A stretch of DNA of 64,000 nt from Thermodesulfobacteriota bacterium (GTDB lineage: Bacteria; Desulfobacterota; Desulfobacteria; Desulfobacterales; Desulfosudaceae): the NCBI GenBank assembly GCA_040753795.1, contig JBFMDX010000008.1, positions 124,001-188,000 of the forward strand. Direction: 5' to 3'. The position numbers and the translations under genes were made by a program. The notes under the pieces were generated by a model. That model saw nothing but the letters and a program-made list of their open reading frames with translations. It was not told the DNA's origin and did no database searches. Position 1 is the first letter of the stretch. Each line of letters starts with the position of its first letter. Of the stretch, positions 1 through 64,000 are shown in pieces.

Positions 1-218
1 AGGCGTTTTACAACATGGTTGGCCGGCTGCTGGAACACGGGTATTTCCTGTCGCAGATCAGGCTGATGCAAAATCCGGATGCCGCCCACGCCAACGTCAA
101 GAGCGAGGAGCTGGGAGGCGAGGTTCTGGTGAACTGGAAAATGAAGGACAATACCTATTATCTGGACCGCGCTTCAAAAAACCCTTCGCTGCAGGAACGC
201 CTCAAACAAGCGATGTAG
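1..218 (+). CDS. C-terminal end of an unidentified protein (cut by window edge)
   Basis: The frame is already open at the left edge of the window (first complete codon at base 3) and runs to a TAG at 216-218, so this is the 3' end of a gene that starts outside the window. About 71 residues are visible; they are hydrophilic, with a central stretch (EELGGEVLVNWKM) that looks like a beta strand region. An internal ATG at 15 could be taken as a start, but there is no ribosome binding site visible before it. I do not recognise the family. It ends 3 bp from the stop of a convergent epimerase remnant on the other strand. Confidence 0.55.
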   Translation, partial: AFYNMVGRLLEHGYFLSQIRLMQNPDAAHANVKSEELGGEVLVNWKMKDNTYYLDRASKNPSLQERLKQAM

Positions 219-220
219 TC

Positions 221-345
221 CTATTCCGCCTTCGGTTCGCCGCCCGTATACCACTGCCAGGTTTGACGCATGCCATCGGTAAAATCGGTATACTCAAAAC
301 CCAGGCTGCGCCCGAGGCGCGTAGTTGTAACGGCCGGCCAAATAA
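221..345 (-). pseudogene. Remnant of an NAD-dependent epimerase/dehydratase C-terminus
   Basis: Read on the minus strand, the frame ending at the stop 223-221 gives TTTRLGRSLGFEYTDFTDG followed by MRQTWQWYTGGEPKAE. The pattern LGFEYTxFxDGMRxTWxWY is typical of the C-terminal end of extended short-chain dehydrogenases (NAD-dependent epimerases). Upstream the frame meets a stop within about 15 codons, so only the tail of the protein is left. Immediately before it, in another frame, is a short stretch containing LLIIGGSYLAGR, which could be a trace of a Rossmann-type N-terminus joined by deletion, but that is weak. It lies directly downstream of the radical SAM gene on the same strand. Confidence 0.5.
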
Positions 346-398
346 CTGCCGCCGATGATCAGCAATGATGGCTTCAGGTGCTTTTCCCTTTTTCCGGG

Positions 399-1634
399 TC
401 ACAAGCGGACGTCATACGGCGCGACGAACTCCCGGGAATAAAAGTAGGCCTCGCTCCACTCTTCCAGTTTCCGGGGCGTCCGGTACCCCCTTTGAACGGC
501 CAGCTCATACATGGCCGTGCCCGGGTAAGGCGTATACTGATTCAGCTTCCAGATGACGGCCCGGGGATTATCCGTTTTCAGGCGCTGAATCAGGTCCAGT
601 GTCTGTTGAAAATCGGCTTTTGTTTCCCCCGGGAACCCGGCCATGAAACTGTATTGAGGGATAATGTCCGCCTCCTTCAGTTTAAGGTTCAGCCGGATGG
701 CCATTTCCGGGGTTATGCCCTTGTTGATCAGCTTGAGCATTTCCGGAGATCCGGACTCGATCCCGCAGAAAATGGCAACCAGTCCGCTGTCTTTCAGGAA
801 CCGCAGGGTTTGGTCATCCAGCTTCAGGGCCATGTCGACTCTACCCGTGCAGATCCACTGGAAAGCGAGGCCCTTTTCCCGGCACAGGGAAAAGATCGTC
901 ACAATCCGCCGGATATCCAGGAGGAAGTTGTCGTCGAAAAAGCTGATGAAGCGCGGCTGAAGAAGCAGGGCCTCCTCGATCATCTTCAGAACATCGCCGG
1001 CGGGAAGCTGATAAAAGTCGGGATGCAGCACTTTTTCCACGCAGAAGGTGCAGTGAAAAGGACAGCCCCAGGAAGAGATAATCGGAATGGTCGTGGAGGC
1101 GGGGTAACGGGAGAGAAGGTGATAGGGAATGGCATGGTGTCCGGGCCTGGAAACAGTCCCCCGGTTGACGCGCGTCCTGCCGCTGCTGCGGAAACCGATA
1201 TGATTGATTCCCTCCACCGGCCCCCCCTCCTTCAGCGCGCGGACAAGGTTTAAAAAAGGCTCCTCGCCCCGGCCCAGGACGACATAGTCGATGAGCGGGC
1301 AGGCCAGCGTCTGCTCCGGGAAAAGAGAGGGGTGGGGGCCGCCCAGCACGATCGGCACGTCGGCCGCTTTCCTGACCCGTTCGCAGATGTTGATGACCGG
1401 GGAGATCTGGGGACCGGTCATGCAACTGATCCCGACGCAGATCAGGTCCGGGGTGAGGCGCTGCCTCACCCGGTCGTAAAAATCTTTTTCCATCCGCTGG
1501 TCAATAATTTCCACTTCCATGCCCGCGTCAAGGAGGGGCTGGGCAATATACAGCAGCGACAGGGGAATGAGGTCGTAGGCTTCCCCACCGGAACCCGGAT
1601 ACAGCAGCAGGACCTTGTTTTTGTCGGCGTTCAA
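399..1634 (-). CDS. B12-binding-domain radical SAM protein
   Basis: 411 residues. The N-terminal ~130 residues resemble a cobalamin-binding Rossmann domain (LLLYPGSGG, GISCMTGPQ, VLGGPHPSLFPEQTL). It is followed by the radical SAM core with the [4Fe-4S]-SAM motif CPFHCTFC at Cys191, Cys195 and Cys198, and later GIESGSPEML and GFPGET, typical of this superfamily. Members of this BchE-like group carry out methyl transfers, cyclisations or lipid and cofactor modifications; the substrate is not predictable. The start is a TTG preceded by an AAGAGAG-like ribosome site. The protein ends soon after an EEWS motif, which in relatives is normally followed by several dozen more residues, so the C-terminus may be truncated. 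The epimerase remnant directly downstream fits a local deletion. Function unknown; family call is firm. Confidence 0.85.
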   Translation of the reverse strand: MNADKNKVLLLYPGSGGEAYDLIPLSLLYIAQPLLDAGMEVEIIDQRMEKDFYDRVRQRLTPDLICVGISCMTGPQISPVINICERVRKAADVPIVLGGPHPSLFPEQTLACPLIDYVVLGRGEEPFLNLVRALKEGGPVEGINHIGFRSSGRTRVNRGTVSRPGHHAIPYHLLSRYPASTTIPIISSWGCPFHCTFCVEKVLHPDFYQLPAGDVLKMIEEALLLQPRFISFFDDNFLLDIRRIVTIFSLCREKGLAFQWICTGRVDMALKLDDQTLRFLKDSGLVAIFCGIESGSPEMLKLINKGITPEMAIRLNLKLKEADIIPQYSFMAGFPGETKADFQQTLDLIQRLKTDNPRAVIWKLNQYTPYPGTAMYELAVQRGYRTPRKLEEWSEAYFYSREFVAPYDVRL

Positions 1635-1866
1635 ATGCTCTCTTCATCATAACAGATCATGATCAGGGCGGAGACCATGCGGCACGGACCCTGATCGCGT
1701 TTTCCGGAAGCCTCCCCAGACAAGTCCGGCAGCGGATGACGCCTTTGCCCGATAAGGCGATGAGCTTTTTCATATCCCCCAAACAGGGGAAAGGCAAGAA
1801 AATACGGGTATTGATTTTTCCGCCCCGCTAAGGATAAATAGGGATAAAGAAGAAAGGAGAGTTGAC

Positions 1867-2556
1867 ATGATGCCGAAACGTTTCCGCCGTCTGATATTTA
1901 TCGTGGCCGTGGTGAGTTTTAGTCTTGCTGCCCTATCCTGCGGTTTGATCAACGCCGAAGAGACCTCGGAGGTCCGGCAGATCCGCCAGATCGCGGTCAT
2001 GCCGGTTTTCAAGGGCAAAAAGCCCGACAAAGCCCCCACCCTGATGATCTGTCCCCTGGGCCGGATCTGCACCGAGGCGGAAAGACTGGCGGACGGGGCG
2101 GAAAGTACAATGACCGCCACCCTGCAGAAGGCCATGGCCGAGCGGTACGCAGGCCGCGTCATTGACCAGGAAAAAGCCGCCGCTTCATATAATACGCAGG
2201 CCGGTAAACTGGACGAGGTCACGCCCATGGACCTGGCCATCCGGCTTGGAAAAGATTTGAATGCCGGCTATGTGCTGGTCGGCAATGTCTGGCGGTTCAC
2301 GGAGCGCAGCGGCGGCCCCATCGGAACGGCAAAACCGGCGTCCGTGGCTTTCGATCTGCATCTGATTGACGTGGCGCGGGGGGCCACCATCTGGGAGGGC
2401 TCTTTTGACAAGGTGCAGCAGGCCCTGTCGGATGATCTTTTTAAGGCTGGTGATTTTATCAAACAGGGCGGACGCTGGTTAACGGCCGGGGAGCTGGCCC
2501 TGTTCGGCGCCAGGGAAACCATAAAAAACATGCCGATACCCGCCGCCGGGAAATAA
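1867..2556 (+). CDS. Putative outer-membrane or periplasmic lipoprotein, function unknown
   Basis: 229 residues with a basic N-terminus, a hydrophobic segment and a lipobox-like LAALSC, so the mature protein would start at Cys25 and be lipid-anchored. The start is the first ATG of an ATGATG pair, preceded by AAAGGAG at a good distance. The mature part begins with IRQIAVMPVFKG and continues with a region rich in alternating strand and helix (AGYVLVGNVWRF, FDLHLIDVARGATIWEGSF). This layout resembles the TolB N-terminal/CsgG-like lipoproteins that build an assembly or a sensor at the outer membrane, but I cannot assign it to one of these. It is a single gene with divergent or convergent neighbours. 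The lipoprotein call is well supported, the function is not. Confidence 0.7.
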   Translation: MMPKRFRRLIFIVAVVSFSLAALSCGLINAEETSEVRQIRQIAVMPVFKGKKPDKAPTLMICPLGRICTEAERLADGAESTMTATLQKAMAERYAGRVIDQEKAAASYNTQAGKLDEVTPMDLAIRLGKDLNAGYVLVGNVWRFTERSGGPIGTAKPASVAFDLHLIDVARGATIWEGSFDKVQQALSDDLFKAGDFIKQGGRWLTAGELALFGARETIKNMPIPAAGK

Positions 2557-2607
2557 CCGGTGATCCCGGGAATGCTTGAATAGCCGAAAGATGACCGATA
2601 CCGGCAA

Positions 2608-3858
2608 TCAGGCCCGCAGACGCCGGGTCTTGAAGGTGCGGTAGCCGCTGGTCAGGATGGTTTTGACAAAAGAGGCCAGGCCGCTCTCGTTGGGCTCGGG
2701 GTCTTGGCCGCTGGCCATGCGCCGGAGCTGGCGGCTGTACCAGGCCACTTCCATCAGGGCCATGCGGTCCACGGCCTTGATGCCGGTGGAGATGGGCCGG
2801 ATAGTCACGGTCGGGGGTTGCCCGGCAAGAATTCTGGTGCCGTACTCCGGGTCCACCGCCAAAGGCCGGGCCAGGCCGATCATGTCCAGGTGACCTTCCG
2901 CCAGGGCCGCGGCCATGGCGCCGGCAGTGCGAAACCCGCCGGTCACCGCCAGGGGCACCTTGATCAGGGATCGGACATTGGCGGCAAACTCCAGAAAATA
3001 GGCCTCCCGCGCCAGGGTGCTGTCCGGCGCCCGGCGGCCGCTCATGGCCGGGGCTTCGTAATTGCCGCCGGAAATCTCCACCAGATCCACGCCCTCATCG
3101 ACCAGGGTCTGAATGACCGCCAGGGACTCCTCCTCGGTAAAACCACCCCGCTGAAAATCGGCTGAATTGAGTTTGAAAGCCACCGGAAAGTCCGGACCGA
3201 CAATGGCCCGGACGCGGCGGTAAACCTCGACCGCGAACCGGCGGCGGTTCTCCGGATTCCCGCCCCAGATGTCGCCGCGCTGGTTGTGCCGCGGGGAGAG
3301 AAACTGGCTGATCAGATAACCGTGGGCGGCGTGGATCTGCACGCCGGTGAACCCGGCTTTTTTCAGGATTTCCGCGGACCGGCCGAACCGCTCGATGATG
3401 TTTTGGATTTCCTTGTCCGTCAGTTCCCGGGGAGTCTCGAAAAAGGGGCGAAGGGATGGTTCAAAGGGAATGGCCGACGGTCCCACGGCCTCGGAGTTGA
3501 GCCCCTTGGGGACCTGTTTGCCGGGATGGTTCAACTGGGCCCAGAGCTGCGTTCCGTTCTGTGTCCCGGCCCGGGCCCAGGCCCGCAGCAGGTCCATGTC
3601 GTCTTCGTCCTCGACGGCCACGTTGTACGGCTCGCCCAGGGCCCTCCGGTCCACCATGATATTGCCGGTGACCAGCAGACCGGCTCCGCTTCGGGACCAG
3701 CGGTCGTAAAGGGTGACCAGGCCGGGCGTCATGTGGTTGTCGGCCGTGCCCAGGGCTTCGGACATGGCCGATTTCATCAGCCGGTTTTTTATGGTCTGCC
3801 CGCAGGGCAGGGTAAACGGTTGCCCGATCAGTTCCCGGGGTGATTGGTTGTTATTCAT
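2608..3858 (-). CDS. NADH:flavin oxidoreductase, Old Yellow Enzyme family
   Basis: 416 residues forming an FMN-binding TIM barrel of the Old Yellow Enzyme/2,4-dienoyl-CoA reductase family. Seen directly: the N-terminal KNRLMKSAMSEALG segment, AQLNHPGKQ, the HAAHGYLISQFLSP active-site segment with the His pair that binds the nitro or enone oxygen, NRRRFAVEVYRRVRA, and the phosphate-binding VTGGFR and IGLARPLAVDP near the C-terminus. It lacks the Fe-S and FAD/NAD domains of the larger dienoyl-CoA reductases, so it is the one-domain type that uses NAD(P)H directly to reduce activated C=C bonds. The start ATG lies after an AAGGAAGG-like site. It is in line with msrAB upstream on the same strand, but the 90 bp gap with repeats does not require one operon. 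Confidence 0.9.
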   Translation of the reverse strand: MNNNQSPRELIGQPFTLPCGQTIKNRLMKSAMSEALGTADNHMTPGLVTLYDRWSRSGAGLLVTGNIMVDRRALGEPYNVAVEDEDDMDLLRAWARAGTQNGTQLWAQLNHPGKQVPKGLNSEAVGPSAIPFEPSLRPFFETPRELTDKEIQNIIERFGRSAEILKKAGFTGVQIHAAHGYLISQFLSPRHNQRGDIWGGNPENRRRFAVEVYRRVRAIVGPDFPVAFKLNSADFQRGGFTEEESLAVIQTLVDEGVDLVEISGGNYEAPAMSGRRAPDSTLAREAYFLEFAANVRSLIKVPLAVTGGFRTAGAMAAALAEGHLDMIGLARPLAVDPEYGTRILAGQPPTVTIRPISTGIKAVDRMALMEVAWYSRQLRRMASGQDPEPNESGLASFVKTILTSGYRTFKTRRLRA

Positions 3859-3898
3859 AAAAATCCTTCCTTTTCAAACCGCCCTAAAACGCTATAAC

Positions 3899-3963
3899 CC
3901 TAACCACTTAACACTTAACCACTTAATCACTTAACACTTAAAACGTAATCACTTAATCACTTT
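3899..3963. repeat. Short tandem repeat of 7-8 bp units (CACTTAA type)
   Basis: About eight imperfect units of the form ACCACTTA, ACACTTA or ATCACTTA follow each other between the OYE and msrAB genes. The array runs into the 3' end of msrAB: the last codons of that gene and its TGA stop at 3951-3949 are made of repeat units. One unit is degenerate (AAACGTA). It has no spacers, so it is not a CRISPR. It is best viewed as a slipped-strand microsatellite-like expansion. Confidence 0.75.
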
Positions 3964-5037
3964 TCTATATTCTTCATATCCCTCTTTTTCAAGATCCGCC
4001 AGGGGAACAAATCTCAGGGCCGCGGAATTGATGCAAAAGCGCCGGCCCGTGGGCGCCGGGCCATCGTCAAAGACGTGGCCCAGATGAGAGTCGGCCCCGG
4101 CGCTGCGGACCTCCACCCGCCTCATGAACAGGGAGCGGTCCTCTTTTTCCGTCACCGCTTCCGGTTTTACGGGTCGGGTAAAGCTGGGCCAGCCGGTTCC
4201 GGAATCGAACTTGTCCGAAGACAGAAAGAGGGGCTCGCCGGACACCACGTCCACGTAAAGGCCGGGTGCCTTGTTGTTCCAGTAGGGATTGTCAAAAGGC
4301 GGCTCGGTTTTATCCTTCCGCGTCACCGCGTACTGCATGGGGGTCAGTTTTTCTTTGAGTTCATCCTCGGGCGGACGGGTGTAGGCGCCCGTCTCCGGCC
4401 GATCCTTCCAGGCGGCGGCGATAAACCGGTCCCGCCCGGAACCGGCCCGGTAGGCCTTGTACCGGAGCGGATTCTTTTTGGCGTAATCCTGATGATAAGC
4501 CTCAGCCGGGTAGAAGGTGGTGTAGGGCAGGATGGCCGTGGTCACCGGCCGGTCAAAACGGCCGCTGTCGTCAATCGCCTTTTTCGAGGCTTCGGCCAGG
4601 GCCTTCTGCCCCTCGTCATGAAAAAAAATCGCCGACCGGTACTGGGGGCCGCGGTCCACGAAGGACCCGCCGTCATCCGTCGGGTCAATCTGCCGCCAGA
4701 AGACGTTCAGCAATTCCTCATAGCGGATCCGCGCCGGGTCGTATTCCACTTCAATCGCCTCCAGGTGGCCGCTGCGTCCCGAGCAGACGTCCTCGTAGGT
4801 CGGATCGGCCAGGTGCCCGCCGATATAGCCGGAGATCACCGCCGTCACCCCTTCCAGGGCCTGAAAGGGGGGCTCCATGCACCAGAAACAGCCGCCGGCA
4901 AAGGTGGCGGTTTCCAGGGGAGAAGCGGTCTTTTTGCCGGTATCGCCTGCCGCGGCGCCCGCGTAATGGTCGCCGCCGGTTATAGTCGTCATCATCATGA
5001 TCACCATCAGTAGTGTTGTTTTTATTTTATGTTTCAT
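3949..5037 (-). CDS. msrAB: Exported peptide methionine sulfoxide reductase MsrA/MsrB fusion
   Basis: 362 residues. A signal peptide ([16 protein letters not shown]) precedes an MsrA domain with the catalytic GGCFWC motif (nucleophile Cys50) and the [18 protein letters not shown] segment. From about residue 230 an MsrB domain follows, with [15 protein letters not shown] and the catalytic Cys near 335 in [12 protein letters not shown]. The two zinc-binding CxxC motifs of many MsrB proteins are absent, as in the other common MsrB subtype. Together the domains reduce both S- and R-methionine sulfoxide in periplasmic proteins, which fits the oxidative-stress theme further right in the window. The electron donor is not evident here; no DsbD-like protein is adjacent. 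Its last residues are encoded by a short tandem repeat. Confidence 0.93.
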
Positions 5038-5264
5038 TGCTGTTTTATCCTTATGCCTTATTTTTCAAACATAAGGCCATTTTACAAATCGGCAAGTAGC
5101 GGCACGGCGCGCCGTGGCTCTGGGGGGATACCTTGAATATCCGCGATTCCATCTTATCATTTAAACAAGGCGCAACCGTTTATCAGAAAAACGGGAAAAG
5201 CCACAAAAAATAGGTTTGCGGACGGCCAAGAACGTTCTTACGGATCGTCAGCCAAAGGGAGGAC

Positions 5265-5609
5265 ATGATGAACGAAAAAAATAATATATCGGAAATTATC
5301 CGAAACATAAGTGACAGATATAGTGACCGCATCAATGACATGGGAAACCATTATCTTGAGGTGAATATCGGTCGGGAGGCGGAGCGGATGGGGTTGACCG
5401 ATCTGCCGGATCCAATCCGTTCGGCTGATGTAGTGGTTCCCCTGAAGGAGCCGGCGCCCGGCATGAAAGTCATGATCGACGGCCGAACCTTTGTGGATTA
5501 TGCCCGCTTTGACTCCGGCCTGGCCGCGCCGGAATATGTGGCCCGGGCCGCGGGCCTGCCGTTTACGCCCTATGCGGCGCCCGTCAGCATGGTGCTGAAC
5601 TTTGCCTGA
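5265..5609 (+). CDS. Conserved-looking hypothetical protein, 114 residues
   Basis: The start is the first of two consecutive ATG codons, preceded by a strong GGGAGG ribosome site. The protein is soluble, with no signal peptide or membrane segment. It starts with an amphipathic helix region (NISEIIRNISDRYSDRIND) and continues with DLPDPIRSADVVVPLKEPAPGMKVMIDG, which looks like a small beta domain. I do not recognise a family and see no metal or nucleotide motif. It converges with the acetolactate decarboxylase gene, with only 11 bp between the stops. The ribosome site and GC-skewed third codon positions support it as a real gene. Confidence 0.6.
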   Translation: MMNEKNNISEIIRNISDRYSDRINDMGNHYLEVNIGREAERMGLTDLPDPIRSADVVVPLKEPAPGMKVMIDGRTFVDYARFDSGLAAPEYVARAAGLPFTPYAAPVSMVLNFA

Positions 5610-5620
5610 CATAAATCCTT

Positions 5621-6397
5621 TTATTTCTCCACCGCCTCCAGTTCCCCGGCGCGGTCTCTGGTAAGGTCGGCGGCGCCGAACATTTCATCCCCCCCGGGAA
5701 GAATGAGCAGCAGCCGGTGGCAGATATCCACCGCGCCCCGGCCTTCAGCCATTTCAAAACCGAGAATGTGGCCGCCGACGGTCCGGTCGTCGCTGATAAA
5801 ATGCAGGTGATATCCGGGCACATTAATGCCCTTGACCCAGACCGGGCAGCGGAACCCGACAATCTGGCCGGGAATATCTTGCAGATGAAACTCCGGTTGA
5901 TTACTGGTGACCTCGGCAAGGGGCGGATAGGGCTTTTCCTGGGCGGGTACGCTGCGAGTGTGCATGCGTGAAAAGATTCCCCTGATGCTGACGGCGCAGA
6001 ACAGGTTCGGGTTAGGCACCGCTTCATCCAGGACCCGCTGAACCGCCGCGTAGTCCGACCCCTGGTCAAAAGCGACCTTGCGGTCGGGGGAAAAAGCGCA
6101 GACCGCGGCAAAAGGAGTGGTCAGTGTCTTGTCCGGGGTGTAAACCTTTCCGTCGGCTTTGACCTGGTAAATCCGGCCGCCCGCCAGGACCATTTCTCCG
6201 TCCAGACGGTCAAAGGTGCCGATGCCCAGGTCGCCGTGCGAAAGCAGATCGTCGCAGGTCATGGATCCGTCATAGGCCCCGGCCAGCAGGGCGTCGATGG
6301 TGGAGGTTTGCGTGATGGTGTCCCGGGGAGGCAGCGACGAGCAGGCCGCCGTCAGCAGGACCGAACCGACAAACAGGAGGGCCGCGTAACGTTTCAT
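5621..6397 (-). CDS. budA: Alpha-acetolactate decarboxylase with lipoprotein signal
   Basis: 258 residues from the ATG at 6397. That ATG was chosen over an upstream TTG at 6463 because it opens a clear lipoprotein signal (MKRYAALLFVGSVLLTAAC, lipid anchor at Cys19) and has CCTCCGG-type spacing before it. The mature enzyme is recognisable as acetolactate decarboxylase: TFDRLDGEMVLAGGRIYQ near the N-terminus and the zinc-binding HLHFISDDRTVGGHIL in the C-terminal half, with three His ligands. The family converts acetolactate to acetoin and CO2. The usual bud operon partners are absent. Export is known for some members (Brevibacillus), but a lipid-anchored form in this kind of anaerobe is unusual, and its physiological substrate may differ. 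Confidence 0.85.
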   Translation of the reverse strand: MKRYAALLFVGSVLLTAACSSLPPRDTITQTSTIDALLAGAYDGSMTCDDLLSHGDLGIGTFDRLDGEMVLAGGRIYQVKADGKVYTPDKTLTTPFAAVCAFSPDRKVAFDQGSDYAAVQRVLDEAVPNPNLFCAVSIRGIFSRMHTRSVPAQEKPYPPLAEVTSNQPEFHLQDIPGQIVGFRCPVWVKGINVPGYHLHFISDDRTVGGHILGFEMAEGRGAVDICHRLLLILPGGDEMFGAADLTRDRAGELEAVEK

Positions 6398-6617
6398 TAC
6401 CGGAGGTATCCTTAAATTAAGCGTTTTTCTCATATCTTTATGTTGCCGGCCGGATTCTGTCAAGGACAGGACCGGTTGCGACCCGGACGAAAGAAAGCCC
6501 GGTTGTTTTTAATCCGGACCTTTCCCCGGGCACACTTCGTGCTTATTTTTGTTTTGACGATAAACATAAACATAATGAAAAGGACGTCTCTTTCAGAGAC
6601 GGCAGAAAGAGGGAAAG

Positions 6618-7826
6618 ATGAATATGATTACAACCGATGCTTTAGCATCCATGCAGTTTGCGTTAAAATGGAATCATGGTCAGGTGTCTCACACCGACGG
6701 ATATTTCGCCCGCAAGGTGAACATGTGGCGGGACTGCTTCCCTAAACCCCTTTATGACGCGCTGATCGGCCGGGAAAACGGCGCCACCATAACGCTGGAT
6801 AAAATTCCGGGCGGCAGCCTGCCGGCCTTCAATCCGAACCAGGTCGTCACCCTGCCGCTTGACCGCTTTAACCGCAAATTCCGCGACAACGTGCTGGTTC
6901 CCCGCTACGGCCGGTTTTACCCCAAAGGGGCGCTGTCCGGGGTGGCGAATATTTTTCCCGACAACATGGCGCCTTTCCGGTACGGCCCTGCGGACGGAAC
7001 CGTGTTTGAAGCCGATCTGAATCATCCCCTGGCCGGACGGGAGGTGGCCTTGTCCGTCCGCATCGATAAAATTTTCGATAAAATCGACGAGCGGGGCGGC
7101 ACCTGCGTTGACTGGATAGAGACCGTCAGCGACGGTGGTCCGGGCATGCAGGCCCGTATGAACGGCCGGCCCACGGACTTCTTTTCGGGCGCGCCGTTTG
7201 AGCGTCCGGACAACCGGCCGGACAAGGTGTTTTATGAAACACCCCGGATGGTGGATCATCTCGACGCCAAGGCCCGGGAACTGATCACGGGATTATACGC
7301 CCGCCTGCTGCCGCCGGGCGGCGCCGTGCTGGACCTGATGAGCTCATGGAACTCCCACCTGCCGGCGGACATGGCCTTTTCCCGGGTGACCGGACTGGGC
7401 CTGAACGAGCAGGAACTGGCGGCCAACCCCCGCTTGGCCGATTACACGGTCCGGGATTTGAACGCCGATCCGACACTGCCTTACGACGACGGCGCCTTTA
7501 GCGCCGTGATCTGTTCGGCTTCGGTGGAATACCTGATCTCACCGCTGGCCGTGTTTGACGAAGTCGCCCGGGTGCTGGCGCCCGGCGGCGTTTTTATCGT
7601 CACCTTTTCCAACCGCTGGTTCCCGCCCAAGGCCATCAGCCTCTGGACAACCTGTCATGAATTTGAACGGTTGGGGCTGGCTACCGAATATTTCCTTCAA
7701 TCCGGAAAATATGATAAGTTACACACGTGGTCCATGCGGGGTTACCCGCGTCCGGCCGATGACAAATATTACCCCGAACAACCGCTGTCCGATCCGGTTT
7801 ATGCGGTCTGGGGATACAGAAAATAA
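6618..7826 (+). CDS. SAM-dependent methyltransferase with N-terminal SlyD/FKBP-like region
   Basis: 402 residues. Residues ~90-160 contain YGRFYPKGALSG and DLNHPLAGREVALSVRI, a pattern like the end of SlyD-type FKBP domains (NHPLAG). The C-terminal half (~215-400) is a class I methyltransferase: GGAVLDLMSSWNSHLP as motif I, GLGLNEQELAAN, then YDDGAFSAVICSASVEYL and VLAPGGVFIVTFSNRW. The glycine-rich SAM loop is atypical (DLMSSW instead of GxGxG), as in the Methyltransf_11 relatives found with this N-terminal region. The start ATG follows AGAGGGAAAG. Substrate unknown. It is separated by 25 bp from the next gene on the same strand, so they may be co-transcribed. Confidence 0.75.
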   Translation: MNMITTDALASMQFALKWNHGQVSHTDGYFARKVNMWRDCFPKPLYDALIGRENGATITLDKIPGGSLPAFNPNQVVTLPLDRFNRKFRDNVLVPRYGRFYPKGALSGVANIFPDNMAPFRYGPADGTVFEADLNHPLAGREVALSVRIDKIFDKIDERGGTCVDWIETVSDGGPGMQARMNGRPTDFFSGAPFERPDNRPDKVFYETPRMVDHLDAKARELITGLYARLLPPGGAVLDLMSSWNSHLPADMAFSRVTGLGLNEQELAANPRLADYTVRDLNADPTLPYDDGAFSAVICSASVEYLISPLAVFDEVARVLAPGGVFIVTFSNRWFPPKAISLWTTCHEFERLGLATEYFLQSGKYDKLHTWSMRGYPRPADDKYYPEQPLSDPVYAVWGYRK

Positions 7827-7851
7827 CCGGTAATCGAAGAGGGAGCGATGG

Positions 7852-8241
7852 ATGGATTTGCTTGATTATTTCGAAAAAACAAAAGGTCTGGGGGTACTGG
7901 CCACAGCCGACGGTGAAGGCCATGTCAACGCGGCCATTTACTCCCGGCCGCATATCATGGAAAACAACACGGCCGGGTTCATCATGCGGGACCGACTGAC
8001 CCACGACAATCTGCAAAGCAATTTCCGGGCCGCTTACCTGTTCAAAGAAGACGGGCCGGGATACACCGGCAAGCGGCTTTACCTTGAAAAACTCTCCGAA
8101 GAAATGGACACGCCCCGCGTCAATGAACTCAAGCGGCGTGTCCTTTCTCCTGCAAGCGACGCGGAAAAAGGCCATAAGTTCCTGGTGATCTTCAAGATAA
8201 CCAAAGTGCTGCCGCTGATCGGGGGCGTCGAAGAGGAGTAA
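7852..8241 (+). CDS. Pyridoxamine 5'-phosphate oxidase-like flavin-binding protein
   Basis: 129 residues with the split-barrel fold of the PNPOx-like superfamily: KGLGVLATADGEGHVNAAIYSRPHIM at the N-terminus corresponds to the FMN-binding strands, followed by ENNTAGFIMRDRLTHDNLQSN and a C-terminal FLVIFKITKVLPLIGG strand. Such small proteins bind FMN, F420 or heme and act as reductases or sensors. The start ATG lies about 8 bp after GAGGGA. It is followed by a GTG start 2 bp after its stop, which indicates translational coupling with the next gene. Specific role unknown. Confidence 0.75.
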   Translation: MDLLDYFEKTKGLGVLATADGEGHVNAAIYSRPHIMENNTAGFIMRDRLTHDNLQSNFRAAYLFKEDGPGYTGKRLYLEKLSEEMDTPRVNELKRRVLSPASDAEKGHKFLVIFKITKVLPLIGGVEEE

Positions 8242-8243
8242 TA

Positions 8244-8795
8244 GTGGGACGGCATCATCTGGTTCTGGGCGAACTGACCGATTATGTCACCGGCCGGACA
8301 ATGGTCGACACCCACGACGAACGGGCCCGGCAGGCCATTGCCCGGATGCTGGTGGATGAAAAAGGCTATGACCGGGCCGACCTCACGGTCGGAACCACCC
8401 TGCCCCTGACCGTCAACGGGCAGTCCGGCACGGTCCGGGTTGACTTTGTCGTTGGCTTGAACGGCCGGGCGGTGATGGCGGTGATTTACGGTCCCGGTGC
8501 CATTGTCTCCCGGCAGCGGCCGGCCCTGGCCGCGGCCCGCCTGCTGGAGCCGTACGTCATTCCCCGCACTGTCATTTCCAACGGCCGGGAGGCTCATGTC
8601 ATGGACACCCGCACCGGCAAGGTGATCGCCGAGGGACTGGACGCCATCCCTTCAAAGCAGGACCTCCTGACAAAAATGGATTTGCTGACATTTGACACCC
8701 TCTCCCCGGACCGGATCGACAAGGAGAGACGGATTCTCTTCTGTATGGAAGTGTTGTCGGAAAAAGAGTGTGACGAGTATGTCTGTCGTTGTTAA
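8244..8795 (+). CDS. Type I restriction HsdR N-terminal-like domain protein, probably without nuclease activity
   Basis: 183 residues starting with GTG. The segment VDTHDERARQAIARMLVDEKGY followed by RVDFVVGLNGRAVMAVIYG corresponds to the HSDR_N_2 domain, a PD-(D/E)xK nuclease fold. In active relatives the second strand ends in an E-x-K triad (VVECK type); here the same place reads AVIYG, so the acidic residue and lysine are missing. No helicase part and no HsdM or HsdS is nearby, so this is a stand-alone protein, as often seen in Desulfobacterota. It is coupled to the PNPOx-like gene upstream and ends 3 bp before fdhD. The role is unknown. Confidence 0.65.
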   Translation: MGRHHLVLGELTDYVTGRTMVDTHDERARQAIARMLVDEKGYDRADLTVGTTLPLTVNGQSGTVRVDFVVGLNGRAVMAVIYGPGAIVSRQRPALAAARLLEPYVIPRTVISNGREAHVMDTRTGKVIAEGLDAIPSKQDLLTKMDLLTFDTLSPDRIDKERRILFCMEVLSEKECDEYVCRC

Positions 8796-8797
8796 TA

Positions 8798-9607
8798 ATG
8801 AATGAACCAAAACCACATAAATCCATGACCCGACCCATGATCCGCCTGGAAAACGGCGACCGCGCCGCGGATCAGGCCGACCTCATCGTGGAGGAGCCCC
8901 TCTCCATCCGCATCGACGGCCAGCCGTATGCGGTGGTCATGCGCACTCCCGGCGACGAAACCGGTCATGTGGCCGGGTTCTGCCTGGCCGAAGGGCTGAT
9001 CGACCGGCCCGAGGATATCGCCACCATCGGGTTCTGTGCCGAGGAAGGCACCAACGTGGCCACGGTGACGCTGACCCCGGAGCGACGCGCCGCTGTTGAC
9101 GGCCTGCTGGCGCGCAAGGGCTTTGTCAGCCAGACCAGCTGCGGCATCTGCGGCAAGGAGGTTGTCCGGGACATGCAGCAGATTCTCCGGCCGCTGTCCG
9201 CCAATGTTCGATTTTCAAGCGGACAGATCATGGCGGCCCTGGACCTGCTCGCTTCCAGCCAGAAGCTGTATCAATCCAGCCGGGGCGCTCATGCCGCCCT
9301 TATCGTGGACGCTCAGGGCCGGCTTCTCGCCTTTGCCGAGGACGTCGGCCGGCATAACGCCCTGGACAAGGCGGTCGGGCGGGTTTTTCTGGACCGGGGC
9401 CTTAACGCCGCGGCCATGGGACTCATGTCCTCACGGATGAGCTACGAACTGGTTCAGAAGGCGGCCCGGGCCGGGCTGGAGATTCTGGCAGGGTTTTCCC
9501 GGCCGACCTCCCTGGCCGTGGACCTGGCCCTGACAGTCAACATGACGCTGATCTGTTTTCAGGATAACCGGCTGCTGGTTTTTTCGGGACCGGAAAGGAT
9601 TATTTAA
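8798..9607 (+). CDS. fdhD: FdhD-family sulfurtransferase for molybdenum/tungsten formate dehydrogenases
   Basis: 269 residues from the ATG at 8798; a TTG nine bases upstream overlaps the previous stop and is less likely. It shows the FdhD hallmarks: IVEEPLSIRIDGQPYAVVMRTPGDE, FCLAEGLI, the conserved SQTSCGICGKE with the CxxC sulfur-relay cysteines, FAEDVGRHNALDK and SRMSYELVQKAARAG. The family passes sulfur from a cysteine desulfurase to the bis-MGD cofactor of formate dehydrogenase. No formate dehydrogenase gene is in the window, so it must serve enzymes encoded elsewhere. It is part of a closely spaced run of genes on the plus strand. Confidence 0.92.
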   Translation: MNEPKPHKSMTRPMIRLENGDRAADQADLIVEEPLSIRIDGQPYAVVMRTPGDETGHVAGFCLAEGLIDRPEDIATIGFCAEEGTNVATVTLTPERRAAVDGLLARKGFVSQTSCGICGKEVVRDMQQILRPLSANVRFSSGQIMAALDLLASSQKLYQSSRGAHAALIVDAQGRLLAFAEDVGRHNALDKAVGRVFLDRGLNAAAMGLMSSRMSYELVQKAARAGLEILAGFSRPTSLAVDLALTVNMTLICFQDNRLLVFSGPERII

Positions 9608-9630
9608 TTTCAACACACACGGGAGTTGAG

Positions 9631-10485
9631 ATGACGGACATAAAACCGGTTCAGCAATCAGTTGACATCGATGATACGCGGATTCAATACCTGCTTTATG
9701 ACGGGCAGGGACCGGCCATGATTTTTCTGCACGCCACCGGCTTCATGCCCTGGATCTGGCATCCCATTGCCCGGGAATTTGCCGCCGGCCACCGGGTCGT
9801 TGTTCCCTATTTCTGCGATCACCGCCATTCCGATCCCCATCAGGGCGGGTTGAGCTGGCTGCGGATCGCCGAAGATCTGGCCCGGTTCTGCGAAACCCTG
9901 GGCCTTCAGACGCCGCGGATGGTCGGCCACTCCATGGGCGGCGCCGTCATCACCCTGGCCGCGGGCCGGTTCGGGGTGTCGGCTGAAAAAATGGTTCTTT
10001 TTGAACCCATTTTCCTGCCGGAGGAATTATACAGCCTGCAACTGCGGGTAGAGGACCATCCCCTGGCGGGCAAATCCATCAAACGCAGAAACGCCTGGGA
10101 CGACCGCCAGTCGGTCAGGAGCTACTTGAAATCCAAGCCGCTGTTTGCCCGCTGGGACGAGGAGATGCTGGACATGTATCTGCATTACGGATTCATGGAA
10201 GCCGATGACGGCGGTATTACCCTGGCCTGTCATCCGGAGCGGGAGGCGGCGCTCTTCATGGGATCCATGGACTATGATCCCTGGCCGGTCATGCCCCAGG
10301 TCCGGTGCCCGGTGCTGCTTCTGGAAGGAGAACTTTCGGAAAACCGCGGATTCATCAATCTGGAAAAAGCCGCCGAACAGTTTCCGCAAGGCCGCCATCA
10401 GGTCGTTGCCGGAGCCGGCCACCTGATCCCCATGGAAAAGCCCGGAGAGTCGGTCCGGTTGCTGAAGGCGTTCTTTGATGCGTAA
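9631..10485 (+). CDS. Alpha/beta hydrolase
   Basis: 284 residues with the alpha/beta hydrolase fold: MIFLHATGFMPWIWHPIA as the oxyanion region, the nucleophile elbow GHSMGG with Ser near residue 105, a late acid region (CPVLLLEGELSENRG) and the C-terminal catalytic His in VAGAGHLIPMEKP. There is no signal peptide, so it acts in the cytosol on an unknown ester, lactone or C-C bond. The start ATG follows GGGAGTTGAG. It sits between fdhD (23 bp) and mntP (12 bp), so one transcript is likely, but the context does not indicate a substrate. Confidence 0.85.
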   Translation: MTDIKPVQQSVDIDDTRIQYLLYDGQGPAMIFLHATGFMPWIWHPIAREFAAGHRVVVPYFCDHRHSDPHQGGLSWLRIAEDLARFCETLGLQTPRMVGHSMGGAVITLAAGRFGVSAEKMVLFEPIFLPEELYSLQLRVEDHPLAGKSIKRRNAWDDRQSVRSYLKSKPLFARWDEEMLDMYLHYGFMEADDGGITLACHPEREAALFMGSMDYDPWPVMPQVRCPVLLLEGELSENRGFINLEKAAEQFPQGRHQVVAGAGHLIPMEKPGESVRLLKAFFDA

Positions 10486-10497
10486 AAGGACCCCGGG

Positions 10498-11082
10498 TTG
10501 AGTTTACTTGCCATCATCGGCCTGGCCGTAGCCCTGGCCATGGATGCCCTGGCCGTGTCCGTAGCGGCCGGTGTCTGTATTCAGCAGGTCAGCGCCCGCC
10601 AGTTTTTCCGCCTCTCCTGGCATTTCGGCCTGTTTCAGGCCATGATGCCGGTGGTCGGCTGGTGCGCCGGGCTTTCCGTCCGCCGCTGGATCGAGCAATA
10701 CGACCACTGGCTGGCCTTTCTGCTTCTGGCCGTGGTCGGCGCCGGCATGCTGCGGCAGGCGTTCGGCAAGGAGGATGAGGACGAAATTAAAACAGACCCC
10801 ACCCGGGGGTGGCGGCTGGTGATACTCTCGGTGGCCACCAGCATCGACGCCCTGGCCGTGGGATTGAGCCTGTCGCTGATCGGCGTCTCGGTCTGGTTCC
10901 CGGCCGTGATCATCGGCCTGACCGCCGGCCTGTTTACGTTTTCCGGCATGCTTCTGGGCAGCCGGGCCGGACGGATCGCCTGGCTGAAACGTTATGCGGA
11001 AATCATCGGCGGTCTTGTTTTGTACGCCATCGGCCTGCGAATTTTGTACGATCATGGAGAGCTGGCGGCAATAATTGGGTAA
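10498..11082 (+). CDS. mntP: MntP-type manganese efflux pump
   Basis: 194 residues, almost entirely membrane: six predicted helices in two homologous halves, each with the family's D-A-x-A-V signature (AMDALAVSVAAG near the N-terminus and SIDALAVGLSLS in the second half). A hydrophilic loop (FGKEDEDEIKTDPTRGW) separates the halves. MntP proteins export Mn2+ and are often manganese-controlled; no riboswitch is visible in the 12 bp upstream. The start appears to be TTG after GGACCCCGGG. Manganese control fits a cell rich in peroxide-defence proteins. Confidence 0.88.
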   Translation: MSLLAIIGLAVALAMDALAVSVAAGVCIQQVSARQFFRLSWHFGLFQAMMPVVGWCAGLSVRRWIEQYDHWLAFLLLAVVGAGMLRQAFGKEDEDEIKTDPTRGWRLVILSVATSIDALAVGLSLSLIGVSVWFPAVIIGLTAGLFTFSGMLLGSRAGRIAWLKRYAEIIGGLVLYAIGLRILYDHGELAAIIG

Positions 11083-11174
11083 ACAGGGCAGGAGCGCGCC
11101 GTGCCCCTGCGATATGGGATGGACGTGTTACGAACGACCGGCGGGTCGCCCCGCAATTACCATGGGAGGATAAC

Positions 11175-11384
11175 ATGACGAAAATTTTGAAGCAGGTCTG
11201 CACCTGCAAAAACTGCGGCAATGAATCGGAAATGGAAGTGACCTGTTCTCTGGCCGAAATCGAGGTTGCCGCAAAGAAAAAAACCGAACACCGGCATGAG
11301 GCCCATCCCGAAGGGGTCAAGGTCAAGGGAACCGGCGTGTGCCGGCATTGCGGCAACGAAGCGGACATGTGGCTGGACATATAG
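11175..11384 (+). CDS. Small zinc-ribbon protein, 69 residues
   Basis: A short gene starting at the ATG after GGGAGGATAAC. The protein has two CxxC knuckles: CTCKNCGNESEME near the N-terminus and GVCRHCGNEADMW near the C-terminus, separated by a basic, His-rich region (KKKTEHRHEAHPEG). The arrangement predicts a single zinc ribbon or rubredoxin-like metal site. I do not recognise a specific family. It may be a metal-binding adapter or regulator. A hairpin-like inverted repeat (GGCCGC/GCGGCC, 11389-11434) lies just after its stop, between it and the convergent marC-like gene. Confidence 0.65.
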   Translation: MTKILKQVCTCKNCGNESEMEVTCSLAEIEVAAKKKTEHRHEAHPEGVKVKGTGVCRHCGNEADMWLDI

Positions 11385-11418
11385 GCAGACTGGCCGCCTT
11401 ACGGATGTGTAGCGGCCG

Positions 11419-12009
11419 TCAGGGAACCATTTTAGCCGCGATTTCCGTGATACCCTTGCGGATGAGCATCACCGCGATGGCGGTCAGCAGAAGGCTGGCA
11501 ATCTTGGATACGATCTTGGTGCCGGTCTGGCCCAGGATCCGCGTGATGGGTTGCGCCATTAAAAAGATAAACCCCGCGATAGCGATATTGGCGACCAGCG
11601 CCGCGGCGGTAATCAGCCGGCCGTACAATCCGGCCAGAAGAATGCAGGTGGCCAGCACGGCGGGACCGGTAATCAGGGGGACGCCGATGGGTACGACGCC
11701 GAGGCTGTGAACGTCCGGACGGCGCTGCTCTTTTTCCCCGCGGAGCAGGTCACTCAAGGAGAAGACGATCAGCAGCAAGCCGCCGGCGATCATGAAGTCC
11801 GGAACGGTTATCCCCAGAAAAAGCAGCAGGGCCGGGCCGAAGGCCAGAAAGGCCAGGGCCACGGCCATGGCCGTGATGACGGACTGGTAAACGACCGTTC
11901 GGCTTCTGTCGCTGTCCACCCCTTCGGTCAGTGAAAGAAACATGGGCAGAACGCCGATGGCGTCCACCGCCACGAACAGCGGCACGAAGCACAGCCAGAA
12001 ATTGTCCAT
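11419..12009 (-). CDS. MarC-family integral membrane protein
   Basis: 196 residues from the ATG that opens MDNFWLCFVPLFVAVDAIGVLP; the open frame reaches 24 codons further but that extension is hydrophilic and unlike the family. Six membrane helices are evident, with the family features DPIGVLP-like (here DAIGVLPMFLSL), SLSDLLRG and the GVPLITGPAVLATCILL motif. MarC/UPF0056 proteins are inner-membrane proteins without a proven transport substrate. The gene stands alone on the minus strand between a zinc ribbon gene and a ferritin-like gene. Confidence 0.88.
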   Translation of the reverse strand: MDNFWLCFVPLFVAVDAIGVLPMFLSLTEGVDSDRSRTVVYQSVITAMAVALAFLAFGPALLLFLGITVPDFMIAGGLLLIVFSLSDLLRGEKEQRRPDVHSLGVVPIGVPLITGPAVLATCILLAGLYGRLITAAALVANIAIAGFIFLMAQPITRILGQTGTKIVSKIASLLLTAIAVMLIRKGITEIAAKMVP

Positions 12010-12097
12010 TTTGTTGCCCGCCTGGAAAATCACGGTCCGCGGATAAGGTTGTTCACCGGTCGGCGGGTATCTCCAACCCACCGGACGGCCGCCTTGC

Positions 12098-12559
12098 CTA
12101 ATTATCCTTCAGAATATCGTCGTCAAAAACATTTTCGATTTTTCGCTTGTGCTTCAGCTCTTCTCCGGCCAGAAAGCCAAAAAGTCTGGCAGTTTCGCTG
12201 TCGGAACAGCGGTTCTGCCAGGCCGAATAAAAGGCATGGGCCTTCTCCTCTTTTTTCATGGCCAGGGTCAGGGCGTCCTGGTAACCCATCCCCGCGGAAA
12301 AGGGGATGTCCACCATGAAGTCGCTGATTTTAAGATTCTGAACTTGCGCCGGCTCAAAATCTTTCAGGTTGCTTACATCCCGCTTCAGCAGCAACTGGCG
12401 GTGATTTTCCTCTTCATCAGCCAGTTCCTGAAAAAACGGCTGCAACGCCTTTTTATTTATACTGTCCCGGCATTGAAGATAAAAATCACGGGCCTCCTCT
12501 TCACGCTCAATGGCAAAGGCAATGACATCTTTCATCGAACGGCATTCGTGTTTACTCAT
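12098..12559 (-). CDS. Ferritin-like/rubrerythrin-domain protein
   Basis: 153 residues from the ATG at 12559, which has a clear AGGGAGGT ribosome site; the frame is open further upstream but without a better start. It is a four-helix di-iron-type protein: EREEEARDFYLQC and ELADEEENHRQLL give the first ExxH pair, KKEEKAHAFYSAW and LAGEELKHKRKIE the second, matching the rubrerythrin diiron ligands. There is no rubredoxin domain. Such proteins work in iron storage or peroxide reduction. The gene is separate from the main oxygen-defence island but fits the same theme. Confidence 0.82.
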   Translation of the reverse strand: MSKHECRSMKDVIAFAIEREEEARDFYLQCRDSINKKALQPFFQELADEEENHRQLLLKRDVSNLKDFEPAQVQNLKISDFMVDIPFSAGMGYQDALTLAMKKEEKAHAFYSAWQNRCSDSETARLFGFLAGEELKHKRKIENVFDDDILKDN

Positions 12560-12714
12560 GTGACCTCCCTTGTCTGCTTTAAGGCGATTTCCAAAAATTA
12601 TAGTGATCCCTTCCTGCCCTGTCAACCACGCTTGGTTTCTGCCCCCGCGCAACCGGGATTGCCTTCCGCTGGCACAGATTCTCTGGTGCTTGTCAGAAAT
12701 ATGAGGACTGGACC

Positions 12715-12743
12715 TTGACGGAAGCACGAAAATACGGTAAAAA
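12715..12743 (+). promoter_or_regulatory. Possible sigma-70 promoter of the TPR gene
   Basis: TTGACG at 12715 and TAAAAA at 12738 are separated by 17 bp and lie 35 bp before the start of the TPR protein. Both hexamers are close to consensus. This was found by eye; no start site is known. Confidence 0.3.
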
Positions 12744-12777
12744 TTGTTATCTTTTTTATCAATAAGGTCTTATTCCC

Positions 12778-14034
12778 ATGACGACAAAAATCAGCCGGCG
12801 CCTTCAGTCCCTTTTTACCTTTTTTTCCATACTCTGCTGGATGTCCCCGGCGACCGCCGGGGCTCAGGCGGACACGCCAACATTCGTCAGCACGGTACGG
12901 TACCCTTTCGCGGACACTCAATTTGCCGAGGATGCCCGGATTGTGGCCACCGCCCAGGCCCGGCGGGACGTGTTAGGCAAGGCCGGACCCCACATTGAAA
13001 ATCTGGCCGTTGTAAAAAAACAAAAGGTTCCCAAGGAGTCTGTTCCGGCTCTGGCGGCCGCGATCCTTGAAATCGAAACGGTGTTGCAGAAAAGTTATGC
13101 CGTTGACCAGTCCTTCGTTTTCGAAATCACCGTTAAAACGCAAATCAATCCGGCCACATTGGAAGCGCAGGCGGAACGTTTTCTCAACGACAGGGATCTT
13201 CTGAAAAAGTATCAGGACACCCAGAAAAAAGCGTCCGATCTCCTGGATACGGTCAGCGCTTTGGAAGCGGAGAGCCGGCAACTGACAAGCGCCCGGTCGG
13301 AAGAAAAAAGGGCCGTCAGCGATAAACTCCGGAAGGCCATCGACAGGCTCTCCGCCGTGGCCTGGTTTACCAGAGCCCTGGACCTGGCCAGCCGTCAGAC
13401 CCTGGCCGGCCGGATTCCCGATGAAGCCGCCGATTCCCTGATCAAAGCCGTTACCCTGGATCCGGAATACGGGGACGCCTGGTCCTGGCTGGGAAAAGTT
13501 TATTCAGAAAAAAGCGAATACGGACGGGCCGCTGATTATTATCAAAAAGCGCTGAAAGCAGATGTGGCGGCCAGGGGAGAAAATCACCCGGATATAGCCG
13601 TCGACTATAACCGGCTGGGACTGGCCCGTCACCGCAACGGCGAGTATGACCTGGCCATCGAAGCCTACCGGAAAGCCTGGCTGGTTCAGATTCAACTTCT
13701 GGGGGAAAACCATCCGGATATCGCCGCGACCTATAACAACATGGGGGAAGCCTATCGTCGAAAAGGCGAGTTTGACCGGGCCATCGAATACTATATGAAG
13801 GATCTGGAAATTACCCTTAAGTCCCTGGGGCCGAATCATCCCAATCTGATTGCGACCTACAATAACCTCGGCTATGCCTGTCACGGCAAGGGTGACAACG
13901 GACGGGCCATGGAATACTTCCAGAAGGCCCTGGAGGTATGTCGTATTTCCCTGGGGGACAACCATCCCCAGACCAGGGCGATCATGGAAAATATTGAGTT
14001 TCTCCAAACAGGCGGCCCGTCTGCCGGCCGGTGA
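12778..14034 (+). CDS. Exported tetratricopeptide-repeat protein
   Basis: 418 residues. A signal peptide (ISRRLQSLFTFFSILCWMSPATAGA) precedes a region of about 100 residues with unknown fold, a short coiled-coil (DLLKKYQDTQKKASDLLDTV onward to ~180) and then TPR units from ~215 to the C-terminus. The last three to four units are of the kinesin-light-chain type with the repeated signature GENHPDIAxxYNxxGxAYRRKGEFDRAIEYY. This arrangement predicts a periplasmic protein-protein interaction scaffold. The following DUF3786 gene starts 16 bp downstream, so the two are probably co-transcribed. No function can be assigned. Confidence 0.8.
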   Translation: MTTKISRRLQSLFTFFSILCWMSPATAGAQADTPTFVSTVRYPFADTQFAEDARIVATAQARRDVLGKAGPHIENLAVVKKQKVPKESVPALAAAILEIETVLQKSYAVDQSFVFEITVKTQINPATLEAQAERFLNDRDLLKKYQDTQKKASDLLDTVSALEAESRQLTSARSEEKRAVSDKLRKAIDRLSAVAWFTRALDLASRQTLAGRIPDEAADSLIKAVTLDPEYGDAWSWLGKVYSEKSEYGRAADYYQKALKADVAARGENHPDIAVDYNRLGLARHRNGEYDLAIEAYRKAWLVQIQLLGENHPDIAATYNNMGEAYRRKGEFDRAIEYYMKDLEITLKSLGPNHPNLIATYNNLGYACHGKGDNGRAMEYFQKALEVCRISLGDNHPQTRAIMENIEFLQTGGPSAGR

Positions 14035-14049
14035 AGACAAGAAAAAACC

Positions 14050-14877
14050 ATGCCCCTTTCCGCTCTTGACCTTTATCGCGATGTATTACCCCGGACCAAC
14101 TGCGGGGAGTGCGGGTTTCCCACTTGCCTGGCCTTTGCCAGCATGGTGGTTTCAGAGCAGCTTCCCCTGGAAAAGTGCCCCCATCTTTCCGCGGAAACGG
14201 TAGCGTCCTGTCAGGCCGAGCTGCAGGCCCAGTACGCCGCCGGCAAATGGACCCGCCGGGATATGGGCCGGGACGCCCTGGAGTGGGCCAGGCAGCGTTC
14301 GGCCTCCATGAAGATCAGCGACCTGCCGGAACGCATCGGCGGCCGGCTGGTGGACCGAAACGGGCAGCCGGCCCTGGCGCTTCCCTATTTTAATGATGTT
14401 GTCTTCATCATCACGGACGGCGTTACCCGGGAGGACGGCACGTCCCTGACCCACTATGAGCAGGTGTTTATCCTCAACCACATGGCCCAGGGCGGGCGAG
14501 CCGAACCGACGGGAAAATGGAAAGGACTGGTGGAGATTCCCAACACGGTTTCCAAAATCAAATCCATGAAAAGTCATGTGGAAGAACCGTTAAAAAAAGC
14601 GTTCGCGGGCAAACTTGATCAATTGCAGGCCGCGGCCGCAAGACTGGGGGGGAAAAACGTAACCGGCGACATCGGCTCGGCCGACGCGGCCATCTATTTT
14701 CAGGCCCTGCCCCGGGTGCCGCTGCTGCTCATGTTCTGGGACGCGGAGCCGGATGACGGTTTCGAACCTGAAGCCCGGCTTCTGTTTGACGAAACCATCA
14801 CCCAGCATCTTGACATTGAATCCATCATGTTTTTAAGCGAACGGCTGCGCCAGTTGCTGTGCGATCCGCCTGTCTGA
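14050..14877 (+). CDS. Fe-S cluster domain plus DUF3786 protein
   Basis: 275 residues. The N-terminus carries a four-cysteine Fe-S motif TNCGECGFPTCLAFA with a fourth Cys in EKCPHL, as in the small Fe-S domain of acetyl-CoA synthase/CdhD-type and RnfB-type proteins. The rest matches DUF3786: LPYFNDVVFIITDGV, DGTSLTHYEQVFILNHM, and a C-terminal LFWD-type segment (LLLMFWDAEPDDGFEPEARLLFDETITQHLDIES, seen in parts). The family is found mainly in strict anaerobes and its role is unproven, possibly corrinoid or one-carbon metabolism linked. It follows the TPR gene closely. Confidence 0.8.
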   Translation: MPLSALDLYRDVLPRTNCGECGFPTCLAFASMVVSEQLPLEKCPHLSAETVASCQAELQAQYAAGKWTRRDMGRDALEWARQRSASMKISDLPERIGGRLVDRNGQPALALPYFNDVVFIITDGVTREDGTSLTHYEQVFILNHMAQGGRAEPTGKWKGLVEIPNTVSKIKSMKSHVEEPLKKAFAGKLDQLQAAAARLGGKNVTGDIGSADAAIYFQALPRVPLLLMFWDAEPDDGFEPEARLLFDETITQHLDIESIMFLSERLRQLLCDPPV

Positions 14878-15031
14878 TACAATAATGTTTCAGGTTTCCG
14901 GCCCGTCAGGAACCGGTGCGGGTTAAGCCCGTTCTTCCTGTTGGATAACCAACTGTTATTGTTTTATTTAAAGGAAATGTCGGAAACGCGTCGGCGTTGG
15001 CACGCATGTTGAATGAATCTTGCGATTAAAA

Positions 15032-15304
15032 ATGTCAACGGCCAGAAACCGGCTTGCTGACCAAGGCATCAACATTAAAACCGACAGAGAATTAAAGCAA
15101 TTGAAACCCTGTGATCAGAACATCCAACAGACGATAGAGATCGCCAACCAGATGATTGCCCTTGCCGAAAAAGGTGACGCCGACCGGGAAGACAGTGGCT
15201 GCGGGGTGCTTTACGGCGTCATGCTGGATTCGGCCTACCGGATACGTGCCCTGGCCGAAAAGGAAAAGCGGGAACACATCAAAAAGGGCTGGTGGAAAGA
15301 ATAA
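15032..15304 (+). CDS. Small hypothetical protein at the head of the rubrerythrin operon
   Basis: 90 residues from the ATG at 15032 (a TTG at 15020 is an alternative; neither has a good ribosome site). The protein is soluble and mostly helical, with two cysteines (KPCDQNI and DSGCGVLYGVMLDSAYRIR). The C-terminal helix (IRALAEKEKREHIKKGWW) is strongly basic. I do not recognise a family beyond noting that similar small proteins occur next to redox genes in sulfate reducers. It ends 32 bp before rubrerythrin on the same strand. Confidence 0.55.
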   Translation: MSTARNRLADQGINIKTDRELKQLKPCDQNIQQTIEIANQMIALAEKGDADREDSGCGVLYGVMLDSAYRIRALAEKEKREHIKKGWWKE

Positions 15305-15336
15305 TCAGAAACAGATCGACTTAAAAGGAGGAAAAA

Positions 15337-15912
15337 ATGGGTAGACTCAAAGGAACTCAAACGGAAAAAAATCTTCTGCTCTCGTTTGCCGGTGAATCCC
15401 AGGCGAGAAACCGCTACACCTATTTTGCCGGTCAGGCCAGAAAAGACGGTTATGTCCAGATTGCCGACATTTTTGAAGAAACAGCCAATCAGGAAAAAGA
15501 GCACGCCAAGCGGTTCTTCAAGTTCCTGGAGGGCGGTGACCTGGAGGTTTGCGGAACATTTCCGGCTGGCGTAATCGGAACCACCCTGGAAAACCTGAAA
15601 GCGGCCGCCGACGGCGAGCATCATGAGCACTCCTCCATGTATCCCGGATTTGCCAAAATCGCGCGGCAGGAGGGATTTGAAGATGTCGCCATCGTCTTTG
15701 AAAAAATTGCCGTGGCTGAAAAACAGCATGAAAAACGATACCGGGACCTGGCCGCGAACATTGACAAGGGTACCGTCTTCAAAAAAAGCGAGGCCGCCGT
15801 GTGGCGCTGCCGCAACTGCGGCTATCTCCACGAGGGAAAAGCGGCTCCGGAAATGTGTCCGGCCTGCGCCCATCCTCAGGCGTATTTTGAACTGCTGGGA
15901 GAAAACTGGTAA
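15337..15912 (+). CDS. rbr: Rubrerythrin
   Basis: 191 residues. The N-terminal ~145 residues form the diiron four-helix domain with the expected glutamates: LLSFAGESQARNRY, FEETANQEKEHAKRFF and IVFEKIAVAEKQHEKRY. The C-terminal ~40 residues are a rubredoxin-like Fe(Cys)4 domain, CRNCGYLHEG and CPACAHPQAYF. Length and domain order match canonical rubrerythrins. The enzyme reduces hydrogen peroxide to water with electrons from rubredoxin or flavodoxin, both encoded nearby. Start after AAAGGAGGAA. First clearly recognisable member of an oxygen-defence set read in the same direction. Confidence 0.96.
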   Translation: MGRLKGTQTEKNLLLSFAGESQARNRYTYFAGQARKDGYVQIADIFEETANQEKEHAKRFFKFLEGGDLEVCGTFPAGVIGTTLENLKAAADGEHHEHSSMYPGFAKIARQEGFEDVAIVFEKIAVAEKQHEKRYRDLAANIDKGTVFKKSEAAVWRCRNCGYLHEGKAAPEMCPACAHPQAYFELLGENW

Positions 15913-15948
15913 TTATAAATAAACAATAAAAAAATGGAGGGAAACATC

Positions 15949-16323
15949 ATGGCTGAACGTTTTCAGGTTTACAAGTGTGGTCTGTGCGGAAATATTGTGG
16001 AAGTGCTCTTTGGCAGTGACGGAACCCTGGTCTGCTGCGGTCAGGATATGACCCTGCTCAAGGAAAACACCGTTGACGCGGCCAAAGAGAAGCATGTGCC
16101 GGTGATTGAGAAAACCGCCGACGGAGTTAAGGTCAAGGTCGGCAGTGTCGCCCATCCCATGGAAGAAAAACATTATATTCAGTGGGTGGAAGTGATTGCC
16201 GACGGCAAGAGCTGCATCCAGTTCCTCAAACCCGGTCAGGCCCCGGAAGCGGTGTTCAAGGTGACCGCCGACGCCATCACGGCCAGGGAATACTGCAATC
16301 TGCATGGCCTCTGGAAAGCATAG
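15949..16323 (+). CDS. dfx: Desulfoferrodoxin (superoxide reductase)
   Basis: 124 residues. The ATG at 15949 is chosen because an in-frame ATG at 15934 overlaps the GGAGGG ribosome site. The N-terminal desulforedoxin-like domain has CGLCG and the CC pair (LVCCGQD), giving an Fe(Cys)4 center I. The superoxide reductase domain has the Fe ligands in [12 protein letters not shown] and [12 protein letters not shown] (Cys plus His at the C-terminus). The enzyme reduces superoxide to peroxide without releasing oxygen, using rubredoxin as donor, and the peroxide can be removed by the adjacent rubrerythrin. Confidence 0.95.
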
Positions 16324-16336
16324 GAAGGAATTATTC

Positions 16337-16771
16337 ATGCCCAAAGCATTAATTGTATACTCCACCAGAAAAGAGGAAACCCGGAAAATCGCGGAATTGA
16401 TTGCCGAGGGGCTTCGCTTTGCCGCTGTCGACGTGACCCTCGCCAGTGCCGGGGATATCAAGAAAGAAAGCGATCTGGCCGGTTATGACGCCTATGTGTT
16501 CGGCTCTCCGACCTATCACGGCGAAATGACCGGCAGCATGAAGACATTTCTGTTCCTGGCCGAAAAAGCCGGCCTGGCCGGCAAGGCCGGCGGATCTTTC
16601 GGGGCTTTCGGCTGGAGCGGTGAAGCGCCGGAACGCATTTATGAGACCATGAAAAACATCTTCCAGATGGATATGGTCGGCGGTCCGTTGATGCTGAAAT
16701 CAAGTTCGCTGCAAGGCGGCATGAAAATGGCCCAGGATTACGGCCGGGAAATCGCCGCCAAAATTATCTGA
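16337..16771 (+). CDS. Flavodoxin (first of a tandem pair)
   Basis: 144 residues with a flavodoxin fold: KALIVYSTRKEETRKIAELI as the FMN phosphate loop, YDAYVFGSPTYHGEMTGSMKTFL, and GSFGAFGWSGEAPERIYETM as the second FMN loop. The phosphate loop differs from the classical TxTGNT pattern and resembles the flavodoxin domain of flavodiiron proteins, like the one encoded at 21 kb. It probably feeds electrons to the neighbouring reductases. The start ATG follows AGGAAGGAA 13 bp after the desulfoferrodoxin stop. Confidence 0.9.
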   Translation: MPKALIVYSTRKEETRKIAELIAEGLRFAAVDVTLASAGDIKKESDLAGYDAYVFGSPTYHGEMTGSMKTFLFLAEKAGLAGKAGGSFGAFGWSGEAPERIYETMKNIFQMDMVGGPLMLKSSSLQGGMKMAQDYGREIAAKII

Positions 16772-16826
16772 AACCGCCAGGGGAATCGGGCTCAGCCGCG
16801 ATCCAAACTTCACAACAGGACACTAT

Positions 16827-17273
16827 ATGTTTAAATCGCTGATTGTCTATGACACCAAAAGGGGTGAAACCCAGAAAATCGCGGAAATGCTTGCCGAAGA
16901 ACTGCGGTCACTGGATATCGAGGTAAAGCTGTCTGATGTCCATGAAATAAAAGACCTGACAGATCTCTTCGGTTATAACGCCTACCTGTTCGGGTGTCCC
17001 ACTTACCTGGGAGAAATGACCGAGAACATGAAGGAGATGCTCTTTCTGGCGGCCAGAGCCGACCTGGTGGAAAAGGTCGGCGGCGCCTTCGGGGCCTATG
17101 GCTGGAGCGGTGAAGTCCCCAAACGAATTCATGGCACCATGCAGCATGTCTTCAAAATGAACATGACCGCCGAGCCGCTGATGCTTTCATCCAGCACGGT
17201 GAAAATCGCCGGGAAAATGATTAAGAAATATTGTCAGGAGATCGCCGCCAAACTGAACAACCGGACGGCTTGA
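16827..17273 (+). CDS. Flavodoxin (second of a tandem pair)
   Basis: 148 residues, clearly paralogous to the preceding gene: KSLIVYDTKRGETQKIAEML, YNAYLFGCPTYLGEMTENMKEML and GGAFGAYGWSGEVPKRIHGTM align throughout. This is a tandem duplication. Differences in the surface-exposed acidic residues could mean different redox partners. It lies 55 bp after the first copy and 50 bp before cydA, in line with both. Confidence 0.9.
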   Translation: MFKSLIVYDTKRGETQKIAEMLAEELRSLDIEVKLSDVHEIKDLTDLFGYNAYLFGCPTYLGEMTENMKEMLFLAARADLVEKVGGAFGAYGWSGEVPKRIHGTMQHVFKMNMTAEPLMLSSSTVKIAGKMIKKYCQEIAAKLNNRTA

Positions 17274-17323
17274 CAGGCAGTTGAATCCGTCAGATTAATA
17301 ACAAAAGGGGAGGGGCCAGATTG

Positions 17324-18643
17324 ATGGATCCGCTTATTTTGTCACGGCTTCAATTCGCCGCCGCAACCATGTTTCACTTTATTTTTGTTCCACTGACGCT
17401 GGGCCTGGCGCTACTGGTGGCCTGGATGGAAACCTGTTACGCCCGGACCGGCGATAAAGTCTGGCTGTCCATGACCCGATTCTGGGGCAAATTGTTTCTG
17501 ATCAATTTCGCCCTGGGGGTCGTGACCGGCATCACTCTGGAGTTTCAGTTCGGAACCAACTGGTCCCGCTACTCCGCGTTTGTAGGTGATATTTTCGGTT
17601 CCCTGCTGGCCATCGAAGCCTCGGTGGCGTTTTTTCTGGAGTCGATACTGATCGGAGTCTGGATATTCGGCTGGAAAAAACTGTCGCCCCGGGCTCACGC
17701 CGCGGTCATGTGGCTGGTGGCCCTGGCCGGCACTTTTTCCGCCATCTGGATTCTGATCGCCAACGCCTGGATGCAGCATCCGGTCGGCTATGTCATCCGC
17801 AACGGCCGGGCCGAACTGGCCGACTTTTCGGCCATCGTCTTCCAGCGCTTCGCCGTGCTGGAATTTCTGCACACCGTCAGTGCCGCTTATATCCTGAGCG
17901 CTTTTTTCGTCATGGGTATCAGCGCCTGGCACCTGCTCAAAAAACAGCACGTTGAGGTCTTCACCCGGTCGTTTCGCATTGCGCTGATGTTCGGCCTGGT
18001 CTTTTCCTTTTTCGAGGTGATCGAAGGGCACATGCACGGCGCCGACCTGGCCCACACCCAGCCCGCCAAGCTGGCCGCCCTGGACGCCCACTGGGAAACA
18101 TCGGCACCGGCCCCCCTGTATCTGTTCGCCCTGCCGGACGATAAAAACGAACGGAATCTGATTGAAATCGGCAAAATCCCCTGGGGCCTGAGCCTCATGG
18201 CGTTTCATGATTTTTCCAGCGAGGTGAAAGGCCTGAAGGAATTTCCCAGGGAAGAGCGGCCGCCGGTGCTGCTCGTTTACACGGCCTTCAAGCTGATGGT
18301 CGGCCTGGGTTTTTATTTCTGCCTGGCCACCCTGGTCGGTCTTTTTCTGCGCCACCGTCTTCTGGAAAACCGCTGGTACCTGCTGATCATGCTCCTGTCC
18401 CTGCCGTTGCCGTATATCGCGGTCCAGCTGGGCTGGATCGTGGCGGAAGTGGGCCGCCAGCCCTGGATCGTCTATGGTATCATGAAAACGTCCCAGGCGG
18501 TTTCTCCGGTTATTTCCGGCGGGCAGGTCATGGCCTCTCTGACGGGTTTTGTTCTGGTGTACGGTCTGCTGGGCGCCGTGGGACTTTTTCTGATGGCCCG
18601 GCATGCCATTAACGGCCCGGTCGAAGAAGGAGGTGAAAAATGA
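17324..18643 (+). CDS. cydA: Cytochrome bd quinol oxidase subunit I
   Basis: 439 residues from the ATG at 17324, after GGGGAGGGG. About nine membrane helices. Conserved family features are visible: RLQFAAATMFHFIFVPLTLG with the heme ligand His near residue 18, GDIFGSLLAIEASVAFFLES, the quinol-loop region HTQPAKLAALDAHWET and GRQPWIVYGIMKTSQAVSP. The quinol-binding loop is short. The enzyme oxidises menaquinol and reduces oxygen to water at very low oxygen, a known protection mechanism in sulfate reducers. It overlaps cydB by four bases, and no cydX-like gene is seen after cydB. Confidence 0.95.
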   Translation: MDPLILSRLQFAAATMFHFIFVPLTLGLALLVAWMETCYARTGDKVWLSMTRFWGKLFLINFALGVVTGITLEFQFGTNWSRYSAFVGDIFGSLLAIEASVAFFLESILIGVWIFGWKKLSPRAHAAVMWLVALAGTFSAIWILIANAWMQHPVGYVIRNGRAELADFSAIVFQRFAVLEFLHTVSAAYILSAFFVMGISAWHLLKKQHVEVFTRSFRIALMFGLVFSFFEVIEGHMHGADLAHTQPAKLAALDAHWETSAPAPLYLFALPDDKNERNLIEIGKIPWGLSLMAFHDFSSEVKGLKEFPREERPPVLLVYTAFKLMVGLGFYFCLATLVGLFLRHRLLENRWYLLIMLLSLPLPYIAVQLGWIVAEVGRQPWIVYGIMKTSQAVSPVISGGQVMASLTGFVLVYGLLGAVGLFLMARHAINGPVEEGGEK

Positions 18644-19653
18644 TTCTGGAAACCATCTGGTTTTTTCTCTGGGGCCTGCTGTGGGCCGTCTTCTTCATGA
18701 CCGACGGCTTTGATTTCGGGGTGGGCACGCTCTATCCCTTTCTGGGCAAAACCGACACCGACCGGCGCGTCATGATCAACTCCGTCGGCCCCCTGTGGGA
18801 CGGAAATGAAGTCTGGCTGATCACGGCCGGGGGCGTGACTTTCGCGGCCTTCCCGCTGGTTTACGCCACCATGTTTTCCTCGCTCTATTCAGCCCTGATG
18901 CTGATTCTATTCGCCTTGATCATTCGGGGTGTTTCCTTTGAATTCCGGGGCAAAATCGACCATCCCCTCTGGAAAAAAGTATGGGATACCGCCATTTTTG
19001 TCGGCAGCGCCGCTCCGGCGGTGCTGTTCGGAGTGGCCTTCGCCAATATTTTCAGGGGCCTGCCCTTTGACAGCCAGGGCTATCACGGAACGCTTCTGTC
19101 TCTGTTAAACCCCTACGGCCTGCTGGGCGGCGGCCTTTTCCTGTGCCTCTTTCTCCAGCACGGGGCCCTGTGGCTCTGCCTGAAAACAACCGGTCCGTTG
19201 CATGACCGGGCGGTGTCGGCGGCCAACACCATCTGGTACGGTCTCCTCCTGCTGGCGGTAATCTTCCTGATCGCCTCCGCCATGGCCACCACCCTGTATG
19301 ACAATTACCTGGCCCGGCCGGTCCTGTTTCTTGTTCCGGCGGCGGCGGTGGCGGCCCTGCTGGGCATAAAAGTTCTGCTCAAAAAAGAAGCCTGGGCCGG
19401 CGCCTGGTTTTCCTCGGCGCTGACCATTGTGCTGTGCACCTTTTTCGGGATCATCGGCCTGTTTCCGAAACTTTTTCCCTCCAGCCTGGGGGAACAGTAT
19501 CATCTGACGGCCTATAACGCCGCCTCCAGTCCGTTAACCTTAAAAATTATGCTGACGGTGGTCGTTCTGGTTATCCCGGTGGTGATCGCCTATCAGATCT
19601 GGGCCTATCTGCTGTTCAGGGGAAAGGTGGCGGAGGGAGACCTGGAGTATTAA
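18640..19653 (+). CDS. cydB: Cytochrome bd quinol oxidase subunit II
   Basis: 337 residues, eight to nine membrane helices. The start ATG overlaps the cydA stop (ATGA), which indicates translational coupling. Family features: LWAVFFMTDGFDFGVGTLYPFLGKTD, NSVGPLWDGNEVWLITAGG, AFPLVYATMFSSLYSALML and FRGKIDHPLW. It forms the heterodimer with CydA. The stop is followed 15 bp later by the cytochrome c gene, so that gene may be co-expressed. Confidence 0.95.
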   Translation: MILETIWFFLWGLLWAVFFMTDGFDFGVGTLYPFLGKTDTDRRVMINSVGPLWDGNEVWLITAGGVTFAAFPLVYATMFSSLYSALMLILFALIIRGVSFEFRGKIDHPLWKKVWDTAIFVGSAAPAVLFGVAFANIFRGLPFDSQGYHGTLLSLLNPYGLLGGGLFLCLFLQHGALWLCLKTTGPLHDRAVSAANTIWYGLLLLAVIFLIASAMATTLYDNYLARPVLFLVPAAAVAALLGIKVLLKKEAWAGAWFSSALTIVLCTFFGIIGLFPKLFPSSLGEQYHLTAYNAASSPLTLKIMLTVVVLVIPVVIAYQIWAYLLFRGKVAEGDLEY

Positions 19654-19668
19654 TCAAGGAGTTGAACC

Positions 19669-20004
19669 ATGAAAAAAACGGCTTTTTTGATATTTGTTTC
19701 CCTGCTGATGGTAGTGACGGCCCTGGCTGCGGAAAAGAATCTGGGTGCTCCGACACTGGTGATTCCCGCGGGAACCAAGCCTGCCGTCACCCTGCCCCAC
19801 GCCGGCCATCAGGCGGCCCTGGAAAATTGCGAGCAGTGCCACAACCTGTTTCCCCAGACCGCCGGCGCCATTGTTGAGCTGAAGGCCTCGGGCGCGTTAA
19901 AAAAAATGCAGGTCATGAAGCAGTGCCAGGGGTGCCACAAGACAATGGCGGAAGCAGGCAAGAAAGCCGGTCCGGTCAATTGCGATGAATGTCATATAAA
20001 ATAA
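19669..20004 (+). CDS. Exported triheme class III-like cytochrome c
   Basis: 111 residues with a cleavable signal peptide (cleavage after VTALAA). Three CxxCH heme sites: CEQCH (54-58), CQGCH (86-90) and CDECH (105-109). The spacing is like cytochrome c7/class III. Only two other histidines are present (His44 and His47), one fewer than needed for three bis-His hemes, so one heme may have a methionine, lysine or open sixth site. It is periplasmic and could shuttle electrons between periplasmic donors and the membrane. It is placed between the bd oxidase and a small sulfite reductase-like protein, 7 bp before the latter. Confidence 0.85.
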   Translation: MKKTAFLIFVSLLMVVTALAAEKNLGAPTLVIPAGTKPAVTLPHAGHQAALENCEQCHNLFPQTAGAIVELKASGALKKMQVMKQCQGCHKTMAEAGKKAGPVNCDECHIK

Positions 20005-20011
20005 AGGAGAA

Positions 20012-20689
20012 ATGATGGAACAGGTAACACGTTTAAAGGATGGTGAAAAAGGGGCGGTGCTGCAGCGGGACAAGGAGACGTATGCCATCGCCCCGCATCT
20101 GGCCTGCGGCGTGGTCACGCCGGCCCAGCTTCGCAAGCTGGCCGATGTCGCGGAAAAATACGGCGCGGCCGCCCTCAAGGTGACCAGCGCCGCCCGTATC
20201 GCCATTGTGGGAATCAAAGAGACGGATATCGATGCCGTCTGGGATGACCTGGGCATCCCGCCCGGCCATGCCGTGGGCATGTGTGTCCGCAGCGTCAAGG
20301 CCTGTCCGGGAACGACCTTCTGCCGGATAGGGCAGCAGGACAGCCTGGGTATGGGCATGAAACTGGATGAAATCTACCACGGCATGGATCTGCCCAGCAA
20401 AACCAAGATCGGTGTCAGCGGCTGCCGGAACCAGTGCGCCGAGAACTGTATCAAGGACATCGGCCTGTACGGTACAAAAGACGGCTGGGTGTTGACCGTG
20501 GGCGGCAAAGGCACCAGCAAATTCCGTCTGGCCGACACCCTGGCCGAAAATCTTGATTCCGAGACCGCCTTGCGGCAGATTGAAAAGGTGGTCGCCTTTT
20601 ACAAGGGAAACGCCAAGAAGGGAGAACGCATCGGCGCCCTCATCGACCGGATAGGGCTGGAGGCGTTCAAGGCGGGCGTGTTAGGATAG
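20012..20689 (+). CDS. Small siroheme/4Fe-4S sulfite or nitrite reductase-like protein
   Basis: 225 residues. It corresponds to one half of the nitrite/sulfite reductase fold: an N-terminal ferredoxin-like repeat (YAIAPHLACGVVTPAQLRKLA, KVTSAARIAIVGI) followed by the siroheme/4Fe-4S motif in two parts, CPGTTFC (C-x5-C) and GCRNQCAENC (C-x3-C). Such low-molecular-weight proteins were first known as the assimilatory-type sulfite reductase of Desulfovibrio and also occur in methanogens. It may reduce sulfite or nitrite to protect the cell. Two ATG codons in a row mark the start, after AAGGAGAA. Role in the redox island inferred from context. Confidence 0.85.
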   Translation: MMEQVTRLKDGEKGAVLQRDKETYAIAPHLACGVVTPAQLRKLADVAEKYGAAALKVTSAARIAIVGIKETDIDAVWDDLGIPPGHAVGMCVRSVKACPGTTFCRIGQQDSLGMGMKLDEIYHGMDLPSKTKIGVSGCRNQCAENCIKDIGLYGTKDGWVLTVGGKGTSKFRLADTLAENLDSETALRQIEKVVAFYKGNAKKGERIGALIDRIGLEAFKAGVLG

Positions 20690-20788
20690 GGTTCAAGGGG
20701 TTGAGCCTTGGCCCCGAAACCCCTGGGTTAACTGAATAAAGGAAGAACCGGTTGACATCAACATCATTGATTTAAAGGGGGAAACATC

Positions 20789-20947
20789 ATGGACAAGTAC
20801 GTATGCAATGTGTGCGGTTACGTGTATGACCCGGCCGAAGGTGATCCGGATAATGGCGTTCCGGCGGGAACCGCTTTTGAAAAACTGCCGGAAGACTGGA
20901 CCTGTCCGGTCTGCGGCGCCAGTAAAGATGAATTCTCAAAAGAGTGA
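20789..20947 (+). CDS. rub: Rubredoxin
   Basis: A 52-residue protein with the two iron-binding knuckles [10 protein letters not shown] and [13 protein letters not shown], and the usual [20 protein letters not shown] between them. This is a canonical rubredoxin. The start ATG follows AAAGGGGGAA. It is the electron donor expected for the flavodiiron protein encoded 83 bp downstream, and for desulfoferrodoxin and rubrerythrin. Confidence 0.96.
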
Positions 20948-21030
20948 CATTCTCGTAAAAGGGCTATCCTGTTGGCTCCACGATCACTTTGGGCGGTCTT
21001 AAAAAACAATAATGAAGTGAGGAAAACACA

Positions 21031-22233
21031 ATGGCGGCCATTGAAATAGCCAGGGGGATTTACAGCGTCGGCGCGACGGATTGGAACATTCGGGATTTTC
21101 ACGGATACTCCACTTCCCGCGGGTCGACGTACAACGCCTATCTGGTCGTGGATGAAAAAATCGCCCTGGTGGATACGGTCAAAAAGGAACAGGTGGATCA
21201 GTTGCTGGCCAACATTTCCCAGATCGTGGATCCGAAAAAAATCGACTACATGATCAGCAACCACACGGAGATGGACCATTCCGGCGGCCTGCCCCGGATC
21301 ATGCACCGCATCGGTGAAAGCAAACCGCTGTATGTCTCCAAGATGGGTCAGAAAAACCTCTCCCTGCATTTTCCGCAAGCCTGGAATTACCATGCCGTGG
21401 AAAACGGCGAGACTTTGCGCCTGGGCCGGCGGACCCTGACCTTTCTGGAAACGCGCATGCTGCACTGGCCGGACAGCATGTTCACCTTTGACCGGGAGGA
21501 CGGCATCCTGTTTTCCAGCGATGCCTTCGGCCAGCATTATGCCGGACCGGAAAAATTCGACGATGAGATCGGCGATGACATCATGTTCCACGCCAAAAAA
21601 TACTTCGCCAACATCCTGCTCCTGTACACGGAGAAAATCAGGAAACTGCTGGAGAGTGTGACCGAAATGGGGTTGAACTTCCGCATGATCTGCCCCGATC
21701 ACGGCATCATCTGGCGCTCGAATCCCGGCAAGATCGTCGAAGCCTATGCCCGCTGGAGCCGGCATGAACCGGTAAAAAAAGCGGTGGTCGTATATGATAC
21801 CATGTGGCACAGCACCGAACGCATGGCCGAGGCAATCGGCCAGGGACTGACCGACGAGGGCGTACCGGCCCGGATCATGAGCCTCAGGCATGACGACCGC
21901 AGCGAGGTCATGACCGAGGTGTTGGATACCGGGGCCATTGTGGTGGGTTCGCCGACGTTGAACAACAACGTCTTTCCCACGGTCATGGACCTGCTGGTGT
22001 ACATGAAGGGGCTGCGGCCGAAAAACAAGATCGCCGCCGCTTTCGGCTCTTACGGCTGGAGCGGCGAATCCGTGCAGCATATCCAGCGGGAACTGGCCGA
22101 GATGAAGTTTGATCTGATCGAACCGGGCGTCCGCATCCAGTACGTGCCTGACGAAAAGGGGATCGGCGAATGTCTGGCCCTGGGCCGCCGGATCGGGCAG
22201 GCCGTCAACCGCCGGATCAATGAACAGGGATAA
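21031..22233 (+). CDS. roo: Flavodiiron protein, rubredoxin:oxygen oxidoreductase type
   Basis: 400 residues. The metallo-beta-lactamase domain (1-~250) has the diiron ligands HTEMDHSGG, the His of LHWPDSMFTFD, Asp in LFSSDAFGQH and His in CPDHGIIWRSNP. The C-terminal flavodoxin domain (~255-400) has VVYDTMWHSTERMAEAI and GSYGWSGESVQHIQREL. This is the two-domain class A type that takes electrons from rubredoxin (encoded just upstream) and reduces O2 to water, or NO to N2O. It follows the rubredoxin gene on the same strand, as in Desulfovibrio. Start after GAAGTGAGG. Confidence 0.95.
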   Translation: MAAIEIARGIYSVGATDWNIRDFHGYSTSRGSTYNAYLVVDEKIALVDTVKKEQVDQLLANISQIVDPKKIDYMISNHTEMDHSGGLPRIMHRIGESKPLYVSKMGQKNLSLHFPQAWNYHAVENGETLRLGRRTLTFLETRMLHWPDSMFTFDREDGILFSSDAFGQHYAGPEKFDDEIGDDIMFHAKKYFANILLLYTEKIRKLLESVTEMGLNFRMICPDHGIIWRSNPGKIVEAYARWSRHEPVKKAVVVYDTMWHSTERMAEAIGQGLTDEGVPARIMSLRHDDRSEVMTEVLDTGAIVVGSPTLNNNVFPTVMDLLVYMKGLRPKNKIAAAFGSYGWSGESVQHIQRELAEMKFDLIEPGVRIQYVPDEKGIGECLALGRRIGQAVNRRINEQG

Positions 22234-22242
22234 GGAAACGGT

Positions 22243-22434
22243 ATGAAACGGCCCGTGGTCGAATTGGGCGACTGCTCTCTATGTGAAGCCTGCGTCGGCA
22301 TGTGTCCGCGGGTGTTCTCGATCAACGATACCGGCTACGTCGAGGTGGCGGATCTTCCGGAGTACCCGGAAGCGGAGGTTGACGATGCCATCAAGTATTG
22401 CCCGGAACGCTGCATTGTCTGGTCGGAAGATTAA
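22243..22434 (+). CDS. Single-cluster ferredoxin
   Basis: 63 residues. The motif CSLCEACVGMCP near the N-terminus plus a C-terminal YCPERC provide ligands for one [4Fe-4S] (or [3Fe-4S]) cluster, as in monocluster ferredoxins of Desulfovibrio and Thermotoga. The start ATG is 9 bp after the flavodiiron protein stop, so they share a transcript. It may deliver electrons to the flavodiiron protein or the flavodoxins. Confidence 0.85.
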   Translation: MKRPVVELGDCSLCEACVGMCPRVFSINDTGYVEVADLPEYPEAEVDDAIKYCPERCIVWSED

Positions 22435-22463
22435 AGGCCACCCGAACAAGCCCACACCACAGG

Positions 22464-22490
22464 GGCGGCTTCAGGCCGCCTTTCGCGCTT
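22464..22490 (+). terminator. Possible terminator of the oxygen-defence transcript
   Basis: A GGCGGC/GCCGCC stem (22464-22469 with 22475-22480) with a five-base loop, followed by TTTCGCGCTT. It lies 30 bp after the ferredoxin stop. The T-run is short, so the call is weak. Confidence 0.35.
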
Positions 22491-22523
22491 AAAGGGCGGT
22501 CCGGATTGACCGGATGAGCCAGA

Positions 22524-23204
22524 ATGGATATTATCAAACCCACGATGTCGACCAACCGGTTGTTAAAGCGGGAAATGGAGTTGTGGCTCAGGCGGGGCCC
22601 TGACAAGGCCATGCCGGAGGTCCTGTCCCTGGAGCCCGAGCGGCGGCTCATCAACCCGCTGATCTCCTTTTTTTGCAGCCGGGAGCCCCTGCTCAAATGG
22701 CATGCGGTTACCGCCATCGGACGGCTCATGGCCGGCCTGGCCGACCGGGACATGGATTCGGCCCGGATCGTCATGCGCCGCCTGATGTGGAGCCTGAACG
22801 ATGAATCCGGCGGCATCGGCTGGGGAGCGCCCGAAGCCATGGGAGAAATCATGGCCGGACACCGGCGACTGGCGGATGAATTTCACGCCGTGCTGATCTC
22901 GTATCTGGATCCGCGGCAGAACTACCTGGAACTGGAAGCCCTTCAGCCGGGACTGTTATGGGGCGTCGGCCGGCTGGCCAGGTCCCGGAGAGAATTGATG
23001 GCAAAGACCGCCGACTTCTTGCCGCCTTATCTCTCTTCCCGGGAACCCGCCGTGCGGGGCCATGCCGCCTGGGCGGCCGCGGCCTTTGAAGATGAGCGAT
23101 TGCGGCTGCTTCTCACAGAACTGGCCGCTGATGATCAACCGTTTTATCTCTATCGAAATCTCCGGCTGGAGGAGGTATCCATCAGGGAGATAATAAACCT
23201 TTAA
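22524..23204 (+). CDS. DVU0298-family HEAT-like repeat protein
   Basis: 226 residues, all helical, with HEAT-like helical pairs: LINPLISFFCSREPLLKWHAVTAIGRLM, then SLNDESGGIGWGAPEAMGEIMAG and LEALQPGLLWGVGRLA. The sequence GIGWGAPEAMGEI is characteristic of the DVU0298 family, found mostly in Desulfobacterota. The fold suggests protein binding; the partner is unknown. The small zinc ribbon gene begins 15 bp after its stop, so it probably shares a transcript with the redox genes that follow. Confidence 0.8.
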   Translation: MDIIKPTMSTNRLLKREMELWLRRGPDKAMPEVLSLEPERRLINPLISFFCSREPLLKWHAVTAIGRLMAGLADRDMDSARIVMRRLMWSLNDESGGIGWGAPEAMGEIMAGHRRLADEFHAVLISYLDPRQNYLELEALQPGLLWGVGRLARSRRELMAKTADFLPPYLSSREPAVRGHAAWAAAAFEDERLRLLLTELAADDQPFYLYRNLRLEEVSIREIINL

Positions 23205-23219
23205 ATTGGAGGGAAAACC

Positions 23220-23423
23220 ATGGCCCAGCGTTATCAGATCAAGAATGTCTGCCCGCAATGCGGGTGCAGTGCCGTTTCCAATTTAACCAAAAAAGAAATG
23301 ATGGACCGTTTCGGCGATGTTCCCAATGTCGACATGGAGTGCGCCGAGTGTATGGCGCAGTATCAGTCCAAGATGAAGAACGTCTGCCCGGAGTGGGACA
23401 AGGAATGCCGCCTGAAGGAATAG
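23220..23423 (+). CDS. Small zinc-ribbon-like protein, 67 residues
   Basis: Start ATG after GGAGGGAAAAC. It has CPQCGCSAV near residue 11 and a second pair in MECAECMAQYQ, with two further cysteines near the C-terminus (NVCPEWDKEC). Four to six cysteines make a metal site or redox-active disulfides likely. I do not recognise a specific family. It precedes a glutaredoxin and an FTR subunit on the same strand, which suggests a role in the same thiol-redox unit. Confidence 0.65.
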   Translation: MAQRYQIKNVCPQCGCSAVSNLTKKEMMDRFGDVPNVDMECAECMAQYQSKMKNVCPEWDKECRLKE

Positions 23424-23449
23424 CCGTTAAAGTCAAACAGGAGAAAATA

Positions 23450-23707
23450 ATGACCACACCGGATGTCAAACTTTATACCTTAAGCACCTGCAGCCATTGC
23501 AAATCAACCAAAAACCTGCTCAATGAATGCCGGGTCGCGTTCCATTCCGTGGACATCGACCTGCTGACGGGCGAAAAGCGCCAGGCGCTGATCGATGAAG
23601 TCAGGCAGCTCAACCCCAACTGCACTTTTCCCACTATTGTTATTGACGGTAAAGTGATCGTCGGTTTTAAGGAAAACGAGATCAGAAAAGCGCTGGGGTT
23701 GTCATGA
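23450..23707 (+). CDS. Glutaredoxin-like protein
   Basis: 85 residues from the ATG at 23450, after CAGGAGAA. Thioredoxin fold of the glutaredoxin class: KLYTLSTCSHCKSTKNLL carries the redox-active CSHC, and NCTFPTIVIDGKVIVGFKENEI contains the cis-proline (TFPTIVI). It overlaps the start of the FTR gene by four bases, so the two are translationally coupled. Such pairs in anaerobes form a ferredoxin-dependent thiol reduction system. Confidence 0.88.
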   Translation: MTTPDVKLYTLSTCSHCKSTKNLLNECRVAFHSVDIDLLTGEKRQALIDEVRQLNPNCTFPTIVIDGKVIVGFKENEIRKALGLS

Positions 23708-24033
23708 ACGCCGAACAACTATACGAGCAGTTGAAGAAAACCCAGGAGCCCAAAGGCTTTTACTTTAACAAGGATCTGGCCCTGGTGATGGACCTGCTCA
23801 AGGCGCTGCTGGTCAACAAGGAAAGGTACGGCTACATGTCCTGTCCCTGCCGGCTGGCGCAGGGAGACCGGAAAAAGGACGGCGACATTCTCTGCCCCTG
23901 CTTTTACCGGGGACCGGACGTGACGGAATTCGGCAGCTGTTACTGCGCGCTGTATGTTTCCCGGGACTGGAATGAAGGCCGGATCCCCCATGTTTATGTT
24001 CCTGAACGCCGGCCGCCGGAAAAAATGTGGTAG
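23704..24033 (+). CDS. ftrB: Ferredoxin-thioredoxin reductase catalytic subunit
   Basis: 109 residues with the catalytic pattern of FTR-beta: CPCRLAQGD, CPCFYRG and CYCALYV, which provide four ligands to a [4Fe-4S] cluster and the redox-active disulfide. The family normally has CPC...CPC...CHC; here the third is CYC, so the cluster-ligand cysteines are kept but the conserved His is Tyr. There is no variable alpha subunit, as usual in anaerobes. It probably reduces the adjacent glutaredoxin with ferredoxin electrons. It is 9 bp from the GTG start of nqrA. Confidence 0.88.
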   Translation: MNAEQLYEQLKKTQEPKGFYFNKDLALVMDLLKALLVNKERYGYMSCPCRLAQGDRKKDGDILCPCFYRGPDVTEFGSCYCALYVSRDWNEGRIPHVYVPERRPPEKMW

Positions 24034-24042
24034 GGACACCCC

Positions 24043-25395
24043 GTGATTACCATCCGCGCCAAAAATGGGCTGGACATGAACATCCCCGGGCAACCGGATG
24101 GGCCGGCTTCCCGGCTGATGGACATGGAACGCGTCGGCCTGTCGCCGGCATCATTCCCTCACATCCGGCCGAAACTGCTGGTCAAGGTCGGCGATAAGGT
24201 CAGGCAGGGGTCCATCCTGTTCGCGGACAAGCGGAACCCGGACATCGGTTTTGCCTCTCCCGGCGGCGGCACGGTGGAATCTATCGACTACGGCCCCCGC
24301 CGGGCCATTAACGCCATCACCATTCGCGTGGACCGGGAAGAAGCCCGGGAAGACCGCGGCGTCCTGGACCGGCATCAACTGGCCGTTTTGTCGCGCGATG
24401 CCCTGGCCCGGCACCTGATGGCGGGCGGACTCTGGCCCCTGATCCGCTCTTTGCCGTTTCGCGACATCGCCGATCCCGCTTTCACCCCTCCGGCTATTAT
24501 TATCAACCTGGACACGCTGGATCCCTTTCATGCCGAACCGGCTCTGTATCTGGACGGCTCCGCTGGCGCTTTTCTGTTCGGCCTGGACGCTTTAAAACGC
24601 CTGGCGCCGGCCGTTTACATCGTTGCCTGTCGTAAAGAGGACACCCTGCCCCCGGAAATCAGGGGGTTGGTGACACACCGGGTCCGGGGGCGGTTTCCGG
24701 CCGATGATCCGGGCGTGTTCCTTTATTATACCCGCGCCTCCGCCGCCGCCAACCGCTGCTGGTATATTCACGGCCGGGACGTGGTGCTGCTGGGGAAATT
24801 CCTGTCTTCCGGCGTTTATCCGGTCAAGCGACTGGTGTCGGTCTCGTCGCCGAATGGCTCGCGGCACGTGCTTAGCCGTCTGGGCGCGCCGCTGGCGCTT
24901 CTGGCCCCGGAAGTCCGGAACCATGACACCCACGTTACCATTGCCGGCGGCCTGTGGCGGGGACAGGTGGCGGGGCCGAATGATTATCTGGGCCTTTACG
25001 ACGCCGCCCTGACGCTGCTGCCCGCCGGAAATCAGCCTGAATTTCTGGGCTTTCTGCGGCCGGGCCGGCGCAAGCCCAGCCATTGGCGGGCTTTTCTGTC
25101 CGCGCTCCACAATGATCCGCTTGCCCTGGATGCGGGCCGCCACGGCGAGGAACGGGCCTGCGTCAACTGCGGCAGCTGCGCCGCCGTCTGTCCGGTCGAT
25201 ATTCTCCCCCAGTTCACCCTCAAGAGTGTTCTGGCCGGCGAAATCGAGGAGGCCCTGGCCCATGGTCTACTGGACTGCGTGGAATGCGGCTTGTGCGCCT
25301 ATGTCTGCCCGTCCAAAATCGAGCTGACCTTTTTATTGCGGCAGGCCAGGGAAAGCTATTACCGGGAACAACAGGCGGTCGGGGAGCGCCCATGA
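24043..25395 (+). CDS. nqrA: Na+-NQR subunit A with two RnfC-type [4Fe-4S] motifs
   Basis: 450 residues, GTG start. The N-terminal part is NqrA/RnfC-like (KNGLDMNIPGQPDG, RPKLLVKVGDKVRQGSILFADKRNPDIGF in parts, FASPGGGTVESI), and the mid-region SGVYPVKRLVSVSSPN and HVTIAGGLWRGQ is typical of NqrA. Unlike Vibrio NqrA, which has lost most cysteines, the C-terminus keeps two complete motifs, CVNCGSCAAVCP (from ~Cys373) and CVECGLCAYVCP (from ~Cys412), as in RnfC. This suggests two clusters and possible contact with ferredoxin-type donors. It heads the complete nqrABCDEF operon, overlapping nqrB by four bases. Confidence 0.9.
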   Translation: MITIRAKNGLDMNIPGQPDGPASRLMDMERVGLSPASFPHIRPKLLVKVGDKVRQGSILFADKRNPDIGFASPGGGTVESIDYGPRRAINAITIRVDREEAREDRGVLDRHQLAVLSRDALARHLMAGGLWPLIRSLPFRDIADPAFTPPAIIINLDTLDPFHAEPALYLDGSAGAFLFGLDALKRLAPAVYIVACRKEDTLPPEIRGLVTHRVRGRFPADDPGVFLYYTRASAAANRCWYIHGRDVVLLGKFLSSGVYPVKRLVSVSSPNGSRHVLSRLGAPLALLAPEVRNHDTHVTIAGGLWRGQVAGPNDYLGLYDAALTLLPAGNQPEFLGFLRPGRRKPSHWRAFLSALHNDPLALDAGRHGEERACVNCGSCAAVCPVDILPQFTLKSVLAGEIEEALAHGLLDCVECGLCAYVCPSKIELTFLLRQARESYYREQQAVGERP

Positions 25396-26567
25396 AAGCG
25401 GTTCGGAAAATTTTCGACGCCGGCCGCCGGCACTTTCAACCGGGCGGTCGACTGGCCCTGCTGGCGCCCCTGTTTGCCGCCATGGAGACCTTTTTCTTTA
25501 TTCCCGGCGAGACCAGCCGCCGGCAGCCCTTTATCCGGGACAGCCTGGACCTGAAGCGGTTCATGAGCGTGGTCATCCTGGCCCTGGCCCCGCCGCTTCT
25601 GTTCGGCATTTACAACACCGGATACCAGGCCTCACGGACGGCCGGGCTGCCGCCGGACTTTCTGTCCGTAACGGCCCGGGGCTTGTGGATCGTGATGCCG
25701 CTGATCATCGTCTCTTACGGAGTGGGGTTTTTCTGGGAGATGCTCTTTGCCGCCATCCGCCGGCATCCCATCAGCGAAGGCTTTCTGGTAACCGGCCTCC
25801 TGTTTCCCCTGACCCTGCCGCCGACGATCCCCCTGTGGCAGGCGGCCCTGGGCATTTCCTTCGGCGTGGTCATCGGCAAGGAAATCTTCGGGGGCACCGG
25901 CCGTAACATCTTCAACCCCGCCCTGACCGGACGGGCTTTCCTGTTTTTCGCCTACCCGGCCCGCATGTCCGGCGATCCGGTCTGGGTGGCCCGGCTTACC
26001 CCCGGCGTGGACGCGGTCACCGGGGCGACCCCCCTGGGCCTGGCCGCCCTGAGCCAAGTCGGTCAGAAAATCGAGACCATTCTGGCCGGATCGGATTTTT
26101 CCTTTTTCCGGATGCTGATCGGCCATCACGCCGGCAGTATCGGCGAGACCTCGGCCCTGTGCTGCCTGGCCGGGGCCGTCATTCTGATCGCCACCGGGGT
26201 GGGCAGCTTTCGCATCATCGCCGGCGGCATCCTCGGGGTCCTGGCCACAGGCGGACTGCTTAACCTGTTTGCCGGGCCGGCCGCCCAGCCATGGTTCGGC
26301 CTCAACCCCTTCTACCATTTGGTCATGGGCGGATTCGCCTTCGGCATTGTTTACATGGCCACCGACCCGGTTTCAGCCCCGGGCCTGGAGCCGGCCAAAT
26401 GGGTTTACGGTTTCTGTATCGGCGCCCTGACGGTGCTGATCCGGGTCTTCAACCCGGCTTACCCGGAAGGCGTGATGCTGTCCATTCTGTTCATGAACCT
26501 GTTTTCACCGCTGCTGGATCATGTCGGGATTGCGCTGCGGTTGAAAAAGAGAATACCCAATGTCTGA
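25392..26567 (+). CDS. nqrB: Na+-NQR subunit B (FMN-binding membrane subunit)
   Basis: 391 residues from the ATG at 25392, which overlaps the nqrA stop; the frame is open further upstream but inside nqrA. About ten membrane helices. Seen: ETFFFIPGETSRRQPFIRD in parts, GRNIFNPALTGRAFLFFAYP, and DAVTGATPLGLAALSQ with the threonine (~213) that carries covalent FMN in the (S/T)GAT motif, followed by GSIGETSALCCLAGAVILI and ATDPVSAP. NqrB is the Na+-translocating and riboflavin-binding core. It forms a membrane complex with NqrD and NqrE. Confidence 0.93.
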   Translation: MKAVRKIFDAGRRHFQPGGRLALLAPLFAAMETFFFIPGETSRRQPFIRDSLDLKRFMSVVILALAPPLLFGIYNTGYQASRTAGLPPDFLSVTARGLWIVMPLIIVSYGVGFFWEMLFAAIRRHPISEGFLVTGLLFPLTLPPTIPLWQAALGISFGVVIGKEIFGGTGRNIFNPALTGRAFLFFAYPARMSGDPVWVARLTPGVDAVTGATPLGLAALSQVGQKIETILAGSDFSFFRMLIGHHAGSIGETSALCCLAGAVILIATGVGSFRIIAGGILGVLATGGLLNLFAGPAAQPWFGLNPFYHLVMGGFAFGIVYMATDPVSAPGLEPAKWVYGFCIGALTVLIRVFNPAYPEGVMLSILFMNLFSPLLDHVGIALRLKKRIPNV

Positions 26568-26579
26568 CGGATTGTTGTC

Positions 26580-27320
26580 ATGCCGGATAGCTTAAAATCA
26601 CTGGTTTTCGCGCTGGTACTCTGCCTGGTCTGCAGCCTGACCCTGACCGGGGCGTCGGTGGGCCTGCGCCAATACCAGAACCGCAACATCCGGGTCGACC
26701 GGCAGACGAATGTGCTGAAATCCGTCGGCCTGGTGGCGGCGGGAAAACCCTGCCCGCCGGAGGAAATAGACCGGCTGTATGCTCTTCATATCCGCTGCCT
26801 GCGCCTGTCGCCGGAAGGACGGCTCCTGGCCGACGGGGAGTCGCACCCGCGGGAACTGCCGGTCTATCTGAATGTCAACCCCGACCAGACCATTGAAAAT
26901 TATATCCTTCCCGTTCAGACCAAAGGCCTGTGGGGAGACATCCGGGGATATCTGGCCATTCGCCGGGACGGCCGGACCATTTCCGGTTTTACGGTTTACA
27001 AACATTCGGAAACACCGGGGCTGGGCGGAGAAATCGAAAAACAGTGGTTTCAGAAAAATTTCGCGGGCAAGCAGATCGTCAACCAGGCCAATGAATTCGT
27101 GGCCGTGACCGTGGCCAAGGGGCCGGCCGGGGACCGCCTGCCCGCCGCAAAACAGGCCCATACCGTTGACGGCATCAGCGGCGCCACCCTGACGGGTAAA
27201 TACCTGAGCCAGGGCCTGCATGACATTCTCAAGGAATATGAGCCGGTATCCATCCGGTTTCGCCAGAACGAGTTGAGACAACTGCCTCCCGGGCAGGGGC
27301 TGTGTCCCCTGGACCCGTGA
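26580..27320 (+). CDS. nqrC: Na+-NQR subunit C (FMN-binding)
   Basis: 246 residues: one N-terminal membrane anchor (LVFALVLCLVCSLTLTGASVGL) and a periplasmic FMN-binding domain. The covalent-FMN motif SGATLTG occurs near the C-terminus (Thr ~203), preceded by KHSETPGLGGEIEKQWFQ, which is typical of NqrC and RnfG. NqrC passes electrons from NqrB towards the D/E iron site and back. It starts 12 bp after nqrB. Confidence 0.93.
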   Translation: MPDSLKSLVFALVLCLVCSLTLTGASVGLRQYQNRNIRVDRQTNVLKSVGLVAAGKPCPPEEIDRLYALHIRCLRLSPEGRLLADGESHPRELPVYLNVNPDQTIENYILPVQTKGLWGDIRGYLAIRRDGRTISGFTVYKHSETPGLGGEIEKQWFQKNFAGKQIVNQANEFVAVTVAKGPAGDRLPAAKQAHTVDGISGATLTGKYLSQGLHDILKEYEPVSIRFRQNELRQLPPGQGLCPLDP

Positions 27321-27355
27321 GGCAACAAGAACAAAGGCCATGAGGCGGGTCGTTT

Positions 27356-27967
27356 ATGAAAAACCGGTCGTTAGCCGTTTTTACCGATTCCATCTGGACC
27401 CATAACCCCATCCACATCCAGATGCTCGGGATCTGTTCGGCCCTGGCGGTGACGGTCCAGCTTCAGACCTCCCTGGTCATGGGCCTGGCCCTGACCCTGG
27501 TGGTATCGTTTTCCAGCCTGATCGTTTCCCTGCTGCGGAAAGTCATCCCCCGGAACATCCGCATCATCGCCGAACTGACCATTATCTCCACGCTGGTGAT
27601 TCTCTGTGATGAGTTTCTCAAGGCCTTTTTCTATGATATCAGCAAGCAGCTGTCGGTTTTCGTGGGCCTGATCATCACCAACTGCATCGTACTGGGCCGG
27701 ACCGAGTCTTTTGCCCTGAGCAACCCGCCCCATCTGGCCTTCCTCGACGGCCTGGGCAACGGCCTGGGGTACGCCTCGGTGCTGACCGTTGTCGGCGCCA
27801 TCCGGGAACTGCTGGGCGCGGGCACGCTCCTGGGCCGGCCGGTAATCCCGGAAGCGTTCTATGCCGCCGGATATGAAAACATGGGGTTCATGAGCCTGGC
27901 GCCGGCGGCTTTCATTCTGATCGGCCTGCTGGTCTGGCTGCAGAAAACCATTCAGAAGGACCGGTGA
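27356..27967 (+). CDS. nqrD: Na+-NQR subunit D
   Basis: 203 residues, six membrane helices. [21 protein letters not shown] and [20 protein letters not shown] hold the two cysteines that, together with those in NqrE, ligate the intramembrane iron centre in Vibrio. [28 protein letters not shown], in parts, is typical of NqrD/RnfE. Its stop overlaps the nqrE start (TGATG). Confidence 0.93.
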
Positions 27968-28575
27968 TGGAAGAACTGATCAGCCTGTTTTTAAACTCCG
28001 TCTTTGTGGGCAACATCCTGCTGGCCTATTTTCTGGGGATGTGTTCGTTTATCGCCGTCTCCAAAAAAATCGAGACCGCCACCGGACTCGGCCTGGCGGT
28101 GGTGTTCGTCATGACCATCACCACCCCCTTGAACTGGATCATCTATTATTATCTGCTGGCGCCGGGGGCCCTGTCCTGGGCGGGGTTGCCGGACCTGGAC
28201 CTGAGCTTCCTGAAATTTATCACCTTCATCGCCGTCATTGCCGCCATGGTTCAGGGCATTGAAATGATCATCGACCGCTATTCCCAGGCCCTGTATACCG
28301 CCCTGGGGGTTTTCCTGCCGCTGATTTCCGTCAACTGCGCCATCCTGGGCGCTTCCCTGTTCATGGTGGAAAGGGAGTACGATTTTGTCCAGTCCCTGGT
28401 GTTCGGGCTGGGCTCCGGCACGGGCTGGATGATGGCCATCGTCACCATGGCCGCCATTCGCAAGAAAATGCGCTACGCCGATCCCCCGGCCGGCCTGGAG
28501 GGGTACGGCCTGACCATGGTGGTGGCCGGGCTGATGGCCATGTCCTTCATGCTGTTTTCCGGCATCTCATTATAA
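27967..28575 (+). CDS. nqrE: Na+-NQR subunit E
   Basis: 202 residues from the ATG at 27967, which overlaps the nqrD stop; a GTG one codon upstream is possible. Six membrane helices. [19 protein letters not shown] and [18 protein letters not shown] carry the two iron-ligand cysteines, and [22 protein letters not shown] is a family signature shared with RnfA. It completes the paired inverted-topology D/E core. Confidence 0.93.
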
Positions 28576-28595
28576 TCGGATAAGGAGAAACCGTC

Positions 28596-29810
28596 TTGAT
28601 TTACCTGGCCAGCTTCAGCGTTTTTACGGCGGTCATCATCATTCTGGTGGTGTTTCTGCTGCTGCTGGAGGCCAGGGTCGCGCCCCGGGGAAACGCCCGG
28701 ATCGTCATCAACGATGACCCGGACCGGGTGATCGAGACCCGTCTGGGCGCCACCCTGCTGTCGGCCCTGTCGGACAACGCGGTTTTTCTGCCTTCCGCCT
28801 GCGGCGGCGGCGGGGCCTGCGGCCAGTGCCGCTGCCGGGTCGACGCCGGCGGCGGCGATGTCCAGCCCACGGAACTGAATCATCTCACCCGCCAGGAACG
28901 CCTGGACAACATCCGCCTGGCCTGCCAGCTGAAGGTCCGGGAGGACATGCGGATTCACGTTCCTCCTTCCATTTTCAGCATAAAAAAATACAACGGGACC
29001 GTGGTCTCCAACCGCAACGTGGCCACCTTTATCAAGGAACTGGTGGTGGAGCTGGACAACGGTCAGACCGTCGCGTTCCAGGCCGGCCAGTACATGCAGA
29101 TCGATATTCCGGAATTCGATGTCTGCTTCACCAGTTTCGACGTGGCCGATCGGTTTCTGACCGCCTGGGACCGGTTTCATCTGCGTGATTTCTGCGCCGG
29201 AACGGACGAACCCGTGTACCGGGCCTATTCCCTGGCCAACCCGCCCTACGAAAAATTGCTGCGGTTTACCGTGCGCATCGCCACCCCGCCGCCGGGAACA
29301 AAAAACATCCCCCCTGGGGTGGGCTCCTCCTATGTCTTTAACTTGAAGCCCGGCGACCGGGTGATCTTAAGCGGGCCCTACGGCGATTTTCTGGCCCAGG
29401 ACAGTGAGCGGGAAATGTGCTTTGTGGGCGGCGGCGCCGGCATGGCGCCCATGCGCTCCCATATCCTGCACCAGCTCAACACCGCCCACACCCGCCGGAA
29501 AATCACCTTCTGGTACGGCGCCCGGTCATGGCAGGAGGTGTTTTACGATGACGAGTTCCGGGGCCTGGCCGAACGCTTCGATAATTTTTCCTACCACCTG
29601 GCCCTGTCCGAGCCCCAGCCGGAAGACAACTGGCAGGGACTGACCGGGTTCATTCACGCCTGCCTGTATGAGGCGTACCTCAAGGATCATGACGACCCGG
29701 CCGAAATCGAATATTACCTCTGCGGCCCGCCGCCCATGATCGCCGCCCTGGAAAAGATGCTGGATGATCTGGGGGTGGAGCCGGACATGATCGCCTACGA
29801 CAAGTTCTGA
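28596..29810 (+). CDS. nqrF: Na+-NQR subunit F, NADH dehydrogenase subunit
   Basis: 404 residues, TTG start after AAGGAGAAA. One N-terminal membrane helix, then a plant-type [2Fe-2S] domain (CGGGGACGQCRC and a later LACQ), an FAD domain (YRAYSLANPP) and an NADH-binding domain (FVGGGAGMAPMRSHI, YYLCGPPPM). NqrF oxidises NADH and feeds the complex. This is the last gene of the operon; the convergent gene begins 28 bp further, and no clear terminator lies between. The whole operon would couple NADH:quinone oxidoreduction to Na+ export. Confidence 0.94.
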   Translation: MIYLASFSVFTAVIIILVVFLLLLEARVAPRGNARIVINDDPDRVIETRLGATLLSALSDNAVFLPSACGGGGACGQCRCRVDAGGGDVQPTELNHLTRQERLDNIRLACQLKVREDMRIHVPPSIFSIKKYNGTVVSNRNVATFIKELVVELDNGQTVAFQAGQYMQIDIPEFDVCFTSFDVADRFLTAWDRFHLRDFCAGTDEPVYRAYSLANPPYEKLLRFTVRIATPPPGTKNIPPGVGSSYVFNLKPGDRVILSGPYGDFLAQDSEREMCFVGGGAGMAPMRSHILHQLNTAHTRRKITFWYGARSWQEVFYDDEFRGLAERFDNFSYHLALSEPQPEDNWQGLTGFIHACLYEAYLKDHDDPAEIEYYLCGPPPMIAALEKMLDDLGVEPDMIAYDKF

Positions 29811-29838
29811 TAGCAAAGCATCGCCCAGCAGCCCTCTC

Positions 29839-30771
29839 TCAAAGGCCTTGGCGCAAAGCGATAAGATTCTCATGGGGAAGGTGGTGGGCCCGGCAGCGCT
29901 GTATCCAAGCGTCAAGAATCTGTCTTGTCTGGCTGCCGATCTTGGTGAAGTGATAGCGCAGGTAGGTTTCCAGCGGGATGGGGCTCAGCTTCGGTCCCAC
30001 CAGCATTATGGTGCGCAGGATCAGCCCGATCGGCACATAGCGGAACATTCCGCTGCTCACACCCAGATAGGCGGCGCCGGCTTCGGCGGCTTCCCGACCG
30101 GCGCGAACCGCCAGCCCCAGCCGGGGTGACCGGCGCAGCCCGGTCAGAGACCAGCCTTCCTGTTCCAGCGCCGCCATGGCGCAGATGTTGACGCTGGCCG
30201 TTCTGGCTTCCCACCAGGCCAGATCCTTGCGTATGCCGGCCGGCATACCGCCGGTTTTCAGCCAGCGGGCGGCCTTGCGGCCGTGTTCATCGTCCTGCAA
30301 TACCGCCGACCCGGGCAGGGGTACATAGGCGATTCCGGGAGGAGGATCCTGTTCCCCGGGAAGGGGAGACTGGAAACTGATCAGGGCGATCAATCCCTGA
30401 CAGATGGGGCCCGGATGAAACCGGCGAAGAATATCCAGGTCCTGGATGTCCGGGGTCCACGCGATCAGAGGAGTGCTCCCGTCAATGGCGGCGATCTGTC
30501 CGGTCAGCCACGAATCGGCCAGAGCATTGGACGGCGTGCACAGCCATACCTGGTCATAGTGACCGTCAGCCCGGGTCAGGGTTTCCAGGTCCTGCCGTTC
30601 TTCCCGGTAACCGCCAAACAGGCTGTAGCGAAAAAGGGTTCGGGGCATGGCGGCGTTGGGACTTTGCCGGTCGCGTACCAGAAAATCCACCCGGCATCCC
30701 GCCTTCACCAGGGCCTGGGCGTATACGGCGCCGACCGCGCCGCTGCCGATAACGAGAACCTTTTCTGTCAT
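29839..30771 (-). CDS. Ketopantoate reductase (PanE/ApbA)-family protein
   Basis: 310 residues. The N-terminal Rossmann motif VLVIGSGAVGAVYA is followed by LVRDRQSPNA and a central VWLCTPSNAL. The C-terminal helical region (ARTASVNICAMAALEQEGWSL) corresponds to the family's dimer domain. The typical catalytic Lys/Asn/Glu set of true 2-dehydropantoate reductases cannot be confirmed by eye, and the gene is not near other pantothenate genes, so it may act on another 2-oxo acid. Start ATG at 30771. Confidence 0.7.
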   Translation of the reverse strand: MTEKVLVIGSGAVGAVYAQALVKAGCRVDFLVRDRQSPNAAMPRTLFRYSLFGGYREERQDLETLTRADGHYDQVWLCTPSNALADSWLTGQIAAIDGSTPLIAWTPDIQDLDILRRFHPGPICQGLIALISFQSPLPGEQDPPPGIAYVPLPGSAVLQDDEHGRKAARWLKTGGMPAGIRKDLAWWEARTASVNICAMAALEQEGWSLTGLRRSPRLGLAVRAGREAAEAGAAYLGVSSGMFRYVPIGLILRTIMLVGPKLSPIPLETYLRYHFTKIGSQTRQILDAWIQRCRAHHLPHENLIALRQGL

Positions 30772-30998
30772 CGTTAGCCTTTTTGACTAATATAGTTCTT
30801 CAAACAAGACGCATGCCTGTACCGGGTCGATTGAAATAGTCGACATCGGCTTTACAAAAAACGCACGATAGCTAAGGAGCTCCTAATTTCTGGCGGAGAG
30901 AGACGAGGCCATTCTAGCGGTTTACGAGTGACCTTGTCCTTCCAGTGTGTAGCACTTGATTTTGAAACCGCTTCTATGCGGTTATGTCTGCGGCCGAT

Positions 30999-31358
30999 TC
31001 ACCGGATCACGTCAATCATTTGATTGATTTGCTCGGCCTGTCCTGATTCCGGCTGCAAGCGGATACCGATCCGATGGAAATGACCTTTCTGCTGCTTGCT
31101 GGCGGCAGGTATGGATGGCGTTTTTGAGATCGATACAATTTCCATGGGGATATTGTCAATTTTCATTCCTCTAGGACCCATCAAACGGATACGGCTGTGC
31201 TTTTTTTTATTGGCGGGCTTTTTATGGCTTTTGAGCGCCATACCACTCAAACTAATATCCAGCACCGCTCCGATAAATTTCGGATCGGATTCACAGACGG
31301 CAATCATGCCGTATGCGGGGATATATCTGGTTTCTCTTCGTTGATCATTATGCAACAT
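30999..31358 (-). CDS. PilZ-domain protein
   Basis: 119 residues. The N-terminal QRRETRYIPAYG gives the RxxxR part of the c-di-GMP site, and AVLDISLSGMALKS corresponds to the D/NxSxxG motif. Both halves of the PilZ binding signature are therefore present, predicting c-di-GMP binding. The rest is a beta barrel (SRIRLMGPRGMKIDNIPMEI). The partner is unknown. Upstream and downstream gaps (30772-30998 and 31359-31460) show no other gene. Confidence 0.82.
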   Translation of the reverse strand: MLHNDQRRETRYIPAYGMIAVCESDPKFIGAVLDISLSGMALKSHKKPANKKKHSRIRLMGPRGMKIDNIPMEIVSISKTPSIPAASKQQKGHFHRIGIRLQPESGQAEQINQMIDVIR

Positions 31359-31460
31359 GGTGACGCTCTCCGGGTTATGGCATTAAAATGGCCGCAGAAT
31401 AATCTCTGCAGACGTGTTTGTCAACATAAAATACCCGTTGGAAACCAGTTCGTTACGAGG

Positions 31461-31491
31461 AAAAAGGCGCCCCCGAAAAGGAGGCGCCTTT
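31461..31491 (-). terminator. Rho-independent terminator of the first C45 hydrolase gene
   Basis: On the minus strand the stem AAAGGCGCC (31491-31483) pairs with GGCGCCTTT (31471-31463) and is followed by a run of T. It lies about 28 bp after the stop of the gene ending at 31519. Because the stem is flanked by A/T tracts on both sides it could also act in the other direction. Confidence 0.75.
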
Positions 31492-31518
31492 GTTTTTGAC
31501 AATTACCGGTTCGTGCCT

Positions 31519-33021
31519 TTATTTCAATATTAAGGTTGTTGCGCCCTGACCGAATTGGGGCCCGGCAAAGGTGGTCATTTTCAGGTTGGTCAGGTCAAAC
31601 AACGTGGTGCTCTGGTGGACAAAGTCTCCGGGGACCTGGTTTTCGGCATCATACATCCAGTTAATAAAGTCGAGCGCCTTGTTGTAGTCATACGTCCCGT
31701 AATCCCGATTCAACAGATTGATCATGCCGTCATAGCGGGACAGGGAGCCGCCATCCTGAAAAGTCGGGGCCAGAATGTTCATGTCAGGAGCGATATAATG
31801 ATTGGTCTGGATCAGGGCGTCAGGATAGGTCTCCTTCTGGTAATCCGGCATAAGCGCGTACCACCATGGCTTGGTATAATTCATGTACCGGGCAAAGGAA
31901 CTGTGCGCCGACACTTCCAGAGACACGCCGCCGCGGTTGGCGCCCTGGCCGTCGGCAATGGCATACAGCCAGGAAACCCCCCGCTTGGAATTTTTGATCA
32001 GGGAAATGGCCTCGGGCAGTTCATCGGCCTGTTCCATGACCCAGCGTGCGGTCAGCAGGCAGCCCATACCGAAATAACCGGGCGTACAGTCAGCCGACGG
32101 CACCATGTCCATACCGATGCCGAGTCCTTTTTCATTCATGGCGGCAATCCCCCCCACCATTCCGGCCACACTGACATTGACGACCCGGTTCCGGCCGCCA
32201 TCACCGCAGGTCTCGATAATAACCGGGTTATCGGAAAAGCCGTCGCCGCCGAACATGAAGTCCCTGCCGAAATAGAGATTGTCGTACTTGGTCGCGTTGC
32301 CGTCGAGGATGTGGGCGTTGCACGAGAGCTGAAGAAGATCAACTACATCTGAAAAAATTTCCGTGGTGGTGACAATCGGATAGCCGGCGCTCATGAAGGC
32401 ATCAAAACCGACATTGAGAAGCAGAACATCCTCATAGCTCAGGTCAACCCCCCGCGCCTGGGCACCGTGCGCAATACCCTGCATTTCCGCGATATATTCC
32501 GTCGGGATATCCGTCTCATTAAGCAACGCGATGTGCTTGAAAACCATGATGCCGATTTCCGTAACCGACCACCCGGGGTAATCTTCAATGGTGTCGCCGA
32601 AAAACTGACCCAGAAGCAGCTCCACAACAGGCTTTAAGAGCAAATCCTTCGAGAGCCCGACACTGGACAGGTTGCCCACGGCGATACTGGTAAAAAACTG
32701 GTTCGATGCCACAGCCGCGCATTTTTCCGGAATCAGGTACCCCTGCTGGAAGCCCATTTCATATCCGCTGCCTTCCAGGTGAAGGAAGGGCTGTTTGTGC
32801 CCTGAATCGGTGATAATATATTCCAGGTAACCCTTTCCGTCGGGCGCGTACGTACGATCGACATGGCGGCCGGGTTCTGGGCCGTCGACGACGGGCGGTG
32901 GTGGTGGAGGCGGCGGAGGCGGCTTGGGCGCGGATGCGAATGCAGTGGTTGCCTGAAACAACAAAAACAGGATAAGCATTGACAAAACAGTCAGTTCACC
33001 AAACAGCCATTTTTTCTTCAT
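31519..33021 (-). CDS. Secreted C45-type Ntn acyltransferase/hydrolase with polyproline linker
   Basis: 500 residues from the ATG at 33021, which has a GAGAGG ribosome site; a start five codons upstream has none. A signal peptide ends near ATTAFASA, followed by ten consecutive prolines. The body matches the C45/acyl-CoA:isopenicillin N acyltransferase-like Ntn hydrolases: YEMGFQQGYL, then the nucleophile in LSCNAHILDGN (Cys ~234), FGRDFMF, and AMNEKGLGIGMDMVPS. Members are usually self-cleaved before that Cys and act on amides or acyl groups. It is ~40-50% identical by eye to the protein encoded upstream at 33311-35242. A sigma-54 promoter lies 80-95 bp before the start. Confidence 0.75.
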   Translation of the reverse strand: MKKKWLFGELTVLSMLILFLLFQATTAFASAPKPPPPPPPPPPVVDGPEPGRHVDRTYAPDGKGYLEYIITDSGHKQPFLHLEGSGYEMGFQQGYLIPEKCAAVASNQFFTSIAVGNLSSVGLSKDLLLKPVVELLLGQFFGDTIEDYPGWSVTEIGIMVFKHIALLNETDIPTEYIAEMQGIAHGAQARGVDLSYEDVLLLNVGFDAFMSAGYPIVTTTEIFSDVVDLLQLSCNAHILDGNATKYDNLYFGRDFMFGGDGFSDNPVIIETCGDGGRNRVVNVSVAGMVGGIAAMNEKGLGIGMDMVPSADCTPGYFGMGCLLTARWVMEQADELPEAISLIKNSKRGVSWLYAIADGQGANRGGVSLEVSAHSSFARYMNYTKPWWYALMPDYQKETYPDALIQTNHYIAPDMNILAPTFQDGGSLSRYDGMINLLNRDYGTYDYNKALDFINWMYDAENQVPGDFVHQSTTLFDLTNLKMTTFAGPQFGQGATTLILK

Positions 33022-33101
33022 CCTCTCATCCCCCATTAATAATGTTACGGTTGTGGTCGACTTGCAGAATAATCAGGCATCCTTTTTATCATAATCTTAA
33101 C

Positions 33102-33117
33102 AGCATGAATCATGCCG
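33102..33117 (-). promoter_or_regulatory. Sigma-54 (-24/-12) promoter of the first C45 hydrolase
   Basis: Minus-strand sequence CGGCATGATTCATGCT has the GG (-24) and GC (-12) pairs with the exact 10 bp between them. It lies ~81 bp before the ATG at 33021. The consensus is TGGCAYRN4TTGCW; differences are a C at the first position and A for T at -14. Repeats like those of the divergent activator at 35 kb lie ~60-90 bp upstream. Confidence 0.65.
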
Positions 33118-33174
33118 AAAAAAATAATCAATATTATTCAATATCTTATTGTTTTTACTGGCTTTGAAATTACC

Positions 33175-33204
33175 GAATAAGGAAGAACTGGCTGTGGGAT
33201 ATGG
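33175..33204 (-). promoter_or_regulatory. Candidate activator binding sites upstream of the first C45 hydrolase
   Basis: Two elements, GAATAAGG(AAG) at 33175-33185 and GGATATGG at 33197-33204, start 22 bp apart. They resemble GAATACGGAAG/GAATATGGAAG found upstream of the neighbouring C45 gene and sit at a similar distance (60-90 bp) from the -24 element. Found by eye; binding is inferred. Confidence 0.4.
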
Positions 33205-33238
33205 CAAGTTGTCATATAAGATAAGGGTTGTTTTGTTA

Positions 33239-33281
33239 GACAACGGGCCTCCTCCCTCTCAAAAGGGGGATGCCCGTTGTC
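33239..33281 (-). terminator. Strong hairpin downstream of the second C45 hydrolase
   Basis: GACAACGGGC (33239-33248) and GCCCGTTGTC (33272-33281) form a perfect 10 bp stem, with an inner CCCT/AGGGG pairing. It follows the stop at 33311 by 30 bp. There is no T-run on either side, so it may be a terminator of reduced strength or an mRNA-stabilising structure. Confidence 0.5.
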
Positions 33282-33310
33282 CCTGTCTTATGGAGTTTAT
33301 ATGGCCGTTT

Positions 33311-35242
33311 TTAGTGAAAAATCACATTAAACTTTTCCCAGTTGCCGATGGATGTTCTGTCGGCCAGGGCGTCGCCGTCACTTTCGGCAACCACGTATGT
33401 GCTGTAAATAGTCTTCAAGGATATCAGGTCACCGTTCTGCAAGGTCCCGCCGGGACGGGTGTGGTTGATCAGTTTAAATGTCTGGGGGGCGGTGGTGTCG
33501 GCATCCAGCCCGCCGCCCGTGTACCACCACAGAACCTTGACCTTTTTCTTGGCGTTGAAATAATAGTTCTTTCCCGTGCGGATGGTAACCGTCTCCCCGT
33601 CAGCGATATTGTCTGTTTTGCCGTCCGTGCCGGTCACGACAAACTTTTCCCAGTCACCGATGGCGGTCCGGTTGGCATTGACGGTATTGCCGCCGTTGTT
33701 TTCCGCGCAAAAATAGGTTCCATGATATGATTTAAAAGAAAAGGCGGAAGGCGGCGGGGGGTCGGCCGGCAGGGCATACTCCGTCGCTCCCTGGGCAAAG
33801 GTCGGGCCACACAAGGTCTTCATTCTCAGGGTAGTCAGGTCAAACAGGGTCGTGCTCTGATCGACTCTGCTGTCCGGTGTTTCATTTTCTTCACCGGTCA
33901 AATACATCCAGTTGATATAATCAAAGGCCTTGTCAAAATCATAGGTTCCGTATCCCCCCAACGGGTGATTAGGATCCTTGAAAATTTCCATCATCCTGTC
34001 ATAACGGTGCACCGAATCCGCTTCTCCAACATTTAACGGAACATTCAAATACATATCCGGCAGCACATAATGATTGGTTTGAAGCACGAAGTCCGGGTAG
34101 CTCTCCTGCTGGCGAACATTCGAAGGCATGAGCAATTGCAGAAAAGGGTCCGCGGGAGGCGTATCCATGTACCGGGTATACACATGGTGCGCCGACGTCT
34201 CCACGGACGCGCCGCCGCGCTCGACACCCCGGCCGTCGGCCAGGACGTACAGCCAGGAAACCCCTCGCTTGGCGTTTTGGATAACCGAAAGGCCCTGGCT
34301 CAGCTCGTCGGCTTGTTCCATGGCGTGACGGGCGGTGAGCAGGCATCCCATACCAAAATCAGCCGGGGTGCAATCCCCGGACGGCACCATGTCCATGCCA
34401 ATGCCCAGGCCCTTTTCATTCATGGCGGCCATGCTCCCGATGAGGCCGGTGATACCGACGCTGACGACCCGGTTTCTGCCGTCACCGCAAAATTCATAAA
34501 TCAGCGGATTGTCGGTAAGACGCTGTCCGCTGAACATGAAGTCCCGGCCCATATAGAGGCTGTCGCCCACGGTGGCGTTGCCGTCCATGACAAAGGCATT
34601 GCAGGCCAGCTGAATGCCGGTCACCTGACCCAGCGCACTGGCTGTCGCCAGCACCGGGGTAGCCAGGGGATAGGCAAAACTTAACAGCGCGTCAAAACCG
34701 ACATTGACAAGTAAAACTTCCTCATAATCCAGAACGACCCCCACCGCGGCGGCGCCGTCGACAATACCGCGCATTTCATCAAGATATTCCGGCGGGATGT
34801 ATTGTTCATTGTGTTTGGCAATCCGCTTGAACGCAAAAAGCAAAAAGTCGGCCGGCCTCATGCCGGACTCACCATAATCCAGCCCCACCCATTCGCCGAC
34901 ATCTGCCAAAAGAAGGTTGACGATAATGTCTCCAAAATCACCCAGCTCCATTATATATTCGGAACAAAAATCAATTAAAAACGCCTCCGACAAGGTGTTT
35001 GTGCAGGCCGTTCCCATCAGATACCCGTGCTGAAACCCCATTTCATATCCGGTGCCCTCCAGGTGAAGAAAAGGCTGCTGATGGCCTGTATCGGTGGTAA
35101 TATACTCAAGGTACCCTTTTCCATCGGGCGCGTATGTTCGCGCGGCCAGGGCCTGTCCGCATAACACCATACCCGCGAAAACAGCCAGTGACACCATCAG
35201 TATCAGGGAAAAGGTAAAATGTTTGGTTCTGTTTTTCATCAT
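33311..35242 (-). CDS. Secreted C45-type Ntn acyltransferase/hydrolase with C-terminal fascin-like domain
   Basis: 643 residues. Signal peptide (cleavage near CGQALAA), then directly TYAPDGKGYLEY and YEMGFQHGYL, the nucleophile in LACNAFVMDGN (Cys214), MGRDFMF and AMNEKGLGIGMDMVPS, as in its neighbour. After about residue 500 there is an additional ~140-residue region with internal repeats (TAIGDWEKFVV and TSIGNWEKFNV, each preceded by a strand pair such as GTYFCAENN or STYVVAESD). This looks like a fascin/beta-trefoil-type binding module. The start is the first of two ATG codons after GAGGGGG. A sigma-54 promoter lies 50-65 bp upstream, and a sigma-54 activator is encoded divergently. Confidence 0.78.
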   Translation of the reverse strand: MMKNRTKHFTFSLILMVSLAVFAGMVLCGQALAARTYAPDGKGYLEYITTDTGHQQPFLHLEGTGYEMGFQHGYLMGTACTNTLSEAFLIDFCSEYIMELGDFGDIIVNLLLADVGEWVGLDYGESGMRPADFLLFAFKRIAKHNEQYIPPEYLDEMRGIVDGAAAVGVVLDYEEVLLVNVGFDALLSFAYPLATPVLATASALGQVTGIQLACNAFVMDGNATVGDSLYMGRDFMFSGQRLTDNPLIYEFCGDGRNRVVSVGITGLIGSMAAMNEKGLGIGMDMVPSGDCTPADFGMGCLLTARHAMEQADELSQGLSVIQNAKRGVSWLYVLADGRGVERGGASVETSAHHVYTRYMDTPPADPFLQLLMPSNVRQQESYPDFVLQTNHYVLPDMYLNVPLNVGEADSVHRYDRMMEIFKDPNHPLGGYGTYDFDKAFDYINWMYLTGEENETPDSRVDQSTTLFDLTTLRMKTLCGPTFAQGATEYALPADPPPPSAFSFKSYHGTYFCAENNGGNTVNANRTAIGDWEKFVVTGTDGKTDNIADGETVTIRTGKNYYFNAKKKVKVLWWYTGGGLDADTTAPQTFKLINHTRPGGTLQNGDLISLKTIYSTYVVAESDGDALADRTSIGNWEKFNVIFH

Positions 35243-35290
35243 GAATACCCCCTCTTCTTCGAGATTATAAAAGCTGAATACAAGAAATAG

Positions 35291-35306
35291 AGCATTATCC
35301 GTGCCT
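35291..35306 (-). promoter_or_regulatory. Sigma-54 (-24/-12) promoter of the second C45 hydrolase
   Basis: Minus-strand AGGCACGGATAATGCT has GG and GC with 10 bp between. It differs from the consensus TGGCACGN4TTGCT at only two places. Repeats that could bind the divergently encoded activator start ~50 bp upstream. Confidence 0.7.
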
Positions 35307-35354
35307 AAAAATTAATATTTAATTTTCAGTATGTTATTTTGATAATTGCTACGA

Positions 35355-35411
35355 TTCCGTTGAATACGGAAGCTTTGCCTGTTGAATGTGGAAGGTTGTT
35401 GAATATGGAAG
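35355..35411. promoter_or_regulatory. Three repeats between C45 hydrolase and activator 1: candidate upstream activating sites
   Basis: GTTGAATACGGAAG (35359-35372), GTTGAATGTGGAAG (35381-35394) and GTTGAATATGGAAG (35398-35411) are near identical; their starts are 22 and 17 bp apart. The first is also part of a perfect inverted repeat TTCCGTTGAATACGGAA (35355-35371). They lie 50-105 bp upstream of the -24 element of the C45 gene and just before the activator gene, so they could serve both activation and autoregulation. Confidence 0.6.
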
Positions 35412-35430
35412 GTTGTGATAGGATATTCAC

Positions 35431-37515
35431 ATGGCAATAGACATGAACACCATTCTTCAAAAAATGCGGCGCATAAACAATGAAACCGATATTCAGAAAG
35501 TGCTGTCTGATACTTTCGGTTATATTTCAAAAATCGCCCCACTGTGGAAAATGAGCTGGCTCCAATATCACCAGGATCTTCGATTGGTGAGAATTATTGC
35601 CCAGGCCCTGCCGGCCGGAGGGGAACTGACCAATTTCATGTATGAAACGTCGAAAGAGATAATGGATCTGGCCTGCAGCGGGGAAAACCCTGACATCTAC
35701 ATTGTCAATCGTCCGGAAAAAGATCCCGTCGGAAGCGAAATATCCGCGCGTGCCCGGCATTTTGAATGGTCAGCCGTGTTTGTCATCTTTAAAAACGCCT
35801 CCGGCGCTTATGGCTCCGCAATGATAACGGCGGAAGGTAAAGACCGCTTTACGGAGGAACATTCCCGTCGGCTGCTTGCCTTGAAAGAACCCCTTGGCCT
35901 GGTTCTGGATATCCTGATTAAAAACCACGAAAAGAAAAACCTCCCTCCTTCCCGGAAAGAACCCGTGGAGGATAAAAACGAATTTTTCCGCCAGGTCACC
36001 CGCAGATTATGCGGCCACCTGGATCTGGAATCCGGACTCGCCGGATGTCTTCAATACCTCAGCCGGTTTTTACCCGCCGACGGGCTCTTTGTCAGGCAGG
36101 TGGAGCCGGAGCTGCTTTCCGAACGCATACTGGCTGAAAGCTATGGTTTCTTTCGCCCGCAGTCAGAATCCCTTGTCCCTCTGGCCGCGGATGATTCGCT
36201 GTTCAAGGACGGCAGGGAACTTCTGGAGACACGTATTATCAATCAGCCCGATCACCACCCTTTTGCAAAAACCTATACCCAATTATTTGGTGAGGACATA
36301 TCGTTTATTGCCATGCCCCTTATTCACAAGGAAAACCGGCTGGGTATTGCGGTACTGGGTCTGGAAGGCAGGCAGCGTTATACGGAAGAACACCGGCGGC
36401 TTTTTGAAATGCTCCATGATCCCTTCGTCCTGGCCCTGGCCAACAATATCAAGCACCGCGAAGTCCTTCGCCTGAAGGAAATGATCGAAGCCGAGAAGAA
36501 AGACCTTCAGGAAGAATTGCAGGACACCAGAAGCCAGGCCATTATCGGCGCCGGCCTGGGGTTGAAAGAGATCATGGAAAACGCCCGCCTGGTGGCTTAT
36601 AAGGACAGCCCGGTATTGCTCCGGGGTGAAACCGGCGTGGGCAAGGAACTGATCGCCAACTTCATCCACCGGAAATCGGCTAGAAATCATGGCCCTTTTA
36701 TCAAGGTGAATTGTGGCGCCATACCGGATACGCTGGTGGACAGCGAACTGTTCGGTCACGAAAAAGGGGCTTTCACCGGCGCGACCAGCCGGAAAAAAGG
36801 CCGGTTTGACAGGGCCAGCGGCGGAACGATTTTTCTGGATGAAATCGGGGAGCTGCCCCTGCCGGCCCAGGTCCGCCTGCTCCGGGTTCTGCAGAACAAA
36901 GTTATTGAACGCGTGGGCGGCACCGAGACCATACCGGTTGATGTCCGTATTATCGCCGCCACCCACCGCAACCTGGAAGAGATGGTCGCGTCCGGGAAAT
37001 TCCGGGAGGATTTGTGGTTCCGGCTGAATGTGTTTCCCATCCGGATCCCCCCTTTGCGGTCAAGGCAAACGGACATCCCGGCCCTGGTGGATTATTTTAT
37101 CGAAACAAAATCCCGTGAACTCAAGCTCTCTCACAAACCATCCCTGTCATTCGGTGCCATGGGCAGACTGACCGCTTATGAATGGCCGGGAAATATCCGC
37201 GAATTAAAAAATGTCATTGAAAGGGAGTTGATCGTCAACAGGGGCGAGGCGCTTTCGTTCCAGAGCATCGAGCATATGCCGTCAAAAGACAGCCCTGCGG
37301 ACAACGTGTTTTGGAAAGATAATGTTCTGGGACTGGATGAAATCTTTACCCGTCACGTTAAGAAGGTTCTGAGCCTCACCAACGGAAAAGTAGAAGGACC
37401 GGGGGGCGCCGCGGAATTACTCAATATTAATCCCAGCACGCTGCGCACCCGAATGAGAAAGCTGAAAATCCCTTTCGGCGTGAAAAGCAGTCAGGATCAT
37501 CTCCCGATTCGTTGA
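35431..37515 (+). CDS. Sigma-54-dependent transcriptional activator 1
   Basis: 694 residues. No receiver domain; two N-terminal sensory regions (about 1-170 and 175-350; the second starts at EDKNEFFRQVTRRLCGHLDL and looks GAF-like), a short coiled-coil (MIEAEKKDLQEELQDTRS), an AAA+ domain with Walker A GETGVGKE (~400), GAFTGA (~446) and Walker B GGTIFLDEIGELP, then a Fis-type helix-turn-helix (GGAAELLNINPSTLRTRMRKL). It is therefore an NtrC-family activator controlled by a ligand, like FhlA. It is transcribed divergently from a C45 hydrolase with a sigma-54 promoter. Closest in the window is activator 5 (51309-53372). Confidence 0.92.
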   Translation: MAIDMNTILQKMRRINNETDIQKVLSDTFGYISKIAPLWKMSWLQYHQDLRLVRIIAQALPAGGELTNFMYETSKEIMDLACSGENPDIYIVNRPEKDPVGSEISARARHFEWSAVFVIFKNASGAYGSAMITAEGKDRFTEEHSRRLLALKEPLGLVLDILIKNHEKKNLPPSRKEPVEDKNEFFRQVTRRLCGHLDLESGLAGCLQYLSRFLPADGLFVRQVEPELLSERILAESYGFFRPQSESLVPLAADDSLFKDGRELLETRIINQPDHHPFAKTYTQLFGEDISFIAMPLIHKENRLGIAVLGLEGRQRYTEEHRRLFEMLHDPFVLALANNIKHREVLRLKEMIEAEKKDLQEELQDTRSQAIIGAGLGLKEIMENARLVAYKDSPVLLRGETGVGKELIANFIHRKSARNHGPFIKVNCGAIPDTLVDSELFGHEKGAFTGATSRKKGRFDRASGGTIFLDEIGELPLPAQVRLLRVLQNKVIERVGGTETIPVDVRIIAATHRNLEEMVASGKFREDLWFRLNVFPIRIPPLRSRQTDIPALVDYFIETKSRELKLSHKPSLSFGAMGRLTAYEWPGNIRELKNVIERELIVNRGEALSFQSIEHMPSKDSPADNVFWKDNVLGLDEIFTRHVKKVLSLTNGKVEGPGGAAELLNINPSTLRTRMRKLKIPFGVKSSQDHLPIR

Positions 37516-37534
37516 AACAGTACCAGGGTAAATC

Positions 37535-37582
37535 AACCCTCTCAATAAGGCGCTAATGGGTTCGAGGGTTCAATTCTTCTTT
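37535..37582 (+). terminator. Possible terminator after activator 1
   Basis: AACCCTC (37535-37541) pairs with GAGGGTT (37564-37570), followed by CAATTCTTCTTTTC. The loop is long (22 bases) and the tail is T-rich but interrupted. Confidence 0.3.
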
Positions 37583-37633
37583 TCAAACTAATCTGGAAAA
37601 GAACCAAACGTAAAACCATATAACCGGAAGCCG

Positions 37634-39691
37634 ATGATGGACTACGATTTTAACCAGGTAAAATTGAGATTATCTTCAAAAGGGGATATCGGTGAGACGC
37701 TGTGCGCGTATTATGAGTGTCTTCATGAGTTCCTGCCGGTTGATCAGATCAGTCTGGCGAAATTTGATTTTGATCAGAAATACATGCGGATATTCGCCCA
37801 GGTGTCTGAAACCGGGAGTGAAATGACGAATTTCTCCTACGAGGTCCCGGAGCAGCTCCTGGATTTGATGAAACAAGGCAAGCTGCCTGAGATATATGTG
37901 ATCAATGAACCAGACACAGATCCCATCGGCAGAGCGATCATTGATTTCGAAGGGGTCAGTGACTGGTCATTGATTTTTCTTCCGATTAAAGAACATCATG
38001 TGGTAAGCGGAGCCATCCTTTTTGTTGCCAATTCCCGGAAAAAATTTGCGGAAAACCATTCTTTCCTGCTTAAAGATTTATATGATGAACATAAATGGCT
38101 GCTTGAAATCGCCGTTCAAAAATATGGGATTACATTTTCAGGTTACCGTGAATATGAACCCGTTGAAGACGAACATGATTTTTTTCGCCAGGTCACCCGG
38201 CGATTATGCGGGCATCTTGACCTGGAAACCGGTGCCTTGCACTGCCTTCAGTACATCAGCCGGTTTTTACCCGCCACTTCACTGATGGCCGGCCAGTTAT
38301 CCCAGGATATGCAAGCGGATGTTACCGTAGTTAAATGGTCGGGCCTCTTTCATTACGGGGATATCACCATACCCTGGAATCTGGAAAAAGCGAACCTGAT
38401 GGAAATGATGGCTTTGCCCCGGGTCATCATCACCCATCAACCCGAAAAAGATCCGCTGCTCAGCGATTATGTGGAAAGATTCGGCGCCGACTGGTCGGCC
38501 ATCTCCATGGCGCTGTATCGGGACGGAATGCCCTTCGGTTTTGCTTCCATTTCCATAGAGGGAAGGAATCAATATAATGAAACGCACATGGCCTTGTTTT
38601 CCATGCTCCACGATCCTTTTGCCCTGGCCCTTTCCAACAATATCAAACACCGCGAAATCATCCATCTGAAGAATGCCATCGAAGCCGAGAAAAAAGTCCT
38701 GCAGGAGGAGTTGCATGACTTTCGAGGCGATACGATCATCGGTAAGAATTCAGGCTTGAGGGGGGTTATGGAAAATGCCCGCCTCGTCGCCGGTCAGGAC
38801 AGCCCGGTCTTGTTGTCCGGTGAAACCGGTACGGGCAAGGAGATGGTGGCCAATTTCATCCATCAGCACTCGTCAAGAAGAGATGGTCCCTTTATCAAGG
38901 TCAATTGCGGGGCCATACCGGATACGCTGGTGGACAGCGAACTGTTCGGTCATGAAAAGGGAGCATTTACGGGCGCGGACAGCCGGAAATTGGGCCGCTT
39001 TGAAAGAGCGGACAGGGGGACGATCTTTCTGGATGAGATCGGCGAGCTGCCCTTGGCCGCCCAGGTCCGCCTGCTCCGGGTGCTTCAGCATAAAATCATC
39101 GAACGGGTCGGAGGAACTGAATCCATACCCGTTAATATCCGCGTCATTGCCGCCACCAACCGCAACCTGGAAGAAATGGTCGCTTCCGGGCGGTTTCGGG
39201 AAGACCTGTGGTTCCGCCTGAATGTATTTCCCGTCCAAATCCCCCCCTTGCGGTCGCGTAAGATGGATATTCCGGCCCTGCTGGATCATTTTATTGAAAA
39301 AAAATCCGTTGAATTGAATCTATCCCAGAGACCGTCCCTGTCGCCCGGCGCTTTGAAGATTTTGACGGCTTATAACTGGCCGGGGAATGTGCGTGAACTG
39401 GAGAACGTGGTTGAAAGAGAATTGATCCTCAGCAAGGGAGAAACGCTTACCTTTCAGAACATCGACTTCCATCTGTCGAAAGTTAACGCCCCGGACAACG
39501 GGCTTCCGGAAAATGAAAACCTGGAAATGGATAAAGTGTATATCCGGCACATCACCAACGTTCTGGCCCTGACAAGCGGCAAAATAAACGGCCCCGGCGG
39601 CGCCGCCGAATTGCTGAAAGTCAAACCCAGCACCCTCCGTCACCGGATGGATAAACTGGGGATTGTCTATGGCTGGGAAAAGAGAAAATAA
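37634..39691 (+). CDS. Sigma-54-dependent transcriptional activator 2
   Basis: 685 residues with the same architecture as activator 1: sensory region, GAF-like region starting at EDEHDFFRQVTRRLCGHLDL, coiled-coil, AAA+ domain with GETGTGKE, GAFTGA, RGTIFLDEIGELP, and a Fis-type helix-turn-helix. The first ~170 residues are of a second type, shared with activator 4 but not with 1, 3 and 5 (ECLHEFLPVDQISLAKFDFD; DTDPIGRAI). The C-terminus LRHRMDKLGIVYGW also groups with activator 4. It follows activator 1 by 118 bp, so the two form a pair like 3 and 4. Start at the first of two ATGs after CCGGAAG. Confidence 0.92.
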   Translation: MMDYDFNQVKLRLSSKGDIGETLCAYYECLHEFLPVDQISLAKFDFDQKYMRIFAQVSETGSEMTNFSYEVPEQLLDLMKQGKLPEIYVINEPDTDPIGRAIIDFEGVSDWSLIFLPIKEHHVVSGAILFVANSRKKFAENHSFLLKDLYDEHKWLLEIAVQKYGITFSGYREYEPVEDEHDFFRQVTRRLCGHLDLETGALHCLQYISRFLPATSLMAGQLSQDMQADVTVVKWSGLFHYGDITIPWNLEKANLMEMMALPRVIITHQPEKDPLLSDYVERFGADWSAISMALYRDGMPFGFASISIEGRNQYNETHMALFSMLHDPFALALSNNIKHREIIHLKNAIEAEKKVLQEELHDFRGDTIIGKNSGLRGVMENARLVAGQDSPVLLSGETGTGKEMVANFIHQHSSRRDGPFIKVNCGAIPDTLVDSELFGHEKGAFTGADSRKLGRFERADRGTIFLDEIGELPLAAQVRLLRVLQHKIIERVGGTESIPVNIRVIAATNRNLEEMVASGRFREDLWFRLNVFPVQIPPLRSRKMDIPALLDHFIEKKSVELNLSQRPSLSPGALKILTAYNWPGNVRELENVVERELILSKGETLTFQNIDFHLSKVNAPDNGLPENENLEMDKVYIRHITNVLALTSGKINGPGGAAELLKVKPSTLRHRMDKLGIVYGWEKRK

Positions 39692-39692
39692 A

Positions 39693-39736
39693 CTGAAGTG
39701 GCCTGGCCGTAAATACCCAGGGCATATCGGAAAAAC
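39693..39736 (-). pseudogene. Fragment of an acyl-CoA dehydrogenase gene
   Basis: About 42 bp just after the activator 2 stop match a part of the acyl-CoA dehydrogenase gene at 41863-41905 with only three or four differences, in the same orientation. On the minus strand the fragment reads RYALGIYGQATS where the intact gene has RYALDIYGKATS. The rest of the gene is missing. This is a relic of a duplicated or rearranged copy. Confidence 0.55.
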
Positions 39737-39770
39737 AGGATCCGGGGCAGCGATGCCTTGCCCCCCGGAT
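39731..39770 (-). terminator. Rho-independent terminator of the porin gene
   Basis: Minus strand: ATCCGGGGGGCA (39770-39759) pairs with TGCCCCGGAT (39749-39740), allowing a two-base bulge, followed by CCTGTTTTT. It is 30 bp after the porin stop. Confidence 0.65.
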
Positions 39771-39799
39771 TCAGGGTTTAACCAGGACAAAGGTCATGA

Positions 39800-40525
39800 C
39801 TAAAAAGTGTAAGCGACGCTGATACCACCATATAAATTGGTGTCGACCACATCATCCGGCAGCACATCCTTGTCCAGAGTGTCGCTATAGTTAATGGAGG
39901 CTTCCAGGCTCAAGGCGTCGCTGACTGTATAAGCGCTCTTCAGCGAAAAACAGTAATCGTACCAGCCGCCGTCATCACCGCCATAGGCTTCCGCGAAATC
40001 CGTATCCGCCAAACCGGCGGCGGCTGAAACTTCGACGCCGAGGGCGTCGGTCACATCCAGGCCGTAAGAGGCGGAGAGATTGCCATACCAGCCGTCCACC
40101 TCATCGACGTCGCAGTAAGCGGCCAACCCCAGCGACAGTCCTCCGAGGACGGGCCATCCCAAGCTGGCATAGAGCTCCCGGGTGCCGTCTTCGCCGGCCG
40201 GGAACAGGTATTCGGCCAGTCCCAGTTCAATCTCCACATTTTGCAGGCTGAACCCATAATAGGGCGTAATGTCGATTTCGGAGAACTCGTTATCATCAAG
40301 GGTGTTGTCATAGTCGCCGACATCATAATTCCCCCAGACGTTTATGCCGAAACCGCCGCTGGTCACATCAATACTGGGCTGGACCACCAGCCCGTCATTA
40401 AAGGTAATGCCACGCCAGACATAGGCTGAATTCACATCAATCGCCCCGGTCGCTTCGGCCGCCAGGGCTTGTCCGCCCGTCATTAAAACAACCACCGCCG
40501 CCAGATAAAATAATGTTTTTTTCAT
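39800..40525 (-). CDS. Outer-membrane porin-like protein (TorF/Gcw_chp type)
   Basis: 241 residues with a signal peptide (cleavage after GGQALAA). The mature part starts with GAIDVNSAYVWRGITFNDG, the typical opening of the Gcw_chp/TorF putative porin family, and consists of alternating beta strands ending in the C-terminal phenylalanine signature GGISVAYTF used for outer-membrane insertion. It likely forms a small channel. It is in line with a periplasmic binding protein gene 117 bp upstream, and the pair may serve uptake of one compound. No -24/-12 sequence was found directly upstream. Confidence 0.82.
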   Translation of the reverse strand: MKKTLFYLAAVVVLMTGGQALAAEATGAIDVNSAYVWRGITFNDGLVVQPSIDVTSGGFGINVWGNYDVGDYDNTLDDNEFSEIDITPYYGFSLQNVEIELGLAEYLFPAGEDGTRELYASLGWPVLGGLSLGLAAYCDVDEVDGWYGNLSASYGLDVTDALGVEVSAAAGLADTDFAEAYGGDDGGWYDYCFSLKSAYTVSDALSLEASINYSDTLDKDVLPDDVVDTNLYGGISVAYTF

Positions 40526-40642
40526 GGCCTTTTATCCTTATAAAAATCAGGTTGCTTGGTCAGTGTTTTTCCTGCTGCTATCGGTTACAGCATGCGCACA
40601 AACCAAAAGAAAACATCAGCCGACACCTTGTTCCCTGTGAAA

Positions 40643-41437
40643 TCATTTCCAGTCCGTCATTCCGTATTTGGCCAGAATCTCCTTTAACTCACCCGACGAT
40701 CTTAATTCTTTCATTCCTTTATCAAAAATATCGGCATAGGCCTGTGAGGCCTCTTGATGAGGAGAAAACTTTATGAAAAGTTCGAGTTTACTGTTCTCAA
40801 GTTCGCCGGCGTCTTCAAAATCACTTTCTTTGAGCCCCATGGCTTTGACTGTCCAGGGGAAAACAAGTGTGTTTTCAATGACCGTGTCAAGCCTTCCCGC
40901 CAGCAGTTTCTTAATGTTCTTCTGCAGGGGTTCATCAGCATACATCACATCAATTTTTTTAGGATCATTCTTATTCTTCTCCATGTAGGCGTCAAAATCA
41001 TCGGTATAAGAATAGTCAGCGATAACGCCCACCGAAACCGTTTTTAATGAATCAGGACCGGTATATCTCCAATTGCTGCCTTTTTTTACATAAAAATGAT
41101 TGATCATTTCGCCGATGGATTCCTTGGGGGTTATACACCCGGGACACTCTGTCGTCGCGCCGATAATCGCGTCAAATGTGCCCTGTTCCACCGCCATGAC
41201 ACTTCTGGCCCATGGCATGACCTGATAATCAACTTCATACCCTGCCTTTTGGTAAATGGTTTTAATGATTTCTACCATCGAGCCGGGAAGGGTGGATGTC
41301 GGGTCATCATTATACGGGGGCCAGGTATCGGCCCTGACCGTAATGATGTTTGAGGCGCCTCTCGACTCGCCGGTGTTTACAATAAATAGGGCTGAAACAG
41401 TGATTAAGCCGATCAACGCGCATAATGACTTCTTCAT
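40643..41437 (-). CDS. Periplasmic solute-binding protein (SBP_bac_3 type)
   Basis: 264 residues with signal peptide (LIGLITVSALFIVNTGES). Family 3 solute-binding features: ITVRADTWPPYN, PGSMVEIIKTIYQKAGYEVDY (in parts), GTFDAIIGATTE and LLAGRLDTVIENTLVF. It has a C-P-G-C (ECPGCITP) in the first lobe, unusual for the family. No ABC permease or ATPase is nearby, so the protein is an orphan: it could pair with a distant transporter or act as a sensor. Start after AGGGAGGTCGT on the minus strand. Confidence 0.82.
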   Translation of the reverse strand: MKKSLCALIGLITVSALFIVNTGESRGASNIITVRADTWPPYNDDPTSTLPGSMVEIIKTIYQKAGYEVDYQVMPWARSVMAVEQGTFDAIIGATTECPGCITPKESIGEMINHFYVKKGSNWRYTGPDSLKTVSVGVIADYSYTDDFDAYMEKNKNDPKKIDVMYADEPLQKNIKKLLAGRLDTVIENTLVFPWTVKAMGLKESDFEDAGELENSKLELFIKFSPHQEASQAYADIFDKGMKELRSSGELKEILAKYGMTDWK

Positions 41438-41687
41438 ACGACCTCCCTTTTTTGTTTGCTGTTGATAAAGGACCAGGTCAAGACGGTCGCCGCCCCTGAA
41501 GCGCGTACCCGGCTTTCCCTACTGCTGACTGATGAGACCGGCCACAATAATGGCCGCCTATGTCCGGACGGCTGTCCACCCGGTTTTTTCAGATTGTCGT
41601 CGCAGCAGGAGAAGACAGGCGCCTCTTTGCCGGCCCTGTTTATTTTGCGCCTGGGTCTGGTCCCACCCGGCGATATGGACTAAATCC
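41438..41687. other. Intergenic region without a recognisable gene
   Basis: Between the acyl-CoA dehydrogenase terminator and the binding protein gene there is about 250 bp with no convincing frame on either strand. I found no -24/-12 element. A GGAC/GTCC mini-hairpin followed by six T on the plus strand (41566-41590) is the only structure noticed. Confidence 0.5.
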
Positions 41688-41721
41688 AAAAGAAGGGGGC
41701 GGGGACAAGCCCCCGCCCCTT
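41688..41721 (-). terminator. Rho-independent terminator of the acyl-CoA dehydrogenase gene
   Basis: Minus strand: AAGGGGCGGGGG (41721-41710) with CCCCGCCCCC (41704-41695) forms a very GC-rich stem with a small loop, followed by TTCTTTT. It starts 18 bp after the stop codon. Confidence 0.8.
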
Positions 41722-41738
41722 TAAAATTTGAAGAGATC

Positions 41739-43445
41739 TTATGGGTTCATTATATACTCATCCACAAGGGAGTAAACATGCGTTTTCAAAACACGATCGA
41801 ATTGTTCTTTATCCGCGACCGGGCTCTTGATCATTTTCAGGCACTGTTCCTTCTGCGCTTCCGTTGAAGTGGCCTTGCCGTAAATATCCAGGGCATACCG
41901 GGAAAAATCACGCACGAAAACATTGAAGATGGAATCCAGCAGATCATCCTCGACCTTCTCCATCCTGGCGCTTTCGATGATCAGCTGGCCGTAAACCACC
42001 AGGGTAAATATCTCGCCTACGCCCAGCAGAAAATCAAAATCATTGATCATCTGGTCGGCTATTTCCATGCCCGATATCATCAGGAAATCGGCAAAGGTTT
42101 TGATCTGCTCTTTAAACACGTTAACGTTCGGCAGATCAACGGCGTTATAGGCAATATGGTAATCATGGAACTGGGTTTTGCCGTATCCGCGGGTGCGCCC
42201 CTGATGGAAAAGAAAATCGTCGTTTTCAGCGCCAGTGATTCTGCCCACCTCAGGAAACTTGCCGGGATTGAAAAAATAGTTCGGCATCAGTTTGGCGATG
42301 AGCGCCATATTGACATGCCGGGTCCCTTCCAGTTTCGGGAAACCTCTTAACTCAATTACCGCCTGTGAAAAATAGTTGTCTTTTTCAAACCCCTTGGCCG
42401 CGATGATGTCCCACAGCATCTCATGGACCTCTTCGCCCTGTATGGCCACCTTCATTTTCATCACCGGGTTGTAAAGCAGGTATCGTTTATCTTCAGGGCT
42501 TGCCACCCGCATGTAATCAGTCGCGCGCAAGCCGAAAAGCTTCATGGCGGCCAGCCGGCAGTAGGAATCCATGAAAAGCCGTTTCACATGGGCGAATTCA
42601 GTGACGAATTTACCATACACGTTCCGATGGGCGGCATGGTTCAGGGCCTCATAAAAAGAATGCGTGACGATACCGATGGCCCCGGACCCGATGTTGAACT
42701 TGCATATATTGATCGTGTTGAGCATGTCATCCCATGCCTTGGGCCCACGGGAAGTAATGTCCGCGTCGGTTACGGGGTAGTCGTGCAGGATAAATTCAGA
42801 CACATAGTTCTGGGCATAGATGACATTCCGCACACACTCGAACTTCTCATGATGGGAGTCGACGACGAAAAAGACATAATCACCCGTATCCGCCATTTTC
42901 CCGAACACCGTAATGATCGAAGCCTCATTGCCGTTGCCGATATAATACTTGGTGCCCCGGGCCAGATAGGTGCCGTCCTTCTGGGGGTAAAGCTTCATTT
43001 CCGTGGAATAGATATCGGCGCCATGCTCTTTTTCAGACAGGCCGAAGGCGCAAAGGGGGTTTTCGCGCAGGGTTGCAACCGCTTTTCGCTTGGCGTCTTC
43101 ATTATCTCCCAGAAAAACAGGGTCCAGCCCGAGCGTGGAAACATGGTACATGTACCAGTAGGCGGCGCCGTAAAATCCGCATATCTCCGAAAACTCAAAC
43201 ATCCGGTACGTACTGTAATACTGGTCATTATCGCCATAGCCCTTGGGCAGGAAAAGGGTCTCAAAAATTCTCTCCTTTTTTACAAACGCCGCAAAGTCAT
43301 AGGTAAAATCGGCAGCGTAGGTGTCTTCCTTCATTTTCTTAAGACCCTTGTTTTCAAAAAACGCGATGGTCTTGAGCATAATCTCTCTGGAACGCTCATC
43401 AGGATATTTTCTGTCTTGATACTTCTTCGGGTTAAGCAATAACAT
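41739..43445 (-). CDS. Acyl-CoA dehydrogenase family protein, large type
   Basis: 568 residues, clearly longer than the usual ~390. Acyl-CoA dehydrogenase features: CAFGLSEKEHGADIYSTEM (flavin/substrate loop), YYIGNGNEASIITVFGK, and FPKLEGTRHVN near residue 375, equivalent to the YEGT loop with the catalytic glutamate position. The C-terminal ~170 residues (FLLGVGEIFTLVVYGQLI and on) are extra helical bundle, as in very-long-chain or FadE-like types. It would oxidise an acyl-CoA and pass electrons to ETF; an etfAB pair is encoded at 58-60 kb. A well-formed sigma-54 promoter lies ~130 bp upstream. A fragment of a related gene remains at 39.7 kb. Confidence 0.85.
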   Translation of the reverse strand: MLLLNPKKYQDRKYPDERSREIMLKTIAFFENKGLKKMKEDTYAADFTYDFAAFVKKERIFETLFLPKGYGDNDQYYSTYRMFEFSEICGFYGAAYWYMYHVSTLGLDPVFLGDNEDAKRKAVATLRENPLCAFGLSEKEHGADIYSTEMKLYPQKDGTYLARGTKYYIGNGNEASIITVFGKMADTGDYVFFVVDSHHEKFECVRNVIYAQNYVSEFILHDYPVTDADITSRGPKAWDDMLNTINICKFNIGSGAIGIVTHSFYEALNHAAHRNVYGKFVTEFAHVKRLFMDSYCRLAAMKLFGLRATDYMRVASPEDKRYLLYNPVMKMKVAIQGEEVHEMLWDIIAAKGFEKDNYFSQAVIELRGFPKLEGTRHVNMALIAKLMPNYFFNPGKFPEVGRITGAENDDFLFHQGRTRGYGKTQFHDYHIAYNAVDLPNVNVFKEQIKTFADFLMISGMEIADQMINDFDFLLGVGEIFTLVVYGQLIIESARMEKVEDDLLDSIFNVFVRDFSRYALDIYGKATSTEAQKEQCLKMIKSPVADKEQFDRVLKTHVYSLVDEYIMNP

Positions 43446-43576
43446 CGTGACTCCTTTTTTTGTTTCTCCATTCAGTTGTCCTTCTTGCCTATTTCTTTCT
43501 CTTCCTCTTGAATAAATGACGTTTGTTCAAAATGCCTTTTATGGTAATAGGGCCCCTCAATAGTTTTCCGCGGTAT

Positions 43577-43592
43577 GGCACCAATCGTGCCA
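43577..43592 (-). promoter_or_regulatory. Sigma-54 (-24/-12) promoter of the acyl-CoA dehydrogenase
   Basis: Minus-strand TGGCACGATTGGTGCC: perfect -24 element, GG and GC separated by 10 bp. The site is nearly palindromic, so the plus strand also reads TGGCACCAATCGTGCC with the right spacing, but no plus-strand gene follows. It implies a 5' leader of about 120 bases. No adjacent activator gene. Confidence 0.7.
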
Positions 43593-43662
43593 CAATTCTT
43601 AATCCATAATATAACGAGGCCACACCGGTGAAACAGATCTTCAGAAAAAGTTCTCCGCTGGG

Positions 43663-45045
43663 TTACTTTTGAGACCGGTATTGCGCGAGCGCCTTGGTTA
43701 TGTCATCCATCAGGTCGCGGGGATAAAGCTTGCCGGCCAGTTTTTCATGAACGTTCAGGGATGCCTGTTTTAACGTCTTCTGGTCTTCGACCGAGAGCTC
43801 GACGGCTTTGATGCCGCATCGCTGTTCAAATGCCTGCAGGCATTTTTCTTCATAATTCCGGCTCAACTTTTTCCAATCATTTTCAATGGTGGAAACTTCA
43901 TAAATCAACATTTCCTGAACGTTGAAGGCAAAAGTTTCGGTTGTTGCAAAACGCTTGCGGATCCGCTCTTTCGTCTGGGCACTGATAACAATGACCCCGG
44001 GTGAATACAGCACCGGTGTTTTGATATAATAGTTTACGTACTGATAGGCCTGCATCCCGAGCATCCAGGCCGGGGGCGCCATATTGGCGTTGGCCAGTCC
44101 GGTGCTTATGGCCGATATCGTTTCGGGTACCGAAACCGGCGTGGAAGTAATCCCGAGTTCATCATACAGGGCGGTCTCCATCTCGCCGAACCAGTTGATG
44201 AAACTTTGTTTCTTCAAATCATCCAGGCCTTTTATTTTTTCTCTGGAGAAGATATAAAAAAAGCCCGTATCAATGAAAGCGCCAAGGATATACCCTCTTT
44301 TCTCAAAAGCCTCGTCGATACGTTTTCTGAACTTTTCCCTGATATAGTCTATTTCTTCGTAATTACTGAACAGCCCCGGCAGCAGGAACACGGAAATATC
44401 GGGCCCTGAAGCCAGAAGCCCAAGTGCGGTGCAGCCGCAGCCGTCGAGTTGGCCGATGTCCATTTTTCTCAAGATATCCGTATCCTCACCCATAACGCCG
44501 CCGCCAAAAATTTTTACGATGAACTTGTTGTCGCTTAACCTGGCAATCCGGGGAAACAGAACCGTATCGGGGATGGTCAGCCATGGTGTTCCGGGCGGAG
44601 CCAGGGTCCCGATTTTCAGCAGCACTTCCTCGCCATCAGGAACAATGCTCGCGCCTGCCTTCCAGGCAATTTCTCTGCACCTTTCCCAGTTTATATAAGG
44701 AGCAAACGACGTATTTACCCGTTCTCCGGCTTCCAGGAGAACATATCGTGACGTTTTGTGGCGATTGAGCAAAGGCAACATCGTCTTTTCCACCATGGAC
44801 TCGAGCTGGGCGCTGGTGATCACTCCCCTTTCAAGCAAGCCTCTCAGGGCCTGTTGTTCGTTTGTCAGGCCCGGGCCGAATTCCTGGCCGGTCATTATCG
44901 CCGTCATGGTTTCTTCTGTTGTTCGCTGCATGTCTTCGGGTGACAACTCTTTTGCTGAAGCGTTAAACGTCAGGGCAAAATGGCTCAACAGGATTAAAAA
45001 ACAGAAAAGGTATAGGCCGGTACTCCGGTAATGTGCGTTTTTCAT
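43663..45045 (-). CDS. TRAP-type substrate-binding protein (DctP family) with N-terminal extension
   Basis: 460 residues. After a signal peptide there is an additional region of ~110 residues (TTEETMTAIMTGQEFGPGL and on) not normally found in DctP proteins. The DctP domain starts near residue 140 (LLKIGTLAPPGTPWLTIPD) and continues with KIFGGGVMGEDTDILRKM, the FYIFSREKIKGLDDLK segment and GVIVISAQTKERI. It would bind an organic acid in the periplasm. No DctQ or DctM membrane subunits are in the window. It lies 58 bp downstream of the enoyl-CoA hydratase gene, probably in the same sigma-54-driven transcript. Confidence 0.85.
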   Translation of the reverse strand: MKNAHYRSTGLYLFCFLILLSHFALTFNASAKELSPEDMQRTTEETMTAIMTGQEFGPGLTNEQQALRGLLERGVITSAQLESMVEKTMLPLLNRHKTSRYVLLEAGERVNTSFAPYINWERCREIAWKAGASIVPDGEEVLLKIGTLAPPGTPWLTIPDTVLFPRIARLSDNKFIVKIFGGGVMGEDTDILRKMDIGQLDGCGCTALGLLASGPDISVFLLPGLFSNYEEIDYIREKFRKRIDEAFEKRGYILGAFIDTGFFYIFSREKIKGLDDLKKQSFINWFGEMETALYDELGITSTPVSVPETISAISTGLANANMAPPAWMLGMQAYQYVNYYIKTPVLYSPGVIVISAQTKERIRKRFATTETFAFNVQEMLIYEVSTIENDWKKLSRNYEEKCLQAFEQRCGIKAVELSVEDQKTLKQASLNVHEKLAGKLYPRDLMDDITKALAQYRSQK

Positions 45046-45103
45046 GGACGTCTTCCGTGGTGTAAAAGCTGATGAAATATACGGACTAACCCGGCAAATT
45101 GTT

Positions 45104-45820
45104 CTAAGAAGCCATACTCAATGAAGGTTTTGAAGGGGCATCCATACACCAGTTGTTATACATGTCCTTGAGTGATTTTTTCAGGTTGTTCTTGATCAGC
45201 GCGTAGTTGCTTCGTTCCTTTGAGGCCATGTCCCGGGCAAACGCCATGGCCTTTTCAAAAAGCTCAGATTCCGGGTAAATGGAATGAACAAGGCCTTTTT
45301 CAAGGCACTCTTCCCCGGTAAGGGCTTTTCCTGAAAGAACCATTTCATTGACAGCGGCCGGGCTGGACAGGTTGTTGATCAGGGCAATCAGGGGGTCGTC
45401 CAGGGGCATGCCATAGGTGGCTTCCGGAAAGCAGAAACGGCTACGGTCCGCGCGCATTATCCGGAAATCCATCGAACTTGCCATGATGGCGCCCATGGCA
45501 TAGGCGTGGCCCGTGATGCAGGCAATGGTCGGAAGGTTAAGGGTTGACGCCCGTAACAGGGTCATCTTGACCTGGTATAAAAAATCATTCCGTTCCTCAA
45601 CACTGACAGAGGAAAACCACTGGAGATTGATGCCGTTGGAAAAAAATTTGGGGTCACTGCTGGTGATGACCATGGAAGCGTTGCCCGGGGAGCCTTCAAT
45701 TTCATCAAAGATCTGATTGTATTCAACCAGCGCTTCGCTGCGAAAGGTGTTTTTATTCTCACCGTCAATTAACGTGATCACAAAGACGTTGCCGTCTTTC
45801 TTTAAGTCCAGATATTTCAT
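45104..45820 (-). CDS. Enoyl-CoA hydratase/isomerase family protein
   Basis: 238 residues, crotonase fold. FVITLIDGENKNTF near the N-terminus, SSDPKFFSNGINLQWF as the first oxyanion loop, and ACITGHAYAMGAIMASSMDFRIM as the second. The segment FCFPEATYGMPL is where the catalytic acids of hydratases lie; the usual ExxxG is partly kept (EATYG), so the exact reaction (hydration or isomerisation) is uncertain. Start ATG at 45820 after GAGGAGGAACAGG. It is the first gene after a sigma-54 promoter and is divergent from activator 3. Confidence 0.87.
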   Translation of the reverse strand: MKYLDLKKDGNVFVITLIDGENKNTFRSEALVEYNQIFDEIEGSPGNASMVITSSDPKFFSNGINLQWFSSVSVEERNDFLYQVKMTLLRASTLNLPTIACITGHAYAMGAIMASSMDFRIMRADRSRFCFPEATYGMPLDDPLIALINNLSSPAAVNEMVLSGKALTGEECLEKGLVHSIYPESELFEKAMAFARDMASKERSNYALIKNNLKKSLKDMYNNWCMDAPSKPSLSMAS

Positions 45821-45931
45821 CCTGTTCCTCCTCTGTTAATTTTCATATTTCTTAAATTACGACTCAGCCGGTATATCCAGATGATCGGGGGCCTCAACAA
45901 ACGCCCATCCGTAAGTTGTTGCGCCTTGCAG

Positions 45932-45947
45932 AGCATTAATCGTGCCA
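45932..45947 (-). promoter_or_regulatory. Sigma-54 (-24/-12) promoter of the enoyl-CoA hydratase operon
   Basis: Minus-strand TGGCACGATTAATGCT: perfect -24 element and GC at -12 with exact spacing; only A for T at -14 differs from consensus. It predicts a leader of ~100 bases before the ATG at 45820. Two repeats lie 55-90 bp upstream towards activator 3. Confidence 0.8.
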
Positions 45948-46000
45948 TAATAATTAACCAAAACATTCAAAGGTTTATAATAATAAGCGGCTTTGTTTTA

Positions 46001-46037
46001 CCAAATGCGGATTCTTGGTTGCCAAATACGGAAAATC
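46001..46037. promoter_or_regulatory. Two repeats between enoyl-CoA hydratase and activator 3: candidate upstream activating sites
   Basis: CCAAATGCGGATTC (46001-46014) and CCAAATACGGAAAATC (46022-46037) start 21 bp apart. They share the AATRCGGA core with the sites upstream of the second C45 hydrolase. A small inverted repeat TTGG-TTG-CCAA joins them. Confidence 0.55.
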
Positions 46038-46072
46038 TGCCCTATGATGTAACACGATAAAGAGGCAAAAAA

Positions 46073-48160
46073 ATGAATACCCGATTGAACGCTGAATTAC
46101 AGACAGACAAGAAAACGCTTCCTGATGAAGCTGATCTTCAGGAAGAGCTGAATGATATTTTCAGATCGATTTCAAGCCGGATTCCGGTCGATAAAATTCA
46201 TTGGGTTCAGACCCACTATGACCTGAAGATGATACGGATCATCGCCCAGGTTTCTGAAACGGGCGGCGAAAAAACCAATTTCATGTACGATGTCCCCGCC
46301 CAGATCGTGGAGTTTTTGAACAGCGACGCCCTGCCTGAAATCCACATCATGAATCAACCGGAAATCGATCCCGTCGGAAAAGAGGTCTCCCGGCGCGCCA
46401 AACTGTTTGACTGGTCGGCCATGTTCATCAATTTCCACAACCGCGCGGATACGTTATCCTCGGTAGCGATCTATGCGGACGGAAAAGACAGGTACAGGCC
46501 AGAGCATACCCGCCCGCTCATGTCTTTTGCGGCGCGTCTTAAAAAAATTACCGATATCCTCGTTACGGATAATGAAAAGAAAATCCCTGACCCCACCTTA
46601 AAAGAGCCGGTTGAAGACAAAAATGAATTTTTCCGCCAGGTCACCCTGCGATTATGCGGTAACCTTGATCTGGAAACCGGTGTCACCCAGTGCCTTCAAT
46701 ACCTCAGCCGTTTTCTGCCGGCTGATGGTTTAATCGTCAGACAGCTGGAACCGGAACTGCAGTCCGAGCGGGTTCTCGCGGAAAGCTTCGGCGTATTTCA
46801 TCAAAAGTCCGGGACCCTGATTCCCTTGCTAACCAGGGAACGCCATCCTGCTGACCGGCGGAGAACCCCGAGGCTGCGCATCATCAACCGGCCGGAACAG
46901 TCTGTCTCCATGCAGCCCTACACGCAGATGTTCGGCCATGAAATATCGTGTATCTCCATGCCCCTTATGCACCATAAAAAGGCCATCGGGGTAGCCGTAC
47001 TGGGGCTGGAAGGAAAGGACCGTTACCGGGAAGAACACATGCAGCTGTTCGGGCTGCTTCACGATCCCTTTGTCCTGGCCCTCTCAAACAATATCAAACA
47101 CCGTGAAATGATCCGGCTGAAGAACCTGATCGAAGAAGAGAAAAAGGACCTGGCCGAAGAACTGCACTACCATGCGGCGGATACGATCGTCGGCGGCAGC
47201 CTGGGCCTGGCGGGTGTCATGGAGCATGCCCGCCTGGTGGCCGATCAGGGCAGCCCGGTATTGCTGACCGGTGAAACCGGCGCCGGCAAGGAGATCATCG
47301 CCAATTTCATCCACCGCAATTCGTTACGCAAAAACGGTCCCTTCATCAAGGTCAACTGCGGTGCCATACCGGACACGCTGGTTGACAGCGAACTGTTCGG
47401 TCATGAAAAGGGGTCCTTCACCGGCGCGGACACCCGGAAAAAGGGACGCTTTGAAAGGGCCCACGGGGGGACGATCTTTCTGGATGAAATCGCGGAACTC
47501 CCTCTGCCGGTCCAGGTCCGCCTGCTCCGGGTGCTGCAGCACAGAGTGATCGAACGGGTCGGGGGAACAGCGCCCGTATCAGTGGATATCCGTGTCATTG
47601 CCGCCACCCACCGCGATCTTGAAGAGCTGGTCGCTGCCGGGAAGTTCCGGGAAGACCTGTGGTTTCGCCTGAATGTCTTCCCCATCCGGATTCCGCCGTT
47701 GCGGTCAAGGCGGTCGGATATCCCGGCCCTGGTGGATTATTTTATTGAAAAAAAGTCACTTGGCCTGAAGCTCCATACCAGGCCGTCCCTGTCTGCCGAT
47801 GCCATGGAACGGTTGGCCGCTTATGACTGGCCGGGCAATGTCCGCGAACTTGAAAATGTGGTTGAAAGAGAATTGATCCTCAGCGGGGGGGAGGCGCTGA
47901 CATTTGAGAATATCAACCCCCGACTGTCAGGCAACAAGTCTCCGGACAATACAATTTCAAAAAATAATGTTCTGGGGCTGGATGAATTTTTCGCCCGGCA
48001 CGTTAAAAAGATCCTGACCATGTGCAACGGAAAAATAAACGGTCCGGGCGGAGCAGCGGAACTGCTGAACATACAGCCCAACACGCTCCGGAACAGGATG
48101 AAAAAGCTCGGCATCCCGTACGGCCTGAAAAAGCGGAACCATTTGCGGAATAAACCATGA
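46073..48160 (+). CDS. Sigma-54-dependent transcriptional activator 3
   Basis: 695 residues. Same layout as activator 1: sensory region of the first type (ISSRIPVDKIHWVQTHYDLKM), GAF-like region beginning EDKNEFFRQVTLRLCGNLDL, coiled-coil, AAA+ domain with GETGAGKE and GGTIFLDEIAELP, Fis-type helix-turn-helix. The sigma-54 contact loop reads GSFTGA (~446) instead of GAFTGA as in the other four, a change in the most conserved element of the family. It is divergent from the enoyl-CoA hydratase operon and overlaps activator 4 by four bases, so 3 and 4 are coupled. Confidence 0.92.
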   Translation: MNTRLNAELQTDKKTLPDEADLQEELNDIFRSISSRIPVDKIHWVQTHYDLKMIRIIAQVSETGGEKTNFMYDVPAQIVEFLNSDALPEIHIMNQPEIDPVGKEVSRRAKLFDWSAMFINFHNRADTLSSVAIYADGKDRYRPEHTRPLMSFAARLKKITDILVTDNEKKIPDPTLKEPVEDKNEFFRQVTLRLCGNLDLETGVTQCLQYLSRFLPADGLIVRQLEPELQSERVLAESFGVFHQKSGTLIPLLTRERHPADRRRTPRLRIINRPEQSVSMQPYTQMFGHEISCISMPLMHHKKAIGVAVLGLEGKDRYREEHMQLFGLLHDPFVLALSNNIKHREMIRLKNLIEEEKKDLAEELHYHAADTIVGGSLGLAGVMEHARLVADQGSPVLLTGETGAGKEIIANFIHRNSLRKNGPFIKVNCGAIPDTLVDSELFGHEKGSFTGADTRKKGRFERAHGGTIFLDEIAELPLPVQVRLLRVLQHRVIERVGGTAPVSVDIRVIAATHRDLEELVAAGKFREDLWFRLNVFPIRIPPLRSRRSDIPALVDYFIEKKSLGLKLHTRPSLSADAMERLAAYDWPGNVRELENVVERELILSGGEALTFENINPRLSGNKSPDNTISKNNVLGLDEFFARHVKKILTMCNGKINGPGGAAELLNIQPNTLRNRMKKLGIPYGLKKRNHLRNKP

Positions 48161-50235
48161 GAAACGAAGCCGATACGGTTTTAAACCAGATCAAAGAACG
48201 TGCCGCTGAGCCAGAGGGAGATATCTACGAAGCGGTTTACGCGTATTACGATTATCTTCAAAACCATCTTCCCGCGGAACGGATGAGCCTGGCCCTGTTT
48301 GACCTTGGCCGGGAACACATGAGAATCATCGCCCAGGCCAGTGCAACGGGAGGCGAGAAAACGGATTTTATCGTTCCGGCGCCCGGCGACCTCCTGGCTG
48401 TCCTGCAATCGGAGGACATGCCCGCCATTTACATGATCAATGAACCGGAAACAGATCCGGTCGGGCTGAATATTATCGCGCGGTCCGGTTTCAAGGACTG
48501 GTCGCTGATCGGCATGCCCATCAAGGGACAGGCCGTCCGTTACGGCGCCATATTTTTTACGGTTACCGGCAAACACCGATATGCGGAAAAACATTCCGTT
48601 TTTCTCTCGGGTTTCTATGACGCGCACAAATGGCTTCTGAACGCTGTGGTCAGGGACCATGAGAACAGGCCCGGCGGCCTTGATCAGAAAGAGACGGTGG
48701 AAGACAAATATGAATTTTTCCGCCAGGTCACCCGGCGGTTATGCGGTCACCTTGACATGGAGGTCGGTGTCCGGCATTGCTTCCAATACCTCAGCCGGTT
48801 CTTTCCTGCTTCAATGCTGTCCGTCCACAAGCATCACCAGGAGGGCGATACGGATATTATTGGGGTCGGGCCGACCCATTTTTTCAACTACTTCGATCCC
48901 GGCATGATCGCCCGTGGCACGGAGAAACTCAGCCCCGCGGAAAAAACAGCCGCCCCCAGAACCGTGATCACCAATCGCCCGGAACGCGACCCCACCCTGA
49001 ACCGCACGGTAAAAACATTCGGGACCAACTGGTCGGCGATTACCATGTATCTTTCCCATAAGCGGATGCCGCTGGGCCTGGCCAACCTCGTCACGGAAGG
49101 CAGAGACGCTTTTTCCGAGGAGCAGAGGGCGCTGTTTTCCATGCTCCATGACCCGTTTTCCCTGGCCCTTTCAAACCATATCAAGCACCGGGAAGTCATC
49201 CGGCTGAAGAACATCATCGAAGACGAGAAGAAAAACCTTCAGGAGGAATTGCATTCCTCCAGGGAGACCACCATTATCGGCGGCACCACCGGCTTGAGAG
49301 GCGTCATGGCCAGTGCCCGGGTCGTGGCCGGCCGGGACAGCCCGGTATTGCTGACAGGGGAAACCGGTTCCGGCAAGGAAATCATCGCCAATTTCATCCA
49401 CCGGCAATCTTCGCGAAGAAACGGCCCTTTGATTAAAGTGAATTGCGGGGCCATTCCGGACACGCTGGTTGACAGCGAACTGTTCGGCCATGAAAAGGGG
49501 GCGTTTACCGGCGCGGACAGTCAGAATAAAGGACGCTTTGAAAGGGCCAACGGGGGGACGATTTTTCTGGATGAAGTCGCCGAGCTGCCCCTCCCGGCCC
49601 AGGTCCGCATGCTGCGGGTGCTGCAGAATAAACTCATCGAACGGGTGGGGGGCACGGAGCCCATTCCCGTGGATATCCGCATCATTGCCGCCACTCACCG
49701 CAACCTGGAGGAAATGGTCGCCGCCGGAAAATTCCGGGAAGACCTGTGGTTCCGGCTGAACGTCTTTCCCATCCACATCCCCCCTTTGAGAGTGAGGCGG
49801 TCGGACATCCCGGCCCTGGTGGATTATTTTGTTGAGAAGAAATCACGTGAAATGACGCTCCAGGTCAACCCCTCTCTGCCGGCCGAAGCCCTGGAACGGT
49901 TGATCTCCTATAGTTGGCCGGGCAATATCCGTGAACTGGAAAACGTCATTGAACGGGAACTGATCCTGAAAAAAGGCGGGACGCTCGCGTTTGAGCACAT
50001 CGTGCCCCGGCCGCCGGACGGTCATTCGCAAGATCAATCCGTTCCGGAAGAGGACGTTCTGGAAATGGACAAGGCCTTTGCCCGTCATATCAGAAACGTC
50101 CTGGCCCTTACTGAAGGCAAGATCAACGGCCCCGGCGGCGCCGCGGAACTGCTGAAGGTTAAACCCGGCACCCTCCGTCACCGCATGGACAAACTGGGAA
50201 TCTCCTATGGCTGGAAAACATCAAAGCGGTTTTAA
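48157..50235 (+). CDS. Sigma-54-dependent transcriptional activator 4
   Basis: 692 residues. Start ATG overlaps the stop of activator 3 (ATGA). N-terminal sensory region of the second type, as in activator 2 (YDYLQNHLPAERMSLALFDL; ETDPVGLNI), then GAF-like region from EDKYEFFRQVTRRLCGHLDM, coiled-coil, AAA+ with GETGSGKE, GAFTGA and GGTIFLDEVAELP, and a Fis-type helix-turn-helix ending LRHRMDKLGISYGW. The tight coupling with activator 3 suggests that the two types of activator work together, possibly as mixed hexamers sensing two inputs. Confidence 0.92.
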   Translation: MRNEADTVLNQIKERAAEPEGDIYEAVYAYYDYLQNHLPAERMSLALFDLGREHMRIIAQASATGGEKTDFIVPAPGDLLAVLQSEDMPAIYMINEPETDPVGLNIIARSGFKDWSLIGMPIKGQAVRYGAIFFTVTGKHRYAEKHSVFLSGFYDAHKWLLNAVVRDHENRPGGLDQKETVEDKYEFFRQVTRRLCGHLDMEVGVRHCFQYLSRFFPASMLSVHKHHQEGDTDIIGVGPTHFFNYFDPGMIARGTEKLSPAEKTAAPRTVITNRPERDPTLNRTVKTFGTNWSAITMYLSHKRMPLGLANLVTEGRDAFSEEQRALFSMLHDPFSLALSNHIKHREVIRLKNIIEDEKKNLQEELHSSRETTIIGGTTGLRGVMASARVVAGRDSPVLLTGETGSGKEIIANFIHRQSSRRNGPLIKVNCGAIPDTLVDSELFGHEKGAFTGADSQNKGRFERANGGTIFLDEVAELPLPAQVRMLRVLQNKLIERVGGTEPIPVDIRIIAATHRNLEEMVAAGKFREDLWFRLNVFPIHIPPLRVRRSDIPALVDYFVEKKSREMTLQVNPSLPAEALERLISYSWPGNIRELENVIERELILKKGGTLAFEHIVPRPPDGHSQDQSVPEEDVLEMDKAFARHIRNVLALTEGKINGPGGAAELLKVKPGTLRHRMDKLGISYGWKTSKRF

Positions 50236-50350
50236 TAAACAGCTGGTCATTCCCCGCAACACGCCTTATCAAATGGCACTTCACTGCGCCCAGGAATATA
50301 ACCATCTCGCGCAAATACTTCCTGATCTCTACCGGGAGTTCGGGGAGTAA
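50207..50350 (+). CDS. Possible small protein of 47 residues overlapping the end of activator 4
   Basis: An open frame starts at ATG 50207 inside the activator 4 gene (other frame) and ends at TAA 50348-50350. The product contains GFNKQLVIPRNTPYQ and MALHCAQEYNHLAQILPDLY; the second half has an amphipathic helical look and ends naturally. There is no clear ribosome site, so this could be chance or the tail of a decayed gene. I do not recognise it. Confidence 0.3.
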   Translation: MAGKHQSGFNKQLVIPRNTPYQMALHCAQEYNHLAQILPDLYREFGE

Positions 50351-50453
50351 AAAGGGCAGGCCTGCTATTGCCTTCTTTATCCTTACCCGTCTTCCTCCGC
50401 AGCATTTCCATTGACCATTTTAAAATCCAAAAAAAATATGAGAGGATGCACAT

Positions 50454-51254
50454 ATGCTTTTTGTATCGGATATTCACTTTGGCGCCAATCGAGATGAAGA
50501 TGTGGCTTCATTTGTAAGTGATGCCTTAAACCCGGACATCAATCCGGACAGACTGGTGATCATCGTGGGTGATATTACCCAGAATGCCACGAAAGACGAA
50601 TTTAAGGCGGCAGAGACGTTTATCCTGCAATTGCTTGATGGAGGAATGAAACTTGTCTTCACGCCCGGGAACCATGATTTCGGGAACTGGATGGCAGAAT
50701 ATCTGAAGGTGAACAATAAAGCCCGGGCCTGGTGTCGAAACTTGCTGTCCCCCATTTTCAAACAGGATGAGGTTGTGGCCGTTAATGATTATGACGCCAT
50801 TTTTAAGTTTCAGGAAAATATTTTTGTGACCCTCCGCAGTACACATAGAGGGGAACTGGAAAAACTCGGGCTGCTGGGCAATAACCGGATCAGCAAAAAA
50901 CAGATCTCCTGGGCCGCATCCGTATTGTCGGATTTAGATGCAAAAGGCTGTAAACTTCATCTGGTCACCCACCGGAGCATATGGAGGGAATCCGGCGATA
51001 TGCATCACGGCATGGGAAAAAGAGGCCGGCTTGAAAAGATGTTGCTGAAGCCGTTCCGGTTTCATTCGTTTATTCATGGTCACAACCATCGGTTTGTCTA
51101 CTCCCAGACATCTACCCCAAGGATGGCTATGCCCATCATAAGGCTTGCTGTTCCCACGTTGTCAATGCGGAACAAAAACTGGCAGCCCGGATATGTATCC
51201 TGGGAGAAAAACTGTAATGTCCCCCCGAAATTGATCAGCCGGAATCACATATAA
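50454..51254 (+). CDS. Calcineurin-like metallophosphoesterase
   Basis: 266 residues. All metal-binding motifs are visible: DIHFG (DxH) near the N-terminus, GDITQ (GD), GNHDFG (GNHD), a central His in HLVTHRS, and the terminal GHNHR (GHxH). The fold uses two metals to hydrolyse phosphomono- or diesters; the substrate is unknown. No signal peptide, so cytosolic. The start ATG is preceded by GAGAGGATG. It lies between activator 4 and activator 5 and does not obviously belong to the sigma-54 modules. Confidence 0.85.
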   Translation: MLFVSDIHFGANRDEDVASFVSDALNPDINPDRLVIIVGDITQNATKDEFKAAETFILQLLDGGMKLVFTPGNHDFGNWMAEYLKVNNKARAWCRNLLSPIFKQDEVVAVNDYDAIFKFQENIFVTLRSTHRGELEKLGLLGNNRISKKQISWAASVLSDLDAKGCKLHLVTHRSIWRESGDMHHGMGKRGRLEKMLLKPFRFHSFIHGHNHRFVYSQTSTPRMAMPIIRLAVPTLSMRNKNWQPGYVSWEKNCNVPPKLISRNHI

Positions 51255-51308
51255 AAACGCTGCTATAATTCCGGGGGCATTCATAAATAATTTTGCCTGC
51301 CCATAATC

Positions 51309-53372
51309 CTATCGCTTCCAGCCATACGGAATGCCCAGTTTTTTCATTCTGCTGCGAAGCGTGTTGGGTTTTACGTTCAGCAGTTCGGCGGCGCCGCCCG
51401 GCCCCCCGACTTTACCATGGGAAAGGGCCAGGGCCTTTTTGATGTGCCGGATATTGACTTCATCCAGATCCGGGAAGCCGTCATCCTCGATGCCGCTTCC
51501 CGGAGTGTTGTCCGCAGCCGGCTGCTGGATGACATGCTGAAACGTCAGCGGCTTGCCCTTGCTCAGGATCAATTCCCTTTCGATGACGTTTTCCAGTTCC
51601 CGGACATTTCCCGGCCAGTCGTAAGCGGTCAATCTCTTCATGGCTCCCGGCGACAGGGACGGCTTTTCATAGAGATTCAACTCCCGGGATTTTTTTTCAA
51701 TGAAATGATCCACCAGGGCCGGTATATCCGATCGTCTGGCGCGCAGGGGGGGGATCCGCAAGGGAAACACATTCAAGCGGAACCACAGGTCTTCCCGGAA
51801 CCGGCCTTTGGCCACCATTTCCTCGAGGTTGCGGTGGGTGGCGGCGATGATGCGGATATCAACCGGTATGGTATCCATACCGCCGACCCGCTCAATCACT
51901 TTGTTCTGAAGCACCCGGAGCAGGCGGACCTGGACCTGCGGCGGCAGTTCCCCGATTTCGTCTAAAAAAATGGTGCCGCCGTTGGCCCTTTCAAACCGGC
52001 CTTTCTTCCGGCTGGCCGCGCCGGTGAACGCCCCCTTTTCATGGCCGAAAAGTTCACTGTCCACCAGTGTATCCGGGATGGCCCCGCAGTTGACCATGAT
52101 CAGGGGGCCGTCTTTGCGGGAAGAATTCCGGTGAATGAAATCGGCCACCACCTCCTTTCCCGCACCGGTTTCTCCGGTCAGCAGGACCGGGCTTTCCTGC
52201 GCGGCCACGAGGCGGGCGTTCTCAAGAACGCCTTTTAAGCCTGAGCCGGCACCGATAATCGTCTGGCTCCTTGTATCGCGTAATTCTTCCTGCAGGTCTT
52301 TTTTTTCAGATTCAATGATGTTCTTAAGGCGGATCACTTCACGGTGTTTGATATTGTTTGAAAGCGCCAGAACGAATGGGTCGTGGAGCATTTCGAAAAG
52401 CTTCATGTCCTCTTCTGTATAACGATTCCTGCCTTCCAGGCCCAGCACCGCGATGCCAATCCGGGTTTGTTTATGGATGAGGGGCATATAAATATAAGAC
52501 GTGTCATCTCCGAAAAAAGAAGAAAGGGTTTGCGCCAGAGGGTAGCGTTCGGGCTGATTGATAATGTGTGTTCTCAGAAGTTCTCCGCTTTCAATGAATG
52601 GTGAATCTTCAGTGATCATGGGGAGAAGGGTTTCTGACTTGGGGAAAAAAAAGCCGTAGCTTTCGGCCAGTCCGCGCTCGGAAAGCAATCCAGGCTCCGT
52701 CTGCCTGACATGGAGCCCGTCAGCGGGCAGAAACCGGCTGAGATATTGAAGGCAATGAGTTACGCCGGTCTGCAGGTCAAGATGGCCGCATAATCGCCGG
52801 GTGACCTGGCGGAAAAATTCGTTTTTGTCATCCACGGGTTCTTTTTGGGCCGGGTGCAGATTCTTCTTTTCGTGGTCCTTGATCAGGGTGTCTAAAACCA
52901 GTTGCAGAGGCTCTTTCACCGTAACTAGCCGGCGTGAATGTTCTTCGGTGAATTTGTCCTTTCCTTCCGCAATGATCATCACGGATGCATAAACACCGGC
53001 GGCGTTTTTAAAATTAATGATCAGGGATGAATGATCAACAGATTTGGCACGTTTCGACAGCTCGATACCGACGGGGTCTTTTTCGGGATCATTGACAATT
53101 TTTATGTCCGGGTTGGCCCCGCTGCAGATAAAGTCCATTACCTCTCTGGGGGTATCATACATGAAATTGGTGATTTCCCCGCCGGTATCCAGGGCCTGGG
53201 CGATAAACCGCACCAACTGAAAATCATAATGAAATTGGAGCCAGCCCATTTTCCATACCGGGGCGAATTTTGAAATAAAATGGAAAATATCAGACAACGC
53301 TCCCTGAAGATTGTTTTCATCGAAAATACGCTGCCTGACCTGATCCAGTAATTTATTCGGTTCGTTTTTCAT
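51309..53372 (-). CDS. Sigma-54-dependent transcriptional activator 5
   Basis: 687 residues from the ATG at 53372, chosen because it aligns with the start of activator 1 and has an AGGAA upstream; the frame remains open to a TTG at 53429 that falls inside the presumed operator. Sensory region of the first type (ISKFAPVWKMGWLQFHYDF), GAF-like region from DDKNEFFRQVTRRLCGHLDL, coiled-coil, AAA+ with GETGAGKE, GAFTGA and GGTIFLDEIGELP, Fis-type helix-turn-helix. Closest to activator 1. It is divergent from the large flavoprotein operon, whose sigma-54 promoter it most likely serves. Confidence 0.92.
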   Translation of the reverse strand: MKNEPNKLLDQVRQRIFDENNLQGALSDIFHFISKFAPVWKMGWLQFHYDFQLVRFIAQALDTGGEITNFMYDTPREVMDFICSGANPDIKIVNDPEKDPVGIELSKRAKSVDHSSLIINFKNAAGVYASVMIIAEGKDKFTEEHSRRLVTVKEPLQLVLDTLIKDHEKKNLHPAQKEPVDDKNEFFRQVTRRLCGHLDLQTGVTHCLQYLSRFLPADGLHVRQTEPGLLSERGLAESYGFFFPKSETLLPMITEDSPFIESGELLRTHIINQPERYPLAQTLSSFFGDDTSYIYMPLIHKQTRIGIAVLGLEGRNRYTEEDMKLFEMLHDPFVLALSNNIKHREVIRLKNIIESEKKDLQEELRDTRSQTIIGAGSGLKGVLENARLVAAQESPVLLTGETGAGKEVVADFIHRNSSRKDGPLIMVNCGAIPDTLVDSELFGHEKGAFTGAASRKKGRFERANGGTIFLDEIGELPPQVQVRLLRVLQNKVIERVGGMDTIPVDIRIIAATHRNLEEMVAKGRFREDLWFRLNVFPLRIPPLRARRSDIPALVDHFIEKKSRELNLYEKPSLSPGAMKRLTAYDWPGNVRELENVIERELILSKGKPLTFQHVIQQPAADNTPGSGIEDDGFPDLDEVNIRHIKKALALSHGKVGGPGGAAELLNVKPNTLRSRMKKLGIPYGWKR

Positions 53373-53410
53373 GTCTTGCGAGTTCCTGTCTATGCTTACC
53401 CTATATAATA

Positions 53411-53446
53411 GAAATACGATATTTCTCAACCTAGACTACGATATTT
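53411..53446. promoter_or_regulatory. Two repeats between activator 5 and the flavoprotein operon: candidate upstream activating sites
   Basis: TACGATATTT occurs at 53415-53424 and again at 53437-53446, exactly 22 bp apart. The first copy is inside a palindrome GAAATACGATATTTC (53411-53425). They lie 58-90 bp upstream of the -24 element at 53504, the same geometry as at the other sigma-54 modules. Confidence 0.6.
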
Positions 53447-53502
53447 AGAATCAAAAAACCAGTCAAAAACATAACTAATTGTTTTAATATTATTTATTCT
53501 TA

Positions 53503-53518
53503 TGGCATGGATAATGCT
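53503..53518 (+). promoter_or_regulatory. Sigma-54 (-24/-12) promoter of the flavoprotein operon
   Basis: TGGCATGGATAATGCT: -24 GG at 53504-53505, -12 GC at 53516-53517, 10 bp between. The predicted start of transcription (~53529) is about 34 bp before the first gene, which has a strong AAGGAGG ribosome site. Confidence 0.8.
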
Positions 53519-53562
53519 CAGGTGAGTATCATGTCGAAAAAACTCACAAAGGAGGACAAAAA

Positions 53563-53928
53563 ATGCCGTTGGAAGCTTCCGATTATTTCCGGATTACCCG
53601 CATGGCCTACACAACTGGCCTCATGCGGAAAATCATTTCCATTATGGAACAGGCGCTTGAGGCCGTGTTTCAGGAACTTGGGATCGGTCCTTATGAAATG
53701 TTCGATTGCCTGGACCAGTCCGACCCGGCCCCTCTGGAACAAACCCTGGGGCGCGCCAACCCCTTCCTGGTCCGGCTGGCAGCCAGGCCCGCGCTGATGA
53801 AGATGGCTGCCTTCGCGCTGGATCGGCCCATAATAAGGACCCGGGTGCTGGAATACGTTAAGTGCAGGTACCGCCTGTTTTTCGCGGACGCCATGAAAAA
53901 CGCGGCCCGGCCCGGGGAGGTGTCCTGA
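53563..53928 (+). CDS. First gene of the flavoprotein operon, unknown function
   Basis: 121 residues, start after AAAGGAGGACAAAAA. Mostly helical, soluble, no cysteine motif that would suggest a cluster; segments such as GLMRKIISIMEQALEAVFQEL and ALMKMAAFALDRPIIRTRVLEYVK are amphipathic. I do not recognise a family. Its stop overlaps the start of the next gene (TGATG), so it is translated together with the FAD-linked oxidase and may be a small subunit or assembly partner. Confidence 0.7.
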   Translation: MPLEASDYFRITRMAYTTGLMRKIISIMEQALEAVFQELGIGPYEMFDCLDQSDPAPLEQTLGRANPFLVRLAARPALMKMAAFALDRPIIRTRVLEYVKCRYRLFFADAMKNAARPGEVS

Positions 53929-55406
53929 TGAAAAATGGAATGCAAATCAAGACGGCTTTAAAGATTGCCGTAGGGCCGGATCGTTTTCATGAAAATCCGG
54001 ACAAACTTTCCGAATATGCCCATGGCGGCGCTTTTGTCGCCGGACAAACGCCCCTGTGCGCGGTCGAGCCCAAAACCACCGACCAGGTGGCCGCAGTTGT
54101 GCGGGCGGCGGTTGAAACCGGCGCCAACCTGATTCCGTGCTCCAGCGGTTCGCCCAGGTCTCAGAGGGGTTGCCGCGTTCCGGCGGACATTCCCTCGGTG
54201 GTCGTGGATATGGGCAAAATGGACCGCATCAACCGCATCAACCGCAGAAACAAGGTGGCCATCGTCGAGCCCGGGGTTCGTTTCGGGACCCTGCAGGCCG
54301 AGGCGAAAAAGCTGGGGATGAAAGCGCTCCTGCCGCTTCTGCCCCGGGCCTCCAAGTCCGTGGTGGCCGCCTATCTGGAAAGGGAACCCATCACCATACC
54401 CAAGTATCACTGGGACATGACCGACCCCATGCTGTGCGTGGAGACGATTTTCGGCACTGGTGACATGTTCCGCACCGGCGGCGCCGCCGGGCCCGGATCC
54501 CTTGAGGAACAGTGGAAATCAGGGGCCTCACAGAAAAATCCCATGGGGCCGGCCCAGACCGACCTGGTGCGCGTGATCCAGGGGGCCCAGGGCACCATGG
54601 GCATCGTCACCTGGTCCAGCGTCAAGCTTGAGGTTTTGCCCGCTATCCGCAAGGGGTATTTCGTCACCTCCCCGCGAATCGAGACCCTGATCGATCTGGC
54701 CTATGCCATGACCCAGCGTCGCCTGGGAGACGAGCTGTTTCTCTTAAATGCCCAGGCGATGGCCGGCATTCTCGAAAAAGACAAGGCTAAAATTGAAGGA
54801 TTGGCGAAAAAACTTCCGCCCTGGATCCTGTTTTATTGCGTCGCCGGTTACGAGATATTTCCGGAGCTGCGGGTCCGCCAGCAGGAGCGGGACATCGCGG
54901 CCCTGGCGAATAAACTGGACTTAAAAACGGTGCCCGATCTTAACGGCGCAAGAGGAGATTCCCTTGCCCGAATGCTTGATGAACCAAGCCCGGAGCCCTG
55001 GTGGAAAGACCGCCTCAAAGGGGCGCACGCGGAGGTCTTTTTCCTCACCACCATGGATGGCGTGCCCGTTTTCCTGGAAGCAATGGGCGAACTGGCGGAC
55101 GCCCACGGGTATCCTGCCGAGGACATGGGCGTATACGTTCAGCCGGTGCAGCAGGGCCGGAACTGCCATCTGGAGTTCATGCTTCCCTTTGATCCCAAAG
55201 ACGCCGACGACAAAAAACGCGCCCAGGATCTTTTTGACGAAGCAGGCAAAGTCATGTTTGAAAAAGGCGCTTTTTTCAGCCGGCCTTATGGCCCGTGGGC
55301 AGAATTGGCGTATTCCCGGTGTCCGGATACCGTCGCGGCCATCAAAACGGTCAAGGACATCCTCGATCCCCATCACGTCTTCAACCAGGGCAGGATCTGC
55401 CTGTAG
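53928..55406 (+). CDS. FAD-linked oxidase (GlcD/VAO superfamily), first copy
   Basis: 492 residues from the ATG at 53928, overlapping the previous stop; the open frame upstream lies inside that gene. FAD_binding_4-type domain: CAVEPKTTDQVAAVVRAAVE, LIPCSSGSPRSQRG (pyrophosphate loop), KVAIVEPGVRFGTLQ, then QGAQGTMGIVTWSSVKLEVLP. The C-terminal half is the substrate domain, ending ILDPHHVFNQGRICL, as in D-lactate/glycolate oxidase-like flavoproteins. It would oxidise a hydroxy acid or similar substrate and pass electrons to the CCG-domain Fe-S protein encoded next, or to ETF. Confidence 0.85.
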   Translation: MKNGMQIKTALKIAVGPDRFHENPDKLSEYAHGGAFVAGQTPLCAVEPKTTDQVAAVVRAAVETGANLIPCSSGSPRSQRGCRVPADIPSVVVDMGKMDRINRINRRNKVAIVEPGVRFGTLQAEAKKLGMKALLPLLPRASKSVVAAYLEREPITIPKYHWDMTDPMLCVETIFGTGDMFRTGGAAGPGSLEEQWKSGASQKNPMGPAQTDLVRVIQGAQGTMGIVTWSSVKLEVLPAIRKGYFVTSPRIETLIDLAYAMTQRRLGDELFLLNAQAMAGILEKDKAKIEGLAKKLPPWILFYCVAGYEIFPELRVRQQERDIAALANKLDLKTVPDLNGARGDSLARMLDEPSPEPWWKDRLKGAHAEVFFLTTMDGVPVFLEAMGELADAHGYPAEDMGVYVQPVQQGRNCHLEFMLPFDPKDADDKKRAQDLFDEAGKVMFEKGAFFSRPYGPWAELAYSRCPDTVAAIKTVKDILDPHHVFNQGRICL

Positions 55407-55416
55407 GAGGGTTATT

Positions 55417-56691
55417 ATGGCATTGGAAGCATATCGCCGGGACATGGAGGGCTGTTCGCGGTGCTCGTCATGCAAATGGGTGCCCATGAGCCAGATGAAA
55501 AGCCACCGGTTCTCTCAGGTCTGCCCGTCCATATCCCGCTACCATTTTCACAGTTTCGCCGGCAGCGGCAAGCTCATGCTGGGACTTTCGCTCCTGGACA
55601 ACAGAATAGAGATGAACGATTCCGTCGCGGACGTGGCTTACAAGTGCACGCTTTGCGGCGCCTGCGACGCCAACTGCAAGGTTTACCGCGACGACATCGA
55701 CATTGCCGAAGTGATCGAGGAGATCCGGGCGACGTGCGTGGAAAACGGCCAGTTTTTCGCCGAGCACCAGATGATGATCGATGACCTGAAACGGGAGAAC
55801 AATGTCTTCGGAGAACCCAAAAACGCCCGCGGCGATTGGGCTGAAGGGCTCGGCTTAAAGGACGCCAACGCGCAAAAGGTGGATGTCCTGTTTCACGCCG
55901 GGTGCCGGTTTTCTTATGACGAGGACCTGCTGGGCGTCATCCGGGGGGCGGCAACGCTGATCCGGGACGCGGGCGTTGACCTGGGGGTCGCGGGAAAAGC
56001 GGAATCCTGTTGCGGCGGCCGCGCCTTTGGCCTGGGCTTCCGGGGGGATGGCAAAAATTTTGCCGAGGACATGGCGGTCCGGGTGAAGTCTTCCGGCGCT
56101 AAAGTTCTCCTCACGCCCTGTGCCGACTGCTATGGCGCCTTCAAGTACGCCTATCGACGTATGGGCGTTGACCTGGGTGTTCAGGTCATGCACATCTCCG
56201 AGTATCTGAAGGCACTTGCGGCAAACGGAAAAATCAATTTCAAAAACAGGGTGGACAGAAAAATCACCTATCACGATCCCTGCCATCTCGGCCGGCGAAG
56301 CGAGCCTTATGCCGGGCCCTGGGAGGGCAACAAACTTCTGCGGCCGGCCTCGCGCAAACGCGACGGAAGAAAAGGGGTTTATGACGCCCCCCGCGATCTT
56401 CTTCGATCCATCCCGGGCATTCGGCTGGTGGAGATGGAACGCATCCGGGAGTATTCCTGGTGCTGCGGCGCCGGAGGCGGGGTGTGGGAAGCCGACCAGG
56501 AATTGTCCGATTTCGCGGCCAGGGAGCGAATCGAGGAAGCCCTGACAACCGGTGCGGATGCCCTGGCCACAAGCTGCCCGTGGTGTGAAAGAAATTTGCG
56601 CGATGCCGCCGAATCAATGGGTGCCGGGATTGAAGTATTAGACGTCACCGAGCTTGTGGCACGCTCGATAAAAGGGGAGGTAATATCATGA
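55417..56691 (+). CDS. Iron-sulfur protein with CCG domains (HdrD/GlcF-like)
   Basis: 424 residues from the ATG at 55417 after GTAGGAGGG; an open frame extends upstream inside the previous gene. The N-terminus has two [4Fe-4S] motifs: CSRCSSCKWVP with a later CPS, and CTLCGACDANCKV. Two CCG-type modules follow: ESCCGG with TPCADCYG, and DPCHLGR with WCCGAGGG and SCPWCERN. The arrangement matches HdrD, GlcF and LutA-type proteins that transfer electrons between flavoproteins and quinones, disulfides or ETF. It overlaps the next gene by four bases, so it belongs to a complex with the two FAD-linked oxidases. Confidence 0.9.
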   Translation: MALEAYRRDMEGCSRCSSCKWVPMSQMKSHRFSQVCPSISRYHFHSFAGSGKLMLGLSLLDNRIEMNDSVADVAYKCTLCGACDANCKVYRDDIDIAEVIEEIRATCVENGQFFAEHQMMIDDLKRENNVFGEPKNARGDWAEGLGLKDANAQKVDVLFHAGCRFSYDEDLLGVIRGAATLIRDAGVDLGVAGKAESCCGGRAFGLGFRGDGKNFAEDMAVRVKSSGAKVLLTPCADCYGAFKYAYRRMGVDLGVQVMHISEYLKALAANGKINFKNRVDRKITYHDPCHLGRRSEPYAGPWEGNKLLRPASRKRDGRKGVYDAPRDLLRSIPGIRLVEMERIREYSWCCGAGGGVWEADQELSDFAARERIEEALTTGADALATSCPWCERNLRDAAESMGAGIEVLDVTELVARSIKGEVIS

Positions 56692-58277
56692 CATTTCCGA
56701 TTTCTACAAAAACCATTCCGGACGAGGCGGTTTCCCGGTTCAGGGAGGCCCTGGGGGACGAGAATTTTTCCACGGACCCGGTCATTTGCGATGGTTACGC
56801 CATGCAGCCCTTTCACAAAACCGAACCGGGGTGCTGGATAAATCGGCCCCTGGCCGTGACTTTGCCGTCAAGCACTGAAGAAGTCCAGGCGATTGTCAAA
56901 ATCTGTATCCAACACGGACTTCGTTACAAAGCCCACAGCACCGGCTGGGGCGCCCACGGCGGGGCCGGTTATGACAACGTGGTGCAGATCGATCTACGGC
57001 GCATGAACAAGATATTGGAATGGGACGAAAAAAACCGCTACGTGGTGGTCGAACCATACGTCAACTGCGCCGAGATTCAGGCGGAAGCCATGAAGCGGGG
57101 CTTTAACATCCACATTCACGGCGCGGGCAGCGTTTGTTCACCCCTGGCCAACGCCACTTCCCACTGCGGCATGGGATGGTCGGGGATATCCACGTCAACC
57201 AGTTCACGTAATATTCTGGGGGTCGAGTGGGTCCTTCCTTCAGGCGAGGTCCTTAAACTGGGAACGTGCGGGTCAATCAGTGAATCAGCGGGGAGCCGCT
57301 GGTTTTCGGCCGACGGCCCCGGGCCGAGCATGAGAGGCATCATGCGCGGATGGGCCGGTGCGGACGGCGGCCTGGGGGTGTTCACCAAGATGTCCATGAA
57401 GCTCTTCCACTGGGCCGGGCCCAAAGAAACAGCGGTCAAAGGTCGCCTCCAGGATCTGGTCGTCGAGAAACCGGACAACTTCAGGATCACCTTATGTGCT
57501 TTCCCCGACGCCCGGAGCTATGCGGACGCGCTGTTTAAAGTAGGAGAAGCGGAGATCGGATTTTTACAGTGCAAAAATTCCGTTGCTCTAATGTTGGGCG
57601 CGATGATGCCGCGAATGTTGCGCAAGATTCACGCCTCGATGAACGTAAAAAAGATCCTGGACGCATGCAGGCACCAGTTCATGTTCACGATCGCTGCGAC
57701 CTCCGATCTGGATTACCAGTATCAGAGCCAGTGCCTTGAAAAGATTGTGGACGATCATGGCGGGATCGTCCTTGATGCTCCAGCCCCCTTACATTCTCTC
57801 ATGTACTGGAGTTTTGTCAGAGTGAGTTTGCCGCCTGTCGTATTCAGGATGGGGGGTAATTTCTTCTCGACATTTGGGGGAGACGAGGCCTTTGACAACT
57901 GCATGGAACAGGCCAGGATCGGTGAAGAGATAAAACGGCAGTTCATCGCCAGCAAAGCATGTTTTGATGACCTTGCTGATAACCCATGGGCCCTGATTTA
58001 TGAAAACGGACTTTTCGGCCATAGCGAGGAGTTGTGGTTCTATGATCACCGCGATCCTGAAATGGGCCGGCAGGTGGATGATTATGCCAAGGCATGTGCA
58101 GATGCCACCCTGGAGCATACGCTTGGCGGCGGCGGGTTCGCCTTTTTCAAGGGGGGAGAGGTGCATGATATTCTCGGGCCTGCCATGAGCAACTACCACA
58201 TCTGGCAGCGCAGAATAAAGAAAGCCCTGGACCCGAACGATCTGTCGGATTCCAAGTTTTATATTTCCTCTGATTAA
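56688..58277 (+). CDS. FAD-linked oxidase (GlcD/VAO superfamily), second copy
   Basis: 529 residues; ATG overlaps the previous stop (ATGA). FAD_binding_4 domain: AVTLPSSTEEVQAIVKICIQ, YKAHSTGWGAHGGAGYDN (FAD loop), YVVVEPYVNCAEIQAEA and GADGGLGVFTKMSMKLF. It is more distant from the first copy than a recent duplicate would be, with a longer substrate domain; the GlcD/VAO-type layout with NIHIHGAGSVCSPLAN recalls vanillyl-alcohol oxidase relatives. A covalent-FAD histidine cannot be assigned by eye. Two different FAD-linked oxidases around one Fe-S protein suggest either two substrates or a heteromeric dehydrogenase. Confidence 0.85.
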   Translation: MTFPISTKTIPDEAVSRFREALGDENFSTDPVICDGYAMQPFHKTEPGCWINRPLAVTLPSSTEEVQAIVKICIQHGLRYKAHSTGWGAHGGAGYDNVVQIDLRRMNKILEWDEKNRYVVVEPYVNCAEIQAEAMKRGFNIHIHGAGSVCSPLANATSHCGMGWSGISTSTSSRNILGVEWVLPSGEVLKLGTCGSISESAGSRWFSADGPGPSMRGIMRGWAGADGGLGVFTKMSMKLFHWAGPKETAVKGRLQDLVVEKPDNFRITLCAFPDARSYADALFKVGEAEIGFLQCKNSVALMLGAMMPRMLRKIHASMNVKKILDACRHQFMFTIAATSDLDYQYQSQCLEKIVDDHGGIVLDAPAPLHSLMYWSFVRVSLPPVVFRMGGNFFSTFGGDEAFDNCMEQARIGEEIKRQFIASKACFDDLADNPWALIYENGLFGHSEELWFYDHRDPEMGRQVDDYAKACADATLEHTLGGGGFAFFKGGEVHDILGPAMSNYHIWQRRIKKALDPNDLSDSKFYISSD

Positions 58278-58288
58278 AGGAGTGGATA

Positions 58289-59278
58289 ATGGTGTCACCC
58301 ATTTTGGTTTTGGCGGAAAGTTCAGGCGGGAAAGTTCTCGCGCTGTCCCTGGAGGCCCTGGCCATGGGCCGAAAGGCGGCCAGGGAAAGTGGCACATCCC
58401 TGGCCGTTCTGGTCTGTGGAAAAGGCGTTTTGACGGCGGCCAATGAGCTGCTTTGTTATGGCGCGGACAAGGTCCTGGCCGTGGACAATGATCTTCTGGC
58501 GGATCTTCATCCGGACCTCTTGTGCGCTGCGGTTTCACAGGCATGCGACATCATCAAGCCCGGGGCGCTTTTTATGGCCGAAACCCTGGCGGCCCTGGAC
58601 CTGGCCCCCAGGCTGGCCGCGCGCCTCAAGACCGGCTGCGCCTCGGACTGCGTGGACGTTAGCTTTTCCAGGGACACCGGCGGTTTTATCTTCACCAAGC
58701 CGGTTTATTCCGGGAACGTCATGGCCCAGTTTGCCCTCGCCGGGGAACCGGTCGTGGCCACCTTCCGGGCCCGGGCAGCAGAAGCCCCGGAGCCCGGGGC
58801 GATGTCGGGGCGGGTGGAAAACCTGGATGTCAGCCTGGTGCCCTCCCTGGCCCGTTACGAGGTGGTGGAAAAGGTTTCCATTGATGCCACCGGCGGCCCC
58901 AGGCTGGAAAGCGCGGACAAGATCGTTTCCGGCGGCCGGGGAATGGGCGGGCCGGAAGGGTTTGCCGTTCTGGCGGAACTGGCCAAAGCACTGGGCGGCG
59001 CCGTGGGCGCCAGCCGCCCGCCCTGTGACCTGGGATGGATTTCCCCGGTCCACCAGGTGGGCATCACCGGTGCTATCGTGGCCCCGTCCCTGTATATCGC
59101 GACCGGTATTTCCGGCTCCACCCAGCACGTGGCCGGCATGGCGGGCGCCAGGGTGATCGTCGCCATCAACAACAACCAGGACGCCAATATCTTCAAGATA
59201 GCGGATTTTGGAATCGTGGGGGACTGGGAGAAAATCGTTCCAGCCCTTACCCGGGCGGCCGCGGAAATCGCAGGATAG
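58289..59278 (+). CDS. etfA: Electron transfer flavoprotein alpha subunit
   Basis: 329 residues. The C-terminal FAD domain is canonical: VSGGRGMGGPEGF, ASRPPCDLGWISPVHQVGITG (in parts), YIATGISGSTQHVAGM and VIVAINNNQDANIF. The N-terminal domain is shorter in recognisable motifs (ETLAALDLAPRLAARL). The usual Arg in the ASRxxVDxGW motif is kept, but the motif has PPCDLGW. Start ATG after AAAGGAGTGG. It is followed 30 bp later by etfB; the alpha-beta order is reversed from the more frequent etfBA order. Confidence 0.92.
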   Translation: MVSPILVLAESSGGKVLALSLEALAMGRKAARESGTSLAVLVCGKGVLTAANELLCYGADKVLAVDNDLLADLHPDLLCAAVSQACDIIKPGALFMAETLAALDLAPRLAARLKTGCASDCVDVSFSRDTGGFIFTKPVYSGNVMAQFALAGEPVVATFRARAAEAPEPGAMSGRVENLDVSLVPSLARYEVVEKVSIDATGGPRLESADKIVSGGRGMGGPEGFAVLAELAKALGGAVGASRPPCDLGWISPVHQVGITGAIVAPSLYIATGISGSTQHVAGMAGARVIVAINNNQDANIFKIADFGIVGDWEKIVPALTRAAAEIAG

Positions 59279-59307
59279 TCACGACAAGACAAAAGGAGTC
59301 AACCCCC

Positions 59308-60108
59308 ATGCATATCGTCGTTTGTATGAAGCAGGTGCCGGATCCGGAAAGCCCCCCCGAATCTTTTGCCATCGACCAGGAGACCCTGCGCGTGGAGCCC
59401 CGGGGTATCCCGCCGGTCATGTCCCTGTTTGATGAAAACGCCCTGGAGGCGGCCCTGAAGATGAAGGACGCTGACAAGGACGGGACCAGAATCACGGTGC
59501 TCTCCGCCGGAAAACGGGTGCCGGACGCGGTCATGCTCAAATCCCTGGCCGCCGGTGCGGACGCGCTTGCCAAAATCGAGGGGCCTGACCTTGACCATAT
59601 GGCCTTGAACGCCCGGGGCACGGCCCATGTCCTGGCCAGAGCCATCGAAAAAATCGGGGACGCCGATCTGATCCTGGCCGGCCGCCAGGCCGCGGATTCC
59701 AACGCCGGGCAGGTGGGAGCGGAGATCGCCGCGGCCCTGGACTTTCCCCTAATCACCATGGCCCGTAAGATTACGCCGGACAGCGGTTCGATCCTGGTGG
59801 AGCGGGTCCTGGCGGACGGGTATGAAGTCGTCAAGGCGCCCCTGCCCTGCGTGGTGGTGGTCTCCAACGAGGTGGGGGAACTCCGGTACCCGGCCATGAA
59901 GGAAAGAAGAGAGGCCAAAAAAAAGCCCGTCTCCTCAACCGGGCCCGGGGACGTAGGCGCGGAGCGGATCCCGGAAGCCGGGGCCGGCCTCAAGGGCCTG
60001 GAATATCCGGCGGCCAGAGAACGCCGGTGCGAAATGATCCCGGGTGATGATCCCGCCCGGGCGGCGAAAACCCTTATGAAAAAATTAAAGGAATCGGGCC
60101 TTTTCTGA
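59308..60108 (+). CDS. etfB: Electron transfer flavoprotein beta subunit
   Basis: 266 residues from the ATG after AAAGGAGTCAACCCCC. CMKQVPDPESPP at the N-terminus, SLFDENALEAALKMKD, AGRQAADSNAGQVGAEIAAAL and YEVVKAPLPCVVVVSNE are typical. Whether it carries a second FAD for electron bifurcation (marked by differences in the NAD/FAD loop DxxxGQxG) cannot be decided by eye. With EtfA it forms the heterodimer that would accept electrons from the FAD-linked oxidases or from the acyl-CoA dehydrogenase at 42 kb. Confidence 0.92.
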   Translation: MHIVVCMKQVPDPESPPESFAIDQETLRVEPRGIPPVMSLFDENALEAALKMKDADKDGTRITVLSAGKRVPDAVMLKSLAAGADALAKIEGPDLDHMALNARGTAHVLARAIEKIGDADLILAGRQAADSNAGQVGAEIAAALDFPLITMARKITPDSGSILVERVLADGYEVVKAPLPCVVVVSNEVGELRYPAMKERREAKKKPVSSTGPGDVGAERIPEAGAGLKGLEYPAARERRCEMIPGDDPARAAKTLMKKLKESGLF

Positions 60109-60134
60109 ATAAAGGGGAATAAGAGGAAACGGCT

Positions 60135-60575
60135 GTGAATTACTTCAAAAGCATCGGATACGATCCGAACTGGAGAAGTTGGAAAAAGTGCTTTTTCCGG
60201 CTGCATTTCGCTCTATCCTTGATCAGCATGGCAGCCTTTGGATATCTGATCATGGCCCCGTTAATCGTTGAAGGGCCGCTTTCCGTACTTCGGGATATGT
60301 TGATTGCGCTCATGTTCAAACAATCCCATTTCGCATGGGCCAACGGGACTTTTTTTATCGTTGCGATTCTTTATCTGATCTATACCTTAATCAACCTGCT
60401 CCCCCTTGGCAAAAGATGGGCGAATTATCGTTTTCTCGCTGATGCAGCGACGCTTCTCGCTGTGTTTTATGCCAATCACAACTCATATCAGCTCGTACTG
60501 GTACTGCTTCCTGTTTTACCCTGGTACCTGATCCATCGCGTGGCCGGTTCACAATTGATCAGGAGGATTGAATAA
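60135..60575 (+). CDS. Small integral membrane protein, unknown function
   Basis: 146 residues, GTG start after AAGAGGAAACGGCT. Four predicted membrane helices (LSLISMAAFGYLIMAPLIV; FFIVAILYLIYTLINLLPL; ADAATLLAVFYAN; LVLVLLPVLPWYLI). A positively charged N-terminus (NWRSWKKCFFRL) and C-terminus (HRVAGSQLIRRIE) suggest both ends are cytoplasmic. I do not recognise a family. It may anchor the following ferredoxin/flavoprotein pair to quinone, but there is no clear heme-ligand pattern. It ends right before the ferredoxin start. Confidence 0.7.
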   Translation: MNYFKSIGYDPNWRSWKKCFFRLHFALSLISMAAFGYLIMAPLIVEGPLSVLRDMLIALMFKQSHFAWANGTFFIVAILYLIYTLINLLPLGKRWANYRFLADAATLLAVFYANHNSYQLVLVLLPVLPWYLIHRVAGSQLIRRIE

Positions 60576-60818
60576 ATGACGATTCAGAAATTTAATCAGA
60601 ATAAATGTACCGGTTGCGGCGCCTGCGTGGAATACTGCACCAGAGACGTGTGGAGAATGAACCCGGAAACCGGGAAAGCCCATGTCGCATACCCGGAGGA
60701 TTGCCAGTCCTGCTATACATGTGAAATTAACTGCCCGGAATTTGCCATCTGGGTGCATCCCTTCCGCTATGCACCGAAAATGTGGCCGTGCGACATGGAA
60801 TATGAAGATGCCTTCTAA
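60576..60818 (+). CDS. Dicluster ferredoxin, AprB-like
   Basis: 80 residues. Two cluster motifs: CTGCGACVEYC and CQSCYTCEINCP, for two [4Fe-4S] clusters. The C-terminal FAIWVHPFRYAPKMWPCD resembles the tail of APS reductase beta subunit, which interacts with its flavoprotein partner. It starts immediately after the previous stop and lies 12 bp before the Tat flavoprotein. It has no signal peptide of its own, so if it partners with the exported flavoprotein it would have to be co-exported. Confidence 0.85.
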   Translation: MTIQKFNQNKCTGCGACVEYCTRDVWRMNPETGKAHVAYPEDCQSCYTCEINCPEFAIWVHPFRYAPKMWPCDMEYEDAF

Positions 60819-60830
60819 CGGGAGTTTACC

Positions 60831-62639
60831 ATGAATCGTATTTCAAGAAGAGACATGTTGAAATTCATGGGAATGACAGGCGCCGCGGCCTTGGCACCTT
60901 ATCCCATAAGACATGCCCATGCGGCCAAGCGGCCTGTGCCGACGGTAAATATTTTGAAATCCTACCCGTATGAAGACCGGGAAGTTTTTGAGGCGGACCT
61001 GGTTATCGTGGGCACCGGGCTCGGTGGTTTATGGGCGGCGGTTACCGCGGCGGAAGAAGGCATTAAACGGATCGCCATTGTTGACAAAGGCGGGCTGGGC
61101 GTTTCTTCAGGTTCCGGCATGATTCTCGCGGGTACAATTTACTGGCTGGAAGGAGACGACCTTGCTGCCTGTGAGAAAGAATACCTGAGATACAGCGGCG
61201 GTCTCGGTCACCCGGACATGCTCCGGGACATGATGCAGACCTCCCGCAGGCGGATGGAAAAATGGAAAAAGTGGGGCGTTACCTATGAAGGGCTTCCGGT
61301 GCTTGGAATTCGAATACCGACCGATGGAAACCGCTACAACAAATTGAGCATAAATCCGCGCTATAAAGGCTGGGCCTGCGGGCGGGCACTGGTGCAGTGC
61401 CTGCTGGACAGGATTGATGCCCAGGGCGTGTCCACGTATTTTTCAAAAACAATGATCACCGATTTACTGGTGGAAAACGGCCGGATAAACGGCGCCGTGG
61501 GTTTGAACCGGCTGAACGGAAACCGGATCGTTTTCAAGGCGCCGTCCGTCATACTGGCCACGGGCTCCTGCACATTCGGGCCGGGGTATAACGTCAGCGC
61601 TCATCAAACCGGCGACGGATACGCATTGGCCTACCGCGCGGGCAGCAAACTGCAGAATCTCGAATTTTTGAACCCGGATGTTCTGGCGCGGGATTATAAC
61701 CTTGAGGGCGGTCACCTGACCGGCATGTTCGGCGCCCGGTTCATCAATAAACACGGAAAAGATTTTATGTGGGATTATGATCCCAACAACGGCACGAATT
61801 CAAACTTCAATACCATTGCTTTTGCCTTTGCCGATGAATGGGCCAGGGGGAACGCCCCTGTTTACCTGGACCAGACCACTGTCGTGTACAAATATATCGT
61901 CTCCAGAATATTTGAAAACTTAAGCCCCCTGAACACCTGGCAGGCGCTTAACTACAGGCGGCTGAGGGAAACCGGGAACGCGCCCACAGACTATCCGCAC
62001 AACCAGATTGTTTTATATTACGGACTGCAGGGATGCATCCGGACCGACAACGACCTGATGAGTGATGAAATTGACGGGTTGTTTGCCGCCAGCCTCAGTC
62101 AGTCTTTTGATATGAGCACCATCAAAGGAATATCATCCGCCCGCGGCATGTGGTCCGGAGAAAAAACAGGCCGGACAGCCACCCGGTATGCCAGGGGGGC
62201 GGACATGCCGGTATTGCACAGGGACCAGGTGGAGAATGCGCTTGAACGTTCCATACAATATATGAAACGGGGAAGCGGTCTTACCTACTGGCCGTTAATA
62301 AAAAAATTCCAGGATATTCTGCACAAACCAGAAATCGGCCTGCGAAAAACCGCCGAAAGCCTTGAACATGGATTAAAACAACTCACAGAATTTAAAGAGA
62401 ATGATCTCCCGGCCCTTAAAGCAGGAGATTCGCATGAATTGGTAAAAGCCCATGAACTGGAGAATATGGTTCTGGTCGCCGAGTTGTTTCTGAAGTCATC
62501 CATCATCCGGACAGAAAGCAGATATTCCCACAGAAGAATGGAATATCCTTTGCCGGATAATGAAAACTGGCTGAAATTCATCAACTGGCAAATCAACAAG
62601 GATAATGAAGCCGTGTTGAATTTTGAAAAACAAGCCTGA
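60831..62639 (+). CDS. Tat-exported FAD-dependent oxidoreductase of the fumarate reductase/APS reductase type
   Basis: 602 residues. A twin-arginine signal (SRRDMLKFMGMTGAAAL) starts the protein. The FAD domain follows: DLVIVGTGLGGLWAAVTAAEEG, DKGGLGVSSGSGM, and a later VILATGSCTFGPGY. The C-terminal helical part contains RTESRYSHRRMEYPLPDNENW, matching the SdhA/FrdA signature (TESRGxHxRxDYP). The catalytic Arg and His of fumarate reductases cannot be placed with certainty. With the ferredoxin gene before it this looks like a periplasmic or Tat-exported reductase/dehydrogenase acting on an unsaturated acid or similar compound. Last gene of the operon. Confidence 0.88.
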   Translation: MNRISRRDMLKFMGMTGAAALAPYPIRHAHAAKRPVPTVNILKSYPYEDREVFEADLVIVGTGLGGLWAAVTAAEEGIKRIAIVDKGGLGVSSGSGMILAGTIYWLEGDDLAACEKEYLRYSGGLGHPDMLRDMMQTSRRRMEKWKKWGVTYEGLPVLGIRIPTDGNRYNKLSINPRYKGWACGRALVQCLLDRIDAQGVSTYFSKTMITDLLVENGRINGAVGLNRLNGNRIVFKAPSVILATGSCTFGPGYNVSAHQTGDGYALAYRAGSKLQNLEFLNPDVLARDYNLEGGHLTGMFGARFINKHGKDFMWDYDPNNGTNSNFNTIAFAFADEWARGNAPVYLDQTTVVYKYIVSRIFENLSPLNTWQALNYRRLRETGNAPTDYPHNQIVLYYGLQGCIRTDNDLMSDEIDGLFAASLSQSFDMSTIKGISSARGMWSGEKTGRTATRYARGADMPVLHRDQVENALERSIQYMKRGSGLTYWPLIKKFQDILHKPEIGLRKTAESLEHGLKQLTEFKENDLPALKAGDSHELVKAHELENMVLVAELFLKSSIIRTESRYSHRRMEYPLPDNENWLKFINWQINKDNEAVLNFEKQA

Positions 62640-62658
62640 AGAAACGCGGTCTGCTGAT

Positions 62659-63789
62659 TTATCGGTACTCGTTCTCAAAATAGTGGTCGTCATCCTGCTC
62701 CAGGGGCGGCCAGTCCCGGTATTCATTGACGCCGGCGATGAAATTCCACCCGGAAAACCGTTTGTCGGTCATATCGATCATAAGAAAAAACCCGTGGTTT
62801 TTATCCTGATACCGACCGACCCAGTTGGCCGGTAAATTCGCCGTGCCGATGGTCACGTCGTTCATGCAGGTATTAAACCAGAACTGGCGAAAAGAACCAT
62901 GGGCATTGGCGTTGTCGGGGTTAAAATAAAAACTGGACAGAGACCAGTACTGATCCATAAGCGGATCCCGCTGGAGCTGGAAGCAGGTCTGCCGCACCAG
63001 CGGCATAACGGCGTTATTGAACCGGCCCATTTCAGCGTTAAGCCAGCCACTGGTCACCAGGGGCCGGGCTTGAGCATAACCGTAAAGGTTGTTGGAGCCG
63101 ATCACGAATCGCCGCAACTGCTGGAGAGAGGTACCCCAGTGATCGAACTCCGCCCTGAGGACCAAACCGTAAATCCGCAGGGGGTATTCGGCGGAGACCC
63201 CCGTGCGCATGGCTTCATAGTTAATGTCCCACTGGACTTCAGGATAACGGGTGCAGAGGTAGGATCCGAAGTTGTCCCAGGGCGGGGTCGAGGACTGAAG
63301 AAAAGCGGATGTTCCCAGATCGAGGGTGCTGGAGCCGGTGCCCATGTAGCGGTCATGAATCCGATCGGTCCGGTTGGTATTGGTCATGTACGGGTTATCG
63401 CCTCCGGTACCCCTGTAACTTGCATTGATTTGACTCCCCCCGCCCCTCGGATTGGCGCGGTCTTGCGGACCGTAAACCATGGTGTAGTTGGAGTCCATGG
63501 AGGCCATATCCCCCAGTTCGGCCACCGATCGGGGGTAGTCTCCCATTTTCAGGGCACCGACTTCTCCGTATGCTTCCAGGTAAATATCGCTGGCAAACCG
63601 GACCACGGTAACAGGAGTGGTTGAAGAATAGTAGTTCGGGTCGCTGATGGCCAGTTCACACATTTTGCCGCCTTCCAGCTTCCCCATTTCATGGTTGGTC
63701 ATGACGTCCATACCGGCCATAACGGGCAACGGCACGGCTATCGCCAGCAGCAGGAGGATGAGCGGAAAGCGTATCCTTGACCGTTTCAT
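62659..63789 (-). CDS. Secreted protein of unknown function
   Basis: 376 residues from the ATG at 63789; a TTG seven codons upstream is possible. Signal peptide (FPLILLLLAIAVPLPVMAG). The mature part starts MDVMTNHEMGKLEGGKM, which resembles the short conserved opening of some filament- or surface-associated proteins in Proteobacteria. The remainder is rich in Asn, Gly, Tyr and aromatic residues (ASYRGTGGDNPYMTNTNR; WDNFGSYLCTRYPEVQWD), consistent with a beta-rich extracellular protein. I do not recognise the family. It converges with the Tat flavoprotein gene (20 bp between stops). Confidence 0.65.
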   Translation of the reverse strand: MKRSRIRFPLILLLLAIAVPLPVMAGMDVMTNHEMGKLEGGKMCELAISDPNYYSSTTPVTVVRFASDIYLEAYGEVGALKMGDYPRSVAELGDMASMDSNYTMVYGPQDRANPRGGGSQINASYRGTGGDNPYMTNTNRTDRIHDRYMGTGSSTLDLGTSAFLQSSTPPWDNFGSYLCTRYPEVQWDINYEAMRTGVSAEYPLRIYGLVLRAEFDHWGTSLQQLRRFVIGSNNLYGYAQARPLVTSGWLNAEMGRFNNAVMPLVRQTCFQLQRDPLMDQYWSLSSFYFNPDNANAHGSFRQFWFNTCMNDVTIGTANLPANWVGRYQDKNHGFFLMIDMTDKRFSGWNFIAGVNEYRDWPPLEQDDDHYFENEYR

Positions 63790-63794
63790 GTTAT

Positions 63795-64000
63795 CTATAT
63801 CTTTGCGCAAATCGACACATGAAGTTCAACAAGCATTTTCATTGTTACAAAGAACCAGATGACAGTTAGTCCGACAGATAAAAGAAAGATGGACAACCAT
63901 CGGAAAAAAGGGACCCATTTTCGAAATAAATGTTTATTAACCAATAGAAATGTAATGAGAACCATTACCGAAACCATTAGGAATTCATGTTCATGGCCCG
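63795..64000 (-). CDS. C-terminal end of a membrane protein (cut by window edge)
   Basis: On the minus strand the frame is open from the right edge to a TAG at 63797-63795. The visible ~67 residues contain two hydrophobic helices (LMVSVMVLITFLLV and WLSIFLLSVGLTVIWFFV) with a basic loop (NKHLFRKW) between. The first residues (GHEHEF) show that it continues outside the window. It ends five bases before the ATG of the secreted protein gene, so the two may be co-transcribed. Family not recognised. Confidence 0.5.
   Translation of the reverse strand, partial: GHEHEFLMVSVMVLITFLLVNKHLFRKWVPFFRWLSIFLLSVGLTVIWFFVTMKMLVELHVSICAKI

Follow-up and report, generated by a model that had tools for sequence, protein, structure and literature searches.

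The region analysed here lies within a 64,000-nucleotide stretch of DNA, hereafter the window, and comprises the 190 bases between two divergent start codons, the ATG of activator 5 (53372, minus strand) and the ATG of gene 1 (53563, plus strand). The features of the locus are as follows.

51309–53372, minus strand: activator 5, a 687-aa one-component sigma-54 activator with two GAF-like domains, an AAA+ domain with GAFTGA and a putative Fis-like end
53396–53411, plus strand: candidate upstream activator unit 1, TTACCCTATATAATAG, at -107 from the promoter, best match of the leave-one-out matrix
53410–53426, no strand: inverted repeat AGAAATA-CGA-TATTTCT, 17 bp, probably incidental
53414–53429, plus strand: candidate upstream activator unit 2, with TACGATATTT at 53415, at -89 from the promoter
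53436–53451, plus strand: candidate upstream activator unit 3, with TACGATATTT at 53437, at -67 from the promoter
53503–53518, plus strand: predicted sigma-54 -24/-12 promoter, TGGCATGGATAATGCT, from consensus score and GG-to-GC spacing
53528–53529, plus strand: expected transcription start, from the position of the -12 element, ~12 nt past the -12 GC
53550–53555, plus strand: ribosome-binding site AGGAGG, preceding gene 1
53563–53928, plus strand: gene 1, a 121-aa orphan with no family match
53928–55406, plus strand: gene 2, a 492-aa FAD_binding_4 and FAD-oxidase_C flavoprotein (FAD-oxidase_C just above cut-off)
55417–56691, plus strand: gene 3, 424 aa, Fer4_8 and two CCG cysteine-rich domains (GlcF/HdrD-like)
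56688–58277, plus strand: gene 4, a 529-aa VAO/PCMH-type-like flavoprotein with FAD_binding_4 only
58289–59278, plus strand: gene 5, electron transfer flavoprotein alpha subunit
59308–60108, plus strand: gene 6, electron transfer flavoprotein beta subunit
60135–60575, plus strand: gene 7, a 146-aa hydrophobic, probable membrane protein (by eye) without family match
60576–60818, plus strand: gene 8, 80 aa with 4Fe-4S ferredoxin domains
60831–62639, plus strand: gene 9, a 602-aa fumarate-reductase/SdhA-like flavoprotein with a Tat-type signal

Neighbouring genes of the operon (53563–62639, plus strand) either overlap or are separated by no more than 29 bp, and the operon ends 19 bp before a convergent ORF. 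A previous sequence-only reading of this DNA had counted nine genes, which is correct: there are eight larger ORFs and the ferredoxin-like ORF of 80 aa. We infer, as that reading proposed, that the signal sensed by activator 5 induces all nine genes together, in keeping with the short gaps between them. A search of 145 other genomes with gene 1 gave nothing at E 0.001; it also has no Pfam, NCBIfam or PHROGs family match, and no BLAST match to the ~230-aa proteins upstream of the FAD/Fe-S/FAD trio in genome G015. The predicted masses of the products of genes 2, 3 and 4 are 54.1, 46.8 and 58.5 kDa, and four cysteine motifs were found in gene 3. The Pfam TAT_signal match of gene 9 was slightly under cut-off. 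No beta-oxidation or CoA-transferase gene was recognised among the nine.

Activator 5 is encoded leftward, as the sequence-only reading had it. Its AAA+ domain matched Sigma54_activat (PF00158, E 7.2e-70) and the GAFTGA motif was found in its translation. The genome has one match to the rpoN family PF04552 (E 4.8e-61). A model of the N-terminus, computed with the five paralogues of the window as the input alignment, predicted two GAF-like folds (mean pLDDT 81.3, pTM 0.82), and Foldseek matched this model to GAF-containing phosphodiesterases, a cyclase and phytochromes in the PDB. Among the matches listed, whole-chain TM-scores were low (0.31–0.41) with an rmsd of 12–24 Å; this large rmsd over the whole chain leaves support for the GAF folds themselves but not for how the two domains are arranged. 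The Pfam search returned no HTH family at the C-terminus; this putative Fis-like end is conserved across 13 aligned paralogues, and some of the activator models in NCBIfam reach as far as residue 681.

The -24/-12 site reported at 53503 was recovered there. It has the correct GG-to-GC spacing and two mismatches to TGGCACGNNNNTTGCW, the sigma-54 consensus. By an ad hoc consensus score the site ties for third among all window positions on both strands. Chance controls, here and below, were first-order Markov resamples. An operon-facing site scoring at least 21.5 arose in 0 of 1000 resamples of the activator 5 intergenic region, and a site of at least 22 on either strand in 0.1%. The window as a whole holds 5 sites of at least 22 compared to 2.05 expected, so the promoter score by itself is no proof. 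The exact promoter 16-mer occurs once in the genome. Our conviction that the region is a control module comes from the layout common to paralogous loci, described below, and not from single-feature statistics.

Upstream of this site, TACGATATTT occurs twice (53415–53424 and 53437–53446) with a spacing of exactly 22 bp, as had been noted. An exact 10-mer repeat was present at exactly 22 bp in 0.07% of resamples and at any spacing in 5.6%, which makes the repeat suggestive when taken alone. The sequence-only reading had also placed a 15-bp palindrome at the first repeat; a palindrome is present, and its length is 17 bp. Inverted repeats with arms of at least 7 and a loop of up to 8 were found in 14% of resamples, so the palindrome is no evidence for a site. 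Its centre is also offset by ~3.5 bp from the point of dyad symmetry in the palindromic units of the family, and on these two grounds it was ruled out as an operator. Between the enhancer and the promoter there is a single IHF-like match with one mismatch, and no IHF site is claimed.

To place these features among their relatives, we compared activator 5 with other activators. Its own genome (G000) contains 32 matches, 8 of them full-length. The full-length paralogues comprise seven in C8:159446–197579, five of which are in the window, and one on C2. The closest is activator 1, which is 70% identical and forms the sister branch with a support of 0.999. With the N-terminal half as query, matches at 1e-10 were found in 91 of 291 genomes of the order, themselves a sample from a larger group, and among the matches listed the first GAF region was covered in G000, G002 and G079 only. 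Relatives in the contig collection (7 loci, 22–27% identity) were of no use for promoter comparison, the plasmid collection searched gave no match, and no close orthologue of the activator 5 locus for true footprinting was found in the genomes searched.

The activator alignment contained 13 sequences, 8 from G000, 3 from G002 and 2 from G079. In the resulting tree, a type-I group comprises A1, A3, A5 (activator 5), A6, H1 and K1, A8 and H3 form a pair, and a type-II group comprises A2, A4, A7 and K2, with H2 near. A second activator gene lies directly behind five of the six type-I genes, activator 5 being the sole exception. Tandem type-I/type-II pairs are located at:

35431–39691 of the window
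46073–50235 of the window
7332–11589 of locus L084

A -24/-12-like site scoring at least 21.5 and facing away from the activator gene was found at all eight type-I/A8-like activators (A1, A3, A5, A6, A8, H1, H3 and K1) in three genomes. This score limit was fixed after the scores had been seen; 0–11 of 1000 resamples of each upstream region hold such a site. The eight sites are at 35306, 45947 and 53503 of the window and in L084, L085, L086, L087 and L088. The count excludes A2, A4, A7, K2 and H2, each of which stands in tandem behind another activator. It also excludes two window sites with no adjoining activator: W33, which lies behind a target gene and contributed its units to the matrix, and W43.

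We then compared the intergenic regions themselves. Those of the paralogues hold two or three tandem 16-bp units, such as TTTCCGTATTTGGCAA or the palindromic TTGTCATATATGACAA; these units were chosen by eye. The script placed both of the last two units in seven loci (W35, W45, W33, L084, L085, L087 and L088), where they are 21–23 bp apart; in six of the seven they start 87–90 and 65–68 bp before the promoter. W33 and L084 each have an extra unit at -107, and L087 has one at -116. W35, the locus of the nearest paralogue, keeps spacings of 17 and 22 bp with starts at -89, -72 and -50; its units are ~18 bp nearer the promoter, so the absolute position of the enhancer is not fixed. In L086, for which a short stretch was given to the script, one of three units was placed. 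When each locus was left out in turn of a matrix to which eight loci supplied units, the best match had p ≤0.003 for W45, W33, L085, L086, L087, L088 and W35 (0.003), and p 0.05 for L084.

Five further predicted sigma-54 promoters with family tandem units, all on the minus strand (window 35306, 45947 and 33117; L084 7307; L085 6210), face lipid- or acyl-CoA-related genes, and four of the five adjoin other paralogous activators. The genes behind the paralogous promoters encode AAT-type acyltransferases/hydrolases, an enoyl-CoA hydratase and lipase-like hydrolases, as well as a carboxylesterase followed by a lipase-chaperone gene. Separately, a good match to the -24/-12 element, W43 (43592, minus strand), is flanked by genes for a DctP-type binding protein and an acyl-CoA dehydrogenase; scanning it with the family matrix gave no significant enhancer units.

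At the activator 5 locus, the sequence-only reading had recognised two upstream sites. Both repeats are real, and we amended the number to three, since the matrix trained without this locus put its best match at -107, over unit 1 (53396–53411). This is also the offset of the further units in W33 and L084. The position-free p of unit 1 is a marginal 0.053, and that of the second-best match in the region is 0.167. Units 2 and 3 fit the family matrix poorly (0.6 and -1.5 bits). With slots at -107, -88 and -66 derived solely from the other loci, the summed score of the three units (±2 bp) was reached by 2 of 5000 resamples, compared to 81 of 5000 (p 0.016) for units 2 and 3 alone; at a tolerance of 3 bp these counts were 2 and 135 of 5000. 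An earlier positional test, in which the slot centres were chosen after seeing the activator 5 locus, had 2 of 3000 resamples reaching the three-slot score and p 0.015 when only the two repeats were scored; in that version, none of 374 control stretches taken from AT-rich parts of the window reached the three-unit sum.

Pattern searches of the whole genome showed how far these features occur elsewhere. The promoter pattern GGCAYGNNNNATGCT had seven matches compared to none in the reversed control. Four of the seven are in the window; the others are at C6:200385, L096 and L101, and no enhancer units were seen by eye at the latter two. The C6:200385 site bears a family enhancer pair, TTCCGTATTTGGTAA and TTCCCTATTTGGCAA, 22 bp apart at -89/-67. 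The genome has three exact copies of TTCCNTATTTGGYAA, namely both C6:200385 units and one in W45. Allowing one mismatch gave 8 matches compared to 5 in the control, so only the exact matches are informative. A GG/GA-type enhancer dyad pattern with one mismatch allowed found seven sites in G000, G002 and G079 and none in reversed controls. These comprise four sites already in hand, the C6 site, L117 and L120; the pattern misses the activator 5, activator 1 and activator 3 loci. At L117 (G002:C1:1356267), TGGCACGATTAATGCC lies 66 bp past the start of the second unit. The dyad match at L120, without a promoter-like site, was dismissed as chance.

Two of these sites lie away from any activator gene of the family. 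At L095/L118 (G000:C6 ~200295–200400), an enhancer pair of the activator 3 kind and a promoter precede a 375-aa ORF that has no Pfam match and looks secreted by eye; this locus, on another contig, is a probable trans target. L117, which is far from the three activators of this type found in G002, precedes what by eye resembles a carboxylesterase gene.

Which activator acts on the promoter at 53503 is a question of specificity. The variable residue of the recognition helix, which we take to be the DNA-contacting Fis position 90, is N in the other six type-I/A8-like proteins, T in A1 and S in A5; it is H or K in the type-II proteins and N in H2. The six N-type activators have 16 units beside them, and in 15 of these, positions 12–13 are GG or GA, the sole exception being the distal unit of L084. 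None of the three units of A1 (AA) or of A5 (AA, CT, AG) has this core. As A1 and A5 form a single sister branch, the correlation between helix and core counts as one event. The exact activator 5 repeat pair occurs once in the genome. Allowing up to two mismatches gave this exact pair and four two-mismatch matches, the same number as the four reversed-control matches, and none of these is a credible trans target of activator 5. TACGATATTT alone has 10 genome matches, including 8 further single copies, compared to 2 in the control. The activator-1-type sequence TTCCNNATTCAAC, with a TTCAAC core, has 9 compared to 0: a cluster of three at activator 1 and six isolated copies.

These patterns bear on the possibility that the sigma-54 promoter is also, or mainly, driven by activator 1 or by a type-II partner (activator 2, 4 or 7), so that the operon belongs to a shared regulon. 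The close kinship of activator 1 with activator 5, the better fit of unit 1 than of units 2 and 3 to the general family matrix, and the type-I/type-II tandem pairs elsewhere, which suggest partners, are all consistent with it. However, the units of activator 5 differ from those of activator 1, and each kind clusters at its own locus only, which makes a shared regulon unlikely. The simplest reading is that the activator 5 enhancer is private and that the flavoprotein operon is its main target. The changed recognition helix and enhancer core in the activator 1/5 branch probably keep activator 5 private to this operon.

It is less likely still that the sites serve mainly in autorepression of activator 5 while an ordinary sigma-70 promoter drives the operon near-constitutively. 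In its favour, the start codon of activator 5 is no more than 80 bp away from the units, and a weak sigma-70-like TTGACT-17-TATCGT (53466–53438, minus strand) overlaps unit 3. However, the number of sigma-70-like matches in the region is close to chance (10 compared to 7.0 ± 2.4 expected), and a -24/-12-like site directed away from the activator is present at eight of eight loci. Autorepression could coexist with activation. Terminator-like matches numbered 23, compared to 14.9 ± 3.1 expected. That the repeats and the promoter-like site are chance products of AT-rich DNA is scarcely credible: single features do recur by chance (5.6% and 14% of resamples for the 10-mer and inverted repeats, and about 2 promoter-like matches of such score expected per window, with 5 observed), but the joint layout is common to the paralogous loci, and C6:200385 and L117 were each found by one feature and then showed the other, against misses at L120, L096 and L101.

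Collectively, these results make it likely that the 190 bases form a sigma-54 control module, through whose three tandem sites and promoter activator 5 would act on the nine-gene operon. The sequence-only reading of a divergent sigma-54 module is supported by the AAA+ domain with GAFTGA, the GAF-type N-terminus, the single rpoN and the -24/-12 site, and is also backed by tandem upstream sites laid out as in the paralogous loci. In the proposed mechanism, activator 5 would sense a small molecule through its two N-terminal GAF-like domains and, given the common layout, bind the three tandem sites starting at -107, -89 and -67. Its AAA+ ATPase would then open the promoter-bound sigma-54 RNA polymerase, and transcription of the nine genes together would start near 53528. 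The operon would encode a FAD / Fe-S / FAD complex of GlcDEF-like layout and a dedicated EtfAB, together with a membrane protein, a ferredoxin and an exported flavoprotein; these would likely oxidise a catabolic substrate and pass the electrons to ETF. As judged from sequence, the block of activator gene, putative tandem enhancer and predicted sigma-54 promoter recurs beside different catabolic operons in the lineage. The paralogue set would also serve as a compact natural test case for how cross-talk between duplicated sigma-54 activators is avoided. A tentative extension, which we hold to be rather doubtful, is that the duplicated block yields near-orthogonal switches, re-set by a few helix residues and the enhancer core, and that activator 5 senses a substrate of 'Magic'-like enzymes (see below).

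We also searched for relatives of the FAD / Fe-S / FAD trio encoded by genes 2–4. For gene 4 and its relatives, similarity to VAO/PCMH-type flavoproteins and to glycolate/lactate dehydrogenases falls mainly within the FAD domain. Matches to gene 4 at 1e-40 were found in 10 of the 146 genomes searched, its own included, and Fe-S and FAD neighbours recur at the loci examined. EtfAB accompanies the trio in G015:C43 and G124:C75, most loci having been fetched with short flanks. In a tree of 15 sequences, the window copy of gene 4 groups with the G015 and G124 copies (0.94), and the longer type, including a second copy on C1 of its own genome, stands apart from it.

Two of these loci have neighbourhoods of their own interest. 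At L089 (G015:C43), the trio lies near methylmalonyl-CoA-mutase-like, B12-binding, MeaB, EtfAB and TetR-type regulator genes, which hints at a carbon-skeleton-rearranging pathway. At L093 (G000:C1:350000–369000), the second trio of the genome has the order Fe-S / FAD / longer FAD protein, the last being 571 aa (alignment-based start), and is followed by DUF748- and ferredoxin-domain genes.

A heterotrimeric flavoprotein with the order FAD / Fe-S / FAD is highly abundant in benzene-degrading anaerobes, according to the available text of two reports (2026; PMC13416013, PMC13101534). One such flavoprotein, BzS1_12970/80/90, has been proposed for anaerobic benzene activation, and for 23–42% identical syntenic homologues in two organisms unable to use benzene other functions were suggested (PMC13416013). 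Compared by architecture only, BzS1_12970/80/90 has the gene order and domain layout of genes 2–4. As described there, its first two subunits are 54.5 and 46.5 kDa, compared to 54.1 and 46.8 kDa here, and its last subunit is 65.8 kDa, compared to a smaller 58.5 kDa. In contrast to the operon described here, which is probably controlled by a sigma-54 activator, it has a TetR regulator nearby, and unlike the benzene-degrader system, our operon includes EtfAB and is without beta-oxidation or CoA-transferase genes (PMC13416013). The 'Magic' proteins #24–26 of ORM2a likewise follow the FAD / Fe-S / FAD order of genes 2–4; in the portion of the report available, two of the four cysteine motifs of #25 are incomplete, whereas four were found in gene 3 (PMC13101534).

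The GlcDEF glycolate oxidase of E. coli also has two FAD_binding_4-type subunits and a CCG Fe-S subunit, and the matches of our genes to the GlcD, GlcE and GlcF models are far under the cut-offs. The architecture supports the assignment of genes 2–4 as a GlcDEF-like, probably ETF-linked dehydrogenase of the wider BzS1/'Magic'-type family; benzene as its substrate is not supported. If the proposed control is true, a defined activator/enhancer pair would govern an operon whose core is laid out like the proposed benzene-activating flavoprotein. The effector of activator 5 would then reveal what 'Magic'-like enzymes act on outside benzene degraders, and may offer a direct route to one of the non-benzene functions of BzS1-type homologues suggested in the accessible part of PMC13416013.

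For the regulation, a literature search for Desulfococcus oleovorans with sigma54 found nothing and one for the phrase 'tandem paralogs' had no occurrence. In Desulfovibrio vulgaris Hildenborough, one-component sigma-54 activators with neighbouring target operons have been catalogued (PMC4641369). As far as the available text of that catalogue goes, some of these activators have GAF sensors, the distance from a promoter to the nearest activator site is most often no more than 100 nt, and several activator genes adjoin their sigma-54 promoters, as here; all but one also have Fis-type DNA-binding ends, for which the C-terminus of activator 5 is a candidate. In contrast, several paralogues lie within ~38 kb here, with one enhancer layout and diverged cores, and none such was seen in that text (PMC4641369). 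EtpR of Aromatoleum aromaticum EbN1, as far as its report is available, belongs to another organism and has another sensor, with p-ethylphenol / p-hydroxyacetophenone as the effector (PMC4630880). Together, these comparisons place the regulation proposed here among known kinds; its points of interest are a control block that has been duplicated and is diverging, and the family of enzymes under its proposed control.
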